NCBI GenBank assembly: GCA_021647705.1
Contig: JAKIUF010000023.1
Span: 1 to 64,000 of the forward strand
Direction: 5' to 3'
Origin: Gammaproteobacteria bacterium
GTDB lineage: Bacteria > Pseudomonadota > Gammaproteobacteria > SZUA-152
Length of the DNA: 64,000 nucleotides
Position numbers and translations under genes: made by a program. This document shows positions 1-64,000 of the stretch, piece after piece. Position 1 is the stretch's first letter. Each line of letters opens with the position of its first letter. A model generated the notes under the pieces. It made no database searches, had not been told where the DNA came from, and was given only the letters and a program-made list of their open reading frames with translations.

Positions 1-2
1 TT

Positions 3-905
3 AAAAACTTTGTGTCTTTAGGGGCGCTGAGGGGGCTAGGTGTTACAAAGCTATCGCTTGAAGAACAAACCCAAATCGCCACCTTCCTTGACCGCGAAAC
101 CCAAAAAATAGACCGCCTGATTGAAAAGCAGCAACAACTGATCAAACTGCTACAGGAAAAACGTCAGGCGGTGATCTCCCATGCCGTCACCAAAGGGCTA
201 AACCCTGATGCCAAAATGAAAGAGAGTGGGGTTGAATGGTTGGGGAAGATTCCTGAGCATTGGGAAATAAAACGTTATAAGCATGCGTTGGCCTTGTTTC
301 AAGGGGCTGCATTTAAAAGTAGTGAATATGTTGCTGATTCTGATGTGGTTAATATAAGGATGGGTAACATCAAGAAAGGTGGATTTATTGATCTTAAGCA
401 CAATGTGAAATATTTGCCTGGTGAATACAGGAATAGCTATTCTAAGTATGAACTTAAGGAAGGTGATTTGATTGTTGCGATGACAGATATGAGCCCGTCA
501 CTAGATTTTCTAGCTGTTCCTGCTTACATGGTAGGTTTGGAATCAAGCAAAGCTTATTTACTTAATCAGCGGGTTGGGAAGTTGATAGTAAATAATTCAT
601 TTAGTACTGGTTATGTTAAGTATCTTCTTCTGTCAAATAATCTGAGAAGCCAATTAAAGGCGCAAGGTTTAGGTACAGTGCAGTCAAATATGTCTAGTGA
701 AAACCTTTACAGTTCTTTCTTTGTTGCGCCAAGTTTAAATGAGCAGGAGAAAATTGTAATTTTCCTTGATAAGGAAGACGTAAAAATTGGTGTCTTGGTA
801 GATAAGTGTAATAACGCTATTCAATTACTAAAAGAACGCCGCACCGCCCTAATATCCGCCGCCGTCACCGGCAAGATTGACGTAAGGAATCTCGTCAATG
901 GATAA
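3..905 (+). CDS. hsdS: Type I restriction-modification specificity subunit HsdS (5' truncated by window edge)
   Basis: Target-recognition subunit of a type I restriction-modification complex; with HsdM and HsdR it selects the DNA sequence to be methylated or cut. The frame is open to the window edge, so the N-terminal half lies outside; a GTG at 12 is internal. Visible are the central conserved helical spacer (EEQTQIATFLDRET, then IDRLIEKQQQLIKLL and KRQAVISHAVTKGLNPD), the start of the second target-recognition domain (GVEWLGKIPEHWEIKR), that AT-richer variable domain, and the C-terminal conserved region (NEQEKIVIFLD, LLKERRTALISAAVTGKIDVR). This two-half layout is diagnostic of HsdS. The stop overlaps the rhuM remnant by 8 nt. 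hsdM is expected upstream; hsdR lies 3.1 kb downstream, separated by accessory genes. Confidence 0.95.
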   Translation, partial: KNFVSLGALRGLGVTKLSLEEQTQIATFLDRETQKIDRLIEKQQQLIKLLQEKRQAVISHAVTKGLNPDAKMKESGVEWLGKIPEHWEIKRYKHALALFQGAAFKSSEYVADSDVVNIRMGNIKKGGFIDLKHNVKYLPGEYRNSYSKYELKEGDLIVAMTDMSPSLDFLAVPAYMVGLESSKAYLLNQRVGKLIVNNSFSTGYVKYLLLSNNLRSQLKAQGLGTVQSNMSSENLYSSFFVAPSLNEQEKIVIFLDKEDVKIGVLVDKCNNAIQLLKERRTALISAAVTGKIDVRNLVNG

Positions 906-1281
906 CACGCCACAAAATATCGTCATCGACAACACCGCTGATGGCAAAGCCAGCGTAAAACTTTATGCGCGGGATGGGATGGTGTGGATGAGCCAAAACG
1001 AGTTGGCCGAACTTTTTGACACCTCGGTAGCAAACATCAGTACGCATGTATCTAACATATTGAAAGAAAAAGAGTTATCTGATATTTCAGTTGTTAAGGA
1101 TTACTTAACAACTGCCGCAGATGGCAAAAAGAGCAACCAGACAGCAACCCGTTCCTCCTCGTTCCCATGCTCCTGCGTGGGAATGCATAGAGTTATCAAA
1201 TTTAGGCGCGGTATGGATTCCCACGCAGGAGCATGGGAACCAGAAATGGGAACCAGAAAACAGGGTAAAGTAACCGCATGA
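898..1281 (+). pseudogene. RhuM-family protein, truncated remnant
   Basis: About the first 77 codons match the N-terminus of the RhuM ('virulence RhuM') family often embedded in type I restriction operons: IVIDNTADGKASVKLYARDG, then WMSQNELAELFDTSVANIS and SVVKDYLTTAADGKK. Family members run on for about 250 further residues. Here the homology stops near 1130 and the frame continues through a palindromic repeat, giving a meaningless tail (SSSFPCSCVGMHR...). The ATG overlaps the hsdS stop by 8 nt, the usual coupled position. I infer that a deletion or repeat insertion removed the 3' part of the gene; the remaining protein is probably non-functional. Confidence 0.75.
1161..1240. repeat. Perfect 24-bp inverted repeat (REP-like palindrome)
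   Basis: Arms 1161-1184 and 1217-1240 are perfect reverse complements of 24 bp separated by 32 bp. The arm core is TTCCCATGCTCCTGCGTGGG. The element sits exactly where rhuM homology ends. A partial right arm recurs at 2990-3018, again followed by CCAGAAAA. Confidence 0.9.
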
Positions 1282-2426
1282 CCCGCGTCACCCTTAATCC
1301 TGAACTGCTGCACTGGGCGCTTGCGCGGGCGGATTTAACTGCCGATGCGCTGACAAAGGCCTTCCCCAAAATCAACGACTGGCTGACAGGCGAAGTACAG
1401 CCCACCCTGAAACAACTGGAAAACTTCGCCAATAAAACCCATACGGCGATTGGCTATTTTTTCCTGCCTGAGCCGCCGGTCGAAACCCTGCCTGTGCCCG
1501 ATTTTCGCACCATGGCCAATAGCCGTATTCATCGCCCCAGCCCGGACTTGCTGGATACCCTTTATGTCTGTCAGCAGCGGCAGGCGTGGTATCGGGATTA
1601 TCTGCGTCTGCACGGTGAAGATGCCCCTACCTTTGTGGGCTCTGTAACGATTGAAAATGATATCGTCAGCGTGGCGGCACAGATGCGTGAAGCGCTGGGC
1701 TTTGATCTGGAACAACGCCGCGCTATGCCCACATGGACAGAAGCCCTGCGTCAGTTTATTGCCCATGTGGAAGATGCCGGTGTACTGGTGATGGTCAGCG
1801 GCGTTGTCGGCAGTAATACCCACCGTAAATTAGACCCGGAAGAGTTTCGCGGTTTTGCTCTGGTAGATGATCTGGCGCAACTGATTTTTATCAATGGCAG
1901 TGATAGTAAAGCAGCGCAGATGTTTATCCTGGCCCATGAGCTGGCGCATATCTGGCTGGGTGAAAGTGGCGTTTCCGATGCGCAGGCCGCCGTATTGCCC
2001 GACGAACAAACAGAGCATTGGTGCAATGCCGTAGCCGCTGAGCTGCTGGTACCACTGGAAACCGTCAGCCGCTTATACAACCCCAATGCCGAATTGCCGG
2101 ATGAAATGCAAAGGCTGGCGCGTCAATTCAAAGTGAGCACGCTGGTGATACTGCGTCGCTTTTCTGATATGGGATTAATGGATCAGGAGACCTTCTGGGA
2201 ACATTACCATGAAGAGCTGGCAAGGCTGCGCAAGTTGGACAAGCGCGGCAGTGGCGGTGGTGATTTCTACAATAATCTGGGTGCCCGTGTCAGCAAGCGT
2301 TTTGCCCGGGCCATCGTCAGCAGCACACTGGAAGGGCAGACCTTATTTCAGGATGCGTTCCGCATGTTGAATATTCGCAAGTCCGATACCTTTTACAAGG
2401 AAGCGGAAAGGCTGGGGTTGCGCTAA
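1278..2426 (+). CDS. ImmA/IrrE-family zinc metallopeptidase with N-terminal XRE-like region
   Basis: 382 residues. The first ~60 residues look like a diverged helix-turn-helix region, followed by a linker and a gluzincin-type peptidase with the zinc motif HELAH at 220-224 and a downstream helix (EHWCNAVAAELLVPL) carrying the probable third ligand. ImmA/IrrE peptidases cleave repressors or antitoxins; the family is found in ICEs, phages and toxin-antitoxin loci. The stop overlaps the start of the next gene (TAATG), so the two are translationally coupled. Pairing of this peptidase type with a DUF4411 PIN-like protein recurs in bacterial accessory regions. The start at 1278 is the first ATG after the palindrome. 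The natural target here is unknown. Confidence 0.88.
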   Translation: MTRVTLNPELLHWALARADLTADALTKAFPKINDWLTGEVQPTLKQLENFANKTHTAIGYFFLPEPPVETLPVPDFRTMANSRIHRPSPDLLDTLYVCQQRQAWYRDYLRLHGEDAPTFVGSVTIENDIVSVAAQMREALGFDLEQRRAMPTWTEALRQFIAHVEDAGVLVMVSGVVGSNTHRKLDPEEFRGFALVDDLAQLIFINGSDSKAAQMFILAHELAHIWLGESGVSDAQAAVLPDEQTEHWCNAVAAELLVPLETVSRLYNPNAELPDEMQRLARQFKVSTLVILRRFSDMGLMDQETFWEHYHEELARLRKLDKRGSGGGDFYNNLGARVSKRFARAIVSSTLEGQTLFQDAFRMLNIRKSDTFYKEAERLGLR

Positions 2427-2920
2427 TGAGTTATCTGCTGGATGCCAACGTGTTTATTCAGGCCAAAAACCTGCACTATGGCCTGGATTTTTGTCCCGCA
2501 TTCTGGCAATGGCTGGTTGAACAGAACCGGGCGGGCAAGGTGTTCAGCATTGAAAAAATTGGTGATGAAATTCAAGTGGGTGATGATGATCTGTCCGATT
2601 GGGCAAAAGAGCGTGACCCTGATTTTTTTCTTAATCCTGATGCAGCGGTATTACAAAGTTTGGGAGAGGTCAGTCAATGGGCAACAGGTAATGGTTATGA
2701 AGCAACCGCTATTACCACCTTTTTTCAGGTCGCCGACTATTATCTGGTTGCCCATGCGCTGGCGAATGGCTACACCGTAGTAACCCATGAAATACCCTCT
2801 AATTCAGTCAAAAAAATCAAGATACCCAATGCCTGTGTAGGAACAGGGGTTAAGTTTATGTCGCCCTATGAAATGCTGCGCCATGAACAGGCACGTTTTG
2901 TTTTGGGGGCAAGTTCATGA
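2426..2920 (+). CDS. DUF4411 family PIN-like protein (putative toxin)
   Basis: 164 residues beginning MSYLLDANVFI, with the first PIN-domain acidic residue at Asp7, then acidic residues through the middle and a C-terminal strand VVTHEIPSNSVKKIKIPNAC as in DUF4411 proteins. PIN-like domains are metal-dependent ribonucleases and are often toxins. ATG overlaps the stop of the ImmA/IrrE gene by one base, so the pair is co-translated. The peptidase partner with its HTH-like region may act as antitoxin or regulator. Toxic activity is an inference; no experimental match is visible from sequence alone. Confidence 0.82.
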   Translation: MSYLLDANVFIQAKNLHYGLDFCPAFWQWLVEQNRAGKVFSIEKIGDEIQVGDDDLSDWAKERDPDFFLNPDAAVLQSLGEVSQWATGNGYEATAITTFFQVADYYLVAHALANGYTVVTHEIPSNSVKKIKIPNACVGTGVKFMSPYEMLRHEQARFVLGASS

Positions 2921-2989
2921 GTTTTGAAAAATGATTAACCATCGCGAAGCACCTAAAATGACCACGGGTTGGGCAGTACTGATCCCTCG

Positions 2990-3018
2990 TTCTCACGCAG
3001 GCGCATGGGAACCAGAAA
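2990..3018. repeat. Partial copy of the 1161-1240 palindrome
   Basis: Single arm (TTCTCACGCAGGCGCATGGG then AACCAGAAAA) resembling 1218-1258 with two mismatches in the arm. It lies in the 123-nt gap between the DUF4411 and Fic genes. Confidence 0.7.
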
Positions 3019-3043
3019 AAGCAAAGCCAGCGATTAGTCCAAT

Positions 3044-4033
3044 ATGAGCAAAGCTTACCAACCCCCCTTTACCCTCACTCATGGTCTCACTAAACAAGTC
3101 GCTGAGATCGCCGAACTGATTGGCCAGTGGAAAGCGGTAAGCCAAAACAGTCTGGTGCCAAAACTGCGGCGTAGCAATCGTATTAAAACTATTCAGGCTT
3201 CGCTGGCAGTGGAACAAAATACCTTAACCATCGAACAGGTAACGGCGGTGATTGAAGGTAAAACTGTCCTCGGTCAACCACGGGAAATTCAGGAGGTAAA
3301 AAATGCATTTTCCGCTTATGAAGCCATGGCTGATTGGCAGCCAGACCAACTCGAACACTTACTGACAGCGCATGGTATTTTAATGCAAAGTCTGATGAAT
3401 GATGCCGGTCTATTACGTTGTGGCGGCACGGGTATTTACCAGGGCAAACAACTGATTCACATGGCACCCCCTGCTAAGCAGTTGCCACGTTTGATGGAAA
3501 ACTTATTGAATTGGCTGGCCAATACCGAAGCCCATCCCCTCATCGCTTCGGCCGCGTTTCATTACGAATTCGAATTTATCCACCCTTTTAGTGATGGCAA
3601 TGGCCGCATGGGGCGTTTGTGGCAAACCCTGATATTGAGCCAATGGCAACCGGTACTGGCTTATTTGCCGGTTGAAACCGTGATTAAACAGCAACAAAAC
3701 GAATATTATCGTTTGCTGGGTGAAGCCGACAAACAAGCGGATTGCACTGATTTTATTGGTTTTTTATTAAAGGCTATGCAAAGCAGCTTGCAAGATGCCG
3801 TTAATGCACAAATAGAAACGCGGGTAGAAACGCGGGTAGAAACGCGGGTAGAAACCCCCGCAGCCATGATTGAATTATTACAACAAAGACCTGAGCTAAC
3901 ACTTGCCGAGCTTGCCAATATTATTGGCCGCTCCACCAGCACCGTAGAACGAGCGGCGGCGAAACTCAAACAACAAGGCAAACTTGCGTATATCGGCCCT
4001 AAGAAAGGTGGATACTGGAAAGTCTCTCTATGA
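3044..4033 (+). CDS. Fic family protein with C-terminal winged helix
   Basis: 329 residues. The Fic active site HPFSDGNGRMGR starts at His180 and fits HPFx(D/E)GNGRxxR, so AMP transfer (or a related transfer) onto a protein is likely. An N-terminal alpha-inhibitory segment reads SLAVEQN at 53-59: the inhibitory Glu57 is present but the usual following Gly/Asn is Gln. Four 12-bp tandem units at 3812-3859 encode IETR-VETR-VETR-VETP between the Fic core and a C-terminal winged helix (LAELANIIGRSTSTVERAAAKL). The stop overlaps the hsdR start by 4 nt (ATGA), so Fic is translated with the R subunit. Fic genes between hsdS/M and hsdR are common; their role there is unclear. Confidence 0.93.
   Translation: MSKAYQPPFTLTHGLTKQVAEIAELIGQWKAVSQNSLVPKLRRSNRIKTIQASLAVEQNTLTIEQVTAVIEGKTVLGQPREIQEVKNAFSAYEAMADWQPDQLEHLLTAHGILMQSLMNDAGLLRCGGTGIYQGKQLIHMAPPAKQLPRLMENLLNWLANTEAHPLIASAAFHYEFEFIHPFSDGNGRMGRLWQTLILSQWQPVLAYLPVETVIKQQQNEYYRLLGEADKQADCTDFIGFLLKAMQSSLQDAVNAQIETRVETRVETRVETPAAMIELLQQRPELTLAELANIIGRSTSTVERAAAKLKQQGKLAYIGPKKGGYWKVSL
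3812..3859 (+). repeat. Four 12-bp tandem units inside the Fic gene
   Basis: Unit GTAGAAACGCGG repeated from 3812 to 3859; the first unit differs at one base and the last ends in CCCC. Because 12 is a multiple of 3, copy-number change would only lengthen or shorten an (I/V)ETR linker without breaking the frame. Confidence 0.9.
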
Positions 4034-7000
4034 CCAAAATAAATATACCCGCAACGACTGAACAAGACTTTGAAGCGGCCATAGAAGCCTGGCTGGTGGA
4101 TCACGCCGGTTATGAAAAGGCCGACAGCAACCAGTTTGATGCCGCCTTGGCGCTGGACGTTGAAACCCTGTTGGCCTTTATCCAACAAACCCAGCCCGAG
4201 ACGTGGGATAAGTTGTCTGCCAGCTATGGCGGCGATATGGAAAAATCGGTGGTCAGACGCATTGCATCGGAATGCGACAGTCGTGGCCTGCTGGATGTAC
4301 TGCGCAACGGCGTGCGGGATCGGGGGCAGACTCTCCATTTGGCCTATTTCAAACCCGCCACCGGCCTGAACCCAGACACCGAAAAACGCTACCGGCAGAA
4401 CCGTCTGACGGTGATGCGGCAGGTTTACTACGACCTGGAGAGTAAAAAGTCCATCGACATGCTGCTCTCCCTGAATGGTCTGCCCATTGCTACGGTGGAG
4501 TTGAAAAATGCTTTCACCGGTCAGCGGTCGATCAATGCCATCCGCCAATATTTGAAAGATCGTGTGCCTAGCAATAAGACCCCGCTGATTCAATTCAAAA
4601 AACGGGCGCTGGTGCATTTTGCCGTAGATACGGATGAGGCTTATATGGCCACCAAACTGGCAGGCAAAGGCACCTTTTTTCTGCCATTGAACACTGGCAA
4701 CCATGGGGGCAAGGGCAATCCCGATCAGCACGATTATGCAACGGGTTACAAGACGGGGTATTTGTGGGAACAGGTCTGGCAGCGCGATAGCTGGCTGGAT
4801 ATTATTCACCGCTTCATTCATGTGCAGGTGAGTGAGTCCCGCAACCGTGAAACCGGTAAAAAGAGCCGCAAGGAGACCCTGATATTTCCCCGTTATCACC
4901 AGCTTGATGCCACCCGCAAACTGTTGGCCAGTACCCGTGCGCAGGGCGTGGGTGAACACTATCTGATTCAGCACAGCGCCGGTTCGGGCAAGACCAATAC
5001 CATTTCATGGACGGCCCACCAGCTTGCCAGCCTGCACGATGATGACAATCGGCCTATCTTCAATTCGGTGGTGGTGATCTCCGACCGACGCAATCTGGAC
5101 AAGCAGTTACAGGACAACATCTATCAGTTTGAACACAAGCGGGGTGTGGTGGAGAAGATTGACGATGAAAAATCGTCTGCGGATCTGGCTGATGCCCTGA
5201 ATAGCGGAGTGAAGATCATCATCACTACCCTGCAAAAGTTTTCCTTCATTCTGGACAAGGTAAACGACTTTGGCGGCAAGCGGTTTGCGGTGATTGTGGA
5301 CGAGGCCCACAGTAGCCAGAGCGGGCGCAGTGCGGCCAATTTGCGTGTGGTGCTGGGCAAGCACAACGAAGAAGACACCCTGAACGCGGCGGAAGGGGAA
5401 GATGAAAAGCTACCTGAAGAACCCAGCAGTGAAGAGATTATTCTGGCCGAAATCAAAAAACGCGGCAGGCAGGAGAACATCAGTTTTTATGCCTTCACTG
5501 CTACGCCCAAACATAAAACGCTGGAGATGTTTGGGGTGGAAGATAGTGAAGGAATACCACGACCATTCCACCTCTATTCCATGCGGCAGGCGATTGAAGA
5601 AGGCTTCATCCATGATGTGTTGAAGCATTACACTACCTACAAGACCTATTACGAACTCTCCAAGGCCATTGATGATGACCCGGAAGTGGACGAGAAAAAG
5701 GCCAAACGCGCTATCGCCCGGTTTATGTCGTTGCACCCGCACAATATTGCTCAGAAGACCGAGATCATGGTGGAACATTACCGGCGCTTCACCCGCAAGA
5801 AGATTGGTGGTCGTGCCAAGGCGATGCTGGTGACTCGTTCGCGCCTGCACGCGGTGCGCTACAAGCAGGCGTTTGACCAGTACATCAAGGAGAAGGGTTA
5901 TACCGACATCAACACACTGGTGGCCTTTTCGGGTGCGGTGGAAGACCCTGATCTGAATGACATCAGCTACACCGAGGCAGGCATGAATGGCTTTGGTGAA
6001 AAGGAGCTGCCGGATCGTTTTGCATCATCGGAATATCATACTCTGATTGTGGCGGAAAAATATCAGACCGGGTTTGATCAGCCGCTGCTGCACACCATGT
6101 TTGTGGACAAGCCGCTGAAAGATTTGAAGGCGGTGCAAACCTTGTCCCGCTTGAACCGCATCGCACCGGGCAAGGTGGATACTTTCGTGCTGGATTTCGC
6201 CAACGAGGTGGAAGAGATCAGGGAGAGCTTCGAACCCTATTTTGAAGCGTCTGAAATTGAAGAACCGACCGACCCGAATCAGCTTTATACCCTGGATACG
6301 AAGATTCAGCAGTTCGGCATCTTGCGCAGTGAAGAGGTGGAGGCGTTTGCGGAAATTTACTACAAGCCACAAACGAGGCAAACTCAGCGCGACCACGGCC
6401 AGTTGAACCGTTGGATAGATCCGGCAGTGGAGCGCTATAAACAGGAGTTTCGGGACAACACCGCATCTGTGGGCGAAGAGTGCTACACGGACGAAGGGGA
6501 AGATTTTAAAAGTAGTCTGCAAAGCTTTGTGCGCCTGTACAGTTTTTTGAGCCAGATTATCGATTGGCAGGATGTGCAGTTGGAAAAACACTATGCCTAT
6601 GGGCGTTATCTATTAACCAAGCTGCCTTATCGTTCTAATGGCGGGGTGCTGGATTTGGATGATGATGTGGAATTGACCTCCTATCGTAACGATAAAACCT
6701 TTGAAGGTAACCTGGCGCTGGAGGTAGGGGAAACAAGGCCCGTTTATGGCGCAACCGAGTTGGGTACGGGTGGCGTGCCGGAGGAGAAACAATCACCACT
6801 GTCGGCCATTATTCAGATCATCAATGATCGTTTTGGCACTGATTTCACTGAAGAGGACAAATTGCTGTTCGAGCAGATCAGCGGCGACATGGCGCAGGAT
6901 GAAAAACTGGCAGAACAGGCTCGGGCAGGTTCCAAGGAAAAATTCAAGGTGGTGTTTGAACCCAAGGCCACGCAAGCCTTTGTTGCACGTATTGGGCGCA

Positions 7001-7119
7001 ATGAAAAAATCGTCAATGATTTTATGTCCAACCCGGAGATGCGAAGTTTGATTGTGTCGGCCTTGTTGGATGATGTGTATGGGCGTGTGACGAAAGACGA
7101 ACCAGTATCGCCAAAATAA
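4030..7119 (+). CDS. hsdR: Type I restriction endonuclease subunit R (HsdR)
   Basis: 1029 residues, normal length. ATP-dependent translocase/nuclease subunit of the type I complex. N-terminal PD-(D/E)XK nuclease: Asp143, then Glu157-Leu-Lys159 in ATVELKNAF. Superfamily 2 helicase follows: Walker A HSAGSGKT near 315-322, Walker B/DEAH VDEAHSSQSG near 422, motif III-like YAFTATP, and the C-terminal RecA lobe with TGFDQPLLHTMFVDKPL and QTLSRLNRI. The C-terminal helical region is intact. It starts 4 nt inside the Fic gene. Together with hsdS at the left edge this should be a working restriction system if hsdM, outside the window, is intact. Confidence 0.97.
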   Translation: MTKINIPATTEQDFEAAIEAWLVDHAGYEKADSNQFDAALALDVETLLAFIQQTQPETWDKLSASYGGDMEKSVVRRIASECDSRGLLDVLRNGVRDRGQTLHLAYFKPATGLNPDTEKRYRQNRLTVMRQVYYDLESKKSIDMLLSLNGLPIATVELKNAFTGQRSINAIRQYLKDRVPSNKTPLIQFKKRALVHFAVDTDEAYMATKLAGKGTFFLPLNTGNHGGKGNPDQHDYATGYKTGYLWEQVWQRDSWLDIIHRFIHVQVSESRNRETGKKSRKETLIFPRYHQLDATRKLLASTRAQGVGEHYLIQHSAGSGKTNTISWTAHQLASLHDDDNRPIFNSVVVISDRRNLDKQLQDNIYQFEHKRGVVEKIDDEKSSADLADALNSGVKIIITTLQKFSFILDKVNDFGGKRFAVIVDEAHSSQSGRSAANLRVVLGKHNEEDTLNAAEGEDEKLPEEPSSEEIILAEIKKRGRQENISFYAFTATPKHKTLEMFGVEDSEGIPRPFHLYSMRQAIEEGFIHDVLKHYTTYKTYYELSKAIDDDPEVDEKKAKRAIARFMSLHPHNIAQKTEIMVEHYRRFTRKKIGGRAKAMLVTRSRLHAVRYKQAFDQYIKEKGYTDINTLVAFSGAVEDPDLNDISYTEAGMNGFGEKELPDRFASSEYHTLIVAEKYQTGFDQPLLHTMFVDKPLKDLKAVQTLSRLNRIAPGKVDTFVLDFANEVEEIRESFEPYFEASEIEEPTDPNQLYTLDTKIQQFGILRSEEVEAFAEIYYKPQTRQTQRDHGQLNRWIDPAVERYKQEFRDNTASVGEECYTDEGEDFKSSLQSFVRLYSFLSQIIDWQDVQLEKHYAYGRYLLTKLPYRSNGGVLDLDDDVELTSYRNDKTFEGNLALEVGETRPVYGATELGTGGVPEEKQSPLSAIIQIINDRFGTDFTEEDKLLFEQISGDMAQDEKLAEQARAGSKEKFKVVFEPKATQAFVARIGRNEKIVNDFMSNPEMRSLIVSALLDDVYGRVTKDEPVSPK

Positions 7120-7695
7120 GGCACTGTCGCTACCATTCATATTGATCGTAAGAGCCCTCTACTACTTACTGCGGCAAGATAAAAGCGGTCAGGCTGACTG
7201 CCTCCAGTTTCAGTTAATGATCCCTGGCCGGGTTGCATCAATTCGCGCTCAATCAAGCTATGTCAGCTCGGGGTTTACCGCTATAGTTCAAGTATGGGCA
7301 GGCATTCTCAATGCAGTGACCGGCCCAATGAAATTTCCAATCAGGAGACTCGGTATTTTTTAAGTCATTGATTTGAAAGAAAAATGATGAAATCAAAACT
7401 AAACCCCATACTTCTTTGAGTTTGTAGGAGTTTCCCCGCTTGATATAAGTGTTGGGTATGAGAGGATTAGGGTGGCACACGTAGCGAAGCCCATGCCGCA
7501 TATGTTGAAAGGAAGATCATTTGGTATAGGACGATATGGCTACTGTTAGTTGACAACCATAGGATAAAGATAGCATTGTGGAAAATATTCAATTACAAGT
7601 CTGTTGGCAGTAAAATCTCAAGCGCTATTCTTTTTTTTAACTAGTTGATTCAGATATAGCCTCGTGGGCTCTGGAATTAATTATTCGACTTAAAA
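7120..7695. other. Intergenic stretch downstream of hsdR
   Basis: No convincing gene. A short plus-strand frame at 7142-7363 has no ribosome-binding site and runs through the direct repeat at 7262-7340. From about 7350 the sequence becomes clearly AT-rich, matching the next two genes. The last ~80 bases presumably carry the promoter for the 7696 gene, but no promoter could be assigned with confidence. Confidence 0.6.
7262..7340 (+). repeat. ~80-bp direct repeat, left copy
   Basis: Closely matches 10174-10253 in the same orientation with scattered mismatches and a 1-base length change. The conserved 3' part includes GCAGTGACCGGCCCAATGAA. The two copies bracket 2.9 kb that holds the secreted/pentapeptide genes and the tRNA fragment. 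Confidence 0.88.
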
Positions 7696-7926
7696 ATGGA
7701 TATTAAAATGTATAAAACTAACTTTTTAAGTTATTTCATCATTCTTATCTGCCAATTGTTTATATCGATTAATAGCTTTGCGATAGACAATAATCAGGGT
7801 GTGAACGATCCTCCAAAAGGTATTTCTCCTCCATCTTTAAATGCCCAGCAAAAGGAAATGGCTAAACAATTTGAAAAAATGATCAAGTTGATGCAGGAAC
7901 AAAATAATAGGCTTGGGGGAGCTTAA
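7696..7926 (+). CDS. Small secreted protein of unknown function
   Basis: 76 residues. An N-terminal hydrophobic segment (YFIILICQLFISINSFA) looks like a signal peptide with cleavage after SFA, followed by a Pro-rich stretch and a short charged, Gln-rich helix (QKEMAKQFEKMIKLMQEQ). It is in the same frame as the following 601-residue gene, separated only by one TAA and four sense codons, so it may be the cut-off N-terminus of that protein instead of an independent gene. AT-rich codon use unlike hsdR. Function unknown. Confidence 0.55.
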   Translation: MDIKMYKTNFLSYFIILICQLFISINSFAIDNNQGVNDPPKGISPPSLNAQQKEMAKQFEKMIKLMQEQNNRLGGA

Positions 7927-7938
7927 CAAAATAGGTCA

Positions 7939-9744
7939 GTGAAAAAAATATCTCCAGAGCAGGAAAAATTAAACAAAGAAGCGTATGAAAATATAATAAA
8001 GAGTATAGGGGATTCTGATAATGATTGGTCTCCGGCTAAGAAACGAAAAGGTTCACCTGTTAGTAAAGAGCAGTTTGAAGCTTTATATAATAGAAAACAT
8101 ACTTCTAGCCAGAAGAAGAAACATAAATTAGAAGGTCACTGGAAGAGTAAGAATGGCAATCTTGCAAGGCTACAGTTGGACGGCCTAAGGTCAGGCGGTT
8201 ATTTTTACTTGGATGGTTACAAGAGTATGTATTGGGAAAGTCAGGAGGATAATATTACTTTTTATAAAGTAGAAAGCTCTGGTGGGGATGATAAATTCAA
8301 AGGAATGAGAGCGGTTTATAACGATAAAACAGATGATATTACGTTTTATGGTGGTAAATACAATGCAGTTTCATTTTACCGATATGATGATGCGCGCAAA
8401 GAAAAGGAAAAGCAGGCCAAAATTGAAAAACAAAAAAGGAACAGAGCGATACTTCAGCGAGCGATGCTTAAAGACGAGAAAAGAGAGGTAGGAGAAAAAG
8501 CGTTACTGACGAAATTTAATAATACATTAACTTGTAATAACTGTGATCTCACTATATTGGGTGACTATAATCTAGACTATAACTGGAGTGAGGCGAGTGG
8601 CAGCAATTTCTCAAAGAAAAACAAATTATGGTCAAGGTATCAATTGAAATGGGCAAATCTTAAAGGGGCAGATTTCTCAGGTACCACCATCCGCGATACA
8701 ACATTTTATAGGGCTAATCTTAGTGGGGCCGATTTTTCAGGAGCAAGAATTGGTACAACAAACTTTGCTTATGCTAATTTAGAAAATGCTAACTTTAGAA
8801 ATGCGGTAATAGGAGAATCATTATTTAATGGGGCAAATTTAAAAAATGCTGATTTTACTGGGGCAACTATTGTTCGAGCAGATTTTAGTTTTTCTAATCA
8901 GGTTGATTGGATTTTTAAACCAATATTAACGGAAAATGTTAAGTTAAAGGCATCGCCTATAGATCATGAACTGGTGGGTGTATGGTTCAATAGTAGTAAT
9001 GACGATGTTTATTATTATGAATTCTTTGAGGATGGCTCATATATAAACACCTTTGGTTCTTATAATAAAGCGCTAGGAAAGTCAGGAGTTGAAGTTCGAT
9101 TTGCAGAACAGCTGTTCTATAGCGTGAGAGATGGAAACTTAGTTACTATGACTCCGGACAGTGTCTTTAGAGACTCATCTCAGAGATCAAGGATTGATAT
9201 AAATGACAATTTATTTAATACAGGAAAAAATAACTATACTCGAGCAGAGGGTAAATCTTTAGAAAAATATAAATCATTTCGTAATAACGATTATGCGCTT
9301 ATTGCTGCGTTCCAGTGGAATATCCATTTAATAGAAAAGTTAAGTGCAGATGGAGTTAATTTTGCAGAGATAAATAATCTGTACTCATTTGACACGTTTG
9401 ATCATTTGTTTGGAAAGATCAGAAGTCAAGGTTTGAAAGGAAAGGGCAGCCTCCTGAACCAGGATAGGACTATAAGACATATTTTTAGTACGCTAATTAG
9501 TAACAATGAAGATTATAGATCTGGGGGAACAAAGTTCCAAACGATGGTGTTTCATTCTTTAAAGAATGGTTATGTGGATACAGTGAAGTATCTATTGACT
9601 AAAGCAACCAAAAAAGCAGACTTGAAATATGCGCTAATTGATTATGAGCAGTTAGATTCTAGAATGAAGAGAGCCCAAAATGGTGATGATGACCCTGTAG
9701 CATTGAGCATCAGTTTTATAAAACAGAAAATCAGTAAAATGTAG
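7939..9744 (+). CDS. Pentapeptide-repeat protein, unknown role
   Basis: 601 residues from a GTG. Order: charged N-terminal region; a segment with two similar beta-rich blocks (residues ~50-150); about ten pentapeptide repeats of A(N/D)LxxA(N/D)F type around residues 230-320 (WANLKGADFSG, YANLENANFRN, GANLKNADFTG); another beta-rich region; and a C-terminal helical part that ends with an ankyrin-like segment (NGYVDTVKYLLTKA). There is no signal peptide of its own, but the frame is continuous with the secretory 7696 gene apart from one stop, so a single secreted ~690-residue ancestor is plausible. Low GC and location at an island edge suggest horizontal origin. The start is uncertain (weak AGGT upstream). 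Confidence 0.75.
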   Translation: MKKISPEQEKLNKEAYENIIKSIGDSDNDWSPAKKRKGSPVSKEQFEALYNRKHTSSQKKKHKLEGHWKSKNGNLARLQLDGLRSGGYFYLDGYKSMYWESQEDNITFYKVESSGGDDKFKGMRAVYNDKTDDITFYGGKYNAVSFYRYDDARKEKEKQAKIEKQKRNRAILQRAMLKDEKREVGEKALLTKFNNTLTCNNCDLTILGDYNLDYNWSEASGSNFSKKNKLWSRYQLKWANLKGADFSGTTIRDTTFYRANLSGADFSGARIGTTNFAYANLENANFRNAVIGESLFNGANLKNADFTGATIVRADFSFSNQVDWIFKPILTENVKLKASPIDHELVGVWFNSSNDDVYYYEFFEDGSYINTFGSYNKALGKSGVEVRFAEQLFYSVRDGNLVTMTPDSVFRDSSQRSRIDINDNLFNTGKNNYTRAEGKSLEKYKSFRNNDYALIAAFQWNIHLIEKLSADGVNFAEINNLYSFDTFDHLFGKIRSQGLKGKGSLLNQDRTIRHIFSTLISNNEDYRSGGTKFQTMVFHSLKNGYVDTVKYLLTKATKKADLKYALIDYEQLDSRMKRAQNGDDDPVALSISFIKQKISKM

Positions 9745-10028
9745 ATAGATTACTCAATATGGATTATTAGTGTCTTTCTATTGTTGTGTATATAAAAATT
9801 AACTTGTCGAGCGGTCGATTTGATGCTGTAAATGAACGCGAGAATCGGTTATCAAAACGGTCGTTATCACTATAAATAAGATATAGATAAAGTTCATTAG
9901 TCCTGTGGATAACTTGTGCGGGTTTTGCGCGTAACAGTAGACCGAAATGGGTGATTGTTATGTATTTTGCGAGATCAAGAATTTCTTAAGTTATTGATTG
10001 ATAAGAAAATATAATTCTGGCATTAAAA
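9745..10028. other. AT-rich non-coding stretch before the tRNA fragment
   Basis: No gene or recognisable promoter. This is the last stretch of island-like composition before the tRNA-Arg 3' fragment. No integrase is present here; it would be expected at the other end of the element, left of the window. Confidence 0.5.
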
Positions 10029-10073
10029 CTACGAACCAGGCGGTCGGAGGTTCGAATCCTTTCGGGTGCGCCA
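10029..10073 (+). other. 3' fragment of tRNA-Arg(ACG), attachment-site-like
   Basis: Matches the 3' half of bacterial tRNA-Arg(ACG) from the anticodon loop: CTACGAACC, variable region GGTCGG, T-arm GGAGG/TTCGAAT/CCTTT, acceptor strand CGGGTGC, discriminator G and CCA. No D-arm or 5' acceptor strand precedes it; upstream is AT-rich DNA. An intrinsic terminator follows 18 nt later, as behind a real tRNA gene. The anticodon loop is a classic tyrosine-integrase crossover site, so this looks like the displaced native 3' end (attR side) of a tRNA gene entered by an island extending to the left. It is not a functional tRNA. Confidence 0.75.
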
Positions 10074-10090
10074 TATTTAGCAGTAAAATC

Positions 10091-10122
10091 AACCGGCTAG
10101 GGTTTCTCTTGCCGGTTTTTTA
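10091..10122 (+). terminator. Rho-independent terminator behind the tRNA-Arg fragment
   Basis: Stem AACCGGC (10091-10097) pairs with GCCGGTT (10111-10117), followed by a T-run (TTTTTTATT). It was presumably the terminator of the original tRNA gene. Confidence 0.85.
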
Positions 10123-10173
10123 TTGCACGGAAATCGTGCGGTCATTTTGCCAGCTGTTGATCCTATCGCGACC

Positions 10174-10253
10174 GTCAGCTCGGAATTTACAGCTATAGTT
10201 CAGGTATGGGTAGGCATTTATCAATGCAGTGACCGGCCCAATGAAATTTCCAA
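10174..10253 (+). repeat. ~80-bp direct repeat, right copy
   Basis: Partner of 7262-7340. It lies between the tRNA terminator and ldhA, ending 23 nt before the ldhA start, so it may overlap ldhA control sequences. Confidence 0.88.
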
Positions 10254-10276
10254 CGATGTGACGCTGGTGGCCGACT

Positions 10277-11293
10277 ATGAAAATCGTCTTCTTTAGCAGC
10301 AAGTCCTATGAGCAAAAGTTTTTTGACGAAGCCAATGAGAAATTTGGTTTTGAGCTGGTTTATTTTGCGCACCATCTGTCCCGGCATACAGAGCTGAAAT
10401 CACTGTCGGCCGATGCCGTGTGCGTATTTGTTAACGATACACTCGATTACGACGTTCTTTCGGCTTTGCAGCAACAGGATATTCGGCTGGTGGTGTTGCG
10501 CTGCGCCGGGTTTAACAATGTGGATTTACTTGCCGCAGAAAAATTGGGTGTGAGAGTGGTGCGGGTTCCTGCTTATTCTCCCTATGCAGTGGCCGAGCAC
10601 ACGGTGGGTCTGATGTTGTCACTTAATCGCAAAATCCACCGCGCCCATAACCGTGTACGGGAGGGCAATTTTTCGTTAGAGGGTTTATTGGGTTTTGATA
10701 TGCATGGCCGGACCGCTGGGGTGATTGGCACCGGGCGCATTGGTTCTGTGGTGGTGCGCATTTTGTCCGGCATGGGTTGTTGTGTATTGGCCTACGATCC
10801 CCAGAAAAATAATGAATGCGTACGGCTGGGAGCACGCTATGTGAGCCTGCCGGAACTTTATGCGCAGTCCGACATTATCAGTCTGCATTGCCCGCTGGAC
10901 TGCGATACCCGTCATCTGATTAATGCCGCTGCGCTGGCGCAAATGAAGGATGGCGTGATGCTGATTAATACCAGCCGGGGAGCGGTGATTGATGCGGCAA
11001 TTCTGGTGTCGGGGCTGAAGTCGGGAAAAATTGGCTATCTGGGTTTGGATGTTTATGAGCAGGAAGGCGACCTGTTTTTTGAAGACCTGTCCAATGAAAT
11101 TATTCAGGATGATGTGTTTGAACGGCTGGTGACGTTTCCCAATGTATTGATCACCGGGCATCAGGGTTATTTTACTGAAGACGCACTGCGGAATATTGCG
11201 CAGACCAGTCTTGCCAATGTTTATACCCTGGAACAGGAGCAGGTTTGCGAAAATGAGCTGATGGCCACGATGTTGCGTGGTGCTTGCCGGTGA
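10277..11293 (+). CDS. ldhA: Fermentative D-lactate dehydrogenase
   Basis: 338 residues, full length. NAD-dependent reduction of pyruvate to D-lactate in the cytosol. It is close to enterobacterial LdhA throughout: VFVND near 50, VLRCAGFNNVDL, VVRVPAYSPYAVAEHTVGL, the NAD-binding GTGRIG near 151-156, catalytic Arg in NTSRGAVID, catalytic Glu in LGLDVYE, and His in ITGHQGYF. The ATG follows the end of the 80-bp repeat with no strong ribosome-binding site visible. The P-type ATPase starts 4 nt after the stop (or overlaps it if the GTG at 11277 is used), so the two are probably co-transcribed. An anaerobic or microaerobic phase of life is suggested. Confidence 0.95.
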   Translation: MKIVFFSSKSYEQKFFDEANEKFGFELVYFAHHLSRHTELKSLSADAVCVFVNDTLDYDVLSALQQQDIRLVVLRCAGFNNVDLLAAEKLGVRVVRVPAYSPYAVAEHTVGLMLSLNRKIHRAHNRVREGNFSLEGLLGFDMHGRTAGVIGTGRIGSVVVRILSGMGCCVLAYDPQKNNECVRLGARYVSLPELYAQSDIISLHCPLDCDTRHLINAAALAQMKDGVMLINTSRGAVIDAAILVSGLKSGKIGYLGLDVYEQEGDLFFEDLSNEIIQDDVFERLVTFPNVLITGHQGYFTEDALRNIAQTSLANVYTLEQEQVCENELMATMLRGACR

Positions 11294-11297
11294 TGGC

Positions 11298-14060
11298 ATG
11301 GGTGTCCTGAACGGGTTATTAGCCCTGTTTGGCAAGCGTCATGCCCAGCCGACTGCGTCCGTATCATCTTCGGAAAGCTGGCATGCTGAAGGTGTAAGTA
11401 CTGTTTTTACATCGCTCGAAACAAGTGTCGATGGATTAACAAAAGCCGAGGCCGAAAAGCGTCTGGTCAAATATGGGCCAAACCGGCTCGCGGAAGCAAA
11501 AAACCGTAACCTGTTGCTGCGTTTTTTCTGTCAATTCCACAATGTGCTGATTTATGTGTTGATGGCGGCGAGTCTCGTGACGGCGTTGCTGGAACATTGG
11601 CTGGATGCCGGTGTGATTCTTGGTGTAGTGGTGCTTAATGCACTGATTGGTTTTGTGCAGGAAGGCAAGGCTGAGGATGCTTTGCGCGCCATTCGGAAAA
11701 TGCTCTCGCTTAATGCCATGGTATTGCGGGATGGACGACAATCTATCATCCCGGCTGAAGAGCTGGTGCCCGGTGATGTTGTTTTGTTGCAGTCCGGCGA
11801 CAAAGTGCCCGCAGATTTGCGTCTGTTTCGTGTTAAAGGGTTGCAGGTTCAGGAGTCGGTGCTCATTGGTGAATCTTTGGCGGTAGAAAAGAGCATCGAT
11901 GCTGTGGCGCAACAAACGGTTATCGGTGATCGCCGTTGCATGATTTATTTCGGTACCTTGGTGACTCATGGTCAGGGCCGTGCCGTGGTGGTGGCCACGG
12001 GGGCACAAACCGAGATTGGCCACATCAGCACGCTGGTATCGGAAGTGGAATCGGTGACGACGCCATTGCTGCGTCAAATGGCGCAGTTTGGTCGCTGGTT
12101 GACGGCTGCTATTTTGGGCATCGCCGCTATTACCTTCGTCTTCGGCGTGTGGTTGCGGGATTATTTACCTGCCGACATGTTTCTCGCGGCTGTCAGCTTG
12201 GCCGTGGCGGCGATTCCCGAAGGTTTGCCTGCCATTATGACCATCACGCTGGCAATGGGAGTGCAGCGTATGGCCCGGCGCAACGCCATTATTCGCAGGC
12301 TGCCTGCCGTTGAAACCTTGGGAGCAGTATCGGTAATCTGCTCGGATAAAACCGGCACCCTGACCCGCAATGAAATGACGGTGCGCAGTATTGCCACGGC
12401 CGACCAGCTGTTTGTCCTGAGTGGCACGGGTTACGACCCTCACGGAATCCTTTCAATAAGCAATCCGCCAGTGGAAAACCAGGATGTGTTACCCGAGCAA
12501 CAACCATTGTTACTGGAAGCCTTGCGCGCAGCAATGTTATGCAATGACGCCTCACTGGAGCATGCTGATGACGAATGGCGGGTACAGGGCGACCCCATGG
12601 AAGGTGCGTTGCTGGTGGCCGGTTTAAAGGTAGGGCTGGATATTGACGTTGAGACCAGACAATACCCGCGTACCGATCTTATCCCCTTTGAATCCGAGCA
12701 TCGCTTCATGGCGACATTGCATCACAGTCATCGCAGTGAAGCGTTTATTTTTCTCAAAGGTGCACCGGAGCGGGTGCTGGCGATGTGTGCGCGACAAAAA
12801 AATCTGTCAGGCGAATCAACGCTGGATAAAAAATACTGGCTGGCCCGTATTGAAGAGATGGCAAGACAAGGGCAACGTGTACTGGCTATTGCCGTCAAAG
12901 CCGTCGAGTGCCAACAGATAGAGTTGTCGTTTGACGATGTGAATAACGGCCTGACTATGCTGAGTCTGTTCGGCCTGATTGATCCTCCGCGTGAAGAAGC
13001 CATTACTGCGGTGCAAGCGTGCGGTGAAGCAGGTATCCGGGTGAAAATGATTACCGGTGATCATGCCTCCACTGCTCGCGCCATTGCCCGACAATTGCAA
13101 CTGGTTAACGTTGATGATGCCATTACCGGGCAGCAGCTTGAGCGGATGAGTGAGGCCGAGCTACGTCAGCGGGTACAGGAGGTGGATGTTTATGCGCGGG
13201 TGAATCCCGCTCATAAATTACGCTTGGTCAGGTTATTACAGGAACACGGCAGAATCGTGGCCATGACCGGCGATGGTGTTAATGATGCGCCAGCCCTGAA
13301 ACGCGCTGATGTGGGCATGGCTATGGGCCAAAATGGCACTGAAGCAGCAAAAGAGGCCGCCGAAATGGTACTGGCCGACGATAACTTTGCCTCCATTATT
13401 CATGCTGTGGAAGAAGGTCGCACGGTTTACGACAACCTCAAAAAGGCCGTTTTATTTATTCTGCCCACTAACGGTGGAGAAGCGTTGATTATTCTCGCGG
13501 CCATTGTTTTAGGCTTCCAGCAGTTGCCACTGACCCCCGTGCAGATACTTTGGGTGAATATGGTAACGGCAGTGACATTGGCCTTGTCGCTGGCCTTCGA
13601 GCCGCCAGAAGTGAATGTCATGCAGCGCCCGCCGCGTGACCCTCGGGAGCCGATACTGAATGCTCACCTGTTGTGGCGTATTATTTTTGTCTCGTTAATT
13701 TTAATGGGGGGTACTTTCGGGCTTTTCCTCTGGGAAATGCAGAGGGGTGCCAGCATCGAACATGCGCGCACTGTTGCAGTGAATACGCTGGTGATATTTG
13801 AGATTTTTTATTTGTTCAACTCCCGTTACATTACCGCTTCGGTATTTAACCGTGCCGGGTTTGTCGGCAATCCTTATGTATTAATCGCTATAGCGGTGCT
13901 TGTCACGTTTCAATTAGGTTTCACCTACCTGCCACTACTGCAAACCTTATTTGGTACGGTGGCTATTGGTATCGATATCTGGTTACGCATTGTATTGGTC
14001 GCTTCCACGGTATTGTTTCTGGTTGAGATAGAAAAGGTGTTTTTACGACGCAAACAATGA
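11298..14060 (+). CDS. P2-type cation-transporting ATPase (Ca2+/monovalent-cation family)
   Basis: About 920 residues from ATG 11298; an in-frame GTG at 11277 would overlap ldhA by 17 nt. Order: N-terminal cation-ATPase domain ([17 protein letters not shown]), two membrane helices, actuator domain with LIGES (TGES variant), helices with PEGLPAIMT, phosphorylation motif DKTGTLT with Asp350, nucleotide-binding KGAPERVL, hinge MITGDH and [11 protein letters not shown], then about six C-terminal helices. It resembles the Pma1/SERCA-like P2 group. The ion is not certain; PEGLP fits Ca2+, Na+ or H+ pumps. It lies behind ldhA in one transcription unit. Confidence 0.93.
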
Positions 14061-14296
14061 TCTTTTTAAGATGGTTTTTTACAAGTAACTAAAACACAAC
14101 AACTTTTCCTGCCGGGTTATTCAGTTACCTTCTCAGCATAAATTTACCACCTTTTCAGGCTGAAAATAATCGCTAAATATCCTGGTTGTTTTGGGTGAAA
14201 ATAGGGGGCTTTTATTCTTTCTATAGTCTGCGTATAGGGCTATAGTATAAGCGATATTCACTTCTTTATGGGCCCTCAGGGTTTGGTGTATAGCCG

Positions 14297-15205
14297 ATGA
14301 CAAAACAGTTAGATATAGACATCAATAAAAATACAGAAAAGGCCAAAGAAAAGAAAAAGATCATTTTTGATCTAAATGTTGAAGGTTCCAGCATTGCCTG
14401 GAATGAAGATGGCTCTTTCCCCTATCAAACCAAAATGGATACGGTTACCTATGAGCTGGAAAAGCATCTGTTGCAAATTGAACTGCTCAAAGTTCAAAGC
14501 TGGACTCAGGACACCAAACAGCGTGTGGTGGTTGTTTTTGAAGGCCGTGATGCCGCAGGTAAGGGAGGGACCATAAAACGCTTCATGGAGCACCTTAATC
14601 CACGAGGAGCCAAGGTAGTTGCCCTGGAAAAACCGAATGCCAGGGAACGGAATCAATGGTATTTTCAGCGTTATATCCAGCATCTTCCCTCCAAAGGGGA
14701 AATCGTCTTATTTGACCGCTCCTGGTATAACCGCGCAGGTGTTGAAAAGGTTATGGGTTTTTGCGATGACCACGAACACCTTGAGTTTTTACGTCAAACC
14801 CCTGAGCTGGAGAGAATGCTGGTCAATGCTGGTTTGATTTTTTACAAATACTGGTTCTCTGTCAGTCGTGAAGAACAGTTCCGTCGCTTTAAGTCACGTC
14901 AAAAAGACCCACTCAAACAATGGAAGCTGAGCCCGGTAGATATGGCCTCTCTTAGTAAATGGCATGATTATACTGAAGCCAAAGATGTGATGTTTTTTCA
15001 CACTGACACCAGAGATGCACCCTGGACAGTGATAAAGTCAGACGATAAAAAACGTGGCCGTATTAACTGCATGCGTCATTTTTTAAGCAAATTGGATTAT
15101 CCGGACAAAGATCATGATGTGGTTGGCAAGCTCGACCCTCTTATTGCCGGGTCAGCAAAGCAAATCCACGAAAAAGATGAGATAACCGATTTTCATAATA
15201 AATGA
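14297..15205 (+). CDS. ppk2: Polyphosphate kinase 2 family protein
   Basis: 302 residues. PPK2 enzymes transfer phosphate between polyphosphate and nucleotides (ADP, GDP or AMP by subclass). Walker A EGRDAAGKGG at about 82-91, lid residues NPRGAKVVAL, Walker B-type LFDRSWYNRAGVE at about 138, and conserved W(K/R)LSPVD and TDTRDAPWTVIKSDDKKR are all present. The single-domain length fits class I. It stands alone after 236 nt containing no clear terminator; a Lys/Ala-rich basic protein follows 127 nt downstream. A role in polyphosphate turnover is secure; the nucleotide preference is not. Confidence 0.95.
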   Translation: MTKQLDIDINKNTEKAKEKKKIIFDLNVEGSSIAWNEDGSFPYQTKMDTVTYELEKHLLQIELLKVQSWTQDTKQRVVVVFEGRDAAGKGGTIKRFMEHLNPRGAKVVALEKPNARERNQWYFQRYIQHLPSKGEIVLFDRSWYNRAGVEKVMGFCDDHEHLEFLRQTPELERMLVNAGLIFYKYWFSVSREEQFRRFKSRQKDPLKQWKLSPVDMASLSKWHDYTEAKDVMFFHTDTRDAPWTVIKSDDKKRGRINCMRHFLSKLDYPDKDHDVVGKLDPLIAGSAKQIHEKDEITDFHNK

Positions 15206-15332
15206 AAATACCAGGGGAACTCATGAAATAAACCAAGTGAACTGGTAGGTCTTGTGGTTCTGATAAATAACAATCACGACATATCATTTGGATGGCTTGG
15301 TCGTAATTTTTATACGCAAAATGAGGAGCGTT

Positions 15333-15647
15333 ATGATGAGTAAAGAGAAAACAAAACAAAAAAAACTAAAAAAGGTGATCAAGAAGTCTTACGATGAAAT
15401 CGCCAAGGCTGCTGTAAGCGCTAAAAAAGCCGAAAGCCGAGCCAGCAAGGCTGCCAAGCATGCGCGTGAAGCGCGAGCCGCCGTCGCCAAAGCTGAGGAG
15501 CGGCTGAAAAAAATGATCTCCGAACTTAAAAAACTGGAAGCGGATAAAGTTGCCCGAAAAAATGCGGCACAAAAATCGGCACAAAAAAAGGCGATCAAGC
15601 AAGCTAAGAAAAACAAAGACAAAAAATCCAGTAAATATAAAAAATAG
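15333..15647 (+). CDS. Small Lys/Ala-rich basic coiled-coil protein
   Basis: 104 residues from ATG 15333, chosen because GAGGAG lies 6 nt upstream; an earlier ATG lacks a site. Almost wholly Lys, Ala, Glu and Arg (AAVSAKKAESRASKAAKHAR), with a predicted long helix/coiled coil and a highly basic tail (KKAIKQAKKNKDKKSSKYKK). Such proteins can be histone-like or bind polyanions. Position directly after a PPK2 kinase makes polyphosphate binding worth considering, but this is inference. No family name can be given. Confidence 0.72.
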   Translation: MMSKEKTKQKKLKKVIKKSYDEIAKAAVSAKKAESRASKAAKHAREARAAVAKAEERLKKMISELKKLEADKVARKNAAQKSAQKKAIKQAKKNKDKKSSKYKK

Positions 15648-15742
15648 TCTTTGTTATGAATGGTATTTCAATCACGCTCTTACAAAAGGGGCAGGGAAAA
15701 TAGGTCCCTTGCCCACAAAGAGACACTTGTTTTTTCAACAAA

Positions 15743-15770
15743 CGGGGTAAATTCTTCCACCCCGGTTTTC
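15743..15770 (+). terminator. Hairpin terminator after the basic-protein gene
   Basis: CGGGGT (15743-15748) pairs with ACCCCG (15759-15764), followed by GTTTTC. The T-run is short, so strength is uncertain. Confidence 0.55.
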
Positions 15771-15987
15771 ATTAGCTGAAATCCGAAATTGTTAATCCCC
15801 GTTAATGGCGCGCTCATTGCTCAGCGGATACTGCTGGTATGAAAGTGTTTATTTTAATCTCTTTGTTTATTGTTTATTGTTTAGGTTTCGGGGCTCAAAA
15901 TCAGCGGAGAACCGGTCGTAATGAGTCGAATATATTTAATATTGCGCTTAAAAAAATATCTGCCTTTAAACAATTACCGGATATTCG

Positions 15988-16133
15988 CGCAAGGTCGCAA
16001 AGAACGCAGAGAAAAACACTAAAAACTCTGTGTCCTCTGTGTCTCTGCGACCTCTGCGTTAAATACCCGGTGATTTTAAAGCAGATATTTTTAGCGCTTA
16101 ATTTACATTTGAGACCTGCGTAATATCAGTTAA
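15988..16133. repeat. 'CTCTGCG' palindromic repeat, subfamily A copy 1
   Basis: Hairpin-forming repeat with CTCTGCGACCTCTGCGTTAA and a conserved flank (GATATTTTTAGCGCTTAAT, then CAGTTAAT). A second subfamily-A copy with the same flank lies at 41716-41855. The copy runs to the 3' end of the M6 peptidase gene. Nothing else is seen in the 480 nt between 15648 and 16129. Confidence 0.85.
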
Positions 16134-18364
16134 TACTCAAGGGTGATGCCCCAGGAAACAAGTGTTCCGACATCCTGGGCTGCGAGGTCACGTACGCGGA
16201 GTTTCCAGTTACCACGAACAGACTCACCAAGAACATCGTTGAGATCAGGTGTTGATGTGGTGTCGTACAGCCGCTTGAGATTGTTGTTCGATCCACCTTT
16301 ATTATTGTGTAATCGCACAACCTGCCCGGACGGGGAAAAAAGCTCAACCTGAAGATCACCAATATACGTGTGTACAATATCAATGTTGACGGTGATATTT
16401 TTGACCTCTCCCTCTTGCTGGATTTGAATCTCGCTTGAATTTCCCTGGGCGTTGGCATCAGGAATGGGGAGGTTTGGGTTTACGTTTTCTGTTATTACTG
16501 TGGAACGGCGTTGGTGTTCGGCCGCAATGCTCCAGCGTACCAGCCGACCGACATCCTGAGAGGCGGTATCAACAACGGTAATTGACCAGCTTCCGCCAAC
16601 GTCGCTTCCCGCCAACTCTGCCAGTGCGGGCAATGTTGCGCTGCTGTAAGTCTTTTTGATGTCATCACCATCGGCACCCTCGTGATTATGTAACACCACC
16701 TCCGTGCCACCTGGGGTAACAAGTGAGACTTTTAGGTCACTGATCCAGCTATGGATGATTTCTATATTGACAGAAAGATCAGTAATTTCACCGGAGGGCT
16801 TTATGTCCAGAAAGCTGGTGACACCCTTGGGGTCATTGTCAGGAATAAGTACGTTTGGGAATGTTTCAGCTTCGGCAATGGGTTGACCTTTGGGTTCTCC
16901 AACAGTGAATGTGATGCCATCGCCAGCGGTGCTGATTTCTGAAATAACAAGGCCGGAGTCTGTGCCATTCCACATGCGGGATGAAGGGGTTGTTACATCA
17001 GAGACTGCTACACCGGGTACGCCACCAAAGAGATCTGTGGCATCACCGGCATTACGGTTGTTTTCGAGATCAAGGCTGCCGTCAGCCTGGAGGAGGGCAC
17101 ATTGGTAATGTTTGTTTCGGGTGCCATCCTGCCATTCGTTGGAGCCCAGTGTGTCGCAATGGTAAACCGCCAGTCCACTTGATGGAAGGTAACTGTCCAG
17201 CCCGAGCTGGCTACGATTTTCAATGATGAAATATTCATTGGGCAGCGTGGTTTCGTGTTTCCAGATGGTATTGTAGCTGCTATGCGGAGCCGTGATTGTG
17301 TCGGATGAATTGAGAATATGCACATTATCAACCCAGCCAGCGAGTTCGCGTAAATAACCGCATACCGGTGAAGGCGTGCGTCGCTGATTGAGATGACTGC
17401 CCGAGCCCATGAGGCAGTAGCGACCGATACCCTGGCTTTTTTCAAAATCACCATCACGCTTGCCGTAGTCGTACATATCCGGGAAGCGGCAAAGCAAGTG
17501 CCCGTTTTCGTGGCAGATTGTTCCAATCCTCAGATCGACAGCATATGTCCCAAGCCCGGTGAGCTGGTAGTAGTGGGTGCGAGTCGCACCGTATTGCAAT
17601 TGTTGAACAGAGTTATGTGGCCAAAGATTACCGCTATATTGGGAGTCTCCGGCATAAAGAAAATTGATTGCATCCACAATCCCTTCCCCCCGGGAATCAA
17701 AATCCGCAAGGTTAATATTAAATTTTTCAACAGCGATATCCAGCGCTTCTTTAACCAGTAAGTTATTGATGTAATAACTTCGCCTTTTGGGCAACTTTAT
17801 TGGCCCGACAATCGTGTTGATGTAATTGAGTTTTCCGCTTGAGACGGTTTTGAAATATTCATTGACCGAGCAGTAGTTTCCGTTTGCGCGATAGTTTTCG
17901 GCGTTAAACATTGCTTCGACGGCCTCGCGGGAAATGTTTGTGACAACATCATCAAAATCAACAATGATCGTCAGTCCACGAACAGTTCCCTGGTGTAGCT
18001 TACGCCCGGATAGCAAACCATCATCCGGTCCTATAGTGCGCGTCGCGCTCAAGTCCGGGTCGGTTTCCCGTGGGCGGAGGCGATTGTAATTCAGCTCAAA
18101 TTTTTCGTTATACACAGCGGACTCTTCTTTGAGATGTTTTCTCAGCCCGTCCGGTAAAGGCTTGCCGATAGGCGCACCGCTTGAAACAAAACGCCCTGAT
18201 GCAAGCAAGGCATAACAATAGCAGCCATGGTCTTTATCGAAGACAACCGTGTATCCATCAAGTGTTTCATAGCGGGCATAAAATTCGTCACCAAAAATGT
18301 TCAGTTGAACATCGCCGCCAGTGTGTTGCCCACACACGATGGTATCTCCGATTAGAACGCTCAT
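16130..18364 (-). CDS. M6-family metallopeptidase with two C-terminal P domains
   Basis: 744 residues. Start at 18364 because AGAGG lies 10 nt upstream; an 18-residue extension has no site. Order: N-terminal region like that of immune-inhibitor-A-type peptidases; catalytic domain with the zinc motif HENGH at 285-289 followed by FPDMYDYG; then two proprotein-convertase P domains (each IPDxxxxG, a TD/KN-L-SVNI-type strand, HSWISDL or HTYIGDL, and SQDVG or AQDVG near the end). The HENGH motif has Asn where HEFGH is usual. No signal peptide is visible although such enzymes are normally secreted, so export route or cellular location is unclear. The secreted 18528-19160 gene lies just upstream on the same strand but is separated by a terminator. 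Confidence 0.85.
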   Translation of the reverse strand: MSVLIGDTIVCGQHTGGDVQLNIFGDEFYARYETLDGYTVVFDKDHGCYCYALLASGRFVSSGAPIGKPLPDGLRKHLKEESAVYNEKFELNYNRLRPRETDPDLSATRTIGPDDGLLSGRKLHQGTVRGLTIIVDFDDVVTNISREAVEAMFNAENYRANGNYCSVNEYFKTVSSGKLNYINTIVGPIKLPKRRSYYINNLLVKEALDIAVEKFNINLADFDSRGEGIVDAINFLYAGDSQYSGNLWPHNSVQQLQYGATRTHYYQLTGLGTYAVDLRIGTICHENGHLLCRFPDMYDYGKRDGDFEKSQGIGRYCLMGSGSHLNQRRTPSPVCGYLRELAGWVDNVHILNSSDTITAPHSSYNTIWKHETTLPNEYFIIENRSQLGLDSYLPSSGLAVYHCDTLGSNEWQDGTRNKHYQCALLQADGSLDLENNRNAGDATDLFGGVPGVAVSDVTTPSSRMWNGTDSGLVISEISTAGDGITFTVGEPKGQPIAEAETFPNVLIPDNDPKGVTSFLDIKPSGEITDLSVNIEIIHSWISDLKVSLVTPGGTEVVLHNHEGADGDDIKKTYSSATLPALAELAGSDVGGSWSITVVDTASQDVGRLVRWSIAAEHQRRSTVITENVNPNLPIPDANAQGNSSEIQIQQEGEVKNITVNIDIVHTYIGDLQVELFSPSGQVVRLHNNKGGSNNNLKRLYDTTSTPDLNDVLGESVRGNWKLRVRDLAAQDVGTLVSWGITLEY

Positions 18365-18487
18365 ATTTTTTATTTCCTCTAAAAAAGTGACTGTGTTATT
18401 CCGCTTATCCCCCGACAAGCCTGTCGAGAATTTCCTGCGGGTGAGCGGCTGTGCGTGCTGTGAGGTTTATTCTTATACCAATTACTG

Positions 18488-18520
18488 TAAAAAGCTACCC
18501 GCAATATTACGGGTAGCTTT
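18488..18520 (-). terminator. Rho-independent terminator of the 18528-19160 gene
   Basis: A perfect 10-bp stem AAAGCTACCC (18491-18500) / GGGTAGCTTT (18511-18520) is followed on the minus strand by a T-run (TTTTTACAG). It begins 8 nt after the stop of the secreted-protein gene and separates it from the M6 peptidase gene. Confidence 0.9.
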
Positions 18521-18527
18521 GTCAGTA

Positions 18528-19160
18528 TTATTGAACGCCTGCACGTTGTAGATAAGTATCAAGGGCTTCCAGATCAGGCTGTCCGGGAGACTGCGCAATT
18601 TCACCTTTAGCCGTCAAACGCTCCGGTAGCGAACTGGATAATTTCTGTGCTTCGTTCTCCAGCGCCACCTTGTCGTTACTGAATTTTGGATATGCACAAC
18701 GTCCGGCACGTACCATTGTGGCATTGCCCCAGCCAATGATTCCGCCAAACTTGCCATCTTCACGCCATTCAGTCCAGTCTTTGAATGCCATGCCGCGCAC
18801 ACGCCCAGGAACGTCGTAGGTTGTGTGTACCAGTGTCATGTGGTCATGTCCCGTATCTTTGGCAAAATCACCGGTCATTTTGACTTCGTCACCTTCTTGA
18901 TAATAACGACCATTCCAATCAGGGTAGCTGGTTGAATACCAGACTCCCTGAATACTGGTGCCGACTACGGAATATGGCAGGAAACAGATTTCCTGTGTTG
19001 CTGCTTGGGCATGGTTGCTGGTGGAATCAAAATAACCAGTAATGTGCCATTTATTACCACCATCAAACACATTGGGTTTAGGCGGGTTAGCCAGAACAGT
19101 ACCGCTAAGTAATAAACTACCAATGGCAACCAGTGTTGCATGTTTTTTTATGATATTCAT
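18528..19160 (-). CDS. Secreted protein of unknown function
   Basis: 210 residues with a clear Sec signal peptide (KKHATLVAIGSLLLSGTVLA, cut before NPPKP). The mature part has no recognised motif; it has many aromatic and Gly residues (WHITGYFDSTSNH, YYQEGDEVKMTGDFAKD) suggesting a compact beta-rich fold, and a helical tail. ATG follows an AGGAG-like site on the minus strand. Transcribed toward the M6 peptidase but ended by its own terminator. Function unknown. Confidence 0.8.
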   Translation of the reverse strand: MNIIKKHATLVAIGSLLLSGTVLANPPKPNVFDGGNKWHITGYFDSTSNHAQAATQEICFLPYSVVGTSIQGVWYSTSYPDWNGRYYQEGDEVKMTGDFAKDTGHDHMTLVHTTYDVPGRVRGMAFKDWTEWREDGKFGGIIGWGNATMVRAGRCAYPKFSNDKVALENEAQKLSSSLPERLTAKGEIAQSPGQPDLEALDTYLQRAGVQ

Positions 19161-19479
19161 TTTAATTCTCCTGAATAAAAAATAACTGCAAATATTTCTA
19201 TTTTTGCAGGCGGCGGAAATCCCTGCCGCAAGGGCATACTAGTGCATGTGATATCAGGTTTACTTGGTAGTATTGCATTTTTTCAACGTAAATTAAGGAA
19301 CCAAAAAAATGATAAAAATTTACTTAAAATGAGGGAACCAAAAAAATGATAACGTTTTTCTTGGCGCGTGCGAGGCAATTTGGCTGTATGTAATTAAAGA
19401 GGATACAGTGCGTTATTGTAAACGAGGCAAATATGAGTGTAGGCTAATTATCTGATATTCTAATTGTTTCGGGGGCGCA

Positions 19480-19775
19480 GAGCATAGCCGTCAGGCTAAA
19501 CCGGGTAGGGTGGAGCAAGCGTAGCGGTTCCACCAAATGGAAAAGGGTATATTCCAGGTTTGATCCGCTATGGATGTCCACCTTGAATCGCCGTTTGTCA
19601 GTGAGTTGTTATTGTATGGGAGCTTTTCTCTGTTTCAGGTCATCGGGTTTTTGTTGCAGGTTTTTTGTCAGCGGTCGTGAGTATGGAGGTGGTTTGTTGT
19701 CTCTAAATAACCCGTTGGTGGAACCGCTGCGCTTGTTCCACCGTTTTATTCTGTGTTGAATAGAGCAGAACAAAA
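19480..19775. repeat. GGTGGAACC inverted-repeat element, copy 1
   Basis: Left arm AGGGTGGAGCAAGCGTAGCG + GTTCCACC near 19506-19535 and right arm GGTGGAACCGCTGCGCTTGT + TCCACC near 19718-19743. Flanked on the left by ATAGCCGTCAGGCTAAACCG and on the right by TGTGTTGAATAGAG, both shared with 56025-56232. Confidence 0.8.
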
Positions 19776-19813
19776 AATCTATAAACACTTTAATTTCGTT
19801 TTAAAGAGGGTTA

Positions 19814-19955
19814 CCAATGTTATTTAATTTCCATTTCTTACGTTAACAAATTCGTAGGTTAGTGGTGAGCTTGCGAACCCCAACATCAGCGACCCCGTTG
19901 GGGTTCGCAAGCTCACCACCAACCTACAACAAGCAGGTTAACTTAATGACATTGG
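19814..19955. repeat. MITE-like element, copy 1
   Basis: 31-bp inner arms (19854-19884, 19897-19927; start GTAGGTTAGTGGTGAGCTTG) with one mismatch form a long hairpin. Outer end TTAACTTAATGACATTGG is intact on the right and degenerate on the left (CCAATGTTATTTAA). Same family as 31639-31783. Confidence 0.8.
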
Positions 19956-19982
19956 AGGGTATGTCTGTTATCAGGTTTTAAA

Positions 19983-20660
19983 TTACGTTTTCAGGCACTC
20001 AGTAAGCCATGTGCCTATGGCGATAATTTCTTCACTGCACACGTTGTGCTCCATATCATAGCTTTCCCAGTGAATGTCGTAATTCAGTTCCTTCAATAAC
20101 GCGCAGGATTTTTTTCCATATTCATATTTTACGACGGGGTCACGGTGTCCATGCGCCATAAAAATCGGAGTCCCCTGGTTTTTTATGTTGTATTTATCCC
20201 GCGTTGTTTTCTGCAATGGTAGATAAGTGGATAAGGCACTGATGCCAGCAAGGGTTTGTGTATGGCGCAGGCCGGTGTACAGAGCCACAGCTCCGCCTTG
20301 TGAAAACCCCATGATGATAATGCGTTGTGTGGGGATACCGCGCCGGTTTTCATTTTCGATCAACGAGGTGAGTATTTGTTGGGAAGCGATGAGCCCTGCT
20401 TCGTCTTCGTGCTCAAAATCCTCCAGTGAAAAAATATCGTACCAGGAGCGCATGGTGTAACCACCATTACAGGTAACAGGTTGCTCGGGCGCATGAGGGA
20501 AAATAAAACGAATATTGAGCGCATCAGGCAATGGCAGTTCGGGGACAATAGGGACAAAGTCATTACCGTCAGCACCGAGGCCATGTAGCCAAATGACCGA
20601 TGCCGTAGGTGCGGTGCCGGTTTCGATCTCGATGGGGGGATCAATGAGTGCGTTATTCAT
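19983..20660 (-). CDS. Alpha/beta-hydrolase carboxylesterase (phospholipase/carboxylesterase family)
   Basis: 225 residues. Oxyanion motif LHGLGADG, nucleophile Ser120 in GFSQGG, Asp174 in GHRDPVV and His205 in MEHNVC complete the catalytic triad of the Abhydrolase_2 family (Pseudomonas carboxylesterase and acyl-protein thioesterase group). A cytosolic esterase for short acyl esters is likely; the true substrate is unknown. Its start overlaps the end of cyaY by 4 nt, so it follows cyaY in one transcript. Confidence 0.93.
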   Translation of the reverse strand: MNNALIDPPIEIETGTAPTASVIWLHGLGADGNDFVPIVPELPLPDALNIRFIFPHAPEQPVTCNGGYTMRSWYDIFSLEDFEHEDEAGLIASQQILTSLIENENRRGIPTQRIIIMGFSQGGAVALYTGLRHTQTLAGISALSTYLPLQKTTRDKYNIKNQGTPIFMAHGHRDPVVKYEYGKKSCALLKELNYDIHWESYDMEHNVCSEEIIAIGTWLTECLKT

Positions 20661-20980
20661 GCGTTGGCCACCAGTTTAACTGTTTCTCCGGACTGCTCGC
20701 TCAGGCTTTTGTTGAGCAGGGCAAACAGTTCCAGCCCATCCTGTTTCCAGCAGTCTTCATCAGCGTGGTAATCAAAATGAAACCCCCCGGAGCGGGCGGC
20801 GACCCAGATTTGCTGGGTAGGAGCCTGACGATTGATGATCACCTGCGAACCATTCTCGCACTCGATGGTCAATATGCCACCAGCAAAGTCCCAGTCCAGC
20901 TCGGCATCGCTTATGTCCAATGCGTCTTCAATGGCCGACAGAGTGTCATCGACTTTTTGGCTAAATTCACCTGCATTCAC
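20657..20980 (-). CDS. cyaY: Frataxin-like iron-sulfur assembly protein CyaY
   Basis: 107 residues, typical length. Iron donor or regulator of IscS in Fe-S cluster assembly. Acidic first helix (EFSQKVDDTLSAIEDALD), strand LDWDFAGGILTIECENGSQV, QAPTQQIWVAARSGGFHFDY and a terminal helix match CyaY. It is divergent from lptM-lysA, an arrangement conserved in Gammaproteobacteria. The esterase gene overlaps its stop by 4 nt. Confidence 0.95.
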   Translation of the reverse strand: MNAGEFSQKVDDTLSAIEDALDISDAELDWDFAGGILTIECENGSQVIINRQAPTQQIWVAARSGGFHFDYHADEDCWKQDGLELFALLNKSLSEQSGETVKLVANA

Positions 20981-21057
20981 CAGGGTTCTCTCCTTTAATA
21001 TGGTATCGCTGCCTGTGGCTGGCAGTTTATAATGTGCATCTTCTATGGGGATTATTC

Positions 21058-21225
21058 ATGAAATTTTGTTGGGCGCAATATTTACTTTGTTGGGTGATTG
21101 CGATATTAGGTGCTGGTAGTCTGTTGACTGCCTGTGGCCAAAAGGGAAGTTTGATACAGCCCACAGTGTCAGCCGGGATTGTTGACTCCGTTGAATATAA
21201 AGAAAGAGCCGTAAAAAAACCATGA
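21058..21225 (+). CDS. lptM: LPS translocon maturation lipoprotein LptM
   Basis: 55 residues from ATG 21058, chosen over the earlier ATG at 21034 because GGGGA lies 8 nt upstream and the signal peptide then has normal length. Lipobox LLTAC with the lipidated Cys26, followed by GQKGSLIQP, the hallmark of LptM (YifL), which assists disulfide maturation and assembly of the LptDE lipopolysaccharide translocon. Its last 4 nt overlap lysA. Confidence 0.9.
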   Translation: MKFCWAQYLLCWVIAILGAGSLLTACGQKGSLIQPTVSAGIVDSVEYKERAVKKP

Positions 21226-22475
21226 ATTATTTTGATTATTGCAGCGGACATTTGTTTGCGGAAGACGTTGATCTGCGCCGTATCGTCGATGACGTCGGCA
21301 CGCCATGTTATGTGTATTCCCGTGCCACGCTGGAGCGCCATTGGCGTGCCTTTGATAGCGTTTTTGCGGAACACGCACATCTGATCTGTTATGCCGTAAA
21401 GGCCAATTCCAATCTGGCGGTATTAAATGTTCTGGCCAGATTGGGTTCCGGTTTTGATATTGTTTCAGGGGGAGAATTACGCCGGGTGATTGCCGCAGGG
21501 GGTGAACCATCAAAGGTGGTTTTTTCCGGTGTGGGCAAGAGCGCCGATGAAATACGGTATGCGCTGGAATTGGGTATTCGCTGTTTTAATGTGGAATCTC
21601 GTGCCGAGCTGAAGCGACTCAATGACATCGCCGGTGAAGTGGGCGTGTGCGCACCAGTGTCAATTCGGGTGAACCCTGATGTGGATGCAAAAACCCATCC
21701 TTATATTTCTACCGGGCTGAAAGAAAATAAGTTCGGCATTGATATTGAATATACCGAAGCGGTTTATCAGCATGCCGCTGAATTATCACACATCGATGTG
21801 CAGGGTATTGACTGTCACATCGGCTCACAGCTCAATGATATTTCCCCCTTTGTAGATGCATTGGATCGCGTACTGTTGTTGATTGACAACCTTGCAGCCC
21901 AAGGTATCAAATTACGACATATTGACATGGGAGGAGGGCTCGGTATCACCTATCGTGATGAAATGCCGCCGAGTCCTGCCGATTACGCCGCAGCGATTCT
22001 GACTCCGTTGAAAGAACGGGGATTGGAAATTGTGCTGGAACCGGGGCGAGCCATTGCCGGTAATGCGGGTATTTTGCTGACACAAGTGGAGTATATTAAA
22101 CCGGGAGAGGCAAAAAGTTTTGCCATAGTGGATGCCGCCATGAATGATTTGTTACGGCCTGCCCTGTATGGCGCGTGGCAAGACATTATTCCCCTTGAGC
22201 CGCGCGACAATGACAGCCATGCGGATGTTTACGATGTAGTGGGACCGATTTGTGAAACGGGTGATTTTTTAGGCAAGGAGCGCCAACTCACTATCGAAGC
22301 AGGTGATGTGCTGGCGGTTTGCTCAGCGGGAGCTTACGGTTTTGGCATGAGCTCTAACTATAATTCGCGGCCACGGGTTGCTGAAGTCATGGTGGATGGT
22401 GATCAATACACCGTGGTGCGTAAACGTGAAACCCTGGAAAATCTGTGGCAGGGAGAGACGACTCTGCCTGATTAA
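21222..22475 (+). CDS. lysA: Diaminopimelate decarboxylase
   Basis: 417 residues. PLP enzyme that decarboxylates meso-diaminopimelate to L-lysine, the last step of lysine synthesis. PLP Lys60 in CYAVKANSN, HIGSQLND, DMGGGLGI, EPGRAIAGNAG, CETGDFLG and the final YNSRPR motif are all present. The lptM-lysA overlap indicates co-translation. dapF, which usually follows, is not present; repeats and a heat-shock gene follow instead. Confidence 0.97.
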   Translation: MNYFDYCSGHLFAEDVDLRRIVDDVGTPCYVYSRATLERHWRAFDSVFAEHAHLICYAVKANSNLAVLNVLARLGSGFDIVSGGELRRVIAAGGEPSKVVFSGVGKSADEIRYALELGIRCFNVESRAELKRLNDIAGEVGVCAPVSIRVNPDVDAKTHPYISTGLKENKFGIDIEYTEAVYQHAAELSHIDVQGIDCHIGSQLNDISPFVDALDRVLLLIDNLAAQGIKLRHIDMGGGLGITYRDEMPPSPADYAAAILTPLKERGLEIVLEPGRAIAGNAGILLTQVEYIKPGEAKSFAIVDAAMNDLLRPALYGAWQDIIPLEPRDNDSHADVYDVVGPICETGDFLGKERQLTIEAGDVLAVCSAGAYGFGMSSNYNSRPRVAEVMVDGDQYTVVRKRETLENLWQGETTLPD

Positions 22476-22604
22476 GCAGGATATACACCAAGAACGTTTG
22501 CCCAGACGTTTAACCCCCCCCCGGCGTTCCGGCTAAAAACACGCTGGAACATCGGTATGTCCAGTAAAAAACGTGAACAAAGTGATCTACTGCTTAATCC
22601 ACAT

Positions 22605-22667
22605 TTAACGCAAAGGCCGCAAAGAAAAACAGCAAGCCCTGTGCTCTTTGCGACCTTTGCAGTGGTA
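22605..22667. repeat. Short relative of the 'CTCTGCG' palindromic repeat
   Basis: ATTTAACGCAAAGGCCGCAA near 22605 and CTCTTTGCGACCTTTGCAG near 22641 form an imperfect hairpin of the same general design as 15988-16133 but with TTTGCG cores. Confidence 0.7.
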
Positions 22668-22700
22668 ACACGTCACTCACCAGCATCAGACATTGGCTGC

Positions 22701-23147
22701 TCAATGTTCCACAGTGATGCGCCGGGTCTGTGTCAGCTCTTCACGTTTGGGAATGCTGATCTCCAGTGAGCCATTACGGCTTTTCGCGGTAATGCCCTCA
22801 GCATCTGCGGTGTCGGGCAGATTAAAGCGACGATGGAAGTTACCGTATGTGCGCTCAATGCGTTTGTAACCTTCTTTTTCCTCTTTGTGTTCCTCGCGTC
22901 GCTCACCTTTGATAGAGAGCACACCGTTTTCCATATGGACTTCGATGTCATTGGGCTCAACGCCGGGCACATCGGCGATGATCAAAAACCGGTCATCTTC
23001 TTCCTTGATATCCACGGCAGGCACCCAATCACTGGTGGCCATACTTGCGCTGTCGTCATCCGCGTTGAGGCGGGGGTCAAACAGGCTGCCCATTTCCCGC
23101 TGTAACTGCTGAAGTCTGCGCCAGGGATCGTATTGAATAATATTCAT
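22701..23147 (-). CDS. Small heat-shock protein, Hsp20/alpha-crystallin family
   Basis: 148 residues from ATG 23147, which has a strong AAAAGGAGG site 5 nt upstream. ATP-independent chaperone that holds unfolding proteins. The alpha-crystallin domain covers about residues 40-140: AVDIKEEDDRFLIIADVPGV, the beta-turn ENGVLSIKGERR, YGNFHRRFNLP and the A-x-x-x-NG-L motif (AKSRNGSLEISIPK). It resembles the MNIIQYDPW... class I proteins of proteobacteria. A sigma32-like promoter lies about 80 nt upstream. Confidence 0.96.
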   Translation of the reverse strand: MNIIQYDPWRRLQQLQREMGSLFDPRLNADDDSASMATSDWVPAVDIKEEDDRFLIIADVPGVEPNDIEVHMENGVLSIKGERREEHKEEKEGYKRIERTYGNFHRRFNLPDTADAEGITAKSRNGSLEISIPKREELTQTRRITVEH

Positions 23148-23228
23148 GATGTCCTCCTTTTCGTTGGTTTGTGCAGGGTGGTGAATACTCTTTTCGGTGG
23201 GGTGAAAAAACCGCACCTTCTATCTCAA

Positions 23229-23260
23229 ATGTAGGGGTGGAAAAGGGTGAATCAAGGGGT
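23229..23260 (-). promoter_or_regulatory. Sigma32-like heat-shock promoter for the Hsp20 gene
   Basis: On the minus strand CTTGAT (23256-23251) and CCCCTACAT (23237-23229) are separated by 13 nt, close to the sigma32 consensus CTTGAA / CCCCATnT. It lies about 80 nt upstream of the Hsp20 start. Confidence 0.55.
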
Positions 23261-23494
23261 AAAAATGATTTTTCCTGTTGAAATTTTGAGGTAATACGGA
23301 CGGTATTGTTTATTTGTTGATCACTACATGTTGTGTCCCTAAAAAATTTTATTTTTCTCCCAGGCAGAATTGTATATACAGAATTACACTATCAAAATAA
23401 TATAATAGGTTGTTTTTATTGCTTATTAGTTATAAATATATCCATTGAAGGTTACGTTGACAGTGCTCATTCTTGCACCTATCCTATGCCGCAT

Positions 23495-23510
23495 ACACAA
23501 TATCTTGTGT
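23495..23510. promoter_or_regulatory. NrdR-box-like palindrome upstream of nrdJa
   Basis: ACACAATATCTTGTGT differs at one position from the NrdR box consensus ACACWATATATWGTGT. It lies 101 nt before the nrdJa start. NrdR boxes normally come in pairs; I could not find a convincing second box at the usual spacing. Confidence 0.6.
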
Positions 23511-23611
23511 TTTAGTCTTTGGAGAGTCCACGATTGTCAGCGGACGGCGCAAGCCGACCGGCGCAGTTGTTGGTCAGATTGTAAAAACCCCGTGACGAGG
23601 CTGCCCGTCTT

Positions 23612-25765
23612 ATGAAAGCTGCTACTTTGAATACCATTACTTCCAGTGTTGAAGACATTCCTTTTCAAGCCGCCTCGGTGGACATCTGGGAGAAAAAATA
23701 CCGCCTGCAAAGCAAGGATGGCGTGGTGGTGGATGAAACCATCGACGATACCTATCGCCGTGTTGCCCAGGCACTGGCAGATGTCGAAGAAACGAATGCC
23801 AAACGCAAAGAATGGGGAGAGCACTTTTTATGGGCTCTGCGCCATGGCGCGATTCCTGCCGGGCGTATTATTTCCAATGCTGGAGCGCTGGCCTACAAGC
23901 CTGCCACCTCCACAATCAACTGCACCGTCTCCGGCATCGTGCAGGACTCCATGAATGATATTCTGGAAAAAGTGCATGAAGCAGGGCTGACGCTAAAAGC
24001 CGGTTGTGGCATTGGTTATGAATTTTCCACCCTTCGCCCCAAAGGAGCCTTTGTCGCCGGTGCTGGTGCCTACACCTCCGGGCCACTGTCCTTCATGGAT
24101 ATCTACGACAAAATGTGTTTCACCGTATCCTCTGCCGGTGGTCGTCGTGGCGCACAAATGGCCACTTTCGATGTGGGTCACCCGGATGTCATGGACTTTA
24201 TCCGTGCCAAACGTGAAGACGGTCGCCTGCGTCAATTCAACCTCTCTTTATTGATCACCCAGGAATTCATTGAAGCCGTGAAGTCTGATGAAGACTGGCG
24301 TCTGGCATTTCCGCTGAGCGAAAAAGAGATCGAAATCGATAACATTGACATCAATGATCCCGCGCAAGTGGTCTGGCGCGAATGGCCCACCCGAAAAGGT
24401 TATGTGAGCAACGACGAAGGCCTGGTGGCCTGCAAAGTCTACCGCACCATACAGGCCCGCCGCCTGTGGGACATGATCATGACCTCCACCTATGATTTTG
24501 CCGAACCCGGATTCATCCTCATCGACAAAGTGAATGAGATGAACAACAACTGGTTTTGCGAAAACATTCGAGCCACAAACCCCTGCGGTGAGCAGCCACT
24601 CCCGCCCTATGGCTCCTGCCTGCTGGGCTCAGTGAATCTCACCAAGTTTGTGACGGAACCCTTTACCGACACAGCTTATTTTGACTGGGAAAAATTTCGC
24701 AAGACCGTGGGTATCTTCACTCGCATGCTGGACAACGTCGTGGAAATCAACGGCCTGCCGCTGGAAGGTCAGCGCAAAGCGATTCTGAACAAACGCCGTC
24801 ACGGCATGGGATATCTTGGCCTGGGCTCCACACTCACCATGATGCGCATGGTCTATGGCGACGCAGACTCATTGAAATTTACCGAAGAAGTCACCCGCGA
24901 ACTGGCCATGGTGGGCTGGAAAACCGGCGTTGAGCTGGCAGAAGAAAAAGGTGCCGCACCCATCATGGAAGAAGACTTTACCGTGAATGCAGAAATGCTG
25001 CGTAAACGCCCGGAAATGAAAGCCGATGGTTTCAACCTGGGCGACAGCATAAAAGGTAAAGTGCTGCACGCACGTTACAGCCGCTACATGCAAAAGGTCG
25101 GTGAAGTTGACCCTGAGCTGGTGGAAAAAATGGCCGAGCTGGGTTGTCGTTTCACCCATCACAGCTCCATTGCACCCACAGGCACCATCTCCCTGTCACT
25201 GGCCAACAATGCCAGCAACGGCATCGAGCCCAGCTTCGCACATCACTACTCGCGCAACATCATTCGTGAAGGTAAAAAGACCAAAGAAAAAGTGAATGTA
25301 TGCTCCTTTGAATTACTGGCCTATCAGAAAATAATCAACGCCAGCGCCATGCCCTATACGGAAAACGACAGCGAAAAACTGCCGGATTATTTTGTCTCTG
25401 CCGACAATATTGCCCCCAAAGCACATGTAGACGTACAAGCCGCCGCGCAAAAATGGATTGATTCAAGCATCTCCAAAACCGCCAATGTGCCCACGGATTT
25501 CCCGTTTGAAGAATTCAAAGACATTTACATGTACGCCTACGACGAAGGGCTGAAAGGCTGCACCACCTTCCGCTTTAACCCCGAAGTCTTCCAGGGCGTA
25601 TTAGTAAAAGAACAGGACCTGGAAAATACAACTTACCAATTCACGTTAGAAGATGGTAGCGTAGTGGAAGTCAAAGGCAATGAAGAGGTCGAATATGACG
25701 GTGAAACCCACACCGCCGCAAACCTTTACGATGCCCTGAAAGAAGGGTATTACGGGAAATTCTAA
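23612..25765 (+). CDS. nrdJa: Adenosylcobalamin-dependent ribonucleotide reductase, large part (NrdJa)
   Basis: 717 residues. Class II reductase making deoxyribonucleotides with B12 and no oxygen requirement. Conserved features: GRIISNAG, the active-site Cys in STINCTVSG, AGCGIGYEFS, the GRRGAQMA loop, and the radical/substrate motif NPCGEQPLPPYGSCLLGSVNL. Sequence and length fit the large half of the split NrdJ known from Pseudomonas aeruginosa, with the C-terminal zinc/TSCPD portion as a separate gene 78 nt downstream. A possible NrdR box lies upstream. No cobalamin riboswitch was noticed. Confidence 0.95.
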   Translation: MKAATLNTITSSVEDIPFQAASVDIWEKKYRLQSKDGVVVDETIDDTYRRVAQALADVEETNAKRKEWGEHFLWALRHGAIPAGRIISNAGALAYKPATSTINCTVSGIVQDSMNDILEKVHEAGLTLKAGCGIGYEFSTLRPKGAFVAGAGAYTSGPLSFMDIYDKMCFTVSSAGGRRGAQMATFDVGHPDVMDFIRAKREDGRLRQFNLSLLITQEFIEAVKSDEDWRLAFPLSEKEIEIDNIDINDPAQVVWREWPTRKGYVSNDEGLVACKVYRTIQARRLWDMIMTSTYDFAEPGFILIDKVNEMNNNWFCENIRATNPCGEQPLPPYGSCLLGSVNLTKFVTEPFTDTAYFDWEKFRKTVGIFTRMLDNVVEINGLPLEGQRKAILNKRRHGMGYLGLGSTLTMMRMVYGDADSLKFTEEVTRELAMVGWKTGVELAEEKGAAPIMEEDFTVNAEMLRKRPEMKADGFNLGDSIKGKVLHARYSRYMQKVGEVDPELVEKMAELGCRFTHHSSIAPTGTISLSLANNASNGIEPSFAHHYSRNIIREGKKTKEKVNVCSFELLAYQKIINASAMPYTENDSEKLPDYFVSADNIAPKAHVDVQAAAQKWIDSSISKTANVPTDFPFEEFKDIYMYAYDEGLKGCTTFRFNPEVFQGVLVKEQDLENTTYQFTLEDGSVVEVKGNEEVEYDGETHTAANLYDALKEGYYGKF

Positions 25766-25843
25766 ATTCCCTGAACCCGTACTCATCATTAATGTATAAA
25801 AAATGTACCGGATGGAACCGGATGCAGGCAGGAGTAGATAAAG

Positions 25844-26551
25844 ATGGCTATTAAACTTGGCAGTAAAATCGTCAGTTACAGTGTGACCAAAGAAGACGAA
25901 GAAAAACCCGAAGTTGAGGCGCAAACCTCGGCTGTAACAGAAAATGAAGACAGCAACGTCGTGCATATGCACGAAAAGGTCGAACGCCCGGAAATGCTAC
26001 TGGGCTCCACCTACAAAATTAAAACCCCGTTGTCTGAGCACTCCCTGTACCTCACTATCAATGACATGATACTCAACCCCGGCACCAAACACGAATTGCG
26101 CAGACCGTTCGAAATCTTCATCAACTCAAAAAACATGGACCACTTCCAGTGGATCGTTGCACTGACACGCATCATCTCCGCCGTGTTCCGCAAAGGTGGC
26201 GATGTTACCTTTTTGGTGGATGAACTGCATTCCGTGTTTGACCCGCGTGGTGGTTACTTCAAAAAGGGCGGCAAATACATGCCCTCCCTGGTGGCCGAAC
26301 TGGGTGATGCCATTGAATCACACATGAAACTCATCGGTTTGATTAAAGATGATGAAATGGACGAGCACCAACTAAAACTCATGGCGGAAAAACGTGCACA
26401 GTTTGAAGGGGAACAAAAAACGGCTGACTGTGATGATGCTTCGGACTTTCCTGTCGGGTCGCAGTTGTGTAAAAAATGCAGCACCAAGGCCGTAATCAAA
26501 ATGGATGGCTGTATGACATGTCTTAACTGTGGCGACTCCAAATGCGGCTAG
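25844..26551 (+). CDS. nrdJb: NrdJb, C-terminal TSCPD/zinc part of class II ribonucleotide reductase
   Basis: 235 residues; GGAG precedes ATG 25844. The core (KTPLSEHSLYLTINDMILNP, RPFEIFINSKN, WIVALTRIISAVFRKGGD) is the TSCPD domain, and the end holds paired cysteines (LCKKCSTKAVIKMDGCMTC + LNCGDSKCG) that can bind zinc and probably re-reduce the active site. In P. aeruginosa NrdJa and NrdJb act together as one enzyme. Co-transcribed with nrdJa. Confidence 0.93.
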   Translation: MAIKLGSKIVSYSVTKEDEEKPEVEAQTSAVTENEDSNVVHMHEKVERPEMLLGSTYKIKTPLSEHSLYLTINDMILNPGTKHELRRPFEIFINSKNMDHFQWIVALTRIISAVFRKGGDVTFLVDELHSVFDPRGGYFKKGGKYMPSLVAELGDAIESHMKLIGLIKDDEMDEHQLKLMAEKRAQFEGEQKTADCDDASDFPVGSQLCKKCSTKAVIKMDGCMTCLNCGDSKCG

Positions 26552-26554
26552 CCT

Positions 26555-26608
26555 AGTAGGGTGTACCCGCAGGGCATAAAGGCACGTTTTTTGTGCCCAC
26601 GCGGAAAA
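26555..26608. repeat. REP palindrome of the RAYT family, upstream copy
   Basis: GTAGGGTGTACCCGCAGGGC, then GGCACGTTTTTTGTGCCCAC and GCGGAAAA. It forms hairpins and is the inverted counterpart of 27207-27261, so the two bracket the RAYT gene. Confidence 0.88.
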
Positions 26609-26660
26609 TGGACCCGACCCAAAATAGTAATTCCAACACCAGCACACACACAAACCAGCA

Positions 26661-27209
26661 ATGTCACACTACCGACGGGCAAAGGAAGCCGGAGGCACCT
26701 ATTTCTTTACGGTGGTGAGCTTTCGCCGCCAGGAAGTTTTATGTGATGAATGGGTTCGTAATGCACTGCGCGAAGGAATAGAAAAAACACAACAACGCTA
26801 TCCATTCGATATTGATGCATGCGTGTTGTTACCTAATCACCTGCATTGTCTTTGGACCTTACCTAAAGGTGATGCAGATTTCTCCAAACGCTGGGCAAAA
26901 ATCAAACGTCATGTAAGCCTTGTTTGTGGGGATCGTTACAAGCGCAGCGAATGGTTGTCCGATTCCAGGAAAAAACACCGCGAATCAACCTTGTGGCAAC
27001 GGCGATTTTGGGAGCACCAAATACGCAACCAGGATGATTTCAATCGTCACATCGATTATATTCATTACAACCCGGTAAAATATGGCTTGTGTGAGCAACC
27101 GATTCAATGGCCCTATTCGACATTGCATCGATATGTTAAAAAAGGAAAGTATTCTGCGGATTGGGCGGCGAGTGATTCAAATTTTGATGATTTGAGTTGT
27201 GGAGAGTAG
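26661..27209 (+). mobile_element. REP-associated tyrosine transposase (RAYT), intact
   Basis: 182 residues. Y1-type single-strand transposase related to IS200/IS605 enzymes that mobilise REP palindromes. HUH-type metal/active motif HLH at 60-62 (LLPNHLHCLW), the start MSHYRRAKEAGGTYFFTVVSF typical of the family, and the catalytic Tyr136 in YIHYNPVKYG are present. Inverted REP copies lie at both sides (26555-26608 and 27207-27261). Fragments of a second copy occur at 30960-31123, 31793-31965 and 35898-35995. Probably active or recently active. Confidence 0.95.
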
Positions 27210-27261
27210 TCTCCGCGTGAGCACAAAAAACATGCCTTTATGCCCTGTGGGCACACCCTTG
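27207..27261. repeat. REP palindrome of the RAYT family, downstream copy
   Basis: TAGTCTCCGCGTGAGCACAA, then ATGCCTTTATGCCCTGTGGG and CACACCC; inverted relative to 26555-26608. It starts inside the RAYT stop codon and lies 43 nt before the next gene. Confidence 0.85.
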
Positions 27262-27303
27262 GTTAAACTAATAAATCAAAATAAAAAAGGAATGCGTAAA
27301 TTA

Positions 27304-30300
27304 ATGATAGTGGATGGAAAACAGCTCAGCAACCCATTTTCAACTGGCAGTGGTGGGTCAAGGTTTGAAGCCAATATTCATGCCACATTTGTAACCTTGA
27401 TGCTAAGTGGTGGTTACGCACCGTGTTTGCCTGCATGGCCAATTGTGGAGATCAAATTGCAGGGTATGATTGCGGGCTACGCTACCGATGACTTAATTGC
27501 ATTTATCGAAAACCCTGCAAGCAGTGAACGTCGACGTTTGCTCGGCCAAGTTAAGCACTCTATCGCAATTACAGCCGCAGCATCCAACAAGGTTTTTAGG
27601 GAGGTTATCCAGGCAGGATGGAATGACTTTAACAGCCCTGACTCCTTTACCAAAGGGAAAGATGTTATCGCCCTAATCACAGGTCCTATTAGCGCGACTG
27701 ATACCGATGGCGTTAATGTATTGTTAGATCAGGCTCGCCACACCCGCGATGCTGAAGAGTTTCTCACTCAGGTAGGTCGGGCTAATTTTTGTTCAAACAA
27801 CGTCAGGAATAAACTTGCTGCCTTTCAGGCACAGCTTAAGGTCGCCAATAACGGTGAAGATGTGACAGAAGAAGATTTATATGAGTTTCTGAAGCACTTT
27901 CATCTCCTCGGTTATGATCTAGCAAGAAAAGGGAGTGTCGTTTCATCTCTTCTGCAATCACATATTGCACAGTTTAATAAGGATATCCCTGATAAAATCT
28001 GGTACCAGATAGTCAATGAGGTATATGAGTTCAATCAAAGTGCTGGGACCATCACTCTTGACACTCTGCCTGATGATCTTGTTGAACATTTCAAAGAGCC
28101 GAAAGTCACTCATATCCCCAAGGAGCTTGCTAAGGAAGAGATTGGAGCAGAGATTCCGGGCCAGCTAGTAGCAACTAATTGGAATCAGCATGCATCCGCC
28201 CAAGAACTGGCAATGGCTAATCTTATTGGTAGTTGGGATGAGAGCAAGGACGCAGACATTGAAGTTGTTACGCAGATTGTTGGCGAGGATTACAGTAATT
28301 GGATAGCAGATCTGCGGGAGGCTTTGCAGATCCATGATTGTCCGTTAGCCTATAAAAATGGTCTATGGAGTTTTAAAGATCGTGAAAAATCCTGGCAGGA
28401 ATTTGGAGGCAGGGTCTTTGATGACCACCTTGATACCCTCAAAGCTGTTGCGCTGGAGGTGCTCCGATTGGACGACCCATCCTTTGAACTTCCGGGTGAA
28501 GAACGTTATGCCGCAGCTATCCATGGGAAAGTGTTGCCACATTCTGGGAGTTTACGCGAAGGGCTAGCAGAAACACTAGCGCTTATTGGCAGTAGGGCTG
28601 CCTCGTTAGCTAATTGCACCCAGGGGAAGGCAGATACAACTGCCTTGCTATCAGTGCGTGGGTTATTTGAGGAAAGCGATTGGGTTCGTTGGGGGAGCCT
28701 GAATAACTTACTGCCACTCCTTTCTGAAGCGAGTCCAGATGAGTTCCTGTCCGCCGTAGAAAGTGCAATTGCTGCTACACCTTCTCCCTTTGATTCATTG
28801 TTTGAGCAAGAGGATACGGGCGTTTTCGGAAGAAATTATATAACTGGTCTTCTATGGGCGCTTGAGGGTATCGCGTGGGAGGAAGCCCATTTAAGCCGAA
28901 CTGCGGTTGTTCTCGCTGAGATCGCCTCTCACGACCCAGGTGGAAATTGGGCAAATAGGCCAGGTAATTCGCTAACAGACATTTTTCTTCCTTGGCTTCC
29001 CCATACATTGGCTTCTGTTCAGAAGAGGCAAGCCGCCCTTAAAACCATTTGTGTAGAGCAGCCAGAGGTTGGCTGGAAGTTGCTTGAAAGTTTGTTGCCA
29101 AGTCAGCACTCAACGACTTCTGGCATCCATAAGCCGAAGTGGAGAGAAACGATTCCTGACGACTGGGAAAAAGGTGTTACTCGCGGAGAGTACTGGGAAC
29201 AGTCACGTTTCTGTGCTGAATTGATTGTTGAGCAAGCCGGCTTTGATATTGGCAAACTTGCGTCTTTGGCAAGTAACTATGATCACTTGCCATCCCCCGC
29301 CTCTGAAGCACTGAGGGATAAGTTGACATCAGAGCATTGCGTTAATCTTCCTGAAGACGAGCGTATGCCTATCTGGGCTGCATTGTGTAAATTAATTGGC
29401 CATCATCGGCGTTTTCCAGAGGCTGAATGGTCCTTGGGAGATGAGTCTCTTCTTCCTATGGAAGATATAGCGAAACAGCTGGCACCAAAAAGCCCAAGCC
29501 TTCTGCATAAGCGATTATTTTCAGAAGCTGACAGATATCTTTATGAAGGCGATGGAGATTGGAAGGAAGAGCAAGAGAGGCTATTTGAAATACGCAAAGC
29601 CGCTGTAGGGGATATTCTGGCTGAAGGAGGGCTTCCTATGGTTCTGGAATTTGCTTCGGCAGTTTCCAACTCTCACCTTGTGGGTGAGGTTCTAGCGGAC
29701 TTTGACCTGATCGAGTTTGATATAGAGTTTCTACCGAACCTACTGGATATGTCTGACCATAAGCGGTGGGCGCTTGTTGCCGCCTATGCTTGGCGTCGGA
29801 GGTGTATGGGCGATTGGCAGTGGTTTGATGATGTCGACAAGACTGGGTGGAATCCTCACCAGATAGCGTTGCTATTGTGCGCCCTGCCATTTGAAAAAAG
29901 CGCTTGGGATAGGGCTGCTCAGTTGCTTGGTGAGAATGAAGACGAGTATTGGAAAAACACCAACGCCAACACCTATCAGACAGATGATGATGTTGAGTAT
30001 GCCCTCCGAAAATTGCTCGAATTTGGCCGTCCCAATGCTGTTATAAAAGGGTTTAGCCGAGATTTATTTCAGAAGAAGGAAATAAATCCAGTTTTGGCGT
30101 GCGATGCTCTTTTGGGCTTTGTCCAGTCCGAGGAGCCGCCTGGGCGAATTGATGACTACTACATCACCGAAATTATCAAAGCCCTACAACAAAATACAGC
30201 CACTGATCAAGATAGATTGTTTCATGTTGAATGGGCATATGTGACTTTGCTTGATCGGCATAGTGACGGTTCTCCTATAACGTTGGAAAACCGACTGGCA

Positions 30301-30867
30301 TCAGATCCTGGCTTTTTCTGTGAGCTTATACAGCTGATATATCGCGCTGAGGATGCTGAGCCAGTAGAAGAGCCTTCCGAGCAACACCGTAATATTGCCA
30401 CTAATGCATATCGCTTACTTTCTGCATGGAGTGTTGTCCCGGGTGCACAGGTGGATGCAGAATTTGACCCTGATGCGTTTACAGCGTGGTTAAGTGGTGT
30501 AGAAGAGATTGTCAAAACCTCGGGGCATTATGATGTTGCAATGATTCAACTGGGTGATGTGCTTGTTAACGCTCCAGAAGAGCCCAATGGGTTATGGATT
30601 CACCCTGTAATAGCAGAAGCCATGAATGACCGAGAACGGGCTAGTTTGCGTGATGGATACAGCACAGGTACTCGTAACTCACGGGGAGTCCACACGGTTG
30701 ACCCAGAAGCTAAACCAGAACGAGAACTAGCAGCAAAGTATCGCAAGCGAGCAGATGAGGTTGAAAATGCTGGATACCAAAGATTAGCTACGACCTTACG
30801 TGATATAGCCGCTAGTTATGATCGAGATGCTGAACGAATTATTTCAAACGGTGGTGTTCTACATTGA
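27304..30867 (+). CDS. Large protein with putative N-terminal PD-(D/E)XK nuclease; candidate defence gene
   Basis: 1187 residues from ATG 27304 (AAAGGA 12 nt upstream); ATG 27292 is possible but too close to that site, and a longer frame from 27199 runs through the REP. Residues ~10-110 begin NPFSTGSGGSRFEANIHATF and hold Glu22, Asp62-Asp63 (TDDLIAF), Gln82-Val-Lys84 (LLGQVKHS), the spacing of a PD-(D/E)XK fold with Q replacing E/D, like nuclease heads of DUF4297/Mrr type. The remaining ~1050 residues look all-helical with Trp- and Leu-rich repeats (LLWALEGIAWEEAHL, SLTDIFLPWLPHTLASV). I see no Walker A motif, so it is not an obvious STAND NTPase. It sits between an intact RAYT and a broken second copy in the same orientation. 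I believe relatives of this full-length protein exist in other bacteria but cannot name the family; defence function is inference. Confidence 0.75.
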   Translation: MIVDGKQLSNPFSTGSGGSRFEANIHATFVTLMLSGGYAPCLPAWPIVEIKLQGMIAGYATDDLIAFIENPASSERRRLLGQVKHSIAITAAASNKVFREVIQAGWNDFNSPDSFTKGKDVIALITGPISATDTDGVNVLLDQARHTRDAEEFLTQVGRANFCSNNVRNKLAAFQAQLKVANNGEDVTEEDLYEFLKHFHLLGYDLARKGSVVSSLLQSHIAQFNKDIPDKIWYQIVNEVYEFNQSAGTITLDTLPDDLVEHFKEPKVTHIPKELAKEEIGAEIPGQLVATNWNQHASAQELAMANLIGSWDESKDADIEVVTQIVGEDYSNWIADLREALQIHDCPLAYKNGLWSFKDREKSWQEFGGRVFDDHLDTLKAVALEVLRLDDPSFELPGEERYAAAIHGKVLPHSGSLREGLAETLALIGSRAASLANCTQGKADTTALLSVRGLFEESDWVRWGSLNNLLPLLSEASPDEFLSAVESAIAATPSPFDSLFEQEDTGVFGRNYITGLLWALEGIAWEEAHLSRTAVVLAEIASHDPGGNWANRPGNSLTDIFLPWLPHTLASVQKRQAALKTICVEQPEVGWKLLESLLPSQHSTTSGIHKPKWRETIPDDWEKGVTRGEYWEQSRFCAELIVEQAGFDIGKLASLASNYDHLPSPASEALRDKLTSEHCVNLPEDERMPIWAALCKLIGHHRRFPEAEWSLGDESLLPMEDIAKQLAPKSPSLLHKRLFSEADRYLYEGDGDWKEEQERLFEIRKAAVGDILAEGGLPMVLEFASAVSNSHLVGEVLADFDLIEFDIEFLPNLLDMSDHKRWALVAAYAWRRRCMGDWQWFDDVDKTGWNPHQIALLLCALPFEKSAWDRAAQLLGENEDEYWKNTNANTYQTDDDVEYALRKLLEFGRPNAVIKGFSRDLFQKKEINPVLACDALLGFVQSEEPPGRIDDYYITEIIKALQQNTATDQDRLFHVEWAYVTLLDRHSDGSPITLENRLASDPGFFCELIQLIYRAEDAEPVEEPSEQHRNIATNAYRLLSAWSVVPGAQVDAEFDPDAFTAWLSGVEEIVKTSGHYDVAMIQLGDVLVNAPEEPNGLWIHPVIAEAMNDRERASLRDGYSTGTRNSRGVHTVDPEAKPERELAAKYRKRADEVENAGYQRLATTLRDIAASYDRDAERIISNGGVLH

Positions 30868-30875
30868 GCAACTCC

Positions 30876-30911
30876 GTAGGGTGGGCACGTTTTTTGTGCC
30901 CACGCGGAAAA
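30876..30911. repeat. REP palindrome ahead of the second RAYT copy
   Basis: GTAGGGTGGGCACGTTTTTT then GTGCCCACGCGGAAAA; same sequence as the 3' part of 26555-26608 and at the same distance ahead of a RAYT start. Confidence 0.88.
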
Positions 30912-30959
30912 TGAACCCGACCCAAAGCAGTAATTTCAATGCCAGTACACAAATCAGCA

Positions 30960-31123
30960 ATGTCACATTATCGACGGGCAAGGAAAGTCGGAGGCACCTG
31001 TTTCTTTACGGTGGTGAGTTTTCGCTGCCAGGAAATTTTGTGTGATGAATGGATTCGTAATGCATTACGTGAAGGAATAAAAAAACACAACAACGGTATC
31101 CATTCGACATTGATGCATGTAGA
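30960..31123 (+). pseudogene. RAYT 5' fragment (frameshifted)
   Basis: Begins ATGTCACATTATCGACGGGC and follows the first ~55 codons of 26661-27209 with scattered changes. A one-base loss in the A-run near 31078-31085 shifts the frame, and similarity ends at TTGATGCATG. Continues at 31793. Confidence 0.88.
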
Positions 31124-31315
31124 TAGATAGAAGGGGTCTTGCATTTTGCTTAAGGTTTTTATTATTCACTATCAAATTCTACTTTGTCATATTTAACACT
31201 ATGAAAATAAAAACACACAATACTTAACCGTGTTGTTTTCAAAAAATGAATGAGATAGTTAAGTATGTTTTTTATGTATATGATTATTCTGGACCCCCTT
31301 CATCCCTTCTCCTCC

Positions 31316-31579
31316 TCAACAAATTTCATTTATTACGTTACAACACTTTTCATCGCAAACTTGGAAAATATTTTTATATTTATTGTAAAATTTATCTACG
31401 CCACCAGCTCTAATTATCCATGAAAAAATTTCACTATTGACTGAAAAAGTTCCTGTTGAATTACATGGAAGTATATCGTAGTTGTCATGTATTTCAGGCT
31501 CAGTACTCTCGCGGGATTCAAAATAGTAAAGCCGTACTTGTTCTTTTGAACGGTGAATAAGTGGTGCAACAGTCTCTGT
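31316..31579 (-). pseudogene. Unidentified 87-codon reading frame without start codon
   Basis: Open minus-strand frame, bounded upstream by TGA and downstream by TGA. Its translation looks protein-like (RLYYFESRESTEPEIHDNYD, FSWIIRAGGVDKFYNKYK, VCDEKCCNVINEIC) but no ATG, GTG or TTG start with a ribosome-binding site is present. I take it as the 3' remnant of a gene carried by DNA inserted in the second RAYT copy. The family is not recognised. Confidence 0.4.
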
Positions 31580-31638
31580 TCAATTGTAATTGCTAAAATA
31601 AAGACATGGTAAGTTTGTCGCTGGGAAAAAAGATGCTA

Positions 31639-31783
31639 TCAATGCCATTAAGTTAAGCCAAAATTCCTGCTGGGCGTAGGTTGGTGGTGAGCTTGTGAAC
31701 CCCAACGGAGTCGGTGATGTTGGAGTTCGCAAGCTCACTGCCAACCTACGCCATACCGCAATTTGTTAACTTAATGACATTGG
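31639..31783. repeat. MITE-like element, copy 2
   Basis: Terminal inverted repeats CAATGCCATTAAGTTAA (31640-31656) and TTAACTTAATGACATTG (31766-31782) match with one mismatch; inner 31-bp arms (31676-31706, 31719-31749) form a long hairpin. About 145 bp, no coding capacity. Same family as 19814-19955. Confidence 0.85.
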
Positions 31784-31792
31784 TCACCGTCT

Positions 31793-31965
31793 CCTTTTAT
31801 CTTGGAAAAAACACCGTTAATCAACCTTGTGGTAGCGGCGTTTTTGGGAGCATCAAATACGTAGCCAGGATGAGCTCAATCATCACATTGATTATATTCA
31901 TTACAACCCGGTAAAGCATGATTTGTGTGAGCAGCCAATTCAATCGCTACGAGTATATGTTAAGT
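31793..31965 (+). pseudogene. RAYT 3' fragment
   Basis: Matches 26956-27135 of the intact RAYT (GGAAAAAACACCGTTAATCA, TTGATTATATTCATTACAAC encoding the Tyr motif region) with several changes and loss of frame. It resumes the copy that broke off at 31123; about 130 bp of the gene is missing and about 670 bp, including a MITE, lies between. Confidence 0.85.
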
Positions 31966-31967
31966 CG

Positions 31968-32025
31968 TCTCCGCGTGGGCACAAAAAACGTGCCCACCCT
32001 ACAAGTGCGGGTACACCCTACAGGG
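31968..32025. repeat. REP palindrome behind the broken RAYT
   Basis: CGTCTCCGCGTGGGCACAAA, then ACGTGCCCACCCTAC and GCGGGTACACCCTAC. Inverted relative to 30876-30911, so the broken copy was also bracketed by inverted REPs. The following 450 nt up to yqiJ hold no gene that I can support. Confidence 0.85.
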
Positions 32026-32475
32026 CTATAAGTTTCATCAGTGAGCTTAACAGTTGATTTTTGGTTAAACGTGAAAAAACGGCTTTTTTTGATTAAAGAG
32101 GCGTTAACGTTATGGGTGCGGTAAATGTTATACTTTTCAAGTGCCGGCTATTTTTCTGAAATCAGTTTAAATTTACATTGTTTCAACCGAAGATGTTGGC
32201 CGTCAGAAATTTCTTTTGATTTGCTACTCGAAATATACCTATCGCGCTTGGGGGTTGAATGTGTGTCATATTTATTTTATGGCTGCAAAATGGTGTGGAA
32301 TAGTCATTCTATGGGAATTTTAACATCGCCATGGAATTAATAAGAGGGTACAGTTAAGTCTAAATTTTAATCGCTATGGGTATAAACGGTTCATTTGTTG
32401 GTAAAATATGCCGGGCTGCCTTTAGAGGTGGGCTGTATTTAAAAAATTCATCAAAAAAAACAGGAGTGATTTCTG

Positions 32476-33153
32476 ATGATCGAATTTATTACTACAGAAG
32501 GCAATGGGCCATTTTTTGTAGCGCTGTTGATTATGGTCATCATTTCGGGCCTCGAAGTAATAAGTATGTTGTTAGGGGCAAGTTTGTCAGGGGTTGTTGA
32601 TAGTTTTCTACCTGATAGCAATGTAGGTGCAGATGCGAGTATCGATGCTGAGTCTGATATGAGTATACAAAGCCCATCAGTTATGGGTATGTTTTTTGGC
32701 TGGTTAGGTTTCGGGCGTGTCCCTGCTTTAATCCTTCTGATCATTTTTCTGACAATATTTGGCTTATCTGGAATACTTGTTCAGCTCTTATATAACACAA
32801 TTTTTGGCGCGTTGTTGCCATCATGGATGGTAGTAATCGGCGTACTTTTTGTCACTCTTCCGGTAATGGGAGTTATTGCTCGTGTTTTCGCAAAAATTCT
32901 CCCCAGAGATGAGTCGAGTGCCGTTTCTGAGGAAAGTTTTATTGGAATGATGGCCGTTATCACTATCGGTACGTCCAGGCGTGGTATGCCAGCAAAAGCC
33001 CGATTAAAGGATAGTTTTGGACAAGATCATTATGTGATGACTGAACCACTTGATGATGATGTCGAGTTTCCGGCTCAATCTGAAGTTGTTTTGCTTGAAC
33101 AGAAAGGAAGTATATTTTTTGCCGTACCTTACGATGAGCATTTCAAAATATAG
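32476..33153 (+). CDS. yqiJ: YqiJ-like membrane protein with NfeD/OB-fold tail
   Basis: 225 residues; AGGAG lies 10 nt before ATG 32476. Three to four membrane helices (VALLIMVIISGLEVISMLLG, ALILLIIFLTIFGLSGILV, WMVVIGVLFVTLPVMGVIA), a soluble loop, and a C-terminal OB-like domain (GMMAVITIGTSRRGMPAKAR). It precedes a YqiK flotillin, the same two-gene order as in E. coli. NfeD-like proteins partner flotillins at membrane microdomains. Confidence 0.9.
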   Translation: MIEFITTEGNGPFFVALLIMVIISGLEVISMLLGASLSGVVDSFLPDSNVGADASIDAESDMSIQSPSVMGMFFGWLGFGRVPALILLIIFLTIFGLSGILVQLLYNTIFGALLPSWMVVIGVLFVTLPVMGVIARVFAKILPRDESSAVSEESFIGMMAVITIGTSRRGMPAKARLKDSFGQDHYVMTEPLDDDVEFPAQSEVVLLEQKGSIFFAVPYDEHFKI

Positions 33154-33214
33154 GTTGTCGTGAAGTTGGCATGGAATTTCCCCAATTTAAAAAAATAAAC
33201 GGGAGATTAATGTT

Positions 33215-34933
33215 ATGTGGTTTGAAACCGGAATTATGATTGCTGTCGTAGCCGTAATTGCCATACTTGCTATTGGTATTATATTTACCCGCCTCTATAC
33301 GCGATCAACAAAAGAGAAGGCGTATGTACGAACGGGGCTGGGTGGACAGAAGGTCATTAAAGATGGTGGAGCAATTGTTGTTGGTATGATTCATGAAATC
33401 ACTCAGGTCAATATGAAAACACTACGACTTGAGGTGCCACGCCAAAAAGAAGATGCATTGATTACAAAGGACAGGCTTCGCGTAGATGTTACCGCCGAGT
33501 TTTACGTCAGGGTAAAACCGGATGATGATGCTATAGCTGCTGCTGCGCAAACGCTTGGTGACAAGACTTTTGACCCAAACAAACTGCGAACTTTTGTGGA
33601 AGCAAAGTTTGTTGATGCTTTGCGTTCGGTTGCTGCTGGTATGGAGATGATGGAATTACATGAGCAACGCTCCGAGTTTGTCCAAAAAGTACAGGATGCG
33701 GTCGCCGAAGATTTGCGCAGCAATGGTCTTGAGCTGGAGGCTGTTTCCCTGACTGCACTTGACCAAACCAGCCTGGAATTCTTTAATGAAAATAATGCTT
33801 TTGATGCTGAGGGACTTCTTAAGGTTAATGAAGTCATAGAAGATCGACGTAAGCAGCGTAATGATATTGTGCGGGATACTGAAGTTGCTATTAACCAAAA
33901 AGATCTCGAATCACAAAAATTGAACCTGGAAATAAAACGTGAGGCAGAATACGCGCGCCTGGAACAGGAGCGTGAAGTTCAGATGCGAGAGGCTTCCCAG
34001 CAAGCAGCTATTGCACAAGAACAGGCTGAAAAGAAGCGTGAATCTGATCAGACCCAGATAGCAGCAGATCAGGCAGTTGAGGCATCTCATATCGCGAAAC
34101 AAAAGGCTATTCGAGAACAGGAAATTGAAAAGGAGCGCGCTATTGAGTCCGCGGATATTAAACGCGCGGAAACGATTCAGATAGCCGAGCAGGAGCGCGA
34201 AATCGCTGTTGCTAACAAATCAAAAGAACAGTCTGTTGCAGCTGCTGAGGCAGATAAGGCAAGAGCGGGGGCGGTTCAGGCTGCTGAACAGGTTACGACA
34301 GTTAAAATGATCGCTGAGGCTGAACGAAAGAAAGCGGTTGAGCTACTTAAAGCGAAAGAGCTTGCTGAAAAAAATGCTATTGGCATAAAGGTTGCTGCGG
34401 AAGCTGAAAAAGCGGCTGCTGAAGATCGTGCTGACGCTGTGAGAATCGAGGCTGCGGCATCTGCCGAGCAGGTCACAATTGCTGCTGAGGCCGCCGCTGA
34501 GGCTAAACGGCTAAATGCTGAAGCAGACGCACGCCGTCTTGCTGTTGAAGCTGAAGGCCGCACACTATTACATGAGGCTTCCAATAAACTTAATAAGGAT
34601 CAAATTGAATTGGCCCGCATACAGGCTGTTATTGATGGTCTTCCTGCCATTATCAAGGAAGCTGCTGAGCCGATGAAAAACATCGATAGTCTCAAGGTTA
34701 TCGATCTTAATGGGCTAAGCCGATCTGAAAGTTCCAGTGGCGATGAAACCGTTACAGGTGCAAGTAACATGGCGGACCATGCCGTCAATAGCATGCTGCG
34801 CTACCGTACACAAAAGCCGGTTGTTGATGCCCTTCTTTCTGAGCTTGGGCTTGACTCATTGGATAATTTATCCAATGTCACTTCAGGGATTTTAAATAAA
34901 GAAACCAGTAAAGCATCCGTTCAGTCTAAGTAG
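33215..34933 (+). CDS. yqiK: Flotillin/YqiK family membrane scaffold protein
   Basis: 572 residues; GGGAG precedes ATG 33215. N-terminal membrane helix (IMIAVVAVIAILAIGIIF), an SPFH/PHB domain to about residue 200 (RTGLGGQKVIKDGG, DRLRVDVTAEFYVRV, LDQTSLEFFNE), then a long Ala/Glu-rich coiled coil (residues ~210-470) and a C-terminal oligomerisation tail. Scaffolds specialised membrane regions. It follows yqiJ by 61 nt in one operon. Confidence 0.95.
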   Translation: MWFETGIMIAVVAVIAILAIGIIFTRLYTRSTKEKAYVRTGLGGQKVIKDGGAIVVGMIHEITQVNMKTLRLEVPRQKEDALITKDRLRVDVTAEFYVRVKPDDDAIAAAAQTLGDKTFDPNKLRTFVEAKFVDALRSVAAGMEMMELHEQRSEFVQKVQDAVAEDLRSNGLELEAVSLTALDQTSLEFFNENNAFDAEGLLKVNEVIEDRRKQRNDIVRDTEVAINQKDLESQKLNLEIKREAEYARLEQEREVQMREASQQAAIAQEQAEKKRESDQTQIAADQAVEASHIAKQKAIREQEIEKERAIESADIKRAETIQIAEQEREIAVANKSKEQSVAAAEADKARAGAVQAAEQVTTVKMIAEAERKKAVELLKAKELAEKNAIGIKVAAEAEKAAAEDRADAVRIEAAASAEQVTIAAEAAAEAKRLNAEADARRLAVEAEGRTLLHEASNKLNKDQIELARIQAVIDGLPAIIKEAAEPMKNIDSLKVIDLNGLSRSESSSGDETVTGASNMADHAVNSMLRYRTQKPVVDALLSELGLDSLDNLSNVTSGILNKETSKASVQSK

Positions 34934-34951
34934 TGTAGCAACAATCAAATC

Positions 34952-35006
34952 AGTCTCCGCAGGGCAAAAAAACGTGCCTTTATGCCCTGCGGGTACACCC
35001 TACATG
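34952..35006. repeat. REP palindrome of the RAYT family
   Basis: CAGTCTCCGCAGGGCAAAAA, then CGTGCCTTTATGCCCTGCGG and GTACACCCTAC. Lies between yqiK and the convergent tumA and could also serve as a transcription stop. Confidence 0.85.
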
Positions 35007-35015
35007 GCTATAGGA

Positions 35016-35372
35016 TTAAGAGGAGGTCTGAATCAGGAAATCGGAACCTTTCGCAATCGGTTGTATTTTTCGCTTGTCTCGTGGTCTCATTTCTACAAGA
35101 CCATAATTGCTCAGGGTGTTAAGCGTACGAGAAAGATTATTGGGTTTCCGTCCGGTGATCTCCGACAACACTTTTATCGACTCCGGTTGCTGCTCGACGA
35201 TAATCTTAAGCAGCTCTCTATTTTTATCACTCAGAACCTCACTTAGTGCCTTCATAGATGGAAACCATATCTTGGGGTCTGTACGTTTTTGCTTATATTC
35301 ACCTTTTGCAATAGCAATGGTTCTTTGACGAATTTTTTCTTGGGGCATAATGCCAATCTTAATAACCGTCAT
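35016..35372 (-). CDS. tumA: Winged-helix antitoxin/regulator of a TumE-type toxin-antitoxin pair
   Basis: 118 residues from ATG 35372, with GAGG 10 nt upstream; a TTG five codons earlier would overlap the toxin stop. A helix-turn-helix of winged type is visible in LLKIIVEQQPESIKVLSEIT, NNLSRTLNTLSNYGLVEM. It follows the DUF6516/TumE gene by 11 nt. Proteins of this type accompany TumE toxins and probably repress the pair. Confidence 0.8.
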   Translation of the reverse strand: MTVIKIGIMPQEKIRQRTIAIAKGEYKQKRTDPKIWFPSMKALSEVLSDKNRELLKIIVEQQPESIKVLSEITGRKPNNLSRTLNTLSNYGLVEMRPRDKRKIQPIAKGSDFLIQTSS

Positions 35373-35383
35373 GATATTAGTCC

Positions 35384-35749
35384 TCAAATAATCCCGTATT
35401 CTTTCAGGTAATCATCAACTGATTTCCAGAAATCTTCAATAGGTTGAGCTGGAGAATTAAAACTATATGGTTCACCTTTACATTTGATTGTCTGATGTTT
35501 GTGGTCATAAGTCATAATTTGTGCTTTATATTTGCCACGTTTAGCACCTTTAGGCACATGGGCATTGTCATATCCCATCACTCTCTGGTTGCAATTATCA
35601 TGCAAGGTCAGGTTGTATCGAATTCCATGAGGAATATGCTTCGAAACTGACACTTGTCTTACCTCGAACCTGACCCAATAACCAGCAGCCTGGGCGATAA
35701 TAATGTCATCCAACTCAAGAAGAGCCCCAAGACCCTGTAAATTTTTCAT
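35384..35749 (-). CDS. tumE: TumE (DUF6516) family toxin
   Basis: 121 residues. Matches the TumE/DUF6516 pattern: YWVRFEVRQVSVSKHIPHGI, then YNLTLHDN, RVMGYDNAHVPKG and a terminal helix (EDFWKSVDDYLKEYGI). Toxin first, antitoxin second, 11 nt apart on the minus strand. The biochemical target cannot be read from the sequence. Convergent with yqiK. Confidence 0.82.
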   Translation of the reverse strand: MKNLQGLGALLELDDIIIAQAAGYWVRFEVRQVSVSKHIPHGIRYNLTLHDNCNQRVMGYDNAHVPKGAKRGKYKAQIMTYDHKHQTIKCKGEPYSFNSPAQPIEDFWKSVDDYLKEYGII

Positions 35750-35897
35750 GAGCCTCTCTTAAGTATCATCTGCTGATACTATAGCATCGTTAAGGATATC
35801 GGCCAATGTTATGAAATATTTCGTTTAAATCCCTTGGGGCAGTCCTTTCAAGGGGAGTTAAGTGTATTTTTGCCGAAAACACCATTATTTTACTCAA

Positions 35898-35995
35898 ATA
35901 AAACGTGCCCACGGGGGATACAGCATTGTATTTGGACCCTACCTGAAGGTGATACAAATTTCTCCAAACGCTGGGCAAAAATCAATCGTCATTAT
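35898..35995 (+). pseudogene. RAYT middle fragment
   Basis: After a partial REP (ACGTGCCCACGGG) the sequence follows 26840-26920 of the intact RAYT (HCIWTLPEGD, FSKRWAKINRH in translation), that is, mostly the section missing from the broken copy at 31-32 kb. No start and an early stop. Confidence 0.8.
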
Positions 35996-36014
35996 GTTCA
36001 TAACAGCCTGAGTT

Positions 36015-36407
36015 TCACGGCTCAGGCTCCAGCAGCGCCTGTAATTTTTTCGGCGAAAAGGCCCCAATAAATACTGCATTAACACTGTTGTTTTTGATGA
36101 ACAATATGGTGGGTGTGGTGCGAATACCAAAAGCCTGTGTGAGTTCCGGTTCTTCCTCCACATTGATTTTCAACACGCGTTCAGGAGTCGTGGCGATAAT
36201 GTGATCAATTTGTTTGGCAACCGGTTTACAGGGGGCGCAACGAGGATGATGGAAAAACAGCACAATACCATCAGGATGTTGAGGTAAATTGGCATTAAGG
36301 CTTGGCATGGGGTGGTCAAGCAGCTTTTGTGTCGCCAGACGGGTACGCCAGCGGATAAACAGCAGCAGGATGACGAGAGCGATAATAAATATAAGCAGAT
36401 TGGTCAA
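36015..36407 (-). CDS. Membrane-anchored thioredoxin-like protein
   Basis: 130 residues. One N-terminal membrane helix (LLIFIIALVILLLFI), then a thioredoxin fold with redox motif Cys57-Ala-Pro-Cys60 (HHPRCAPCKP), the cis-Pro segment GIRTTPTILFIKN, and a short C-terminal helix. CAPC instead of CGPC suggests a shifted redox potential. Orientation of the helix leaves the thioredoxin domain on either side of the inner membrane. Alone on the minus strand, divergent from pepN. Confidence 0.85.
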   Translation of the reverse strand: MTNLLIFIIALVILLLFIRWRTRLATQKLLDHPMPSLNANLPQHPDGIVLFFHHPRCAPCKPVAKQIDHIIATTPERVLKINVEEEPELTQAFGIRTTPTILFIKNNSVNAVFIGAFSPKKLQALLEPEP

Positions 36408-36527
36408 AATAATACCTGTATGGAAAATTGAAAGGGGTACCGCATCAATGCCTTTACGTTAAGCGCTCCTGGTCAAAAACCGGGACTGCCTGGAAGTCTG
36501 TTGTTTTATCAAACCCAATGCTTGTAA

Positions 36528-36662
36528 ACACAGAGGCCACAGAGACGCAAAGGCACTGAGAAAAACACTAAAAACTCTGTGCCTCTGCGACCTCTGTGTG
36601 ACAGACACGGTGTTTTTTGTTTGCTCATTCTGTAACACACACTGAATTTCGAAGTCTCACTC
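36528..36662. repeat. 'CTCTGCG' palindromic repeat, subfamily B copy 1
   Basis: ACACAGAGGCCACAGAGACG and CTGTGCCTCTGCGACCTCTG hairpin, with flank TGTGACAGACACGGTGTTTT and ACACACTGAAT shared with 54663-54805. Lies in the 427-nt thioredoxin-pepN gap; nearby 36707-36720 is a remnant of the MITE right end (CTTAATGACAGTGG). Confidence 0.85.
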
Positions 36663-36834
36663 GCCATGGGCGCTGGCTGCCTAATGTTTGCTTAACAGAC
36701 AAAAACAAGCTTAATGACAGTGGGTGCGGCATCTAAATCCTGTTCGCTTTGAGTATAGTTTGTCGAGAACGGTAAAAGTTACACAAAAACCTGCTTGGCG
36801 ATTACAATACGGCAAACGCTCAAACGGAAAGCTC

Positions 36835-39504
36835 ATGACAACAACTCTGACTCAAGGCAATACCTCTCAGCCCAAAACGGTGCGCTTGGCTGATTATCGC
36901 GCTCCGGATTTTTTTATCGACTCGGTAGCGCTCGATTTTGATTTAGGCGAGGCCGACACACAGGTCAGTTCGGTGATGCAGTTGCGTCGCAATGCTCCGG
37001 GGGGTGATAGCGCTTTGTTGCTCAACGGGCGGGATCTGGAGTTGATTTCCGTGAGTGTCGATGGTCACATGTTGGATGCGGGTGATTATGAGCTGGATAC
37101 TGAGGTCTTGTGCATTCCCGCGTTACCGGATGTTTTTACACTGGAAATTGTTACCCGTATTCACCCGCAGGACAATACATCACTGGGGGGGCTTTATACC
37201 TCGGGTGGTAATTTTTGCACCCAGTGCGAGGCAGAGGAGTTTCGCAAGATTACCTATTATCTTGACCGCCCGGATGTGATGGCAAAATTCACCACTACCA
37301 TTACGGCAGATAAGACACAGTACCCGGTGTTGTTGTCTAATGGGAATTTGCTGGAAACCGGTGAGTTGGACGGCGGTCGTCACTGGGCAAAGTGGCAAGA
37401 TCCGTTTCCCAAACCATCATATCTGTTTGCCTTGGTGGCGGGTGACCTGGCCTGCATCAAGGATACTTTTGTCACTCTGTCCGGCCGCACCGTAGACCTG
37501 CATCTTTATGTGCAACACCATAATGTGGACAAATGTGAGCATGCCATGCGTTCGTTGAAAAATGCCATGAGCTGGGATGAAAAAGTGTATGGCCGGGAAT
37601 ACGACCTGGATTTATACATGATTGTCGCGGTGGATGATTTCAACATGGGGGCCATGGAAAATAAGGGTCTCAATGTGTTTAATTCCCGTTATGTGCTGGC
37701 GCGACCGGATACAGCAACGGATGCGGATTATCAGGGTATTGAAGGTGTTATCGGCCACGAATATTTTCATAATTGGTCAGGTAACCGGGTGACCTGTCGA
37801 GACTGGTTTCAGCTCAGCCTCAAAGAAGGTTTTACGGTTTATCGTGATGAGGAGTTCAGCGCGGACATGGGGTCGCGTGGTGTTAAACGTATAGAAGATG
37901 TCAATGTATTGCGTACCCATCAATTCCGTGAAGATGCCGGACCCATGGCGCACCCGGTGCGCCCGGAATCTTATGTGGAAATCAATAATTTTTACACGGT
38001 AACGGTGTATAACAAGGGTGCGGAAGTCGTCCGCATGTTGGCGCACCTGGTGGGAGAAAAAGGGTTTCGCCGGGGCACAGACCTTTATTTTGAGCGACAT
38101 GACGGACAAGCCGTCACAACGGATGATTTTGTCGCGGCTATTGAAGATGCCAATGAAACAGAGTTGTCATTATTTAAAAACTGGTATCGGCAGGCGGGTA
38201 CGCCGGTGCTGGATGTACAGCAGGAATATGATGCAGATAAACAACGTTATCGTTTGACGGTACGACAGTCCTGTCCGCCGACACCTGATCAGCCGGAAAA
38301 ACAGCCTTTTCATATTCCGCTGGCAGTGGGGTTGCTGGACGAAGCGGGCAATGATTTCCCGCTTCGCTTACGCGGTGAAAATACACCTATGGATAATAAT
38401 GGCACACGCGTATTGGATGTGCGTGAAGTGGAGCAAGTGTTCGAGTTTGAAGATATTCCCTATGCGCCGACACCTTCTCTGCTGCGTGGGTTTTCCGCGC
38501 CGGTAAAGTTGCAGAGTGATGTGAGTGATGAGCAATTTTATTTTTTAATGGGTCATGACAGTGATCCGTTTAACCGCTGGGAAGCCGGGCAACAGATGGC
38601 GGTGAAAATCATCGTGGCCCTGACGGAAAAATACCAGCGAGGTGAGCCACTGTCACTGAGCGATGATTTTGTGGCCGCGATGGAAAAAACCCTGTTGGAT
38701 ACGGAGCTGGATAAAGCGCTGGTTGCCGCTGCATTGAGTCTGCCATCAGAGGTTTATCTGGGTGAGTTTATGGCGGTCATTGATCCTGTTGCTCTGCATG
38801 AAGTGCGATGTTTTGTGCGGCGCAGTCTGGCCCAGCGGTTACAGTCCGCATTGTTATCGCGTTACAAAGAAAATCAGAATGACGGTGAATATCGGGTTGA
38901 TGCCGAGGCTATTGGTCAGCGGGCCTTAAAAAATATTTGTTTGTCTTATCTCATGGCGTTGAATGATGCTGACGTCCGTGTGCAATGTGTCGCACAATTT
39001 GAAGCCGCTCATAATATGACCGATGTGATGGTTGCATTGAGCTGTTTGGTAAACAGTGAAGGTGATGAGCGGGAAAAGGCGCTATCGGCATTTTATACAA
39101 AATGGCAGGGTGACCCGCTGGTGGTGGATAAATGGCTCACCTTGCAGGCAACCTCACGTTTACCGGGCGCACTGAAGAATGTGCAGGCACTGATAGAGCA
39201 TAAAGCTTTCAGTATTAAAAACCCGAATAAAGTCCGCGCGCTGATTGGTGCATTTTGCACAGGCAACCCGGCACAGTTTCATGCAATAGAAGGCACGGGT
39301 TATGTGTTTTTGGCCGACCATATCATCGCGCTGGACAAACTTAATCCACAAGTGGCTGCACGCATCAGTAATGTATTGAGCCAATGGCGACGGTATGACC
39401 AAAAACGTCAGAAGTTGATGAAGGTGCAAATGCAGCGTGTATTGGCAGAGCCGGGCTTGTCGCGTGATGTGTATGAGGTGATGTCAAAAAGCCTGGCGGA
39501 TTAG
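36835..39504 (+). CDS. pepN: Aminopeptidase N (M1 family)
   Basis: 889 residues from ATG 36835 (GGA upstream); a longer frame from 36724 would start in the repeat-rich gap. Zinc aminopeptidase of peptide turnover. GAMEN exopeptidase motif (NMGAMENKGL), zinc motif His308-Glu309...His312 (HEYFHNW) with the third ligand Glu331 (LSLKEG), and the Tyr-bearing YNKGAEVVRM are present. All four domains of the enterobacterial PepN type are covered, up to the C-terminal helical domain. Cytosolic; no signal peptide. Confidence 0.97.
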   Translation: MTTTLTQGNTSQPKTVRLADYRAPDFFIDSVALDFDLGEADTQVSSVMQLRRNAPGGDSALLLNGRDLELISVSVDGHMLDAGDYELDTEVLCIPALPDVFTLEIVTRIHPQDNTSLGGLYTSGGNFCTQCEAEEFRKITYYLDRPDVMAKFTTTITADKTQYPVLLSNGNLLETGELDGGRHWAKWQDPFPKPSYLFALVAGDLACIKDTFVTLSGRTVDLHLYVQHHNVDKCEHAMRSLKNAMSWDEKVYGREYDLDLYMIVAVDDFNMGAMENKGLNVFNSRYVLARPDTATDADYQGIEGVIGHEYFHNWSGNRVTCRDWFQLSLKEGFTVYRDEEFSADMGSRGVKRIEDVNVLRTHQFREDAGPMAHPVRPESYVEINNFYTVTVYNKGAEVVRMLAHLVGEKGFRRGTDLYFERHDGQAVTTDDFVAAIEDANETELSLFKNWYRQAGTPVLDVQQEYDADKQRYRLTVRQSCPPTPDQPEKQPFHIPLAVGLLDEAGNDFPLRLRGENTPMDNNGTRVLDVREVEQVFEFEDIPYAPTPSLLRGFSAPVKLQSDVSDEQFYFLMGHDSDPFNRWEAGQQMAVKIIVALTEKYQRGEPLSLSDDFVAAMEKTLLDTELDKALVAAALSLPSEVYLGEFMAVIDPVALHEVRCFVRRSLAQRLQSALLSRYKENQNDGEYRVDAEAIGQRALKNICLSYLMALNDADVRVQCVAQFEAAHNMTDVMVALSCLVNSEGDEREKALSAFYTKWQGDPLVVDKWLTLQATSRLPGALKNVQALIEHKAFSIKNPNKVRALIGAFCTGNPAQFHAIEGTGYVFLADHIIALDKLNPQVAARISNVLSQWRRYDQKRQKLMKVQMQRVLAEPGLSRDVYEVMSKSLAD

Positions 39505-39620
39505 TGGAATGCTGGCCGAAAGCAGGCGAAACGGTTTATGATAATGGACTATGATAATACGGGCAGGAAAAGTAAAAAATCATTGAACTTAGAGTGAACT
39601 TAGAAAGAGTTTTATTACGC

Positions 39621-40037
39621 ATGAAAAAACGATCTACCGATAACAAAAAAATGATGGATGAACGCTTTGAAGTTAAACGCTCCGGTATTAAGGGGGCGGG
39701 GAAGGGATTGTTTGCCAAAAAAGCGATTCGTCCTGGTGATACCATTGGTCACTACACCGGAAAAATGCTCACAGACAGGCAGACAGACAGAAAGCCTTAT
39801 TCTGAATCAGTTTATATTATGTGGGTCTGCAAAGATCATAACATTCTGGGGGAAGGGCCACTGGCAAACCACACCCGGTATATTAATCACAAGTCCAGAC
39901 CAAACGGCCAGATTGTGACTTCAAACCGATGGAAAACTGCCCGTATTGAAGCAATAAAACATATCAGAGCAGGGCAGGAGGTTTTTATCGACTATGGGCC
40001 TGATTACTGGGCAGATGAAGAACCCTCCAAATCCTAA
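39621..40037 (+). CDS. SET domain protein (putative lysine methyltransferase)
   Basis: 138 residues from ATG 39621. Almost entirely a SET domain: GIKGAGKGLFAKKAIRPGD, YTGKML, the pseudo-knot motif NHTRYINHKSRPN and the Tyr motif EVFIDYGPDYW. SET enzymes methylate lysines using S-adenosylmethionine. In bacteria the targets are mostly unknown. No DNA-binding part is present. It follows pepN by 116 nt and precedes a membrane protein by 36 nt. Confidence 0.9.
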   Translation: MKKRSTDNKKMMDERFEVKRSGIKGAGKGLFAKKAIRPGDTIGHYTGKMLTDRQTDRKPYSESVYIMWVCKDHNILGEGPLANHTRYINHKSRPNGQIVTSNRWKTARIEAIKHIRAGQEVFIDYGPDYWADEEPSKS

Positions 40038-40073
40038 AAAAGGATAGACCTGAAAACAGTTCTGAAATATGTC

Positions 40074-41135
40074 ATGACAAATTTACTGCCAAAAATGACA
40101 GACGCTTTTCGTCGTCTGGTCAAGCTCTACCATCCATCCACATTAAGGGAAAACGGGTGGGTGTGGGGTGCAGGACTGTTGACGGTGACTTATCTTGTTG
40201 TTGTGCTGGTTTTGGGGTTTCTCTGGAACACAGAACCGGCTCCTTTTGATGTGCGACAGGCTGCGGCAGAAATTACCCGTGAATCAAATGCTGATTTTGT
40301 AGTGGGTTCAGTTACCACGGCGACAATGATCCGCATTGGTGAAACCCTGCTTTATAAGCGTGGTGGTTATTTGTCGAATGATATAGCCCCTCCTGGTGTG
40401 TTGATGGACAACCTGCCGAATTGGGAGTTTGGTGCTTTGGTGATGTTGCGTGACAGCAGTGCGGCGCTGCGTAATCATTGGGCTCGCTCTCAGTCCCAGT
40501 CGCTGGAAGATGAAGATCTGGCCATTGCTGAACCGCTGTTTAATTTTGATAACAGCTCCTGGATATTGCCTTCAACGGAAGGTGAATATAAAGATGCCAT
40601 TGCAGCGCTTGAACGCTATCTTGCGCGCCTGTCAGATACCAGTGTACAAAACGCACAGTTTTTTGCGCGGGCTGATAATCTTAAACAGTATCTGGATATT
40701 GTCAGTAAACGATTAGGCAGTCTTTCCCAGCGGCTGAGCGCCAGTGTCGGACAGGTCAGAGTCAACACGGATCTGGCAAATGACCCACAGGCGCAACAAT
40801 CGACCCGGGCGGCAAAAATTGTCATTGTAAAAACACCCTGGCTGGAACTTGATGATGTATTTTACGAGGCCAGAGGCTCTGCCTGGGCTTTAGTGCATCT
40901 TTTGCGCGCGGTGGAAATAGATTTTCAGAAAATATTAGAAAAAAAGAATGCGACAGTGTCGTTGCGACAAATTATTCGGGAGTTGGAATCCTCTCAAGAA
41001 TCAACATTAAGCCCGGTGGTTTTAAACGGATCCGGTTTTGGTTTTCTCAGTAATTATTCACTGACCATGGCTAATTATATTTCCCGGGCAAATGCGGCGA
41101 TTATTGATCTCCGCAATTTGCTTGAGCAAGGATAG
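40074..41135 (+). CDS. DUF2333 family membrane protein
   Basis: 353 residues. One membrane helix near the N-terminus (GAGLLTVTYLVVVLVLGFLW), then a periplasmic or cytosolic helical region with motifs of the DUF2333 family (RGGYLSNDIAPPG, DNLPNWEFGALVMLRD, ARGSAWALVHLLRAVEIDF, NYISRANAAIIDLRNLL). Function unknown. Next gene follows after 13 nt, so the two probably share a transcript. Confidence 0.88.
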   Translation: MTNLLPKMTDAFRRLVKLYHPSTLRENGWVWGAGLLTVTYLVVVLVLGFLWNTEPAPFDVRQAAAEITRESNADFVVGSVTTATMIRIGETLLYKRGGYLSNDIAPPGVLMDNLPNWEFGALVMLRDSSAALRNHWARSQSQSLEDEDLAIAEPLFNFDNSSWILPSTEGEYKDAIAALERYLARLSDTSVQNAQFFARADNLKQYLDIVSKRLGSLSQRLSASVGQVRVNTDLANDPQAQQSTRAAKIVIVKTPWLELDDVFYEARGSAWALVHLLRAVEIDFQKILEKKNATVSLRQIIRELESSQESTLSPVVLNGSGFGFLSNYSLTMANYISRANAAIIDLRNLLEQG

Positions 41136-41148
41136 ATAGCTTCGTCTT

Positions 41149-41697
41149 ATGAAAACCCCAACAATTAAGATCATTGTTTTTTTTGCTGTGTCAGTCATGT
41201 TTGGGCAAGCCACGGCAGGCGACATTAAAGTCCGTGCTCGGGAACACTTTGATTTCCATGATATTGATTTTGATGGTGATAGCAGCACATATGCCGGTCT
41301 AAGCAATACCATCAATGTGTGGTGGGAAAAACCCCGGATTTACTCCATTGGTCTGGCGTTTAATCCTGTTATCGGGTCAGCCAGGGCAAGTGGTGATTAT
41401 GACGCAAAGCTCGGTAATAAAATCAAATTAATCATGCTGGGTGTGGAAGGAAAATACTATCATCGTGATATTGCGCCCAACCTGTTTTCACGGCTTGGCC
41501 TGGGGTATGCCCGGCTGGATGCCAAGGGCAATATCGGGAACATAGATGGCTACCATGCCTATATCGGCGCAGGCTGGGAATTCGATGTAAAAGGTGTGGG
41601 CATTGCCCTGGAAATGGCATTTCGCCAATCCCGCTTAGAACAGGGTGTGATTGTGAACAGTATAACACCGTCGATTGGTGTGCATTTTTATCGTTAA
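41149..41697 (+). CDS. Outer-membrane beta-barrel protein
   Basis: 182 residues with a signal peptide (IIVFFAVSVMFGQATA, cut before GDIK). Alternating strands with aromatic belts (GLSNTINVWWEKPRIYSIGL, KLIMLGVEGKYYHRD, YHAYIGAGWEF) and a C-terminal strand ending in Tyr-Arg (SIGVHFYR) fit a small eight-stranded barrel of the TIGR04219 type. It follows the DUF2333 gene by 13 nt. Role unknown. Confidence 0.85.
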   Translation: MKTPTIKIIVFFAVSVMFGQATAGDIKVRAREHFDFHDIDFDGDSSTYAGLSNTINVWWEKPRIYSIGLAFNPVIGSARASGDYDAKLGNKIKLIMLGVEGKYYHRDIAPNLFSRLGLGYARLDAKGNIGNIDGYHAYIGAGWEFDVKGVGIALEMAFRQSRLEQGVIVNSITPSIGVHFYR

Positions 41698-41715
41698 TGA
41701 CTGATGTTACGCACT

Positions 41716-41855
41716 CGGATGAGGACGCAACGTTTTTCGTGTTTTTCTCTGCGTCCTTTGCGCCTCTGCGACCTCTGCGTTAAATGCCCGATGGTTATTG
41801 AAACAGATATTTTTAGCGCTTAATTCACATTTGTGGCCCGCGTAACATCAGTTAA
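41716..41855. repeat. 'CTCTGCG' palindromic repeat, subfamily A copy 2
   Basis: Hairpin ending CTCTGCGACCTCTGCGTTAA, then GATATTTTTAGCGCTTAAT and CATCAGTTAAT, shared with 15988-16133. Fills the convergent gap between the beta-barrel gene and bamD and could act as a bidirectional terminator. Confidence 0.85.
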
Positions 41856-42616
41856 TTATTCAATTGCAATACCCGCTGTGCATCTGCGGCGAGGTCATTC
41901 AGTTTGAGTTCTTTATAGGCGTCTACCAGCAATTGCAGCGCCAAACGTGAAGCCGGGGTGCGTGGAAAATTGCTCACCACATATTTGGCACGATTGGCGA
42001 CGGCTACATAAGCGCCGCGATTGGCGTAGTAGTTGGCTACGTGGATTTCGTGCATGGCCAGATCATTGCGTAAATAGCCCATGCGTTTCAGCGCATCTGG
42101 CGCATATTGGCTCTCCGGGAATTTTTTGATCAGCACCGCGAAATAATTGTAGGATTTTTGTGTCGAGCTGGGGTCGCGCAAACTGGGGTCTTGCTCCGCG
42201 ATGACGCTCATAGGGTTATCGTTTTTACTGGCACTGGCCAGCCCGCGCAAATAATAAGCGTAATCTACATTGTTGTGGCGGGGGTGAAGCTTGATAAAAC
42301 GATCCGCAGAGGCAATGGCTGTATCCGGCTCGTCAAATTTGAAATAGGCATAAGCGGTATCCAGTTGCGCCTGCTCAGCATAATGTCCAAAGGGGTATTT
42401 GGCTTCCAGGGTTTCATAAGTCTCGATGGCGGTTTCGTAATCCCCGGCCTTCAATGCTGTTTTGGCCTCTTCAAACAGTTTTTCTGCGCTCCATTTGCTT
42501 ATGTCATCGTCTTTGTCCGGATTGGCCGCGCAGGCGCTTAGCAGCAGAACCATAATGGCGACGATGGTTTGCAATAGTTTTGCGGATAATTTTTGATTGA
42601 GCAAAAAATAGGACAT
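41852..42616 (-). CDS. bamD: Outer-membrane assembly lipoprotein BamD
   Basis: 254 residues from ATG 42616; a 17-codon extension would spoil the signal peptide. Lipobox LLSAC with Cys29. TPR repeats follow: LFEEAKTALKAGDYETAIET, AQLDTAYAYFKFDEPDTAIA, FIKLHPRHNNVDYAYYLRGL, ending with ASRLALQLLVDAYKELKLND. Essential subunit of the BAM complex. Divergent from rluD, a conserved gammaproteobacterial arrangement. Confidence 0.97.
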   Translation of the reverse strand: MSYFLLNQKLSAKLLQTIVAIMVLLLSACAANPDKDDDISKWSAEKLFEEAKTALKAGDYETAIETYETLEAKYPFGHYAEQAQLDTAYAYFKFDEPDTAIASADRFIKLHPRHNNVDYAYYLRGLASASKNDNPMSVIAEQDPSLRDPSSTQKSYNYFAVLIKKFPESQYAPDALKRMGYLRNDLAMHEIHVANYYANRGAYVAVANRAKYVVSNFPRTPASRLALQLLVDAYKELKLNDLAADAQRVLQLNN

Positions 42617-42717
42617 GGTTAAAGACCCGAAATAAAAATAAAGCAACAGGTTAAGAAACCGTTGCAAAGATTCGCGCTATTATAGCGGCCCTGGCACACA
42701 GAGAGAAAGACTATTCC

Positions 42718-43698
42718 ATGGGCGATTCCCAACAACTTAGCGCAGAGATTCCCGAACAACTGGCCGGTGCGCGATTGGACCAGGCTTTGGCCAGTCTGTT
42801 CCCGGATTATTCCCGAGCACGCCTGCAACGCTGGATCAAGGATGGCCACGTTACCGTAGACGGCAAGCAACTGCGCCCCCGGGACGTGGTGCATGGCGGT
42901 GAACAGGTATCGCTGACCGTAGTGCTAGTGGAGGAAACCCGCTGGGTGCCGCAACCGTTACCGCTGGATATCGTCTTTGAAGACGAAGCCGTGCTGGTGA
43001 TCAACAAACCTGCGGGTTTGGTGGTACACCCAGGCGCGGGCAACCAGCACAGCACATTGAGCAATGCGCTATTGCACCATGCCCCGGAGCTGGAAAGCGT
43101 GCCCCGCGCCGGTATTGTGCATCGTATCGACAAAGATACCAGTGGGCTGCTGGTGGTAGCGCGTACTCTGACGGCACAAAAATCCCTGGTGGAACAACTA
43201 CAGGCCCGTGCCTTTGAGCGTCAATATCAAGCTGTGGTGATGGGCGTAATGACGGCGGGTGGTACTGTGGATGCGGCCATTGGCCGCCATCCCATCAACC
43301 GTACACGACAGGCCGTGGTGACCATAGAAGGTTCATCCAGCGGCAAGGAAGCCATTACCCACTATCGTGTGGCCGAGCGTTTTCGTGTACATACGCTGGT
43401 AAACGTCAAGCTGGAAACTGGCCGTACCCATCAGATTCGGGTACACATGGCGCACATCCATTACCCGCTGGTGGGTGACCCGGTTTATGGCGGGCGTTTG
43501 CGCATTCCGCCTGCCGCAACGCCTGAGCTGGACAAGGTGCTGCGCGCGTTCAAGCGGCAAGCTCTGCACGCCGCGAGTCTGGGTTTTGTTCACCCGCTCA
43601 GTGGTGAATCAGTGAGCTGGCAGGCCGAATTGCCCGACGATATGCAGCAACTGCTGTCTGTCTGTCGTCAGGATATGGTCGCTGCTGCCAGGGCATGA
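42718..43698 (+). CDS. rluD: 23S rRNA pseudouridine synthase RluD
   Basis: 326 residues. S4 domain (RLDQALASLFPDYSRARLQR) then a catalytic domain with Asp138 in HRIDKDTSGLLVVA and GRTHQIRVHMAHI. Makes the pseudouridines of helix 69 in 23S rRNA. Divergent from bamD; last codon overlaps pgeF by 4 nt. Confidence 0.97.
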   Translation: MGDSQQLSAEIPEQLAGARLDQALASLFPDYSRARLQRWIKDGHVTVDGKQLRPRDVVHGGEQVSLTVVLVEETRWVPQPLPLDIVFEDEAVLVINKPAGLVVHPGAGNQHSTLSNALLHHAPELESVPRAGIVHRIDKDTSGLLVVARTLTAQKSLVEQLQARAFERQYQAVVMGVMTAGGTVDAAIGRHPINRTRQAVVTIEGSSSGKEAITHYRVAERFRVHTLVNVKLETGRTHQIRVHMAHIHYPLVGDPVYGGRLRIPPAATPELDKVLRAFKRQALHAASLGFVHPLSGESVSWQAELPDDMQQLLSVCRQDMVAAARA

Positions 43699-44447
43699 AA
43701 CTGCTGACTCCAGATTGGCCAGCACCCGCCAGAGTGCGTTCCGCCAGCAGCACACGACAGGGTGGAGTGAGTCAATCTCCGTTTGACAGCCTCAACCTTG
43801 CTCTGCATGTGGATGACCGGATGGCCGATGTGGTGGCTAACCGCCGACGGCTCGCGGAAAAACTTGCGTTACCCGGCGAACCGCACTGGCTCAATCAAGT
43901 ACATGGCACGACAGTGGTCGATCTCGATGACGCCTTGAGTGAGCTACCCGATGCTGATGCCAGCATTACCCGTACTGCAAACACCGTTTGCGCCGTGCTT
44001 ACCGCAGACTGTTTGCCAGTGTTGTTTTGTGACCGCAGCGGCACACAAGTTGCTGCCGTACATGCGGGATGGCGAGGGCTGGCCGCTGGAATATTGGAAA
44101 CCACGGTAGAGACATTCGCCGCCGCGCCAGAAGAAATGCTTGCCTGGCTGGGTCCGGCCATTGGCGCACAGGCTTTTGAAGTGGGCGATGAGGTGCGACA
44201 AGCCTTTTGTGATGTTGACCCGGCTGCCGAGCAAGCCTTTATGACGACGCGCCCTGGACACTGGAACGCCGACCTTGATCAGCTGGCCCGGCAGCATTTG
44301 GCACGGATGGGTGTCACTAGCGTGTACGGCGGTGGCCGTTGTACTTTTAGTGAAGCCGATGATTTTTATTCCTTTCGGCGTGACGGCAATACCGGGCGTA
44401 TGGTCAGCCTGATATGGCTTGAAACAACAGGGAAAAACAGTAGGTAA
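43695..44447 (+). CDS. pgeF: Peptidoglycan editing factor PgeF (YfiH, laccase-domain family)
   Basis: 250 residues. Conserved NQVHGTTVVDL, ADCLPVLFCD, VHAGWRGLAAGI and GGRCTFSE motifs with the His/Cys metal ligands. Family members remove wrongly incorporated residues from peptidoglycan precursors. Coupled to rluD as in other Gammaproteobacteria; the clpB that often follows is absent. Confidence 0.96.
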   Translation: MKLLTPDWPAPARVRSASSTRQGGVSQSPFDSLNLALHVDDRMADVVANRRRLAEKLALPGEPHWLNQVHGTTVVDLDDALSELPDADASITRTANTVCAVLTADCLPVLFCDRSGTQVAAVHAGWRGLAAGILETTVETFAAAPEEMLAWLGPAIGAQAFEVGDEVRQAFCDVDPAAEQAFMTTRPGHWNADLDQLARQHLARMGVTSVYGGGRCTFSEADDFYSFRRDGNTGRMVSLIWLETTGKNSR

Positions 44448-44461
44448 AAATGCGATAGCGG

Positions 44462-45517
44462 TTACGTGTTTTTTGTTGATGACAACGGCGTAGAGTATGA
44501 GTCTCGTGCATTCCATTTCCTCCTTAATGTAGAAAACACGTCACTAAGAGAAGCACCCTTCCCGAATATCAACACGGCCGCCACCATAGCCAGATGAGGA
44601 ATATGGCCAATCAGCTCCTCTGGACCCATAAAAAAAGGTGGCGTCAAAAAGAAACCTGCCAGAACCACTGCCGTGAGCCGTGTTACCCAGCCAGTAACCA
44701 GAAATAGCCCCAATATTATTTCAACCGCACCCGCTGAGAAAACGAATAATTCATCGGTAAACCAGGTGACGCCAAAATGTGCCATAAAATTCCATGGATG
44801 TTCCTGCAAAAAATGAAGCCCCAAGTGCAAGTACATGATTTTTTCGCTAAAACCCAAAATGATTAAATTGATACCCAAAAATACTCGAAGAAAACTAATC
44901 GCCTGTGCCTGGGATAACGTAATATCATACGAATAGAATATATCTTCATGAGTGTAGCGGAGCACCGTACGCCCCCGGAAAAAGAGAAACAAGGCAGCAC
45001 CCACAATCCAGATATTCTCCAATACATCAATAGTATTAGAAAGATACAAAACGCAAAGCCAAAGCCCAATAAGTAACAATGAGGCCTGCCTCACGGCGAG
45101 ACCCAGTATCAGGCTCAAGCCAATAAACCCTTCCAGCATTAATAACGTGACATGTATGGGGCCAATATCATTAATGTTTATCGAAAACAGCCCACCCTGT
45201 GATGCATTGATTAAGAGCGATGCGCCAATCAATATTCCGATGATCGCGGTTGCATAAGGCTCGATCTTTTTAGGTTCCCAAGTAAGTGAAATTTTTGGGT
45301 AGAATTTGTCTAAAAAAATGCCTATTAACGCTACAGTAAGACCGACTAACAGCCATGCAGATGTATAAGCGACAAGGTTTCCTGTAAATGCCTGAGTTGG
45401 TTGCCCTGGCTCCACAAACCATTTTAAATGCGCGTAAGCAGGGAAAGCGAAAAAAATACTGAGTACGGAAATGCCAAGCAGCATGTGTTTATGAATTTTT
45501 TTCCTGAAATATTTCAT
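44462..45517 (-). CDS. DoxX-like multi-pass membrane protein
   Basis: 351 residues with about nine hydrophobic helices. The C-terminal half (QAISFLRVFLGINLIILGFS, FSAGAVEIILGLFLVTGWVT, PPFFMGPEELIGHIPHLAMV) matches the DoxX/DoxD pattern. The N-terminus begins with a helix and AHLKWF. Convergent with pgeF, 14 nt apart. Function in this organism unknown; DoxX-like proteins are linked to respiratory or redox functions in some bacteria. Confidence 0.8.
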   Translation of the reverse strand: MKYFRKKIHKHMLLGISVLSIFFAFPAYAHLKWFVEPGQPTQAFTGNLVAYTSAWLLVGLTVALIGIFLDKFYPKISLTWEPKKIEPYATAIIGILIGASLLINASQGGLFSININDIGPIHVTLLMLEGFIGLSLILGLAVRQASLLLIGLWLCVLYLSNTIDVLENIWIVGAALFLFFRGRTVLRYTHEDIFYSYDITLSQAQAISFLRVFLGINLIILGFSEKIMYLHLGLHFLQEHPWNFMAHFGVTWFTDELFVFSAGAVEIILGLFLVTGWVTRLTAVVLAGFFLTPPFFMGPEELIGHIPHLAMVAAVLIFGKGASLSDVFSTLRRKWNARDSYSTPLSSTKNT

Positions 45518-47186
45518 AATAGATCCTTTTTGTTCAGTATTTCTACAGGGTTTTTAACGTTGCTGCAACACTCTCCATTGCAACAAAAGATGCAATTTTG
45601 TGTTATGTCATCCAAATCAACAGGATAACTATGTTGATTAATGCTTTTGGACTTTCCTCTATAAAACCTTCAGCACGCGCAAAGAAGCTGGCTTGTATTA
45701 CAGGACAATCAGTTGAGTAGACCGCTCAGTTTTTTGTTGGAATATACGTGTCTGTCATAGGTATGGTTTTATTTTCCAGTGTTAATCACCGTATTTATTT
45801 TACGAAAAAATAAATGGCAACTACGTGATTTTATTTTCAATACTGTAAATTGCCTAGCGATAGCCAGCTTCAACAATTACAGCAACAGTCAAAAATCGGT
45901 AATAGATCTACAGCTACAGCGAGTAATATGCTGAAAGGAAAATTCGATGTTGTTACACAGGTGAATCTAACGACTAATACTGAAGACGATGCCAGAAAAC
46001 TAAAAAGGGTGAAAACTTAATTTTATTAAATTATCAAATAGCAGCGTACCAGAAAGACATACTGCGCAACTGCTTAACTAATGGAACGTCTAGCTTTATA
46101 CTCATAGTGATTTTCTCTTTTTAGTCTTAACACTTATTAACAGTAGGTAGATGTGAAGCTTGCATAATCAAATAGTTATTTGACGAATACTGTTATATGT
46201 AAAATACTCACAAACATTAGTGTATCAGCCAGTCCGGCCTTCACAAGTACAAATATTACCTTGACAGTTAACGAATTATAAACAAGCCAGGGTTTGTTTG
46301 TGTTTTGCCAATGGCTCTTTTTATTATGTCCGATCAAAAAATTAAGAGCGCTAGTTTTGTCTGGTCAGGTCTTCCATCATAAATACTTTATTTGAAAAAA
46401 TAATTGCGTGATATTTCCTCCAATGAAAAATATTTTTTTGTGCTTGTGCAGAGTTTGATTAGGCAACATAAGGCCACGGTGAATTTTTGACGACTAACCC
46501 AAGATACAAGTCCGCTTTCGCATGCTCAAATAATCCATGCAAGGTTGAAAATATTATGCTGCGGAGCTCATGTTGTGCCAAAAAATTGTGATCCATTATT
46601 TTTACTTATTATCTTGGTGAATGGATAAGTGAATGATTTTCATAAAATTAATAACAATAACGACATATTGTTTATGTATAGAAATTGTCTCGTTATTTAA
46701 TCAAGACAGGGAAATAGTAATAAAATATAAATTTTCGAGGGTAAATGTATTGTTGATATGCGCGAAAAGCACGGGGGGTTTCGAGGGAAATCCAGTTGTT
46801 TCTCCTCGACTATTTAGCAGCGGCATAGAGCAACCTACAGGAGTAATTTTGAACGGTACAACGTCAATGGATATTGATTATCAATTTCTATAAAAACACC
46901 GCATCTAGCGGTCTAGATGACCAGATATTTTAGAAATAAAATCTAACGGATTCGGCGAGGGTTGTCAGTATTACCTTGAGGTATCAGGGCAGGGGGGCGT
47001 CGCTATAACTTCAGGTTCATGCTTATCAGCTTCATGGCCAACCATGTAATTTCCCTGTCCCTGTCCCCTGCCTCGCGACGCGATCTCATTCCTGCTTGAT
47101 TGAAAAACCTTATTGCTCTTCATTTTTAAAGAAATTTTTGTGGGGAGCCGTCAGGCTCTGATCTTGATGGATCCGTATTCAATAAT
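45518..47186. other. 1.7-kb AT-rich gene-poor region with decayed reading frames
   Basis: No intact gene seen. An open frame at 45841-46020 (KLPSDSQLQQLQQQSKIGN, DVVTQVNLTTNTEDDARKL) has no start codon. A frame ending 46281 (VSASPAFTSTNITLTVNEL) resembles one ending 49423 (VSISAEPALIITNITVNAQ), suggesting remnants of related genes. An 86-codon frame at 46633-46893 has no clear ribosome-binding site. Part of this region may hold the promoter of the DoxX-like gene. Confidence 0.55.
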
Positions 47187-48191
47187 TTATTTAGAATTAT
47201 TGTTATCCTCGTCATGCTCACGGCTTTCATTGCTATTCCAAAGTTTGTTGAAATGCTCTACAAAACTCTTCTGCGCCCCAGCTATTGAGTCAGGCAATAG
47301 AAATGCGCAGTTATCTCGGCTTCTTCCAATAGCGGAAACAACACAAGAAAGAATATCATTATCAATATGAAATGCTATTTGTGCAGGGAAATCATCGTAG
47401 GTCTTAATGCGAACCCGGCTCCCAAACTCCCGCAGATTAAATGACACATTTTCAAGGGCATTTATCAATTCATTCCTGAAAATTCCAACTTTCGTATACC
47501 CAAGCTGTTGAGCGCGATAATTAACAAATATGCTCTGTGGATCAAGCGTAAGCACTCTTAATTCTAGAGTATTATTCTCCTTCATTGCGCTTACAATATC
47601 GCCAATAAATTCATAGCTCAATATAGACAAGTTTGTTTGCAAGATATCTATTTTTGTTTTGGCCCTTAGTATTTTTTGCCTGATAAGCTCATCATTTCTT
47701 TTTGGAAGATAAGGGATTTTTTCTAGGCCAATTTCTATAGTATTGCTGATTTCTCCTTCCACTCTAGCCAAATGTGGATACACTTTATCTGGTAGCTCAT
47801 CTATTTCTTTTTCACCGTATTCAATATAAATAACCCCTTCCATGTCACCGGGTATTTCCTTTTTATCTCTACACAGAATAATTACTTTTCGCCCTGATCC
47901 TCTTGCGTAACCTAATTCATATAAAACATTCGGGTTTTGCCCATTTACATCGACAATACAAAAATTTGATTCCTTAATACAATCAGATACATGTGAATGT
48001 AGATTCTCTCTTTTAAATTTCTCTGTATCAGCACGATATACTCTTATCGGAAAACTGGGATCAATGCCATCTAACCTTTTCAATGATTTGTATACCGCGT
48101 CATTATTTACTTTTACTCCCTTGGGTGTTTCCCGGGTTCCATATGGCTGAATTATGAAACACCTTGCTCGATTACCGTTTTCGATTTCCAT
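47187..48191 (-). CDS. TIR/nucleoside-deoxyribosyltransferase-like protein with C-terminal sensor-like domain
   Basis: 334 residues. N-terminal ~150 residues: CFIIQPYGTRETPK, SDCIKESNFCIVDVNGQNPN, VLYELGYARGSGRKVIILC. This is the pattern of the nucleoside 2-deoxyribosyltransferase/TIR-like superfamily, with candidate catalytic Glu92 in YELGYA. The C-terminal ~170 residues (KTKIDILQTNLSILSYEFIG, ELRVLTLDPQSIFVNYRAQQ, PAQIAFHIDN, FLLPDSIAGAQ) look like the PLD-like DUF5919 type that accompanies effector heads. TIR-like enzymes often degrade NAD+ or bases in antiphage systems, so an immune role is plausible. It stands alone, flanked by decayed DNA. Confidence 0.75.
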   Translation of the reverse strand: MEIENGNRARCFIIQPYGTRETPKGVKVNNDAVYKSLKRLDGIDPSFPIRVYRADTEKFKRENLHSHVSDCIKESNFCIVDVNGQNPNVLYELGYARGSGRKVIILCRDKKEIPGDMEGVIYIEYGEKEIDELPDKVYPHLARVEGEISNTIEIGLEKIPYLPKRNDELIRQKILRAKTKIDILQTNLSILSYEFIGDIVSAMKENNTLELRVLTLDPQSIFVNYRAQQLGYTKVGIFRNELINALENVSFNLREFGSRVRIKTYDDFPAQIAFHIDNDILSCVVSAIGRSRDNCAFLLPDSIAGAQKSFVEHFNKLWNSNESREHDEDNNNSK

Positions 48192-48466
48192 GGATTTATT
48201 CCTTGTAGGTAATATATGTAATTAATGATTAAGATAACACAGCGATATTTTTTATAGCCACTGTTAATTATTAATTAACTTGATATTTATTGAATTTTCT
48301 CTTTAGTATCACCCTGCTTAAGAAAACATCAGAGGTCAGGTCTTTTAATCAAGCAGGAATAGTATCCAATTTCCATTTTGAGTGGCTCAGGCATATTTGG
48401 AAAGATGATTTTTTACCAATTAACGTCAATATTATACTTGACCTATTTTAAGGCTTTAATCATAAG

Positions 48467-49177
48467 CTAAAGATTAAATATTTCCTGAATTTCAGATGTT
48501 GTGAGAGTGCGGCTATATATTCTAACTTCATCTATAGCGCCAGAAAAATATTCACCAAACGAAGGGTTTGATCCTATTAATAGAGTATTAAGACCTTCGT
48601 TTAGCATGCCTTGTTTCTCCATCATAATATCATTTACATATAATTTTATATTTCCTGCTACTTGGTCATACACAACAGCTAAAAATACCCACTCACCTAT
48701 AATTACAGATTGGAATCCAAGTACACCACCCGTCCCACTAAAAGCGGACCATCCATTACCCCCACCTCTGGAATCAATTCCTAAAGAACGATCAAAACCG
48801 GCATTATCGTGAGAAATTACTTGGCGTATTGGGTCTTCACTATCAGCTCTAACCCATGCGGTCATTGTCACTTTAGGTAAAGCACTTGGGTTTATATTAA
48901 CGGGTATAGATATTGAGTCAGATAATCCATTAAATATATACGCACTATCAGGGCTTCCACTTCTATCGGTCGTTAGAGTGGCTCCATCGACTACCCCATC
49001 ATTACTATTTACACTTTCGTCATTGGCATTACCATTGAAGGGATAATATGCGAGCAGATCGGAATCTATATTTTTGTTTTCTGTTATGGGGTTACTGTTA
49101 TCACCACCACCACCACCACCACAACCAGTTGCAAGATAAGCCGTAGCAATAATAATTAGAATTTTAGAATATTTAAT
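48467..49177 (-). CDS. LamG-domain lipoprotein, probable ATT start
   Basis: About 236 residues. The frame opens after a TAA at 49192-49190 and contains no ATG, GTG or TTG before the lipobox; ATT at 49177-49175 is 7 nt behind GAGG and gives a good signal peptide (KYSKILIIIATAYLATGC, Cys19), followed by Gly5 and a LamG/concanavalin-like domain (LAYYPFNGNANDESVNSNDG, MTAWVRADS, FSGAIDEVRIYSRTLTTSEI). A shorter reading from ATG 48871 would cut the domain in half. Such lipoproteins bind glycans or other proteins at the surface. Function unknown. Surrounding DNA is AT-rich. Confidence 0.75.
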   Translation of the reverse strand: MKYSKILIIIATAYLATGCGGGGGGDNSNPITENKNIDSDLLAYYPFNGNANDESVNSNDGVVDGATLTTDRSGSPDSAYIFNGLSDSISIPVNINPSALPKVTMTAWVRADSEDPIRQVISHDNAGFDRSLGIDSRGGGNGWSAFSGTGGVLGFQSVIIGEWVFLAVVYDQVAGNIKLYVNDIMMEKQGMLNEGLNTLLIGSNPSFGEYFSGAIDEVRIYSRTLTTSEIQEIFNL

Positions 49178-49848
49178 TTTCTTTCCTCGTTATAGTTATG
49201 CTTTCCAGAAATTTAATATAAAACAGATGGTTCCATTGTGAGATTTATGGAAATGAAAATATAAAGCTATAGTCGAGGTTAAAGTGACGTGGTTAAATAC
49301 GTCACCTTCAGCTTTGATGCATGTTATTTATATAAAACTCTAGTGGGTGTGAGTATATCAGCGGAGCCAGCGCTCATAATCACAAATATTACCGTTAATG
49401 CTCAACAAACTATAGGCGCATAAGGTTATACTTATATTGCCGTCAGTTATTTTCTTCCCTTGCTGGTAGGATGGAGAAATACGTCATTTTTATTCATATT
49501 ATACTTGCCTATAACATACGCGAAATTTGATCCGCAAAAGTGCCATCAAGTTCTTCTATTATTCCAAAAAATACTATAGCCCAGTGGTTTTAACGATTTT
49601 CTGATACCAGCCTGTGTCGGTATGACGATGAAGGGCGATAGGGGAAGATGGGCAGGGCAGGGTGTATTCTGCACTAAACTGAACAATGAATGATGGGGCC
49701 GTGGTTGGTGATGAATATTTTGCTGAGTGATCAGGCAGGATGATTGATGCGTAAGATATGCCTTATCTATTATCTCATTGCTATTTCATAACTACGTGGT
49801 TTCGTGGAGGATCAATGAGGCAGACTCCATCGATTTTTTAAATATTCT
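49178..49848. other. 670-nt region with gene remnants
   Basis: No intact gene. A 45-codon frame ending at 49423 resembles a remnant at 46.2 kb. The stretch 49785-49803 (CATAACTACGTGGTTTC) resembles 52193-52211 at the 3' end of the RND gene, with another shared patch at ~49627 and ~52118 (GGGCGATAG.GGAA.ATGGG), suggesting a small duplication. Confidence 0.5.
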
Positions 49849-50397
49849 TCAGGAAACGCACATTACAGGACTAACATTTTTACTGGGTAGTTCTATGGAA
49901 TATCTGCCCGTTTTATATAGGGTCATGAACAGGCCGGCCTTGCAGTCGAAGTTAAAGATTTGTGTAAATGCATCATAACGCGATAAATCGGATTCATTGT
50001 CACCAGTATATTTAAGAATGCCAGTTATAATGATTTCATTCAGATTATCATTATTCAAATCTTTAAAATCAATTTTAAGTAAACCGCCTTCGTAAACAAG
50101 ACCGTCATCATGTTGATCAAAAATTCGTAAATTCAGGTTATGAATTTTTAGAGTGCCATTGCCTTTGGGTGTGCCGTCCAGTGTGACATTGAACTGTAAT
50201 TTATTGCCAAGTTTTAATATGCGTTGTGTTTGGCTGTTGTTGTTAATCAGTTGCGTGAAAAGATTATTCAATGATGAAACTACAAGAATTTTATCATCAG
50301 GTTCAGAACAGGCGAAGATTGAAGTTGCCAGCGTAATAACCCCTATAGTTGCAATGCTCAGGTTTTTGAGCCACTTATGAATATTAAGTAGTTTCAT
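49849..50397 (-). CDS. Secreted or lipoprotein of unknown function
   Basis: 182 residues. A hydrophobic leader (LSIATIGVITLATSIFAC) with a possible lipobox ending at Cys30, followed by SEPDD. The mature part is beta-rich (KLQFNVTLDGTPKGNGTLKI, LNLRIFDQHDDGL) and contains DLNNDNLNEIIITG, similar to calcium-binding VCBS/FG-GAP-like turns. No family recognised. Small Cys-rich C-terminus (FNCDC-like FDCKAG and VMCVS). Confidence 0.75.
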   Translation of the reverse strand: MKLLNIHKWLKNLSIATIGVITLATSIFACSEPDDKILVVSSLNNLFTQLINNNSQTQRILKLGNKLQFNVTLDGTPKGNGTLKIHNLNLRIFDQHDDGLVYEGGLLKIDFKDLNNDNLNEIIITGILKYTGDNESDLSRYDAFTQIFNFDCKAGLFMTLYKTGRYSIELPSKNVSPVMCVS

Positions 50398-50673
50398 TAT
50401 GTTTATGGCTTGGAAGTTTGTGTGTTAATGCCAAGCTTTATTTCCGGTGATGCTAGCATGGCTATTGCTGTGTTGACAAGGCTGTGATATTGGGGTGCTA
50501 TCTCTTTTTATATGCTGCATAAAAGGGTAGCGTCCCCTTATTTTCTGCCTTATCTATCTGCCCAAGGCAACTTGGGAAGCTTTCAAATCTACCCGCGATT
50601 TTGCCAGCTATTTTATATAGTTTTTTACATCCGAAACCATATCTGAAGACTAACAAAGAACTTCATATTATGA

Positions 50674-50883
50674 TTACCCGGTTTTGTCCAGAGACACGGA
50701 TCGAAGTATGGTCTTCAGAGTTATTAAGTCGAGTGAAGAAGTAGAATCTTTTTCAATACGATCAATTTCTGCCTTAATTGTACTTGTAAATAAAGTTCTA
50801 TCAAAATTAGGTTGTTCAGTTAAGGCTTTGACAATTGTTATTAAAGCCACCGTCATTTCACTTGCGCTAGTTTGATCAGACAT
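50674..50883 (-). CDS. Small hypothetical protein
   Basis: 69 residues; a good GAAGGA site lies 5 nt before ATG 50883. Predicted mostly helical (SEMTVALITIVKALTEQPN, IKAEIDRIEKDSTSSLDLIT). No signal peptide or motif recognised. Gaps on both sides (~275 nt) hold nothing recognisable. Confidence 0.6.
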   Translation of the reverse strand: MSDQTSASEMTVALITIVKALTEQPNFDRTLFTSTIKAEIDRIEKDSTSSLDLITLKTILRSVSLDKTG

Positions 50884-51156
50884 TTTTATCCTTCTCTTTT
50901 TTCATTATCTATTTTATAGCTAGTTCTAGACTGATTGTTATCACGCTCGAAAAATTCTTCGTTCATCCTAGTTGCACTTAATTAAAATATAATTCTAGTG
51001 TGCGCTAATTGGTCATTTCTACTTTCCCTGTGGGACTATTAGTCCCCATTAGAGAGTGTGCGTCAAATCAGAGTAGGTTTACAAATCAGGGTAGGTTTAG
51101 TCTGACCCCTTTTGTCGTATTAGCTTTAAAATATCCATGTGGAAATTTTGGTTAGA

Positions 51157-51843
51157 TTATTCTAGCCAACGAAAACCAAAATGCATATTATACTTAAACA
51201 ATTTGACTATTTTTTCTCGCTCTTTTTTAAGTCTTGCAGGAGAAAATTCTTTATCTGAGAGAAATAAAAACTGCTCTCTTTTGATAATTCCGCTAGGTTC
51301 AAAATAATATTTCCTAAATTTATTCATTATATCTTTATGTTTTGAAGGTAAGTTGAAATTTCTTTGATTCATCATCCACATTACACTTAACAAGGAAACC
51401 CATTCAGCATGCCTACGGTGGAATGGCATTACAGCAGGTTCGTATAACTTCTGACCTCTGATATGGTATACATGATTTTTAACCAACAACCAATCTTCAA
51501 TTACCTGTGGCCCATTAAGAAAAAGTAATGGCCGTATGGGGACTGAACCCAAAAGACATAGCGCTCCTACTTGTTGTAAAGATTTTCCGAGTAAGTAGAC
51601 ATCTTTATCTGTAGGGTTTATATTTCCGTAGGAATTCAGCTTGCTTTTTAAAGACTCTCTAGTTTTACTAATTTCCTCCCCAAAATAATTCAATTCTAAT
51701 CGTTCTTTCAAGTTACTTATTTGCCAAATAGAATATTCCTTGCTGTCACGCAGACGTGAAAAAACCTCCCTAACTAGAAGGACAGTGATTGCTGTAACTG
51801 CCGCAATTGCGGCAACTTGCAAATTTTGAATAGTTACACTCAT
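51157..51843 (-). CDS. Membrane-anchored protein of unknown function
   Basis: 228 residues. One N-terminal membrane helix (LQVAAIAAVTAITVLLV) and a soluble, basic helical domain (SIWQISNLKERLELNYFGEE, LLVKNHVYHIRGQKLYEPAV, HAEWVSLLSVMWMMNQRNF). No known motif; the architecture resembles anchored DUF4760-like proteins, but I cannot assign it. AT-rich accessory neighbourhood. Confidence 0.7.
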   Translation of the reverse strand: MSVTIQNLQVAAIAAVTAITVLLVREVFSRLRDSKEYSIWQISNLKERLELNYFGEEISKTRESLKSKLNSYGNINPTDKDVYLLGKSLQQVGALCLLGSVPIRPLLFLNGPQVIEDWLLVKNHVYHIRGQKLYEPAVMPFHRRHAEWVSLLSVMWMMNQRNFNLPSKHKDIMNKFRKYYFEPSGIIKREQFLFLSDKEFSPARLKKEREKIVKLFKYNMHFGFRWLE

Positions 51844-52199
51844 ATATTTTTTGAAAATCTAATTTATTAGTATCAAGGCCCACTTGCGTTGCTATCCACT
51901 GTATTGAACGAAGAATCAGGCAAGTTTGCCCGATAATCATACAAAACCGGTCAATTTGCCCTGATATCTTGATATTGATGGACTATTAAGGCATATCCGG
52001 CCTATTACCTTCGCCCAAACCCTATTCCTCAGGATTCACCCTGTCAACTCAAGATTCAGGGAAAAACCTGTTGCCGGAAATACGCGATTTGATACACCGT
52101 CTCCACTATTTTACATTGAAGGGCGATAGAGGAAAATGGGAGTTACGAGGCAGTAATATTTTGTCACTGTTTTATGGTTGTTTTATAACTATTTCATAG
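51844..52199. other. Gene-free stretch downstream of the RND exporter
   Basis: No gene seen. It contains a sequence patch shared with 49.6-49.8 kb. No clear terminator for the biosynthetic cluster was found. Confidence 0.5.
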
Positions 52200-54527
52200 C
52201 TACGTGGTTTCCTGTTCACGTTTTAATGCCGGAAGTTGCCTGCCAATGGCCAGTCTCAGCAGTTGTGGCAGTAGCCATAAATCTAGCAACAGGGCCAGCA
52301 CGACCGCCAGTGATACAAAGGCTCCGAATTCGGCACTGGGAGAAAAGTCTGATGTCATCATGCAGGCAAAGCCGCCCACTATAATAAGTGTGGTGTATAC
52401 AATGCTGCGGCCAACTTCGTTAATTGAAGTTGCGATAGCCATTTCTTCACTCTGTTTCAGGTTTTCTCGTACCCGCATTAACAGGTGCAATGTGTCATCA
52501 ATAACGACGCCCAAAATAATGCCGCCGATCAGGGCGGTGGCGATGTTGATGGTAAAACCTAGCAGGCCCATGATGCCCAGCACGATGGCCAGTGGCAGTC
52601 CGTTGACGACGATCCCTAATAACGCCAGTTTGAAGGAGCGGAATATCATCAGCAAAATCAGGCTTAAAAATACTGCCATGATTAATAGTGATTGTATTTG
52701 GGTGGTGCTGATTTGCCGGTCCATGTTGGCCCATAGTGTGGTGGTGCCGGTGAGGTAAACCTGCATGTCTGATGGTAAGTGCTGTTGTGCCAGGGCCATG
52801 ACTTCTTCGTTAAATGCGTCGAGTTCTTTGGAGCTCATGTAGTCGGTGAGGGCGAGCAGTTGGCTGCGGTCGCGGTCTTGTGTCAGCAGGTCGGTGATGT
52901 CGTCATTGCCGCTCAGTTCTGCCAGAAATAATAGCTGGCTGATGGCTTCAGCGGGGTAGCTTGTTAAACGATCCGCAGCGGGTGTTTCGGTTGTCGCTTC
53001 AACATCATCGTTAAAGGCTTTGTCGATTTCACGGACCAGGGCGCTGGGGGAGAGGAGTTTAATAATCTGTGGCAGGTTTTCTACCGCCTGTTCAAAGCGG
53101 ATGACGGCCTGGAAGTAAGGTGCCATTTCGTAGGTGTTGCCTTCGGGGTAGACCAGTCCGATGTTGATGGGGTTTTGAGCAAAGCCTGCACCGGTTATTT
53201 TCTGATAGGCTTGTGATACCGGGACATCATCGGCAAAGAATTCACTGTAGTTGGTGTCTGTTTCCAGTTGGAATAAACCACTCAGGGGCAGGGTCAGTGC
53301 GATGATGACGATCACCCATGTACGACCTGTCCAGGGTGTTGTCAGTTTTTGTAACCAGGGCCAGCTATTGTTGTGGCTGGACTGCGTTTTATGTTTTTTC
53401 TGCCAGAAAATGTGCAGCAGAACAGGTGCAACGGTGATGGAGAGAATCCACGCCAGAATAATACCCATGGCGGCAAACAGGCCGAGCTGGAATACGGGGG
53501 TGACGGTGCTGAGCGTCAGTGAGGCAAAACCAGCGGCGGTGGTCAGCATGGCATAAAACCCGGGGCGGATGACGATGGACAGGGTTTTGCGCAGGGCGGC
53601 TTCTGTTTCATGGGTACGGTGGAGGCGGTGAAAGGTGTTGATGACATGCACAACGCTGGCGACACCGAGGGCGGCCATGATGGTGGGCAGCATGACGGTC
53701 ATCATGTTGTAGGGCAGTTTTAAAAAGGCGATTAATGCCATGACGGGGACGATGCTGCCGATGATGACGGATAACAGGGTGACAAGGTCTCGCCAGTTTT
53801 TAAACACGAGCAAAGCGAAAATGAATAAAAAGAGGGAAATCAGTATATAAAAGACGATCACGTCGTGTTTGGAGGCCCGGTTGAGTGCGGCATTGACGAC
53901 GGTGGTGCCTGCGAGGGCGCTGTCTGTGATGCTGTCGTATTCATTAACAATGTCGGTAATGCTGTCTATCAGGGTGATGCGGTAGGGAGTGGGGTCGTGT
54001 AACAGGTTGTCATTTTGAATGAGTACGACGGTGTGACGGTCGCTTTCTTTTCTTAGCAGGTTGTTTTGGAAAATCGGGTTGTCGTGCAGACGTTGGCGCA
54101 GGGCTGTAATTTCCTGTTTTGATACGGGTTGTCCATTTTTTGCCGGGTATAGTGTGGTGTAATCCAGGTCGCCGGAGTCATTCATGTTGTTGTCACGCAC
54201 ATTGGCGATGGAGGTGACTTTCACGACATGGTCCAGTGCTTCAATGCGTGTGGTGATGGCGGCAAGGTCTTGTAGAAATCCGGCGTCAAATATGGATGAC
54301 GTCTCCAGCATCAGTAATGTCCATTCCTGCTCACCAAAGGCTTCGTTGTGCGCGTTGTATGTCAACAGTTCCGGGTCGTCGGTTTGAAACCATATGCCAA
54401 CGGAGTTATCGATCCAGGGTGTGTTGTCGGCCATGCGGAGGCCAAATGCGCTGAGGGCAAGGGTAATGCCCAAAATCCACAGGGCCAGAACAAGCATACG
54501 CTTGCGCAATAATAATGATGCAAACAT
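52200..54527 (-). CDS. RND/MMPL-family exporter
   Basis: 775 residues from ATG 54527, with AAAGGA 7 nt upstream. Inner-membrane helix near the N-terminus, large periplasmic loop, membrane block (FYILISLFLFIFALLVF, LLSVIIGSIVPVMALIAFL, ALGVASVVHVINTFHRLH), second periplasmic loop, and a second block (LLIMAVFLSLILLMIFRSFK, GLPLAIVLGIMGLLGF, GVVIDDTLHLLMRVRENLK). This duplicated 6-helix design with ASVVH and VVIDDT motifs is the MMPL/HpnN-like group that moves lipids. It is the last gene of the cluster after the LolA-like protein, so its cargo is probably the cluster's lipid product. Confidence 0.9.
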   Translation of the reverse strand: MFASLLLRKRMLVLALWILGITLALSAFGLRMADNTPWIDNSVGIWFQTDDPELLTYNAHNEAFGEQEWTLLMLETSSIFDAGFLQDLAAITTRIEALDHVVKVTSIANVRDNNMNDSGDLDYTTLYPAKNGQPVSKQEITALRQRLHDNPIFQNNLLRKESDRHTVVLIQNDNLLHDPTPYRITLIDSITDIVNEYDSITDSALAGTTVVNAALNRASKHDVIVFYILISLFLFIFALLVFKNWRDLVTLLSVIIGSIVPVMALIAFLKLPYNMMTVMLPTIMAALGVASVVHVINTFHRLHRTHETEAALRKTLSIVIRPGFYAMLTTAAGFASLTLSTVTPVFQLGLFAAMGIILAWILSITVAPVLLHIFWQKKHKTQSSHNNSWPWLQKLTTPWTGRTWVIVIIALTLPLSGLFQLETDTNYSEFFADDVPVSQAYQKITGAGFAQNPINIGLVYPEGNTYEMAPYFQAVIRFEQAVENLPQIIKLLSPSALVREIDKAFNDDVEATTETPAADRLTSYPAEAISQLLFLAELSGNDDITDLLTQDRDRSQLLALTDYMSSKELDAFNEEVMALAQQHLPSDMQVYLTGTTTLWANMDRQISTTQIQSLLIMAVFLSLILLMIFRSFKLALLGIVVNGLPLAIVLGIMGLLGFTINIATALIGGIILGVVIDDTLHLLMRVRENLKQSEEMAIATSINEVGRSIVYTTLIIVGGFACMMTSDFSPSAEFGAFVSLAVVLALLLDLWLLPQLLRLAIGRQLPALKREQETT

Positions 54528-54662
54528 GGTGGTTTCCTTTGTTGTTTTGTAACTGCTCATCCTGATTTTTTAAATATAAGTCTGAAGCTGGTTTTGTAAG
54601 TATTTGGTTTTAGACATAATGATTATTCCAGTGCCTGGTTAATATTTATTACTGAGTATTTA

Positions 54663-54805
54663 ACACAGAGGTCACGGAGACGCAGAGACACAGAGAAAAA
54701 CACTAAAAACTCTGCGCCTCTGTGTCTCTGCGATCTCTGTGTGACAGACACCATGTTTTCTGTTTCCATATTCTGTGTCACACACTGAATATCGGAACTT
54801 CATTC
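54663..54805. repeat. 'CTCTGCG' palindromic repeat, subfamily B copy 2
   Basis: ACACAGAGGTCACGGAGACG and CTCTGTGTCTCTGCGATCTC hairpin with flank TGTGACAGACACCATGTTTT and ACACACTGAAT shared with 36528-36662. Lies between the LolA-like and RND genes of the cluster. Confidence 0.85.
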
Positions 54806-54842
54806 GTTACGAGTACAGGCTGATTCCTCAATGGCTGTTTTT

Positions 54843-55637
54843 TTACCGGCTTCGCTTCAGGGCGTTTGTGCTGAAGTCATTTTCCGAGAAGCCGTTGCTA
54901 TAGGTGATGTCTGTCCATGTCATGGTGGTTGACCGGCCATTTTGATGGTTGAGCATGGTCATAGTGAGTGCCCGCCAGAAACGATTTATATATTTTTTGT
55001 AGTCTGTGAGTGTCAGGGTTTTGAGCAGGCTGCCTTTTACATCGTAATAGTCGATTTGATGGAGGATGTAGTCTGTTTTGTCGATATAGGCGAGTTGGTG
55101 CTGGTAGCCGGAGTTTTCAAACAAGGGTGTCATTTTGACGACATAACAGGGTTTTTCATTGACTGTGCTGTCTTTGATGTACTGGTACCGGTATTTATCA
55201 AGTTCTATGGAGGTTAAGTCTTCATAGCTGAATTCGCTGGAAACAAAGGGGCCGGACTGGTTGCTGCTGGCAATACGTTTTATCCGTTTGAAGGCGGGCA
55301 GGTAAATCCATTGCAGGTCATGGTCTTTCAGAGTGTGGGACAGAATCGCCGTTCCACGGATGGTGCGTGGGCGGTCAAATACAAACAGTCTTTTTTCACC
55401 GTAGTCTTTGTTTTCCAGACTGCGTACGGCCATGTGACGGTCAAATTGTTTACCGTTTTTTTTTCGGATTACCATGGTAACTTCTGCTTGAAAATCACCA
55501 AAGCCGTTTTCCCGGCTGGTGAATTGTTCCATAATTTCCCGGCCCTGGGTTTCCAGTTCACTGGCCAGGGAGTATGGGGCGAACAGGGTCATAACCATGA
55601 ATATGCATGTGGCAAGTTGTTTGTTAAATAACATCAT
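54843..55637 (-). CDS. Outer-membrane lipoprotein-sorting protein (LolA/LolB-like fold)
   Basis: 264 residues with signal peptide (CIFMVMTLFAPYSLA). Mature part: REIMEQFTSRENGFGDFQAE, RHMAVRSLENKDYGEKRLFV, LPAFKRIKRIASSNQSGPF + VSSEFSYEDL, and the tail TWTDITYSNGFSENDFST. This is the widespread 'outer membrane lipoprotein-sorting' family found beside RND/MMPL pumps. It has no lipobox, so a soluble periplasmic lipid carrier is likely, moving a lipid from the exporter toward the outer membrane. Confidence 0.9.
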   Translation of the reverse strand: MMLFNKQLATCIFMVMTLFAPYSLASELETQGREIMEQFTSRENGFGDFQAEVTMVIRKKNGKQFDRHMAVRSLENKDYGEKRLFVFDRPRTIRGTAILSHTLKDHDLQWIYLPAFKRIKRIASSNQSGPFVSSEFSYEDLTSIELDKYRYQYIKDSTVNEKPCYVVKMTPLFENSGYQHQLAYIDKTDYILHQIDYYDVKGSLLKTLTLTDYKKYINRFWRALTMTMLNHQNGRSTTMTWTDITYSNGFSENDFSTNALKRSR

Positions 55638-55711
55638 TGTTTTTGTGCAGTAATTTCTCAGTTATGTTTCTGATGGGGTTTCAGGGTTGCCATAAAATAA
55701 TCAGTTTTTTT

Positions 55712-55736
55712 GTAGGGTGGGCAATGCCCACCCTAC
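55712..55736. repeat. 25-nt palindrome between ACP and LolA-like genes
   Basis: GTAGGGTGGGCA and TGCCCACCCTAC pair across one base. The T-run precedes the hairpin on the plus strand, so it is not a canonical terminator for either direction. The core resembles the RAYT REP. Confidence 0.85.
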
Positions 55737-55750
55737 GAAATTATGATTAT

Positions 55751-56008
55751 TCAGACAGGCATGGCGGTATGGACATATTTGGCCAGTGCATCCATGGTTC
55801 TCAGTTCCAGTACAAAAAGCTCAGGGGGAATGTCTAATGAAAAATGCTCATGCAGAATTTCCTGGATATAAACCGTTGTCATGGAGTCAATCAGGCCGTG
55901 TTCAATCAGGTCGGCAGAAACATAAAGGTTGGGAGGGGCATCTCCGAAGACTTCATATTCTTCACACAATGCCATTAACCTGGATTTAATATTTTCGATG
56001 CTGTTCAT
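55751..56008 (-). CDS. Free acyl carrier protein
   Basis: 85 residues. Phosphopantetheine attachment site Ser42 in EHGLIDSMTT, with helix I (IENIKSRLMALCEEYEV) and helix III-IV (ILHEHFSLDIPPELFVLELR) of an ACP. Diverged from fatty-acid AcpP (DSM, not DSL), so a dedicated carrier for the cluster product is likely. It lies 243 nt behind the second AMP ligase, across an inverted-repeat element. Confidence 0.9.
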   Translation of the reverse strand: MNSIENIKSRLMALCEEYEVFGDAPPNLYVSADLIEHGLIDSMTTVYIQEILHEHFSLDIPPELFVLELRTMDALAKYVHTAMPV

Positions 56009-56024
56009 TGTCTGTTTCCTCCTG

Positions 56025-56232
56025 GGTGCATAGCCGTCAGGCTAAGCCGGGTAGGGTGGAACAAGCGCAGCGGTTCCATCAAACGGGAGGTGAGTCGTTG
56101 TTGCATGTTGTTGTTCCTTATAGCCTGTTGGTGGAACCGCTGCGCTTGTTCCACCCTACGATTTTACGCTGTGTTGAATAGAGAAACCTCGGCTCCATTC
56201 GCTTCCAGGACAAGGCTTAGCCTGACGGCGAT
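56025..56232. repeat. GGTGGAACC inverted-repeat element, copy 2
   Basis: Left arm AGGGTGGAACAAGCGCAGCG + GTTCCATC (56053-56080) and right arm GGTGGAACCGCTGCGCTTGT + TCCACCCT (56130-56157); one arm mismatch. Outer ends ATAGCCGTCAGGCTAAGCCG and TTAGCCTGACGGCGATGCC are also inverted, and TGTGTTGAATAGAG is shared with 19480-19775. Fills the ACP-ligase gap. Confidence 0.88.
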
Positions 56233-56251
56233 GCCCCTGTATGCATGTTGC

Positions 56252-58093
56252 TTAAATTGCCCGCGCTTGATCCAGTCGTTTCAGTTCAAAGATAAATTTG
56301 ATTTTGTGAGTGGGGGTACGCTCCAGTGAGCGCGGTAAAATAAATATTTTATCTTTGCTTAGTCTTGGGGTGATGTTGGCAATAGATTGCGCGTAGTCGA
56401 TGGCGGCTTCAAACCGTTGCCGTAATGCGGCATCTTCGCTGACGCCGGTGGAGATGTCTTTTTGCCAGGAGGGGTCTTTGTGGATGCGTTTGTAATCCGG
56501 GAAGAGATAGACGCTGAGAAAATCATCGTCCGGCTGAACGCGTGTGACCAAAGCATCTTTTATAAAAATACTGCGTACCATCAGATTGGACAGGTATTGC
56601 GGGTCGATGTAGGTGCCATCTTTCCATTTGGTCAGTTCTTTTTTGCGTCCGACAAGATGCAGGAAGCCTTCGTCATCAATCCAGGCCAGGTCGCCGGTGG
56701 AGTAATAGCCATCTTCACCCAGCACTTTTTCCTGATGGTTGCCGAGGTAGGAGTGCATGATGGTTGGGCCTTTGACTTCGAGCATGCCGACTTTTTTGGG
56801 GATGCCGGGTATACGTTCTTCGTTGACCAGACGATAATCAAGGATGTCGATGATGCGACCACAGGAGCCTGCTTTTAATTCGTTGAGACGGTTGCGGGAT
56901 ATAATGCCGCTGCATTCTGTTGCGCCGTAGATATCAATGACGGTGACGCCCAGTTTGCCGAAGGCTTCAACAATGCTGCCATCCAGTTTCATGGATGATG
57001 AAATGCCGTAGCTGAAATAACCCCCCAGTTTGTTGCGTAGCAGGATGCGCATGGCGGTGAGTTTGGCTTTGTCCAGGGTGCCGATGTCGTACAGTTTTTC
57101 GTTACGTTCTATGCTGATCAGGTGCTCGTAGAGTTTTTTAAGCACGGGTTTGTTTTTCATTTCTTCGAGGATTTCTTTCAGCAGGTAGATCCAGAATTTG
57201 GGTACGGCCATGAGCACTTTGATTCGGACCCCCAGTTTTTTCAGTTTTTTTATTTCGTCTTCCAGTACGTCATCGTCGTCGGGTTCGCGGGTAAAATAGG
57301 TAACAGAAAAGCCGCGTGATTTTGTCACCAGAAATTCAACAAGGGTAGCAATGTGGGTATAGGGTCCAATGTTGAGCAGTTCTTCATTGACGCGAAGGTT
57401 GATGACATCAATGGCTTCGTTAACTTCGGCAATAATATTGCTGTGGGTGATTTGTACAATTTTAGGCAGGCTGGTGGTGCCCGAGGTGGGGTAATGACCT
57501 AGTATGCAATCGTCTTCCTGCAAGTGTTTGCTGGGCACAAGCGTGTCGGCCGGTTGTTCGGGCAGAATGCTTTGTAAGCTGAGTTCACCTTCCGCTGGCC
57601 GGGTGTGTTGATGGTCGGCATCTTCGAAGACATCACACAGGTCTGCGACAATGATTTGTGTGTCGATGGCCAGTTCTGCCAGCAGGTTGCGCATACGTTC
57701 CAGCTGTGGCCGGGAGACCAGCATGTAGTCCGGTGGATTCAAGGTGAGCAGGTGTTTCAGTTCGATGTCATTGGTTTTGGTGTCGAGCGGAAATAATGTG
57801 TTGGCCCGGTAAAAAGTGGCCATGGCGATCATGTCCCATTCCAGGCGGTTTTTACAGAAGGTGGCAACGACCTTGCGTTCGATATTTTTCTGCATGAACC
57901 AGGTACACATGCGGAGAATATAGTGATGGTATTCGGTGAAGTTCAGTTCCCGGTAAGTTGATCCGGTGTCATAACGAATAGCTGAACGTTTGCCGTAGGT
58001 GGGTAGTTGTTGGCCCACAATATCGGCGACACTGCTGATGCCGTCGAATGCCTTGAAGTTGTCTTTTCTTTTATTGGTTTTAAACATGAACAT
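56252..58093 (-). CDS. AMP-forming acyl-CoA/acyl-ACP synthetase-like ligase
   Basis: 613 residues. ANL-superfamily adenylating enzyme: P-loop YPTSGTTSLPKIVQITH, YGATECSGIISRNRL (A5), STGDLAWIDDEGFLHLVGRK (A7-A8), and KKELTKWKDGTYIDPQYLSN with the motif found in long-chain acyl-CoA synthetases. It probably activates a fatty acid or the aminated product for thioester or amide formation. It follows the aminotransferase-reductase gene by 15 nt and precedes the ACP gene. Its acyl substrate and acceptor are unknown. Confidence 0.88.
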   Translation of the reverse strand: MFMFKTNKRKDNFKAFDGISSVADIVGQQLPTYGKRSAIRYDTGSTYRELNFTEYHHYILRMCTWFMQKNIERKVVATFCKNRLEWDMIAMATFYRANTLFPLDTKTNDIELKHLLTLNPPDYMLVSRPQLERMRNLLAELAIDTQIIVADLCDVFEDADHQHTRPAEGELSLQSILPEQPADTLVPSKHLQEDDCILGHYPTSGTTSLPKIVQITHSNIIAEVNEAIDVINLRVNEELLNIGPYTHIATLVEFLVTKSRGFSVTYFTREPDDDDVLEDEIKKLKKLGVRIKVLMAVPKFWIYLLKEILEEMKNKPVLKKLYEHLISIERNEKLYDIGTLDKAKLTAMRILLRNKLGGYFSYGISSSMKLDGSIVEAFGKLGVTVIDIYGATECSGIISRNRLNELKAGSCGRIIDILDYRLVNEERIPGIPKKVGMLEVKGPTIMHSYLGNHQEKVLGEDGYYSTGDLAWIDDEGFLHLVGRKKELTKWKDGTYIDPQYLSNLMVRSIFIKDALVTRVQPDDDFLSVYLFPDYKRIHKDPSWQKDISTGVSEDAALRQRFEAAIDYAQSIANITPRLSKDKIFILPRSLERTPTHKIKFIFELKRLDQARAI

Positions 58094-58108
58094 AATGTTT
58101 GTTCTCCG

Positions 58109-61081
58109 TCAGGCTGATTTTTTCAGTTGAGTGGTTGGGGTCAGGCGCTGGTCGTCGAGTTTCAGGTCGCCCAGGGCAAAGCCGTGTAATTCAGCCAGTT
58201 CTATGGTGCGGTAAACCTGCACAGCGGTGAGTGTACCTTTGCAGAATGAGTGATTCTGGCCATCGAAGCCGAGCAAGAGTGTTTCGGCCATGCAGCCATA
58301 GGCCAGTCCGTCGCCTGGCATGCCCACAAAGTTGATTTGTGAATCTTCCGGCAGCTTGGCCAGCCCGCCGTCGAAGGCCAGTTGTGTGTTGTCGTTCTGG
58401 TTGAACTGGCGGCTGAGGTTAGAGGGTATGGATGTGCAACAGACGATGGCATCGGGCTTGACCATGTCCGGGCGAATCAGCTCGCGATCAGTGGAATTGG
58501 TCGCGGCAATAATCACGTCAAATTCATGCAGTGAATCCAGGTTGAGTTGCAGCGGTATACCGTTATCAAGAACCTCGGCTTCAATCATTTTGCTCAGGTT
58601 TTTGCCGGTATCCGATGCGGGTGCCGTGTGTTTCAGCGAATCGGCAATGGCGTATAAGCCGGTTTCCGGTGTTGCCAGTTCCAGCTGTTGATAGATATGT
58701 AGGCCAATACCACTGAGCTGCGTTTGCGCCAGTGTAATGCCGGATTGGCGTTCCTGATAAATAGCCTGGGCGATTTCCTGCAGGCATTGTTGGCGCACGT
58801 AGTCGAGGCGGGCCAGGCTGCGTTCACCGGGACGGCCAACCAGACATAACTTTCCGACGTTCAGTGCGATGACTTGTGACACCACCATACCGATGTTGCC
58901 ACTGGCACCGACGACAGCAACGGAGGCTTTGCTCAGATCCAGTGCTTTACTGGCGGCTGCCTGCATAATGCCTTGTATGGTCAATGCGGTGGTGTAGGCA
59001 TTGCCAGTGGTGGTGGCGACTTCGTAGTCGTTGAGAGTGAGGCCGTTTTGTGTGGCGATGGAAGTGAATGCACCGAGTCCCACCATGGATACCGGGATGT
59101 TGTCATCCCCCAGTTCCCGCGCGACGGTGACGGCGTCCTGTATTTTGTCCTGCACTTCCTGGGTGAGGGAATGGTTTTTTTGTTTGGTGATGTAGTCCGG
59201 CATGTAGGGAACAAACACCAGATTGTTTTCAATCGTAAAATCATTGGATTTAATGTAGGTGCTTTTGACATGCACCGGTTCCAGGAAACGGCTGATCAGG
59301 TTCCACCAGTTTTCCAGATGTTCTGCCTGCCATTCATAATGATGAAAAGAGGGGAAATAATATTCCACCAGTTTGTCCAGCGTGGTGGGGTGTACGATGA
59401 AACCGACACGCGAATCGATATGGCCTTTTTCTTCGACGACGGGCCAGCGTACGGGCACATGTTTGGAGTTTTTGCGTTCATCATCAGTCACCGGTTCTCC
59501 TAACAGGTGGGCAATCAGGCAATACTCATTGTTGTTTTCAATAATTTCCAGCACTTCGCGCAAGCCGTCTACAAAGCGGTCTATCTCTTCCCGGATAATG
59601 GTGGCCGGAGGTTGAATGCGCAGAATGGACAAACGGCTTTTTCCAGGATTGCCTTTCAGCATGGTGGTGAGTGGCGCAAGAATCCGTGTGTTGTGGTATT
59701 CCAGCAGATAGCTGGCCACCAGTAATGACAATACGCCCTGTTTGCCACTGGCGCGGAAAAAAGGTGAACGATCAAGCAGCGGGGTTAATTCCACACCCAG
59801 CATCAAACCCCGGCCACGCACATTTTTTATCAGGGTCGGATATCGTTCCTGCAAGGTGTGCAAGCGGTCCAGCAGGTATGCACTTTTATCTTTGACCCGT
59901 TTGAGCATGGCGTTGTCATCACGGGTCAGGATGTCCAGTGTTTTACTGGCGATCCTGGCGGAAAAATCATCTTCGGCAAAGGTGGAGGTGTGCAGAATGC
60001 CAAAATCGTCATCATAGATGTTGCGGTGAATCAGGGTTGCTCCAATTTTGCTGATGCCCCCTCCCAGTGCCTTGCTGAGTGCAATGTATTCCGGTTCGAT
60101 CTCGGCCAAAGGCGTGTCGTGATAACCGAATATTGCACCGGTGCGACCACAACCGGTCTGGATTTCATCGATAATCAACGGAAGCGGCTGTTTGCTTTTC
60201 AGTTCTACAAGGTGCGACAACGTGGCATCGGGCACAGGGCGAATACCGCCTTCACCGAGAACCACCTCCAGTATCATGGCGATGACGCGGGTGATGCGTA
60301 CCGGTCGCAATTCAATGCGCGTTCCGGTTAATACCGGGTAATAAAACGTGCTGACCTGTTCATCCACGATTTCCGTGATTTGTTCCGGGCGATGAATATC
60401 CACATACGCGGGCTGGATGGCGGACAGCCCCTCAAAGGCTTCCCGATAGGATTTATTGAAAGTGACTTTTAATGCCGATGAGGTTTTTCCATGAAAGGCA
60501 CCTTTGAAGGCAATCATCACCGGGTTGTTCTGGAACAGCTCAAACTGGGCCAGATTGTATTCATCCAGATCATCCCGAAAATCGATCAAATCCTTGTTGT
60601 CGCCGGGCAGTTCCACTTCAAGTTGTTCGCGCTCTATTTTGTAATACAGATCATTCAGTACCCGGGTCAGTCGTTCATACTCACGGCGCACTTTATCGAA
60701 CTGAACCTTGTAGGCGTGTTTGACCGCCGCTTCGATACTCTCTGCACCGCTGTTACTGAAGTTGACACAGTAACCTTGTTGAGAGCCTGTCAGTTCACTG
60801 AGGCGTTGAGCCAGCTGTGCCGATTCTTTGCGTATGGAACCCTGAGCATTGATGGCTACACCCTGCGCCAGAGCACTGATGGCTTCCGCCACAATTTCCG
60901 GGTGATTATGTCCCAGTATGGTGCAGCCGAAACCACCCACCAGATCGAGGATTTTTTCCCCTGAATCCGTTTGCAGATAATTACCTTCAGCCCGGGAGTA
61001 CGTCTTGTCCAGTTTCAGAGCTTGTAAAAGCTCGGTCAGCTTGGGTCTGCAATGGGTTTTATATTGCTGCACGTTGTTCAT
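58109..61081 (-). CDS. Fusion: class III aminotransferase + acyl-ACP-reductase-like dehydrogenase
   Basis: 990 residues. Residues ~1-490: PLP-dependent class III aminotransferase (LVGGFGCTILGHNHPEIVAE, NFSNSGAESIEAAVKHAYK, LIIDEIQTGCGRTG, PLP Lys337 in YIALSKALGGG, TFAEDDFSARIA), with an unusual ~50-residue helical insert after ~130. Residues ~560-990 resemble cyanobacterial long-chain acyl-ACP reductase: GLGAFTSIATQNG, TTTGNAYTT, NAD(P) loop GASGNIG at 725-731, and YGCMAETLLLGFDG, where Cys930 aligns with the acyl-thioester cysteine of that family. Acyl-ACP would become aldehyde, then amine, in one polypeptide. Its start overlaps the upstream ligase by 23 nt. Confidence 0.88.
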   Translation of the reverse strand: MNNVQQYKTHCRPKLTELLQALKLDKTYSRAEGNYLQTDSGEKILDLVGGFGCTILGHNHPEIVAEAISALAQGVAINAQGSIRKESAQLAQRLSELTGSQQGYCVNFSNSGAESIEAAVKHAYKVQFDKVRREYERLTRVLNDLYYKIEREQLEVELPGDNKDLIDFRDDLDEYNLAQFELFQNNPVMIAFKGAFHGKTSSALKVTFNKSYREAFEGLSAIQPAYVDIHRPEQITEIVDEQVSTFYYPVLTGTRIELRPVRITRVIAMILEVVLGEGGIRPVPDATLSHLVELKSKQPLPLIIDEIQTGCGRTGAIFGYHDTPLAEIEPEYIALSKALGGGISKIGATLIHRNIYDDDFGILHTSTFAEDDFSARIASKTLDILTRDDNAMLKRVKDKSAYLLDRLHTLQERYPTLIKNVRGRGLMLGVELTPLLDRSPFFRASGKQGVLSLLVASYLLEYHNTRILAPLTTMLKGNPGKSRLSILRIQPPATIIREEIDRFVDGLREVLEIIENNNEYCLIAHLLGEPVTDDERKNSKHVPVRWPVVEEKGHIDSRVGFIVHPTTLDKLVEYYFPSFHHYEWQAEHLENWWNLISRFLEPVHVKSTYIKSNDFTIENNLVFVPYMPDYITKQKNHSLTQEVQDKIQDAVTVARELGDDNIPVSMVGLGAFTSIATQNGLTLNDYEVATTTGNAYTTALTIQGIMQAAASKALDLSKASVAVVGASGNIGMVVSQVIALNVGKLCLVGRPGERSLARLDYVRQQCLQEIAQAIYQERQSGITLAQTQLSGIGLHIYQQLELATPETGLYAIADSLKHTAPASDTGKNLSKMIEAEVLDNGIPLQLNLDSLHEFDVIIAATNSTDRELIRPDMVKPDAIVCCTSIPSNLSRQFNQNDNTQLAFDGGLAKLPEDSQINFVGMPGDGLAYGCMAETLLLGFDGQNHSFCKGTLTAVQVYRTIELAELHGFALGDLKLDDQRLTPTTQLKKSA

Positions 61082-62774
61082 CGTGTTTCCTCACAAGAGT
61101 GACTTGATTATTCATGAAGCGCTTACGGATAACCGCGCGACGTTTTTTTCCACTGGATGTTTTTTCTATTGTTCCTCGCTGGCAGAGTATGATGCGAGTG
61201 ATAATGATATCGCTGACTTCGTAAGCCATGCTTTGTATTGCCTGTTGGTATTCTGTCAATTCACTTTCAGTGCTGCGCTCATTGACTTCAGCCAGCAGTA
61301 TCAGATCAGTGCAGCCGGTCTGCGGATTGTCCACGCCGACCAGCGCGCTGGCACCGGCACGGATAAAGGGCAGTTCTTCAACGGCCATTTCAACATCATC
61401 AGGAATAATATTGCGACCGGCATGATTGATCATGTCGTCCTGGCGGGCATAGAAATACAATTCATGGTTATACATAAATCCGATGTCGCCGGTGAGCAGA
61501 CAGCCATCGATTAATTTCTCTCCGGTTTTTTTCGGATCACGGTAGTAACCCGGTGTTACACAAGGGCTCGTAATTGCGATTTCTCCCAGCATTAACTCAG
61601 GCAGAGGTCTGCCTGCCTTGTCCTGGATCGTGATGTTATGCCGCCAGTCCATTGCACCTATGGCAACCAGTTCAATGGTATTTTTCCCGGTGTCTGGGCT
61701 TGATGTTTCATTGGATGCTTCAACAGGTTCAAGGAAATTTGGGCTGATGAACTTAAAGGTTGTCAGGTTAATGGTTTGTGTTTTTGTGCAGGCTGCCCCC
61801 AGCGTGTTTTCCGCCATGCCATAACCGATATGCAGGTTTTCACGTTTAAAGCCAAGTGGTATCAGGTAATCGTAACAACGACGCACAATGATCGGGCTGA
61901 CTTTTTCAGCGCCGATATACAAATGCAATTCGGACAGGTCGATATCATCCTGTTTCTGTAAGCGTCGCAAGGTTTTCAATGTTGAGGCCAATACGGAATT
62001 GGTATTGAAATTCATATCCACGCGGCGTTGTGACATAAGAGAGAACCAGCGTGGTGGGTTACGCATATAAAATGCAGGAGGAGCCACCATATTATTACTG
62101 CCGGTATAAACGGGAGCCAGCACGCCGATAAAAAGACCCATGTCATGATTGAAAGGCATCCATGATGCCAGTGACTCAATAGGGTGTCCGCGTCGGGAAC
62201 CGATATGGTTATAGTGAATATTTTGTAACTGAGCCATCATCATCTCATGAGTGACGATGACGCCTTTGGGTGCGCCTGTGCTGCCTGATGAAAATTGCAG
62301 AATAGCGATATCGGTAGCTGATATTTTCACGTCATGATCAAATGCAGGTGTGTGGGTTGCTGTTTCCAACAGGGTGTTGATATCGGCGTACTGTTGTTGC
62401 CATAAACCGGGATGCAGTAACACTTCACTGGTAACATTGTCATCAAACAATATCAGACTGAAGTCGCAAACCTCATTGCAATGCTCAACGTAGTCAGCGT
62501 AATGCGTCTGGCGACTGCCCTTGGGGCGCAATGGTACCGCGATGGCATTGAGCCTCCAAATAGCCAGCAAGGCAATCACGTAGTCTGATGAATTTGTCAT
62601 CATCAGTGCCACACGATCCCCTTTTTTTAAACCGTTAGCCTGTAACACCGAAGCCAGTTTGAGTGAGTTATCGTGTAACGCAGATAATTCAAATGAACGA
62701 GACTCCGCAGGGAAATACCATTTTGCGGTGGACCGCGCAGCATGGATGTCCAGTCGGGTTAAAATTGTTTCCAT
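61059..62774 (-). CDS. Fatty acyl-AMP ligase (FAAL)-like enzyme
   Basis: 571 residues. ANL enzyme with features of FAALs that load ACPs: FSSGSTGAPKGVIVTHEMMM, SWMPFNHDMGLFIGVLAPVY, LHIGYGMAENTLGAACTK and LLTGDIGFMYNHELYFYARQ + DDMINHAGRNI. The first gene of the cluster on the minus strand; overlaps the aminotransferase-reductase by 23 nt. Probably activates a free fatty acid and loads the ACP at 55751. No promoter assigned; 240 nt of AT-rich DNA lies upstream. Confidence 0.9.
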   Translation of the reverse strand: METILTRLDIHAARSTAKWYFPAESRSFELSALHDNSLKLASVLQANGLKKGDRVALMMTNSSDYVIALLAIWRLNAIAVPLRPKGSRQTHYADYVEHCNEVCDFSLILFDDNVTSEVLLHPGLWQQQYADINTLLETATHTPAFDHDVKISATDIAILQFSSGSTGAPKGVIVTHEMMMAQLQNIHYNHIGSRRGHPIESLASWMPFNHDMGLFIGVLAPVYTGSNNMVAPPAFYMRNPPRWFSLMSQRRVDMNFNTNSVLASTLKTLRRLQKQDDIDLSELHLYIGAEKVSPIIVRRCYDYLIPLGFKRENLHIGYGMAENTLGAACTKTQTINLTTFKFISPNFLEPVEASNETSSPDTGKNTIELVAIGAMDWRHNITIQDKAGRPLPELMLGEIAITSPCVTPGYYRDPKKTGEKLIDGCLLTGDIGFMYNHELYFYARQDDMINHAGRNIIPDDVEMAVEELPFIRAGASALVGVDNPQTGCTDLILLAEVNERSTESELTEYQQAIQSMAYEVSDIIITRIILCQRGTIEKTSSGKKRRAVIRKRFMNNQVTLVRKHDEQRAAI

Positions 62775-63116
62775 CTTGGCGTGCCTGTCTTTGGTTATGA
62801 TGCTATGTCTAACTGCATCTGGGTACTGAATGACAAGGTAACTTGTCTGGGCTTCAGGTTTGATCGTTACAGCAATACTCTATATAGAATAGAGGTATAA
62901 ACGGTGAACATAAGTATGAAGACAGATATTGCGAAAGTATGTAACTTAACGCCAGGAATTATGTGAAATATTTACATTGTGATGTGTTTGAGCGCCAGGT
63001 GAGCGAGTTTTTTATAGATAAATCAGGGCTTGTAACATAAAATAGATGTTTTTTTGTTCAGGGTATGAGAGGGATGCCATAGCGTGATGGTTAAATATAA
63101 ACCAAGAGTTAGAGTC

Positions 63117-63196
63117 ACCTTGGCGAGGGAATTTAGTCCGGGTAGTGATGGGCAGGCTGATGACGAAGGTTATGTCTTTGTCTGGCTCACTGCATG
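63117..63196 (-). pseudogene. Remnant of a histidine-kinase 3' end
   Basis: In translation [19 protein letters not shown] matches [19 protein letters not shown] at the end of the kinase at 63710. About 80 bp of similarity and nothing further of the kinase on either side. Indicates a partial duplication or a lost second kinase. Confidence 0.7.
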
Positions 63197-63270
63197 ATTC
63201 GCCAGCAAACAACGAACCAAGGTGGGCGTTGATGGCTAATTGACCTTTGAATATATCTTTTTCCTGTTTT

Positions 63271-63398
63271 GGTGGAACCGCTACGCTTGTTCCACCCTGA
63301 ATGATGAAAGTGGTGCTGGGTATTCAGAAAGTTTTTGTTTTTCTTCATTCAACACAATGTAAAAAATTGTAGGGTGGAACAAGCGTAGCGGTTCCACC
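63271..63398. repeat. GGTGGAACC inverted-repeat element, copy 3
   Basis: Arms 63271-63298 (GGTGGAACCGCTACGCTTGT + TCCACCCT) and 63371-63398 are perfect 28-bp inverse copies, arranged in the opposite order to copies 1 and 2. Confidence 0.9.
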
Positions 63399-63709
63399 AT
63401 GACCTTGCATATATACCCGTAGCGTTTGAAATTTAGGCACTCATTGCACGCCTTCTTCATTCCATGGCTGTGTTGAAATTCCTCACAATAGACCGGCTAT
63501 TACTCGTCATTTCGCCTTGCCATGAAATGAATATGACGCACACTGAACACCTAAATCTCAAACGTTACGGGTATACATCCTACAAACTTGATTGTTAAAG
63601 GAAGAGTAAGTTCATGTCGCTCGAATGAGTATTATCACTTTCAAACAAATGATTAATGAATATTTTCGTTATTAATAATTAACAAGGTTGCTTAGCCTGA
63701 CGGCCATGC

Positions 63710-64000
63710 TTAATGGGGAGGTGACTCCGTCCTGGCTGTAATGGGCAGACTGATAACGAAGGTTGTGCCTTTGCCTGGCTCACTGCTGACATGGATTTTA
63801 CCGCCTAGCAGTTGGCACAAACGTTGGCTGATTGCCAATCCCAGGCCTGTGCCACCATATTGTCGCGTTGATGAATTATCGATTTGCACGAAGTCTTTAA
63901 AGAGTTTGCGCTGATCATCCGCACTGATGCCAATGCCGGTGTCACTGATGGTAAACACCAAAGTGTCGTTATGCTCGTATGTAACACGTAAGGTAATATC
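63710..64000 (-). CDS. Sensor histidine kinase, C-terminal ATPase domain (truncated by window edge)
   Basis: The last 96 codons of a kinase read in from the right edge. G1 box DTGIGIS, F-box region [17 protein letters not shown]2 box [10 protein letters not shown], and a final strand [16 protein letters not shown] identify the HATPase domain of a (probably hybrid-type) sensor kinase. The ending after the ATPase domain with no receiver domain suggests that none follows. Signal and partner unknown. Confidence 0.93.

Follow-up and report, generated by a model that had tools for sequence, protein, structure and literature searches.

Organization and conservation of the six-gene cluster

In the window, namely the whole 64,000-nucleotide stretch of contig JAKIUF010000023.1 that was analysed, positions 52200-62774 contain six open reading frames, all on the minus strand and exactly where they had been predicted. 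Along this strand, they encode a fatty-acyl-AMP ligase (FAAL)-like enzyme, a fusion of class III transaminase and acyl-ACP reductase (TA-AAR), a second AMP-forming ligase, a free acyl carrier protein (ACP), a LolA-like periplasmic protein and an MMPL/RND-family exporter. Both the gene order and the domain assignments of the original prediction were borne out by the ORF positions, in addition to Pfam and PDB matches.

A search for the six-gene set across genomes, also suggested in that prediction, revealed complete copies in the same order in the congener G016, with amino-acid identities of 77-95%, and in G227 from another order, with identities of 54-76% and tight spacing. Comparison of the window against the congener showed purifying selection on all six genes, with dN/dS values of 0.037-0.190. 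The order kept in two other genomes, together with the low dN/dS, puts the cluster far beyond chance; judged from these sequence comparisons, the six-gene set is a real operon.

As predicted, the FAAL-like and fusion genes overlap by 23 nt, an overlap kept in both other complete copies, and a gap of 15 nt separates the fusion gene from the second ligase gene. The gaps before the ACP, LolA-like and MMPL genes are 243, 113 and 282 nt in the window, compared to at most 45 nt in G016 and G227, because REP/MITE-like repeats, not seen in these two relatives, have been inserted there. The ligase/ACP gap (56009..56251, minus strand) contains two GTAGGGTGGAACAAGCG-type repeats inverted with respect to each other, an insertion relative to the gaps of 45 nt in G016 and 25 nt in G227. 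The LolA/MMPL gap (54561..54842, minus strand) contains a CACAGAGA-type inverted-repeat element, where G016 has 20 nt and G227 about 10 nt. The gaps of 113-282 nt, and the fact that MMPL/LolA pairs are common in the genomes examined, might suggest two neighbouring units, one for amine synthesis and the other an unrelated generic exporter, rather than a single pathway. However, we consider this very unlikely, given that the order and tight spacing are kept even in another order and that the long gaps are repeat insertions.

Upstream of the first gene lies a conserved 48-nt element (62934..62981, minus strand), a candidate promoter/operator region of the operon. It is 92% identical in G016 and is also found in G017 and G019, within an intergenic region that is otherwise poorly conserved. 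An Rfam search of the whole window gave zero matches, and a scan for promoter and terminator consensus sequences found no excess compared to shuffles.

The cluster was found in 5 of 12 congeneric genomes, the MAGs without it including incomplete ones. The DoxX-side flank is common to the window and G016, the upstream flank to the window and G019, and the ZIP-side flank to G016, G017 and G019. The ZIP-side flank is also present in G021 and G023, two congeners in which no cluster was detected and in which the DoxX neighbour was not seen within the stretches examined. As flanks are shared among congeners, a recent horizontal insertion of the cluster as an island is unsupported inside the genus. 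A link to exosortase was also rejected for this cluster, since G016 (99% complete) has the full set with zero exosortase matches; in the genome from which the window comes, the exosortase gene sits on a different contig. In two Rhodobacterales, TA-AAR fusions were found near VPLPA-CTERM genes.

The TA-AAR fusion, the two ligases and the carrier protein

The fusion (990 residues; 58109..61081, minus strand) has the domain order of PtTamH and KecF, with an N-terminal class III transaminase (Aminotran_3, PF00202, 1e-63) and a C-terminal acyl-ACP reductase-like region that matches PigE (4ppm, E 1.2e-11) and the Synechococcus acyl-ACP reductase (6jzq, E 2.8e-10). The predicted PLP-binding residue Lys337 (codon 60071..60073, minus strand) lies in an SKALGGG motif, and a GxxGxxG-type NAD(P) motif, GASGNIG, is located at residue 725. 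The predicted acyl-accepting Cys930 of the reductase domain (codon 58292..58294, minus strand) aligns with the FACFAEAML-region cysteine of 6jzq, and is taken as the putative counterpart by homology of PtTamH C887 and SeAAR C294 (PMC9594044). Residues K337, D305, G725, G728 and C930 are invariant in the 13 fusions aligned. With the PLP lysine, NAD(P) motif and reductase cysteine all retained, the predicted conversion of fatty acyl-ACP to aldehyde and then to amine is well supported. In a tree of the 13 fusions, which has long branches and an uncertain deep placement, the window clade groups with a koreenceine-type Photobacterium row, apart from the Rhodobacterales and Paraburkholderia rows. 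Because of these long branches and because the tree does not include PtTamH, we do not claim a nearest known pathway.

The FAAL-like ligase (571 residues; 61059..62774, minus strand) matches the Pfam AMP-binding family (8e-54) and the NCBIfam fatty acyl-AMP ligase PRK09192 (7e-72, under the curated cut-off), and FAALs (for example 7r7f and 3pbk) are among its top PDB hits. Its segment from YGMAE to TGD (A5-A7) has 110 residues, compared to 77 in the second ligase (+33), consistent with a FAAL-specific insertion, and its K543 falls in the A10 motif.

The second ligase (613 residues; 56252..58093, minus strand; AMP-binding, 1e-39) is a divergent non-FAAL enzyme of the ANL type, without the FAAL-type insertion. 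PDB profile search gave generic ANL matches only, to luciferases and 4CL, and thus did not settle its substrate; a structure model from two admissible sequences had a mean pLDDT of 30 and was worthless. Among 369 Gammaproteobacteria, no relatives at E<=1e-60 were found beyond the orthologs in G016 and G227, and the identity in plasmid records was 26% or less. By sequence, this ligase appears to be undescribed and, among the sampled Gammaproteobacteria, to occur only with such clusters.

Neither ligase carries a PP-binding domain, and the ACP is encoded by a separate gene (85 residues; 55751..56008, minus strand; PP-binding, 4e-6), with Ser42 in an IDSM motif and identities of 95% in G016 and 62% in G227. 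The FAAL-like ligase and this free ACP could supply acyl-ACP for the fusion. Transaminases are reversible, and MMPL/RND pumps are capable of exporting toxic amphiphiles, so the fusion might instead be mainly catabolic or detoxifying, acting on amines or aldehydes, with the pump conferring amine resistance. However, the FAAL-like ligase and dedicated ACP are biosynthetic activators, the reductase cysteine and nucleotide motif are retained, and PtTamH works toward the amine with glutamate (PMC9594044); a catabolic role is, in our view, extremely unlikely.

The export module and comparison with known amine pathways

The LolA-like protein (264 residues; 54843..55637, minus strand) has a hydrophobic N-terminal leader and matches PF17131 (LolA_like, 8e-56) and the structure 3bk5 (E 5e-69). 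Its gene adjoins that of the inner-membrane exporter (786 residues; 52200..54560, minus strand; PF03176, 7.5e-32), which matches the NCBIfam HAE3 family at 3e-47, under the cut-off. The two genes form a LolA_like/MMPL exporter module, in which a PF17131 gene adjoins an MMPL gene for about 800 residues. Across six genomes, 19 strong LolA_like loci were counted, and 12 of them have an MMPL gene no more than 2 kb away; such pairs are a generic and recurrent exporter module. TA-AAR fusions are likewise found with this module in two further lineages, namely the Photobacterium and Leisingera clusters.

The tambjamine pathway had been put forward as a precedent, which holds for TamH as a reductase/transaminase but not for TamT as the ligase or TamA as a mere carrier: TamA is a ligase fused to a carrier domain, TamH a TA-TR fusion and TamT a putative dehydrogenase (PMC9594044; PMC6667630). 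In a one-pot reaction, PtTamA and PtTamH convert C12 acid to C12 amine, and PtTamH did not use C12-CoA (PMC9594044). The tambjamine YP1 cluster of Pseudoalteromonas tunicata thus provides the same route from fatty acid through acyl-ACP and aldehyde to amine, and PtTamH resembles the window fusion in the N-terminal class III transaminase and the C-terminal acyl-ACP reductase with its GxxGxxG motif and catalytic cysteine. Compared to the ligase-ACP di-domain TamA, the FAAL-like ligase and ACP of the window are separate proteins. Moreover, the window has an extra second ligase, and a LolA/MMPL pair compared to the permease/ABC genes listed for tam (PMC6667630). No bipyrrole (MBC) biosynthesis genes were found in the six-gene set or the neighbouring genes examined.

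The koreenceine clusters (kecA-kecK of Pseudomonas and the kec-like locus of Photobacterium sp. DA100) likewise contain a TA-AAR fusion, KecF. The Photobacterium locus, whose relatives produce diffusible alkaloids (PMC6498172), also ends with LolA-like and MMPL transporter genes. However, koreenceine builds its chain by two type II KS/CLF pairs, an ACP and ketoreductases, and its described genes do not include a fatty acid ligase, whereas in the window set two ligases are present and ketoacyl synthases are absent. PigE of prodigiosin biosynthesis also joins the reductase and class III transaminase in a single protein, but in the opposite domain order (PMC10829540). Aryl polyene (ape) clusters similarly combine an acyl-ACP synthetase, ACPs, a LolA-like protein and an RND transporter; they differ in making a polyene with a ketosynthase, a dehydratase and a ketoreductase, none of which the window set encodes for chain building, and in having acyltransferase anchoring and no transaminase. 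In a plasmid cluster of Leisingera sp. M527, LolA-like, TA-AAR and MMPL genes stand side by side, and an AMP ligase is fused to the C-terminus of TA-AAR, which parallels the adjacent second ligase in the window. That cluster differs in this fusion and in its pabB, aminotransferase IV and hydroxybenzoate monooxygenase genes.

These comparisons bear on the nature of the product. The original suggestion that the LolA-like carrier and MMPL pump point to an outer-membrane lipid needs correction: the pair is generic and also occurs in the koreenceine-type Photobacterium locus, related to clusters for diffusible alkaloids, so by itself it implies no such lipid. An outer-membrane lipid, such as an N-alkyl fatty amide or an amine-headed lipid, nevertheless fits the two carboxylic-acid ligases and the lack of polyketide, pyrrole or peptide partner genes in the set, as well as the proposal that ApeL (LolA-like) and the RND transporter ApeM bring an aryl-polyene lipid to the outer membrane (PMC8253772). 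The set, however, has no glycosyltransferase, phospholipid-anchor or LolB-like gene, and we regard this product as possible but on the doubtful side. A small secreted specialised metabolite, such as an antibiotic, a signalling amine or an alkaloid, for which the exporter would provide secretion and self-protection, falls only just short of being probable. The characterised TA-AAR proteins serve tambjamine, koreenceine and prodigiosin, the window clade groups with the koreenceine-type row in the fusion tree, and presence in 5 of 12 congeners is expected for an accessory trait. On the other hand, the ring-forming and tailoring genes of those three pathways are absent from the set, and some of the MAGs without the cluster are incomplete.

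Proposed pathway and its implications

Altogether, we consider it quite probable that the cluster is an operon for fatty-amine biosynthesis and export, comprising ACP loading, reduction, transamination, capping by a ligase and MMPL/LolA transport. In this pathway, the FAAL-like ligase would adenylate a fatty acid of medium or long chain length, which it would then load onto Ser42 of the free ACP. The reductase domain would take the acyl group onto Cys930 and reduce it with NAD(P)H to an aldehyde, which the fused transaminase would convert to a long-chain primary amine by Lys337-bound PLP and an amino donor that is probably glutamate. The second ligase might then activate another carboxylic acid and cap the amine as an amide, or supply a second acyl donor, and the MMPL pump and LolA-like carrier would take the hydrophobic product across the envelope. 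We infer the loading, reduction and transamination steps by analogy with PtTamA/PtTamH, whereas the chain length, the amide step and the final location of the product are conjectural. Of the predicted function in making and exporting a fatty amine, the fatty-acid-to-amine chemistry is thus well supported at the sequence level, and export fits a conserved operon with an MMPL/LolA-like pair.

We favour as the product an exported long-chain amine that may be converted to an amide by the second ligase. As the set lacks a dedicated condensing enzyme or N-acyltransferase, the second ligase is the sole gene that points to the amide step. A more specific proposal seems unlikely: this ligase would be a direct amide synthetase that acylates the fatty amine formed by the FAAL-like ligase, ACP and fusion, and LolA/MMPL would deliver to the outer membrane an N-alkyl fatty amide, the nitrogen counterpart of a wax ester and an undescribed class of exported lipid.

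The claim that no product had been described for this gene set stands, within the searches made, for precisely these six genes, but not for TA-AAR fusions with export genes, which have already been described (PMC6498172, PMC10829540). The core chemistry and the fusion architecture are known from PtTamA/PtTamH in tambjamine and KecF in koreenceine biosynthesis; what appears new is a minimal set free of PKS and pyrrole genes, together with its second ligase. With so few genes, the cluster appears to hold all that is needed to turn free fatty acids into a long-chain amine or amide for export, and it is small enough to be expressed whole with a product readout by mass spectrometry. The second ligase and its orthologs form an orphan ANL group, and a new amide synthetase may be among its members. 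Moreover, TA-AAR beside LolA/MMPL in three distant lineages, with varied partner enzymes, suggests a reusable cassette for amine release plus envelope export, which, if true, would aid cargo assignment for many uncharacterised MMPL/LolA pairs.

Layout and conservation of the operon

The six minus-strand genes are present as ORFs at exactly the predicted positions, from the FAAL-like ligase (61059-62774, minus strand), the first, to the MMPL exporter (52200-54560, minus strand), the last, and the Pfam domains agree, running AMP-binding, Aminotran_3, AMP-binding, PP-binding, LolA_like and MMPL. The predicted 23-nt overlap and 15-nt gap are both correct. Matches to the fusion of class III transaminase and acyl-ACP reductase (TA-AAR) were found in 5 of 24 genomes of the same order, all within the genus of the window organism, and a search of 369 Gammaproteobacteria added one copy, 69% identical, in another order (genome G227). 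Searching for the set across genomes, we found all six genes in the same order in the congener G016 (public name HyVt-540), with 77-95% amino-acid identity to the window, and in G227, with 54-76%. Both share the 23-nt overlap, and their subsequent gaps are all ≤45 nt. The dN/dS values between the window and G016 are 0.082 (FAAL), 0.061 (fusion), 0.054 (second ligase), 0.037 (ACP), 0.190 (LolA) and 0.110 (MMPL). The six-gene set is a real operon under selection.

A 48-nt element upstream of the FAAL gene, at a distance of about 160-210 nt, is 92% identical in G016 and present too in the congeners G017 and G019; it is a candidate control region. Three operon gaps of the window (54561-54842, 55638-55750 and 56009-56251) and a stretch upstream of the operon (63250-63400) contain short inverted repeats resembling REP/MITE elements (GTAGGGTGGAACAAGCG..., GTAGGGTGGGCA..., CACAGAGA..., GTCAGGCTAAG). 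The wider gaps of the window arise because such repeats (GTAGGGTGGAACAAGCG..., GTAGGGTGGGCA..., CACAGAGA...) occupy the spaces between genes; none was found in the operon gaps of G016 and G227. A block of ~6.7 kb (45518-52199), mostly of low G+C (35-37%), separates the DoxX-like and MMPL genes in the window, whereas the two are near each other in G016. An ORF inside it (47187-48191), weakly matching a CAP12/Pycsar effector TIR domain and DUF5919, is possibly a defence gene.

The TA-AAR fusion and the second ligase

By sequence, the fusion's C-terminal region has matches to PigE and to the cyanobacterial acyl-ACP reductase. When 13 fusions from Gamma-, Beta- and Alphaproteobacteria are aligned, all share K337 (the PLP lysine), D305 (aspartate of the DE(I/V) motif), G725 and G728 (two glycines of the nucleotide motif) and C930 (the AAR cysteine) without variation. 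The domain order is identical to that of PtTamH of the tambjamine pathway, which together with TamA converts C12 acid, and not C12-CoA, to C12 amine (PMC9594044). On this precedent, the FAAL and the free ACP, separate proteins in the window whereas TamA is a ligase-ACP fusion, would stand in for TamA, and by homology the organism would form a fatty amine.

The second ligase is the least known member of the set. Its sequence shows the core motifs of ANL enzymes as well as lysine K597 and lacks the FAAL-type extra segment, with 77 residues between motifs compared to 110 in the FAAL-like ligase; its best PDB matches are generic. No relatives at E 1e-60 were found in the 369 Gammaproteobacteria outside the two complete clusters, and in plasmid records identity reaches 22-26% at most. 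In Leisingera an AMP ligase is fused onto the C-terminus of the TA-AAR, so it is plausible that ligase and amine are directly coupled in function. For the second ligase we favour amide formation as the most likely role.

The export pair and the destination of the product

Adjacent LolA_like and MMPL genes are a general arrangement: among 19 loci with a strong LolA_like match across six genomes, 12 have an MMPL domain ≤2 kb away. The pair accompanies a TA-AAR fusion in Leisingera and at a Photobacterium locus whose 11-gene order equals that of the koreenceine cluster (PMC6498172). MMPL genes without a LolA-like partner lie near fusions in genome G110 and at a second G016 locus. Aryl-polyene clusters likewise combine a LolA-like protein with an RND transporter, and the two are proposed to deliver a lipid to the outer membrane (PMC8253772). 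As the pair accompanies several kinds of cluster, the product may be an envelope lipid or a secreted metabolite. The original prediction of amine synthesis and export stands in part: an acyl-ACP-to-amine operon with an exporter is its confident part, and the outer-membrane target is one of two readings.

TA-AAR fusions at other loci

In G110 (locus L026, 9033-18071), a 3012-aa NRPS-like protein with AMP-binding, condensation, PilZ and PCP domains ends in a TA-AAR and adjoins MMPL and acyl-CoA dehydrogenase genes; a PilZ domain within an NRPS is unusual. The second G016 locus (L027, 6721-14592) carries a 23%-identical fusion adjoining MMPL, P450 and formyltransferase-family genes. The fusion of genome G056 (L025, 586-11917) is followed by two PPDK-like proteins, a CDP-alcohol phosphatidyltransferase, CarS-like and UbiA-like proteins, possibly an amine-headed phospholipid pathway. 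LPG_synthase_C genes lie beside fusions in Paraburkholderia phymatum and genome G434. Rhodobacterales fusions (L021, 14998-17619; L022, 14599-17340) lie near VPLPA-CTERM genes, and the exosortases XrtD and XrtE are close by as well in Rhodovulum; speculatively, a lipid amine could be an exosortase acceptor. Leisingera plasmids (L042, 8456-18014) carry pabB, a LolA-like gene, a 1395-aa TA-AAR-AMP-ligase triple fusion and MMPL; genes for hydroxybenzoate monooxygenase and aminotransferase IV lie close by, and an aminobenzoate/long-chain-amine metabolite is a candidate product. The koreenceine-like cluster of Photobacterium sp. DA100 (L020, 9928-24035) lies on a 2.1-Mb replicon; its KecJ counterpart is LolA-like, its KecK counterpart resembles an MMPL pump, and its KecI counterpart, without a Pfam match, looks to us like an outer-membrane barrel. 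A published survey counted about 230 koreenceine-type clusters carrying TA-AAR fusions (PMC10829540). Given these loci and the survey, enzymes of this kind are already known and occur widely, which makes the six-gene set a variant.
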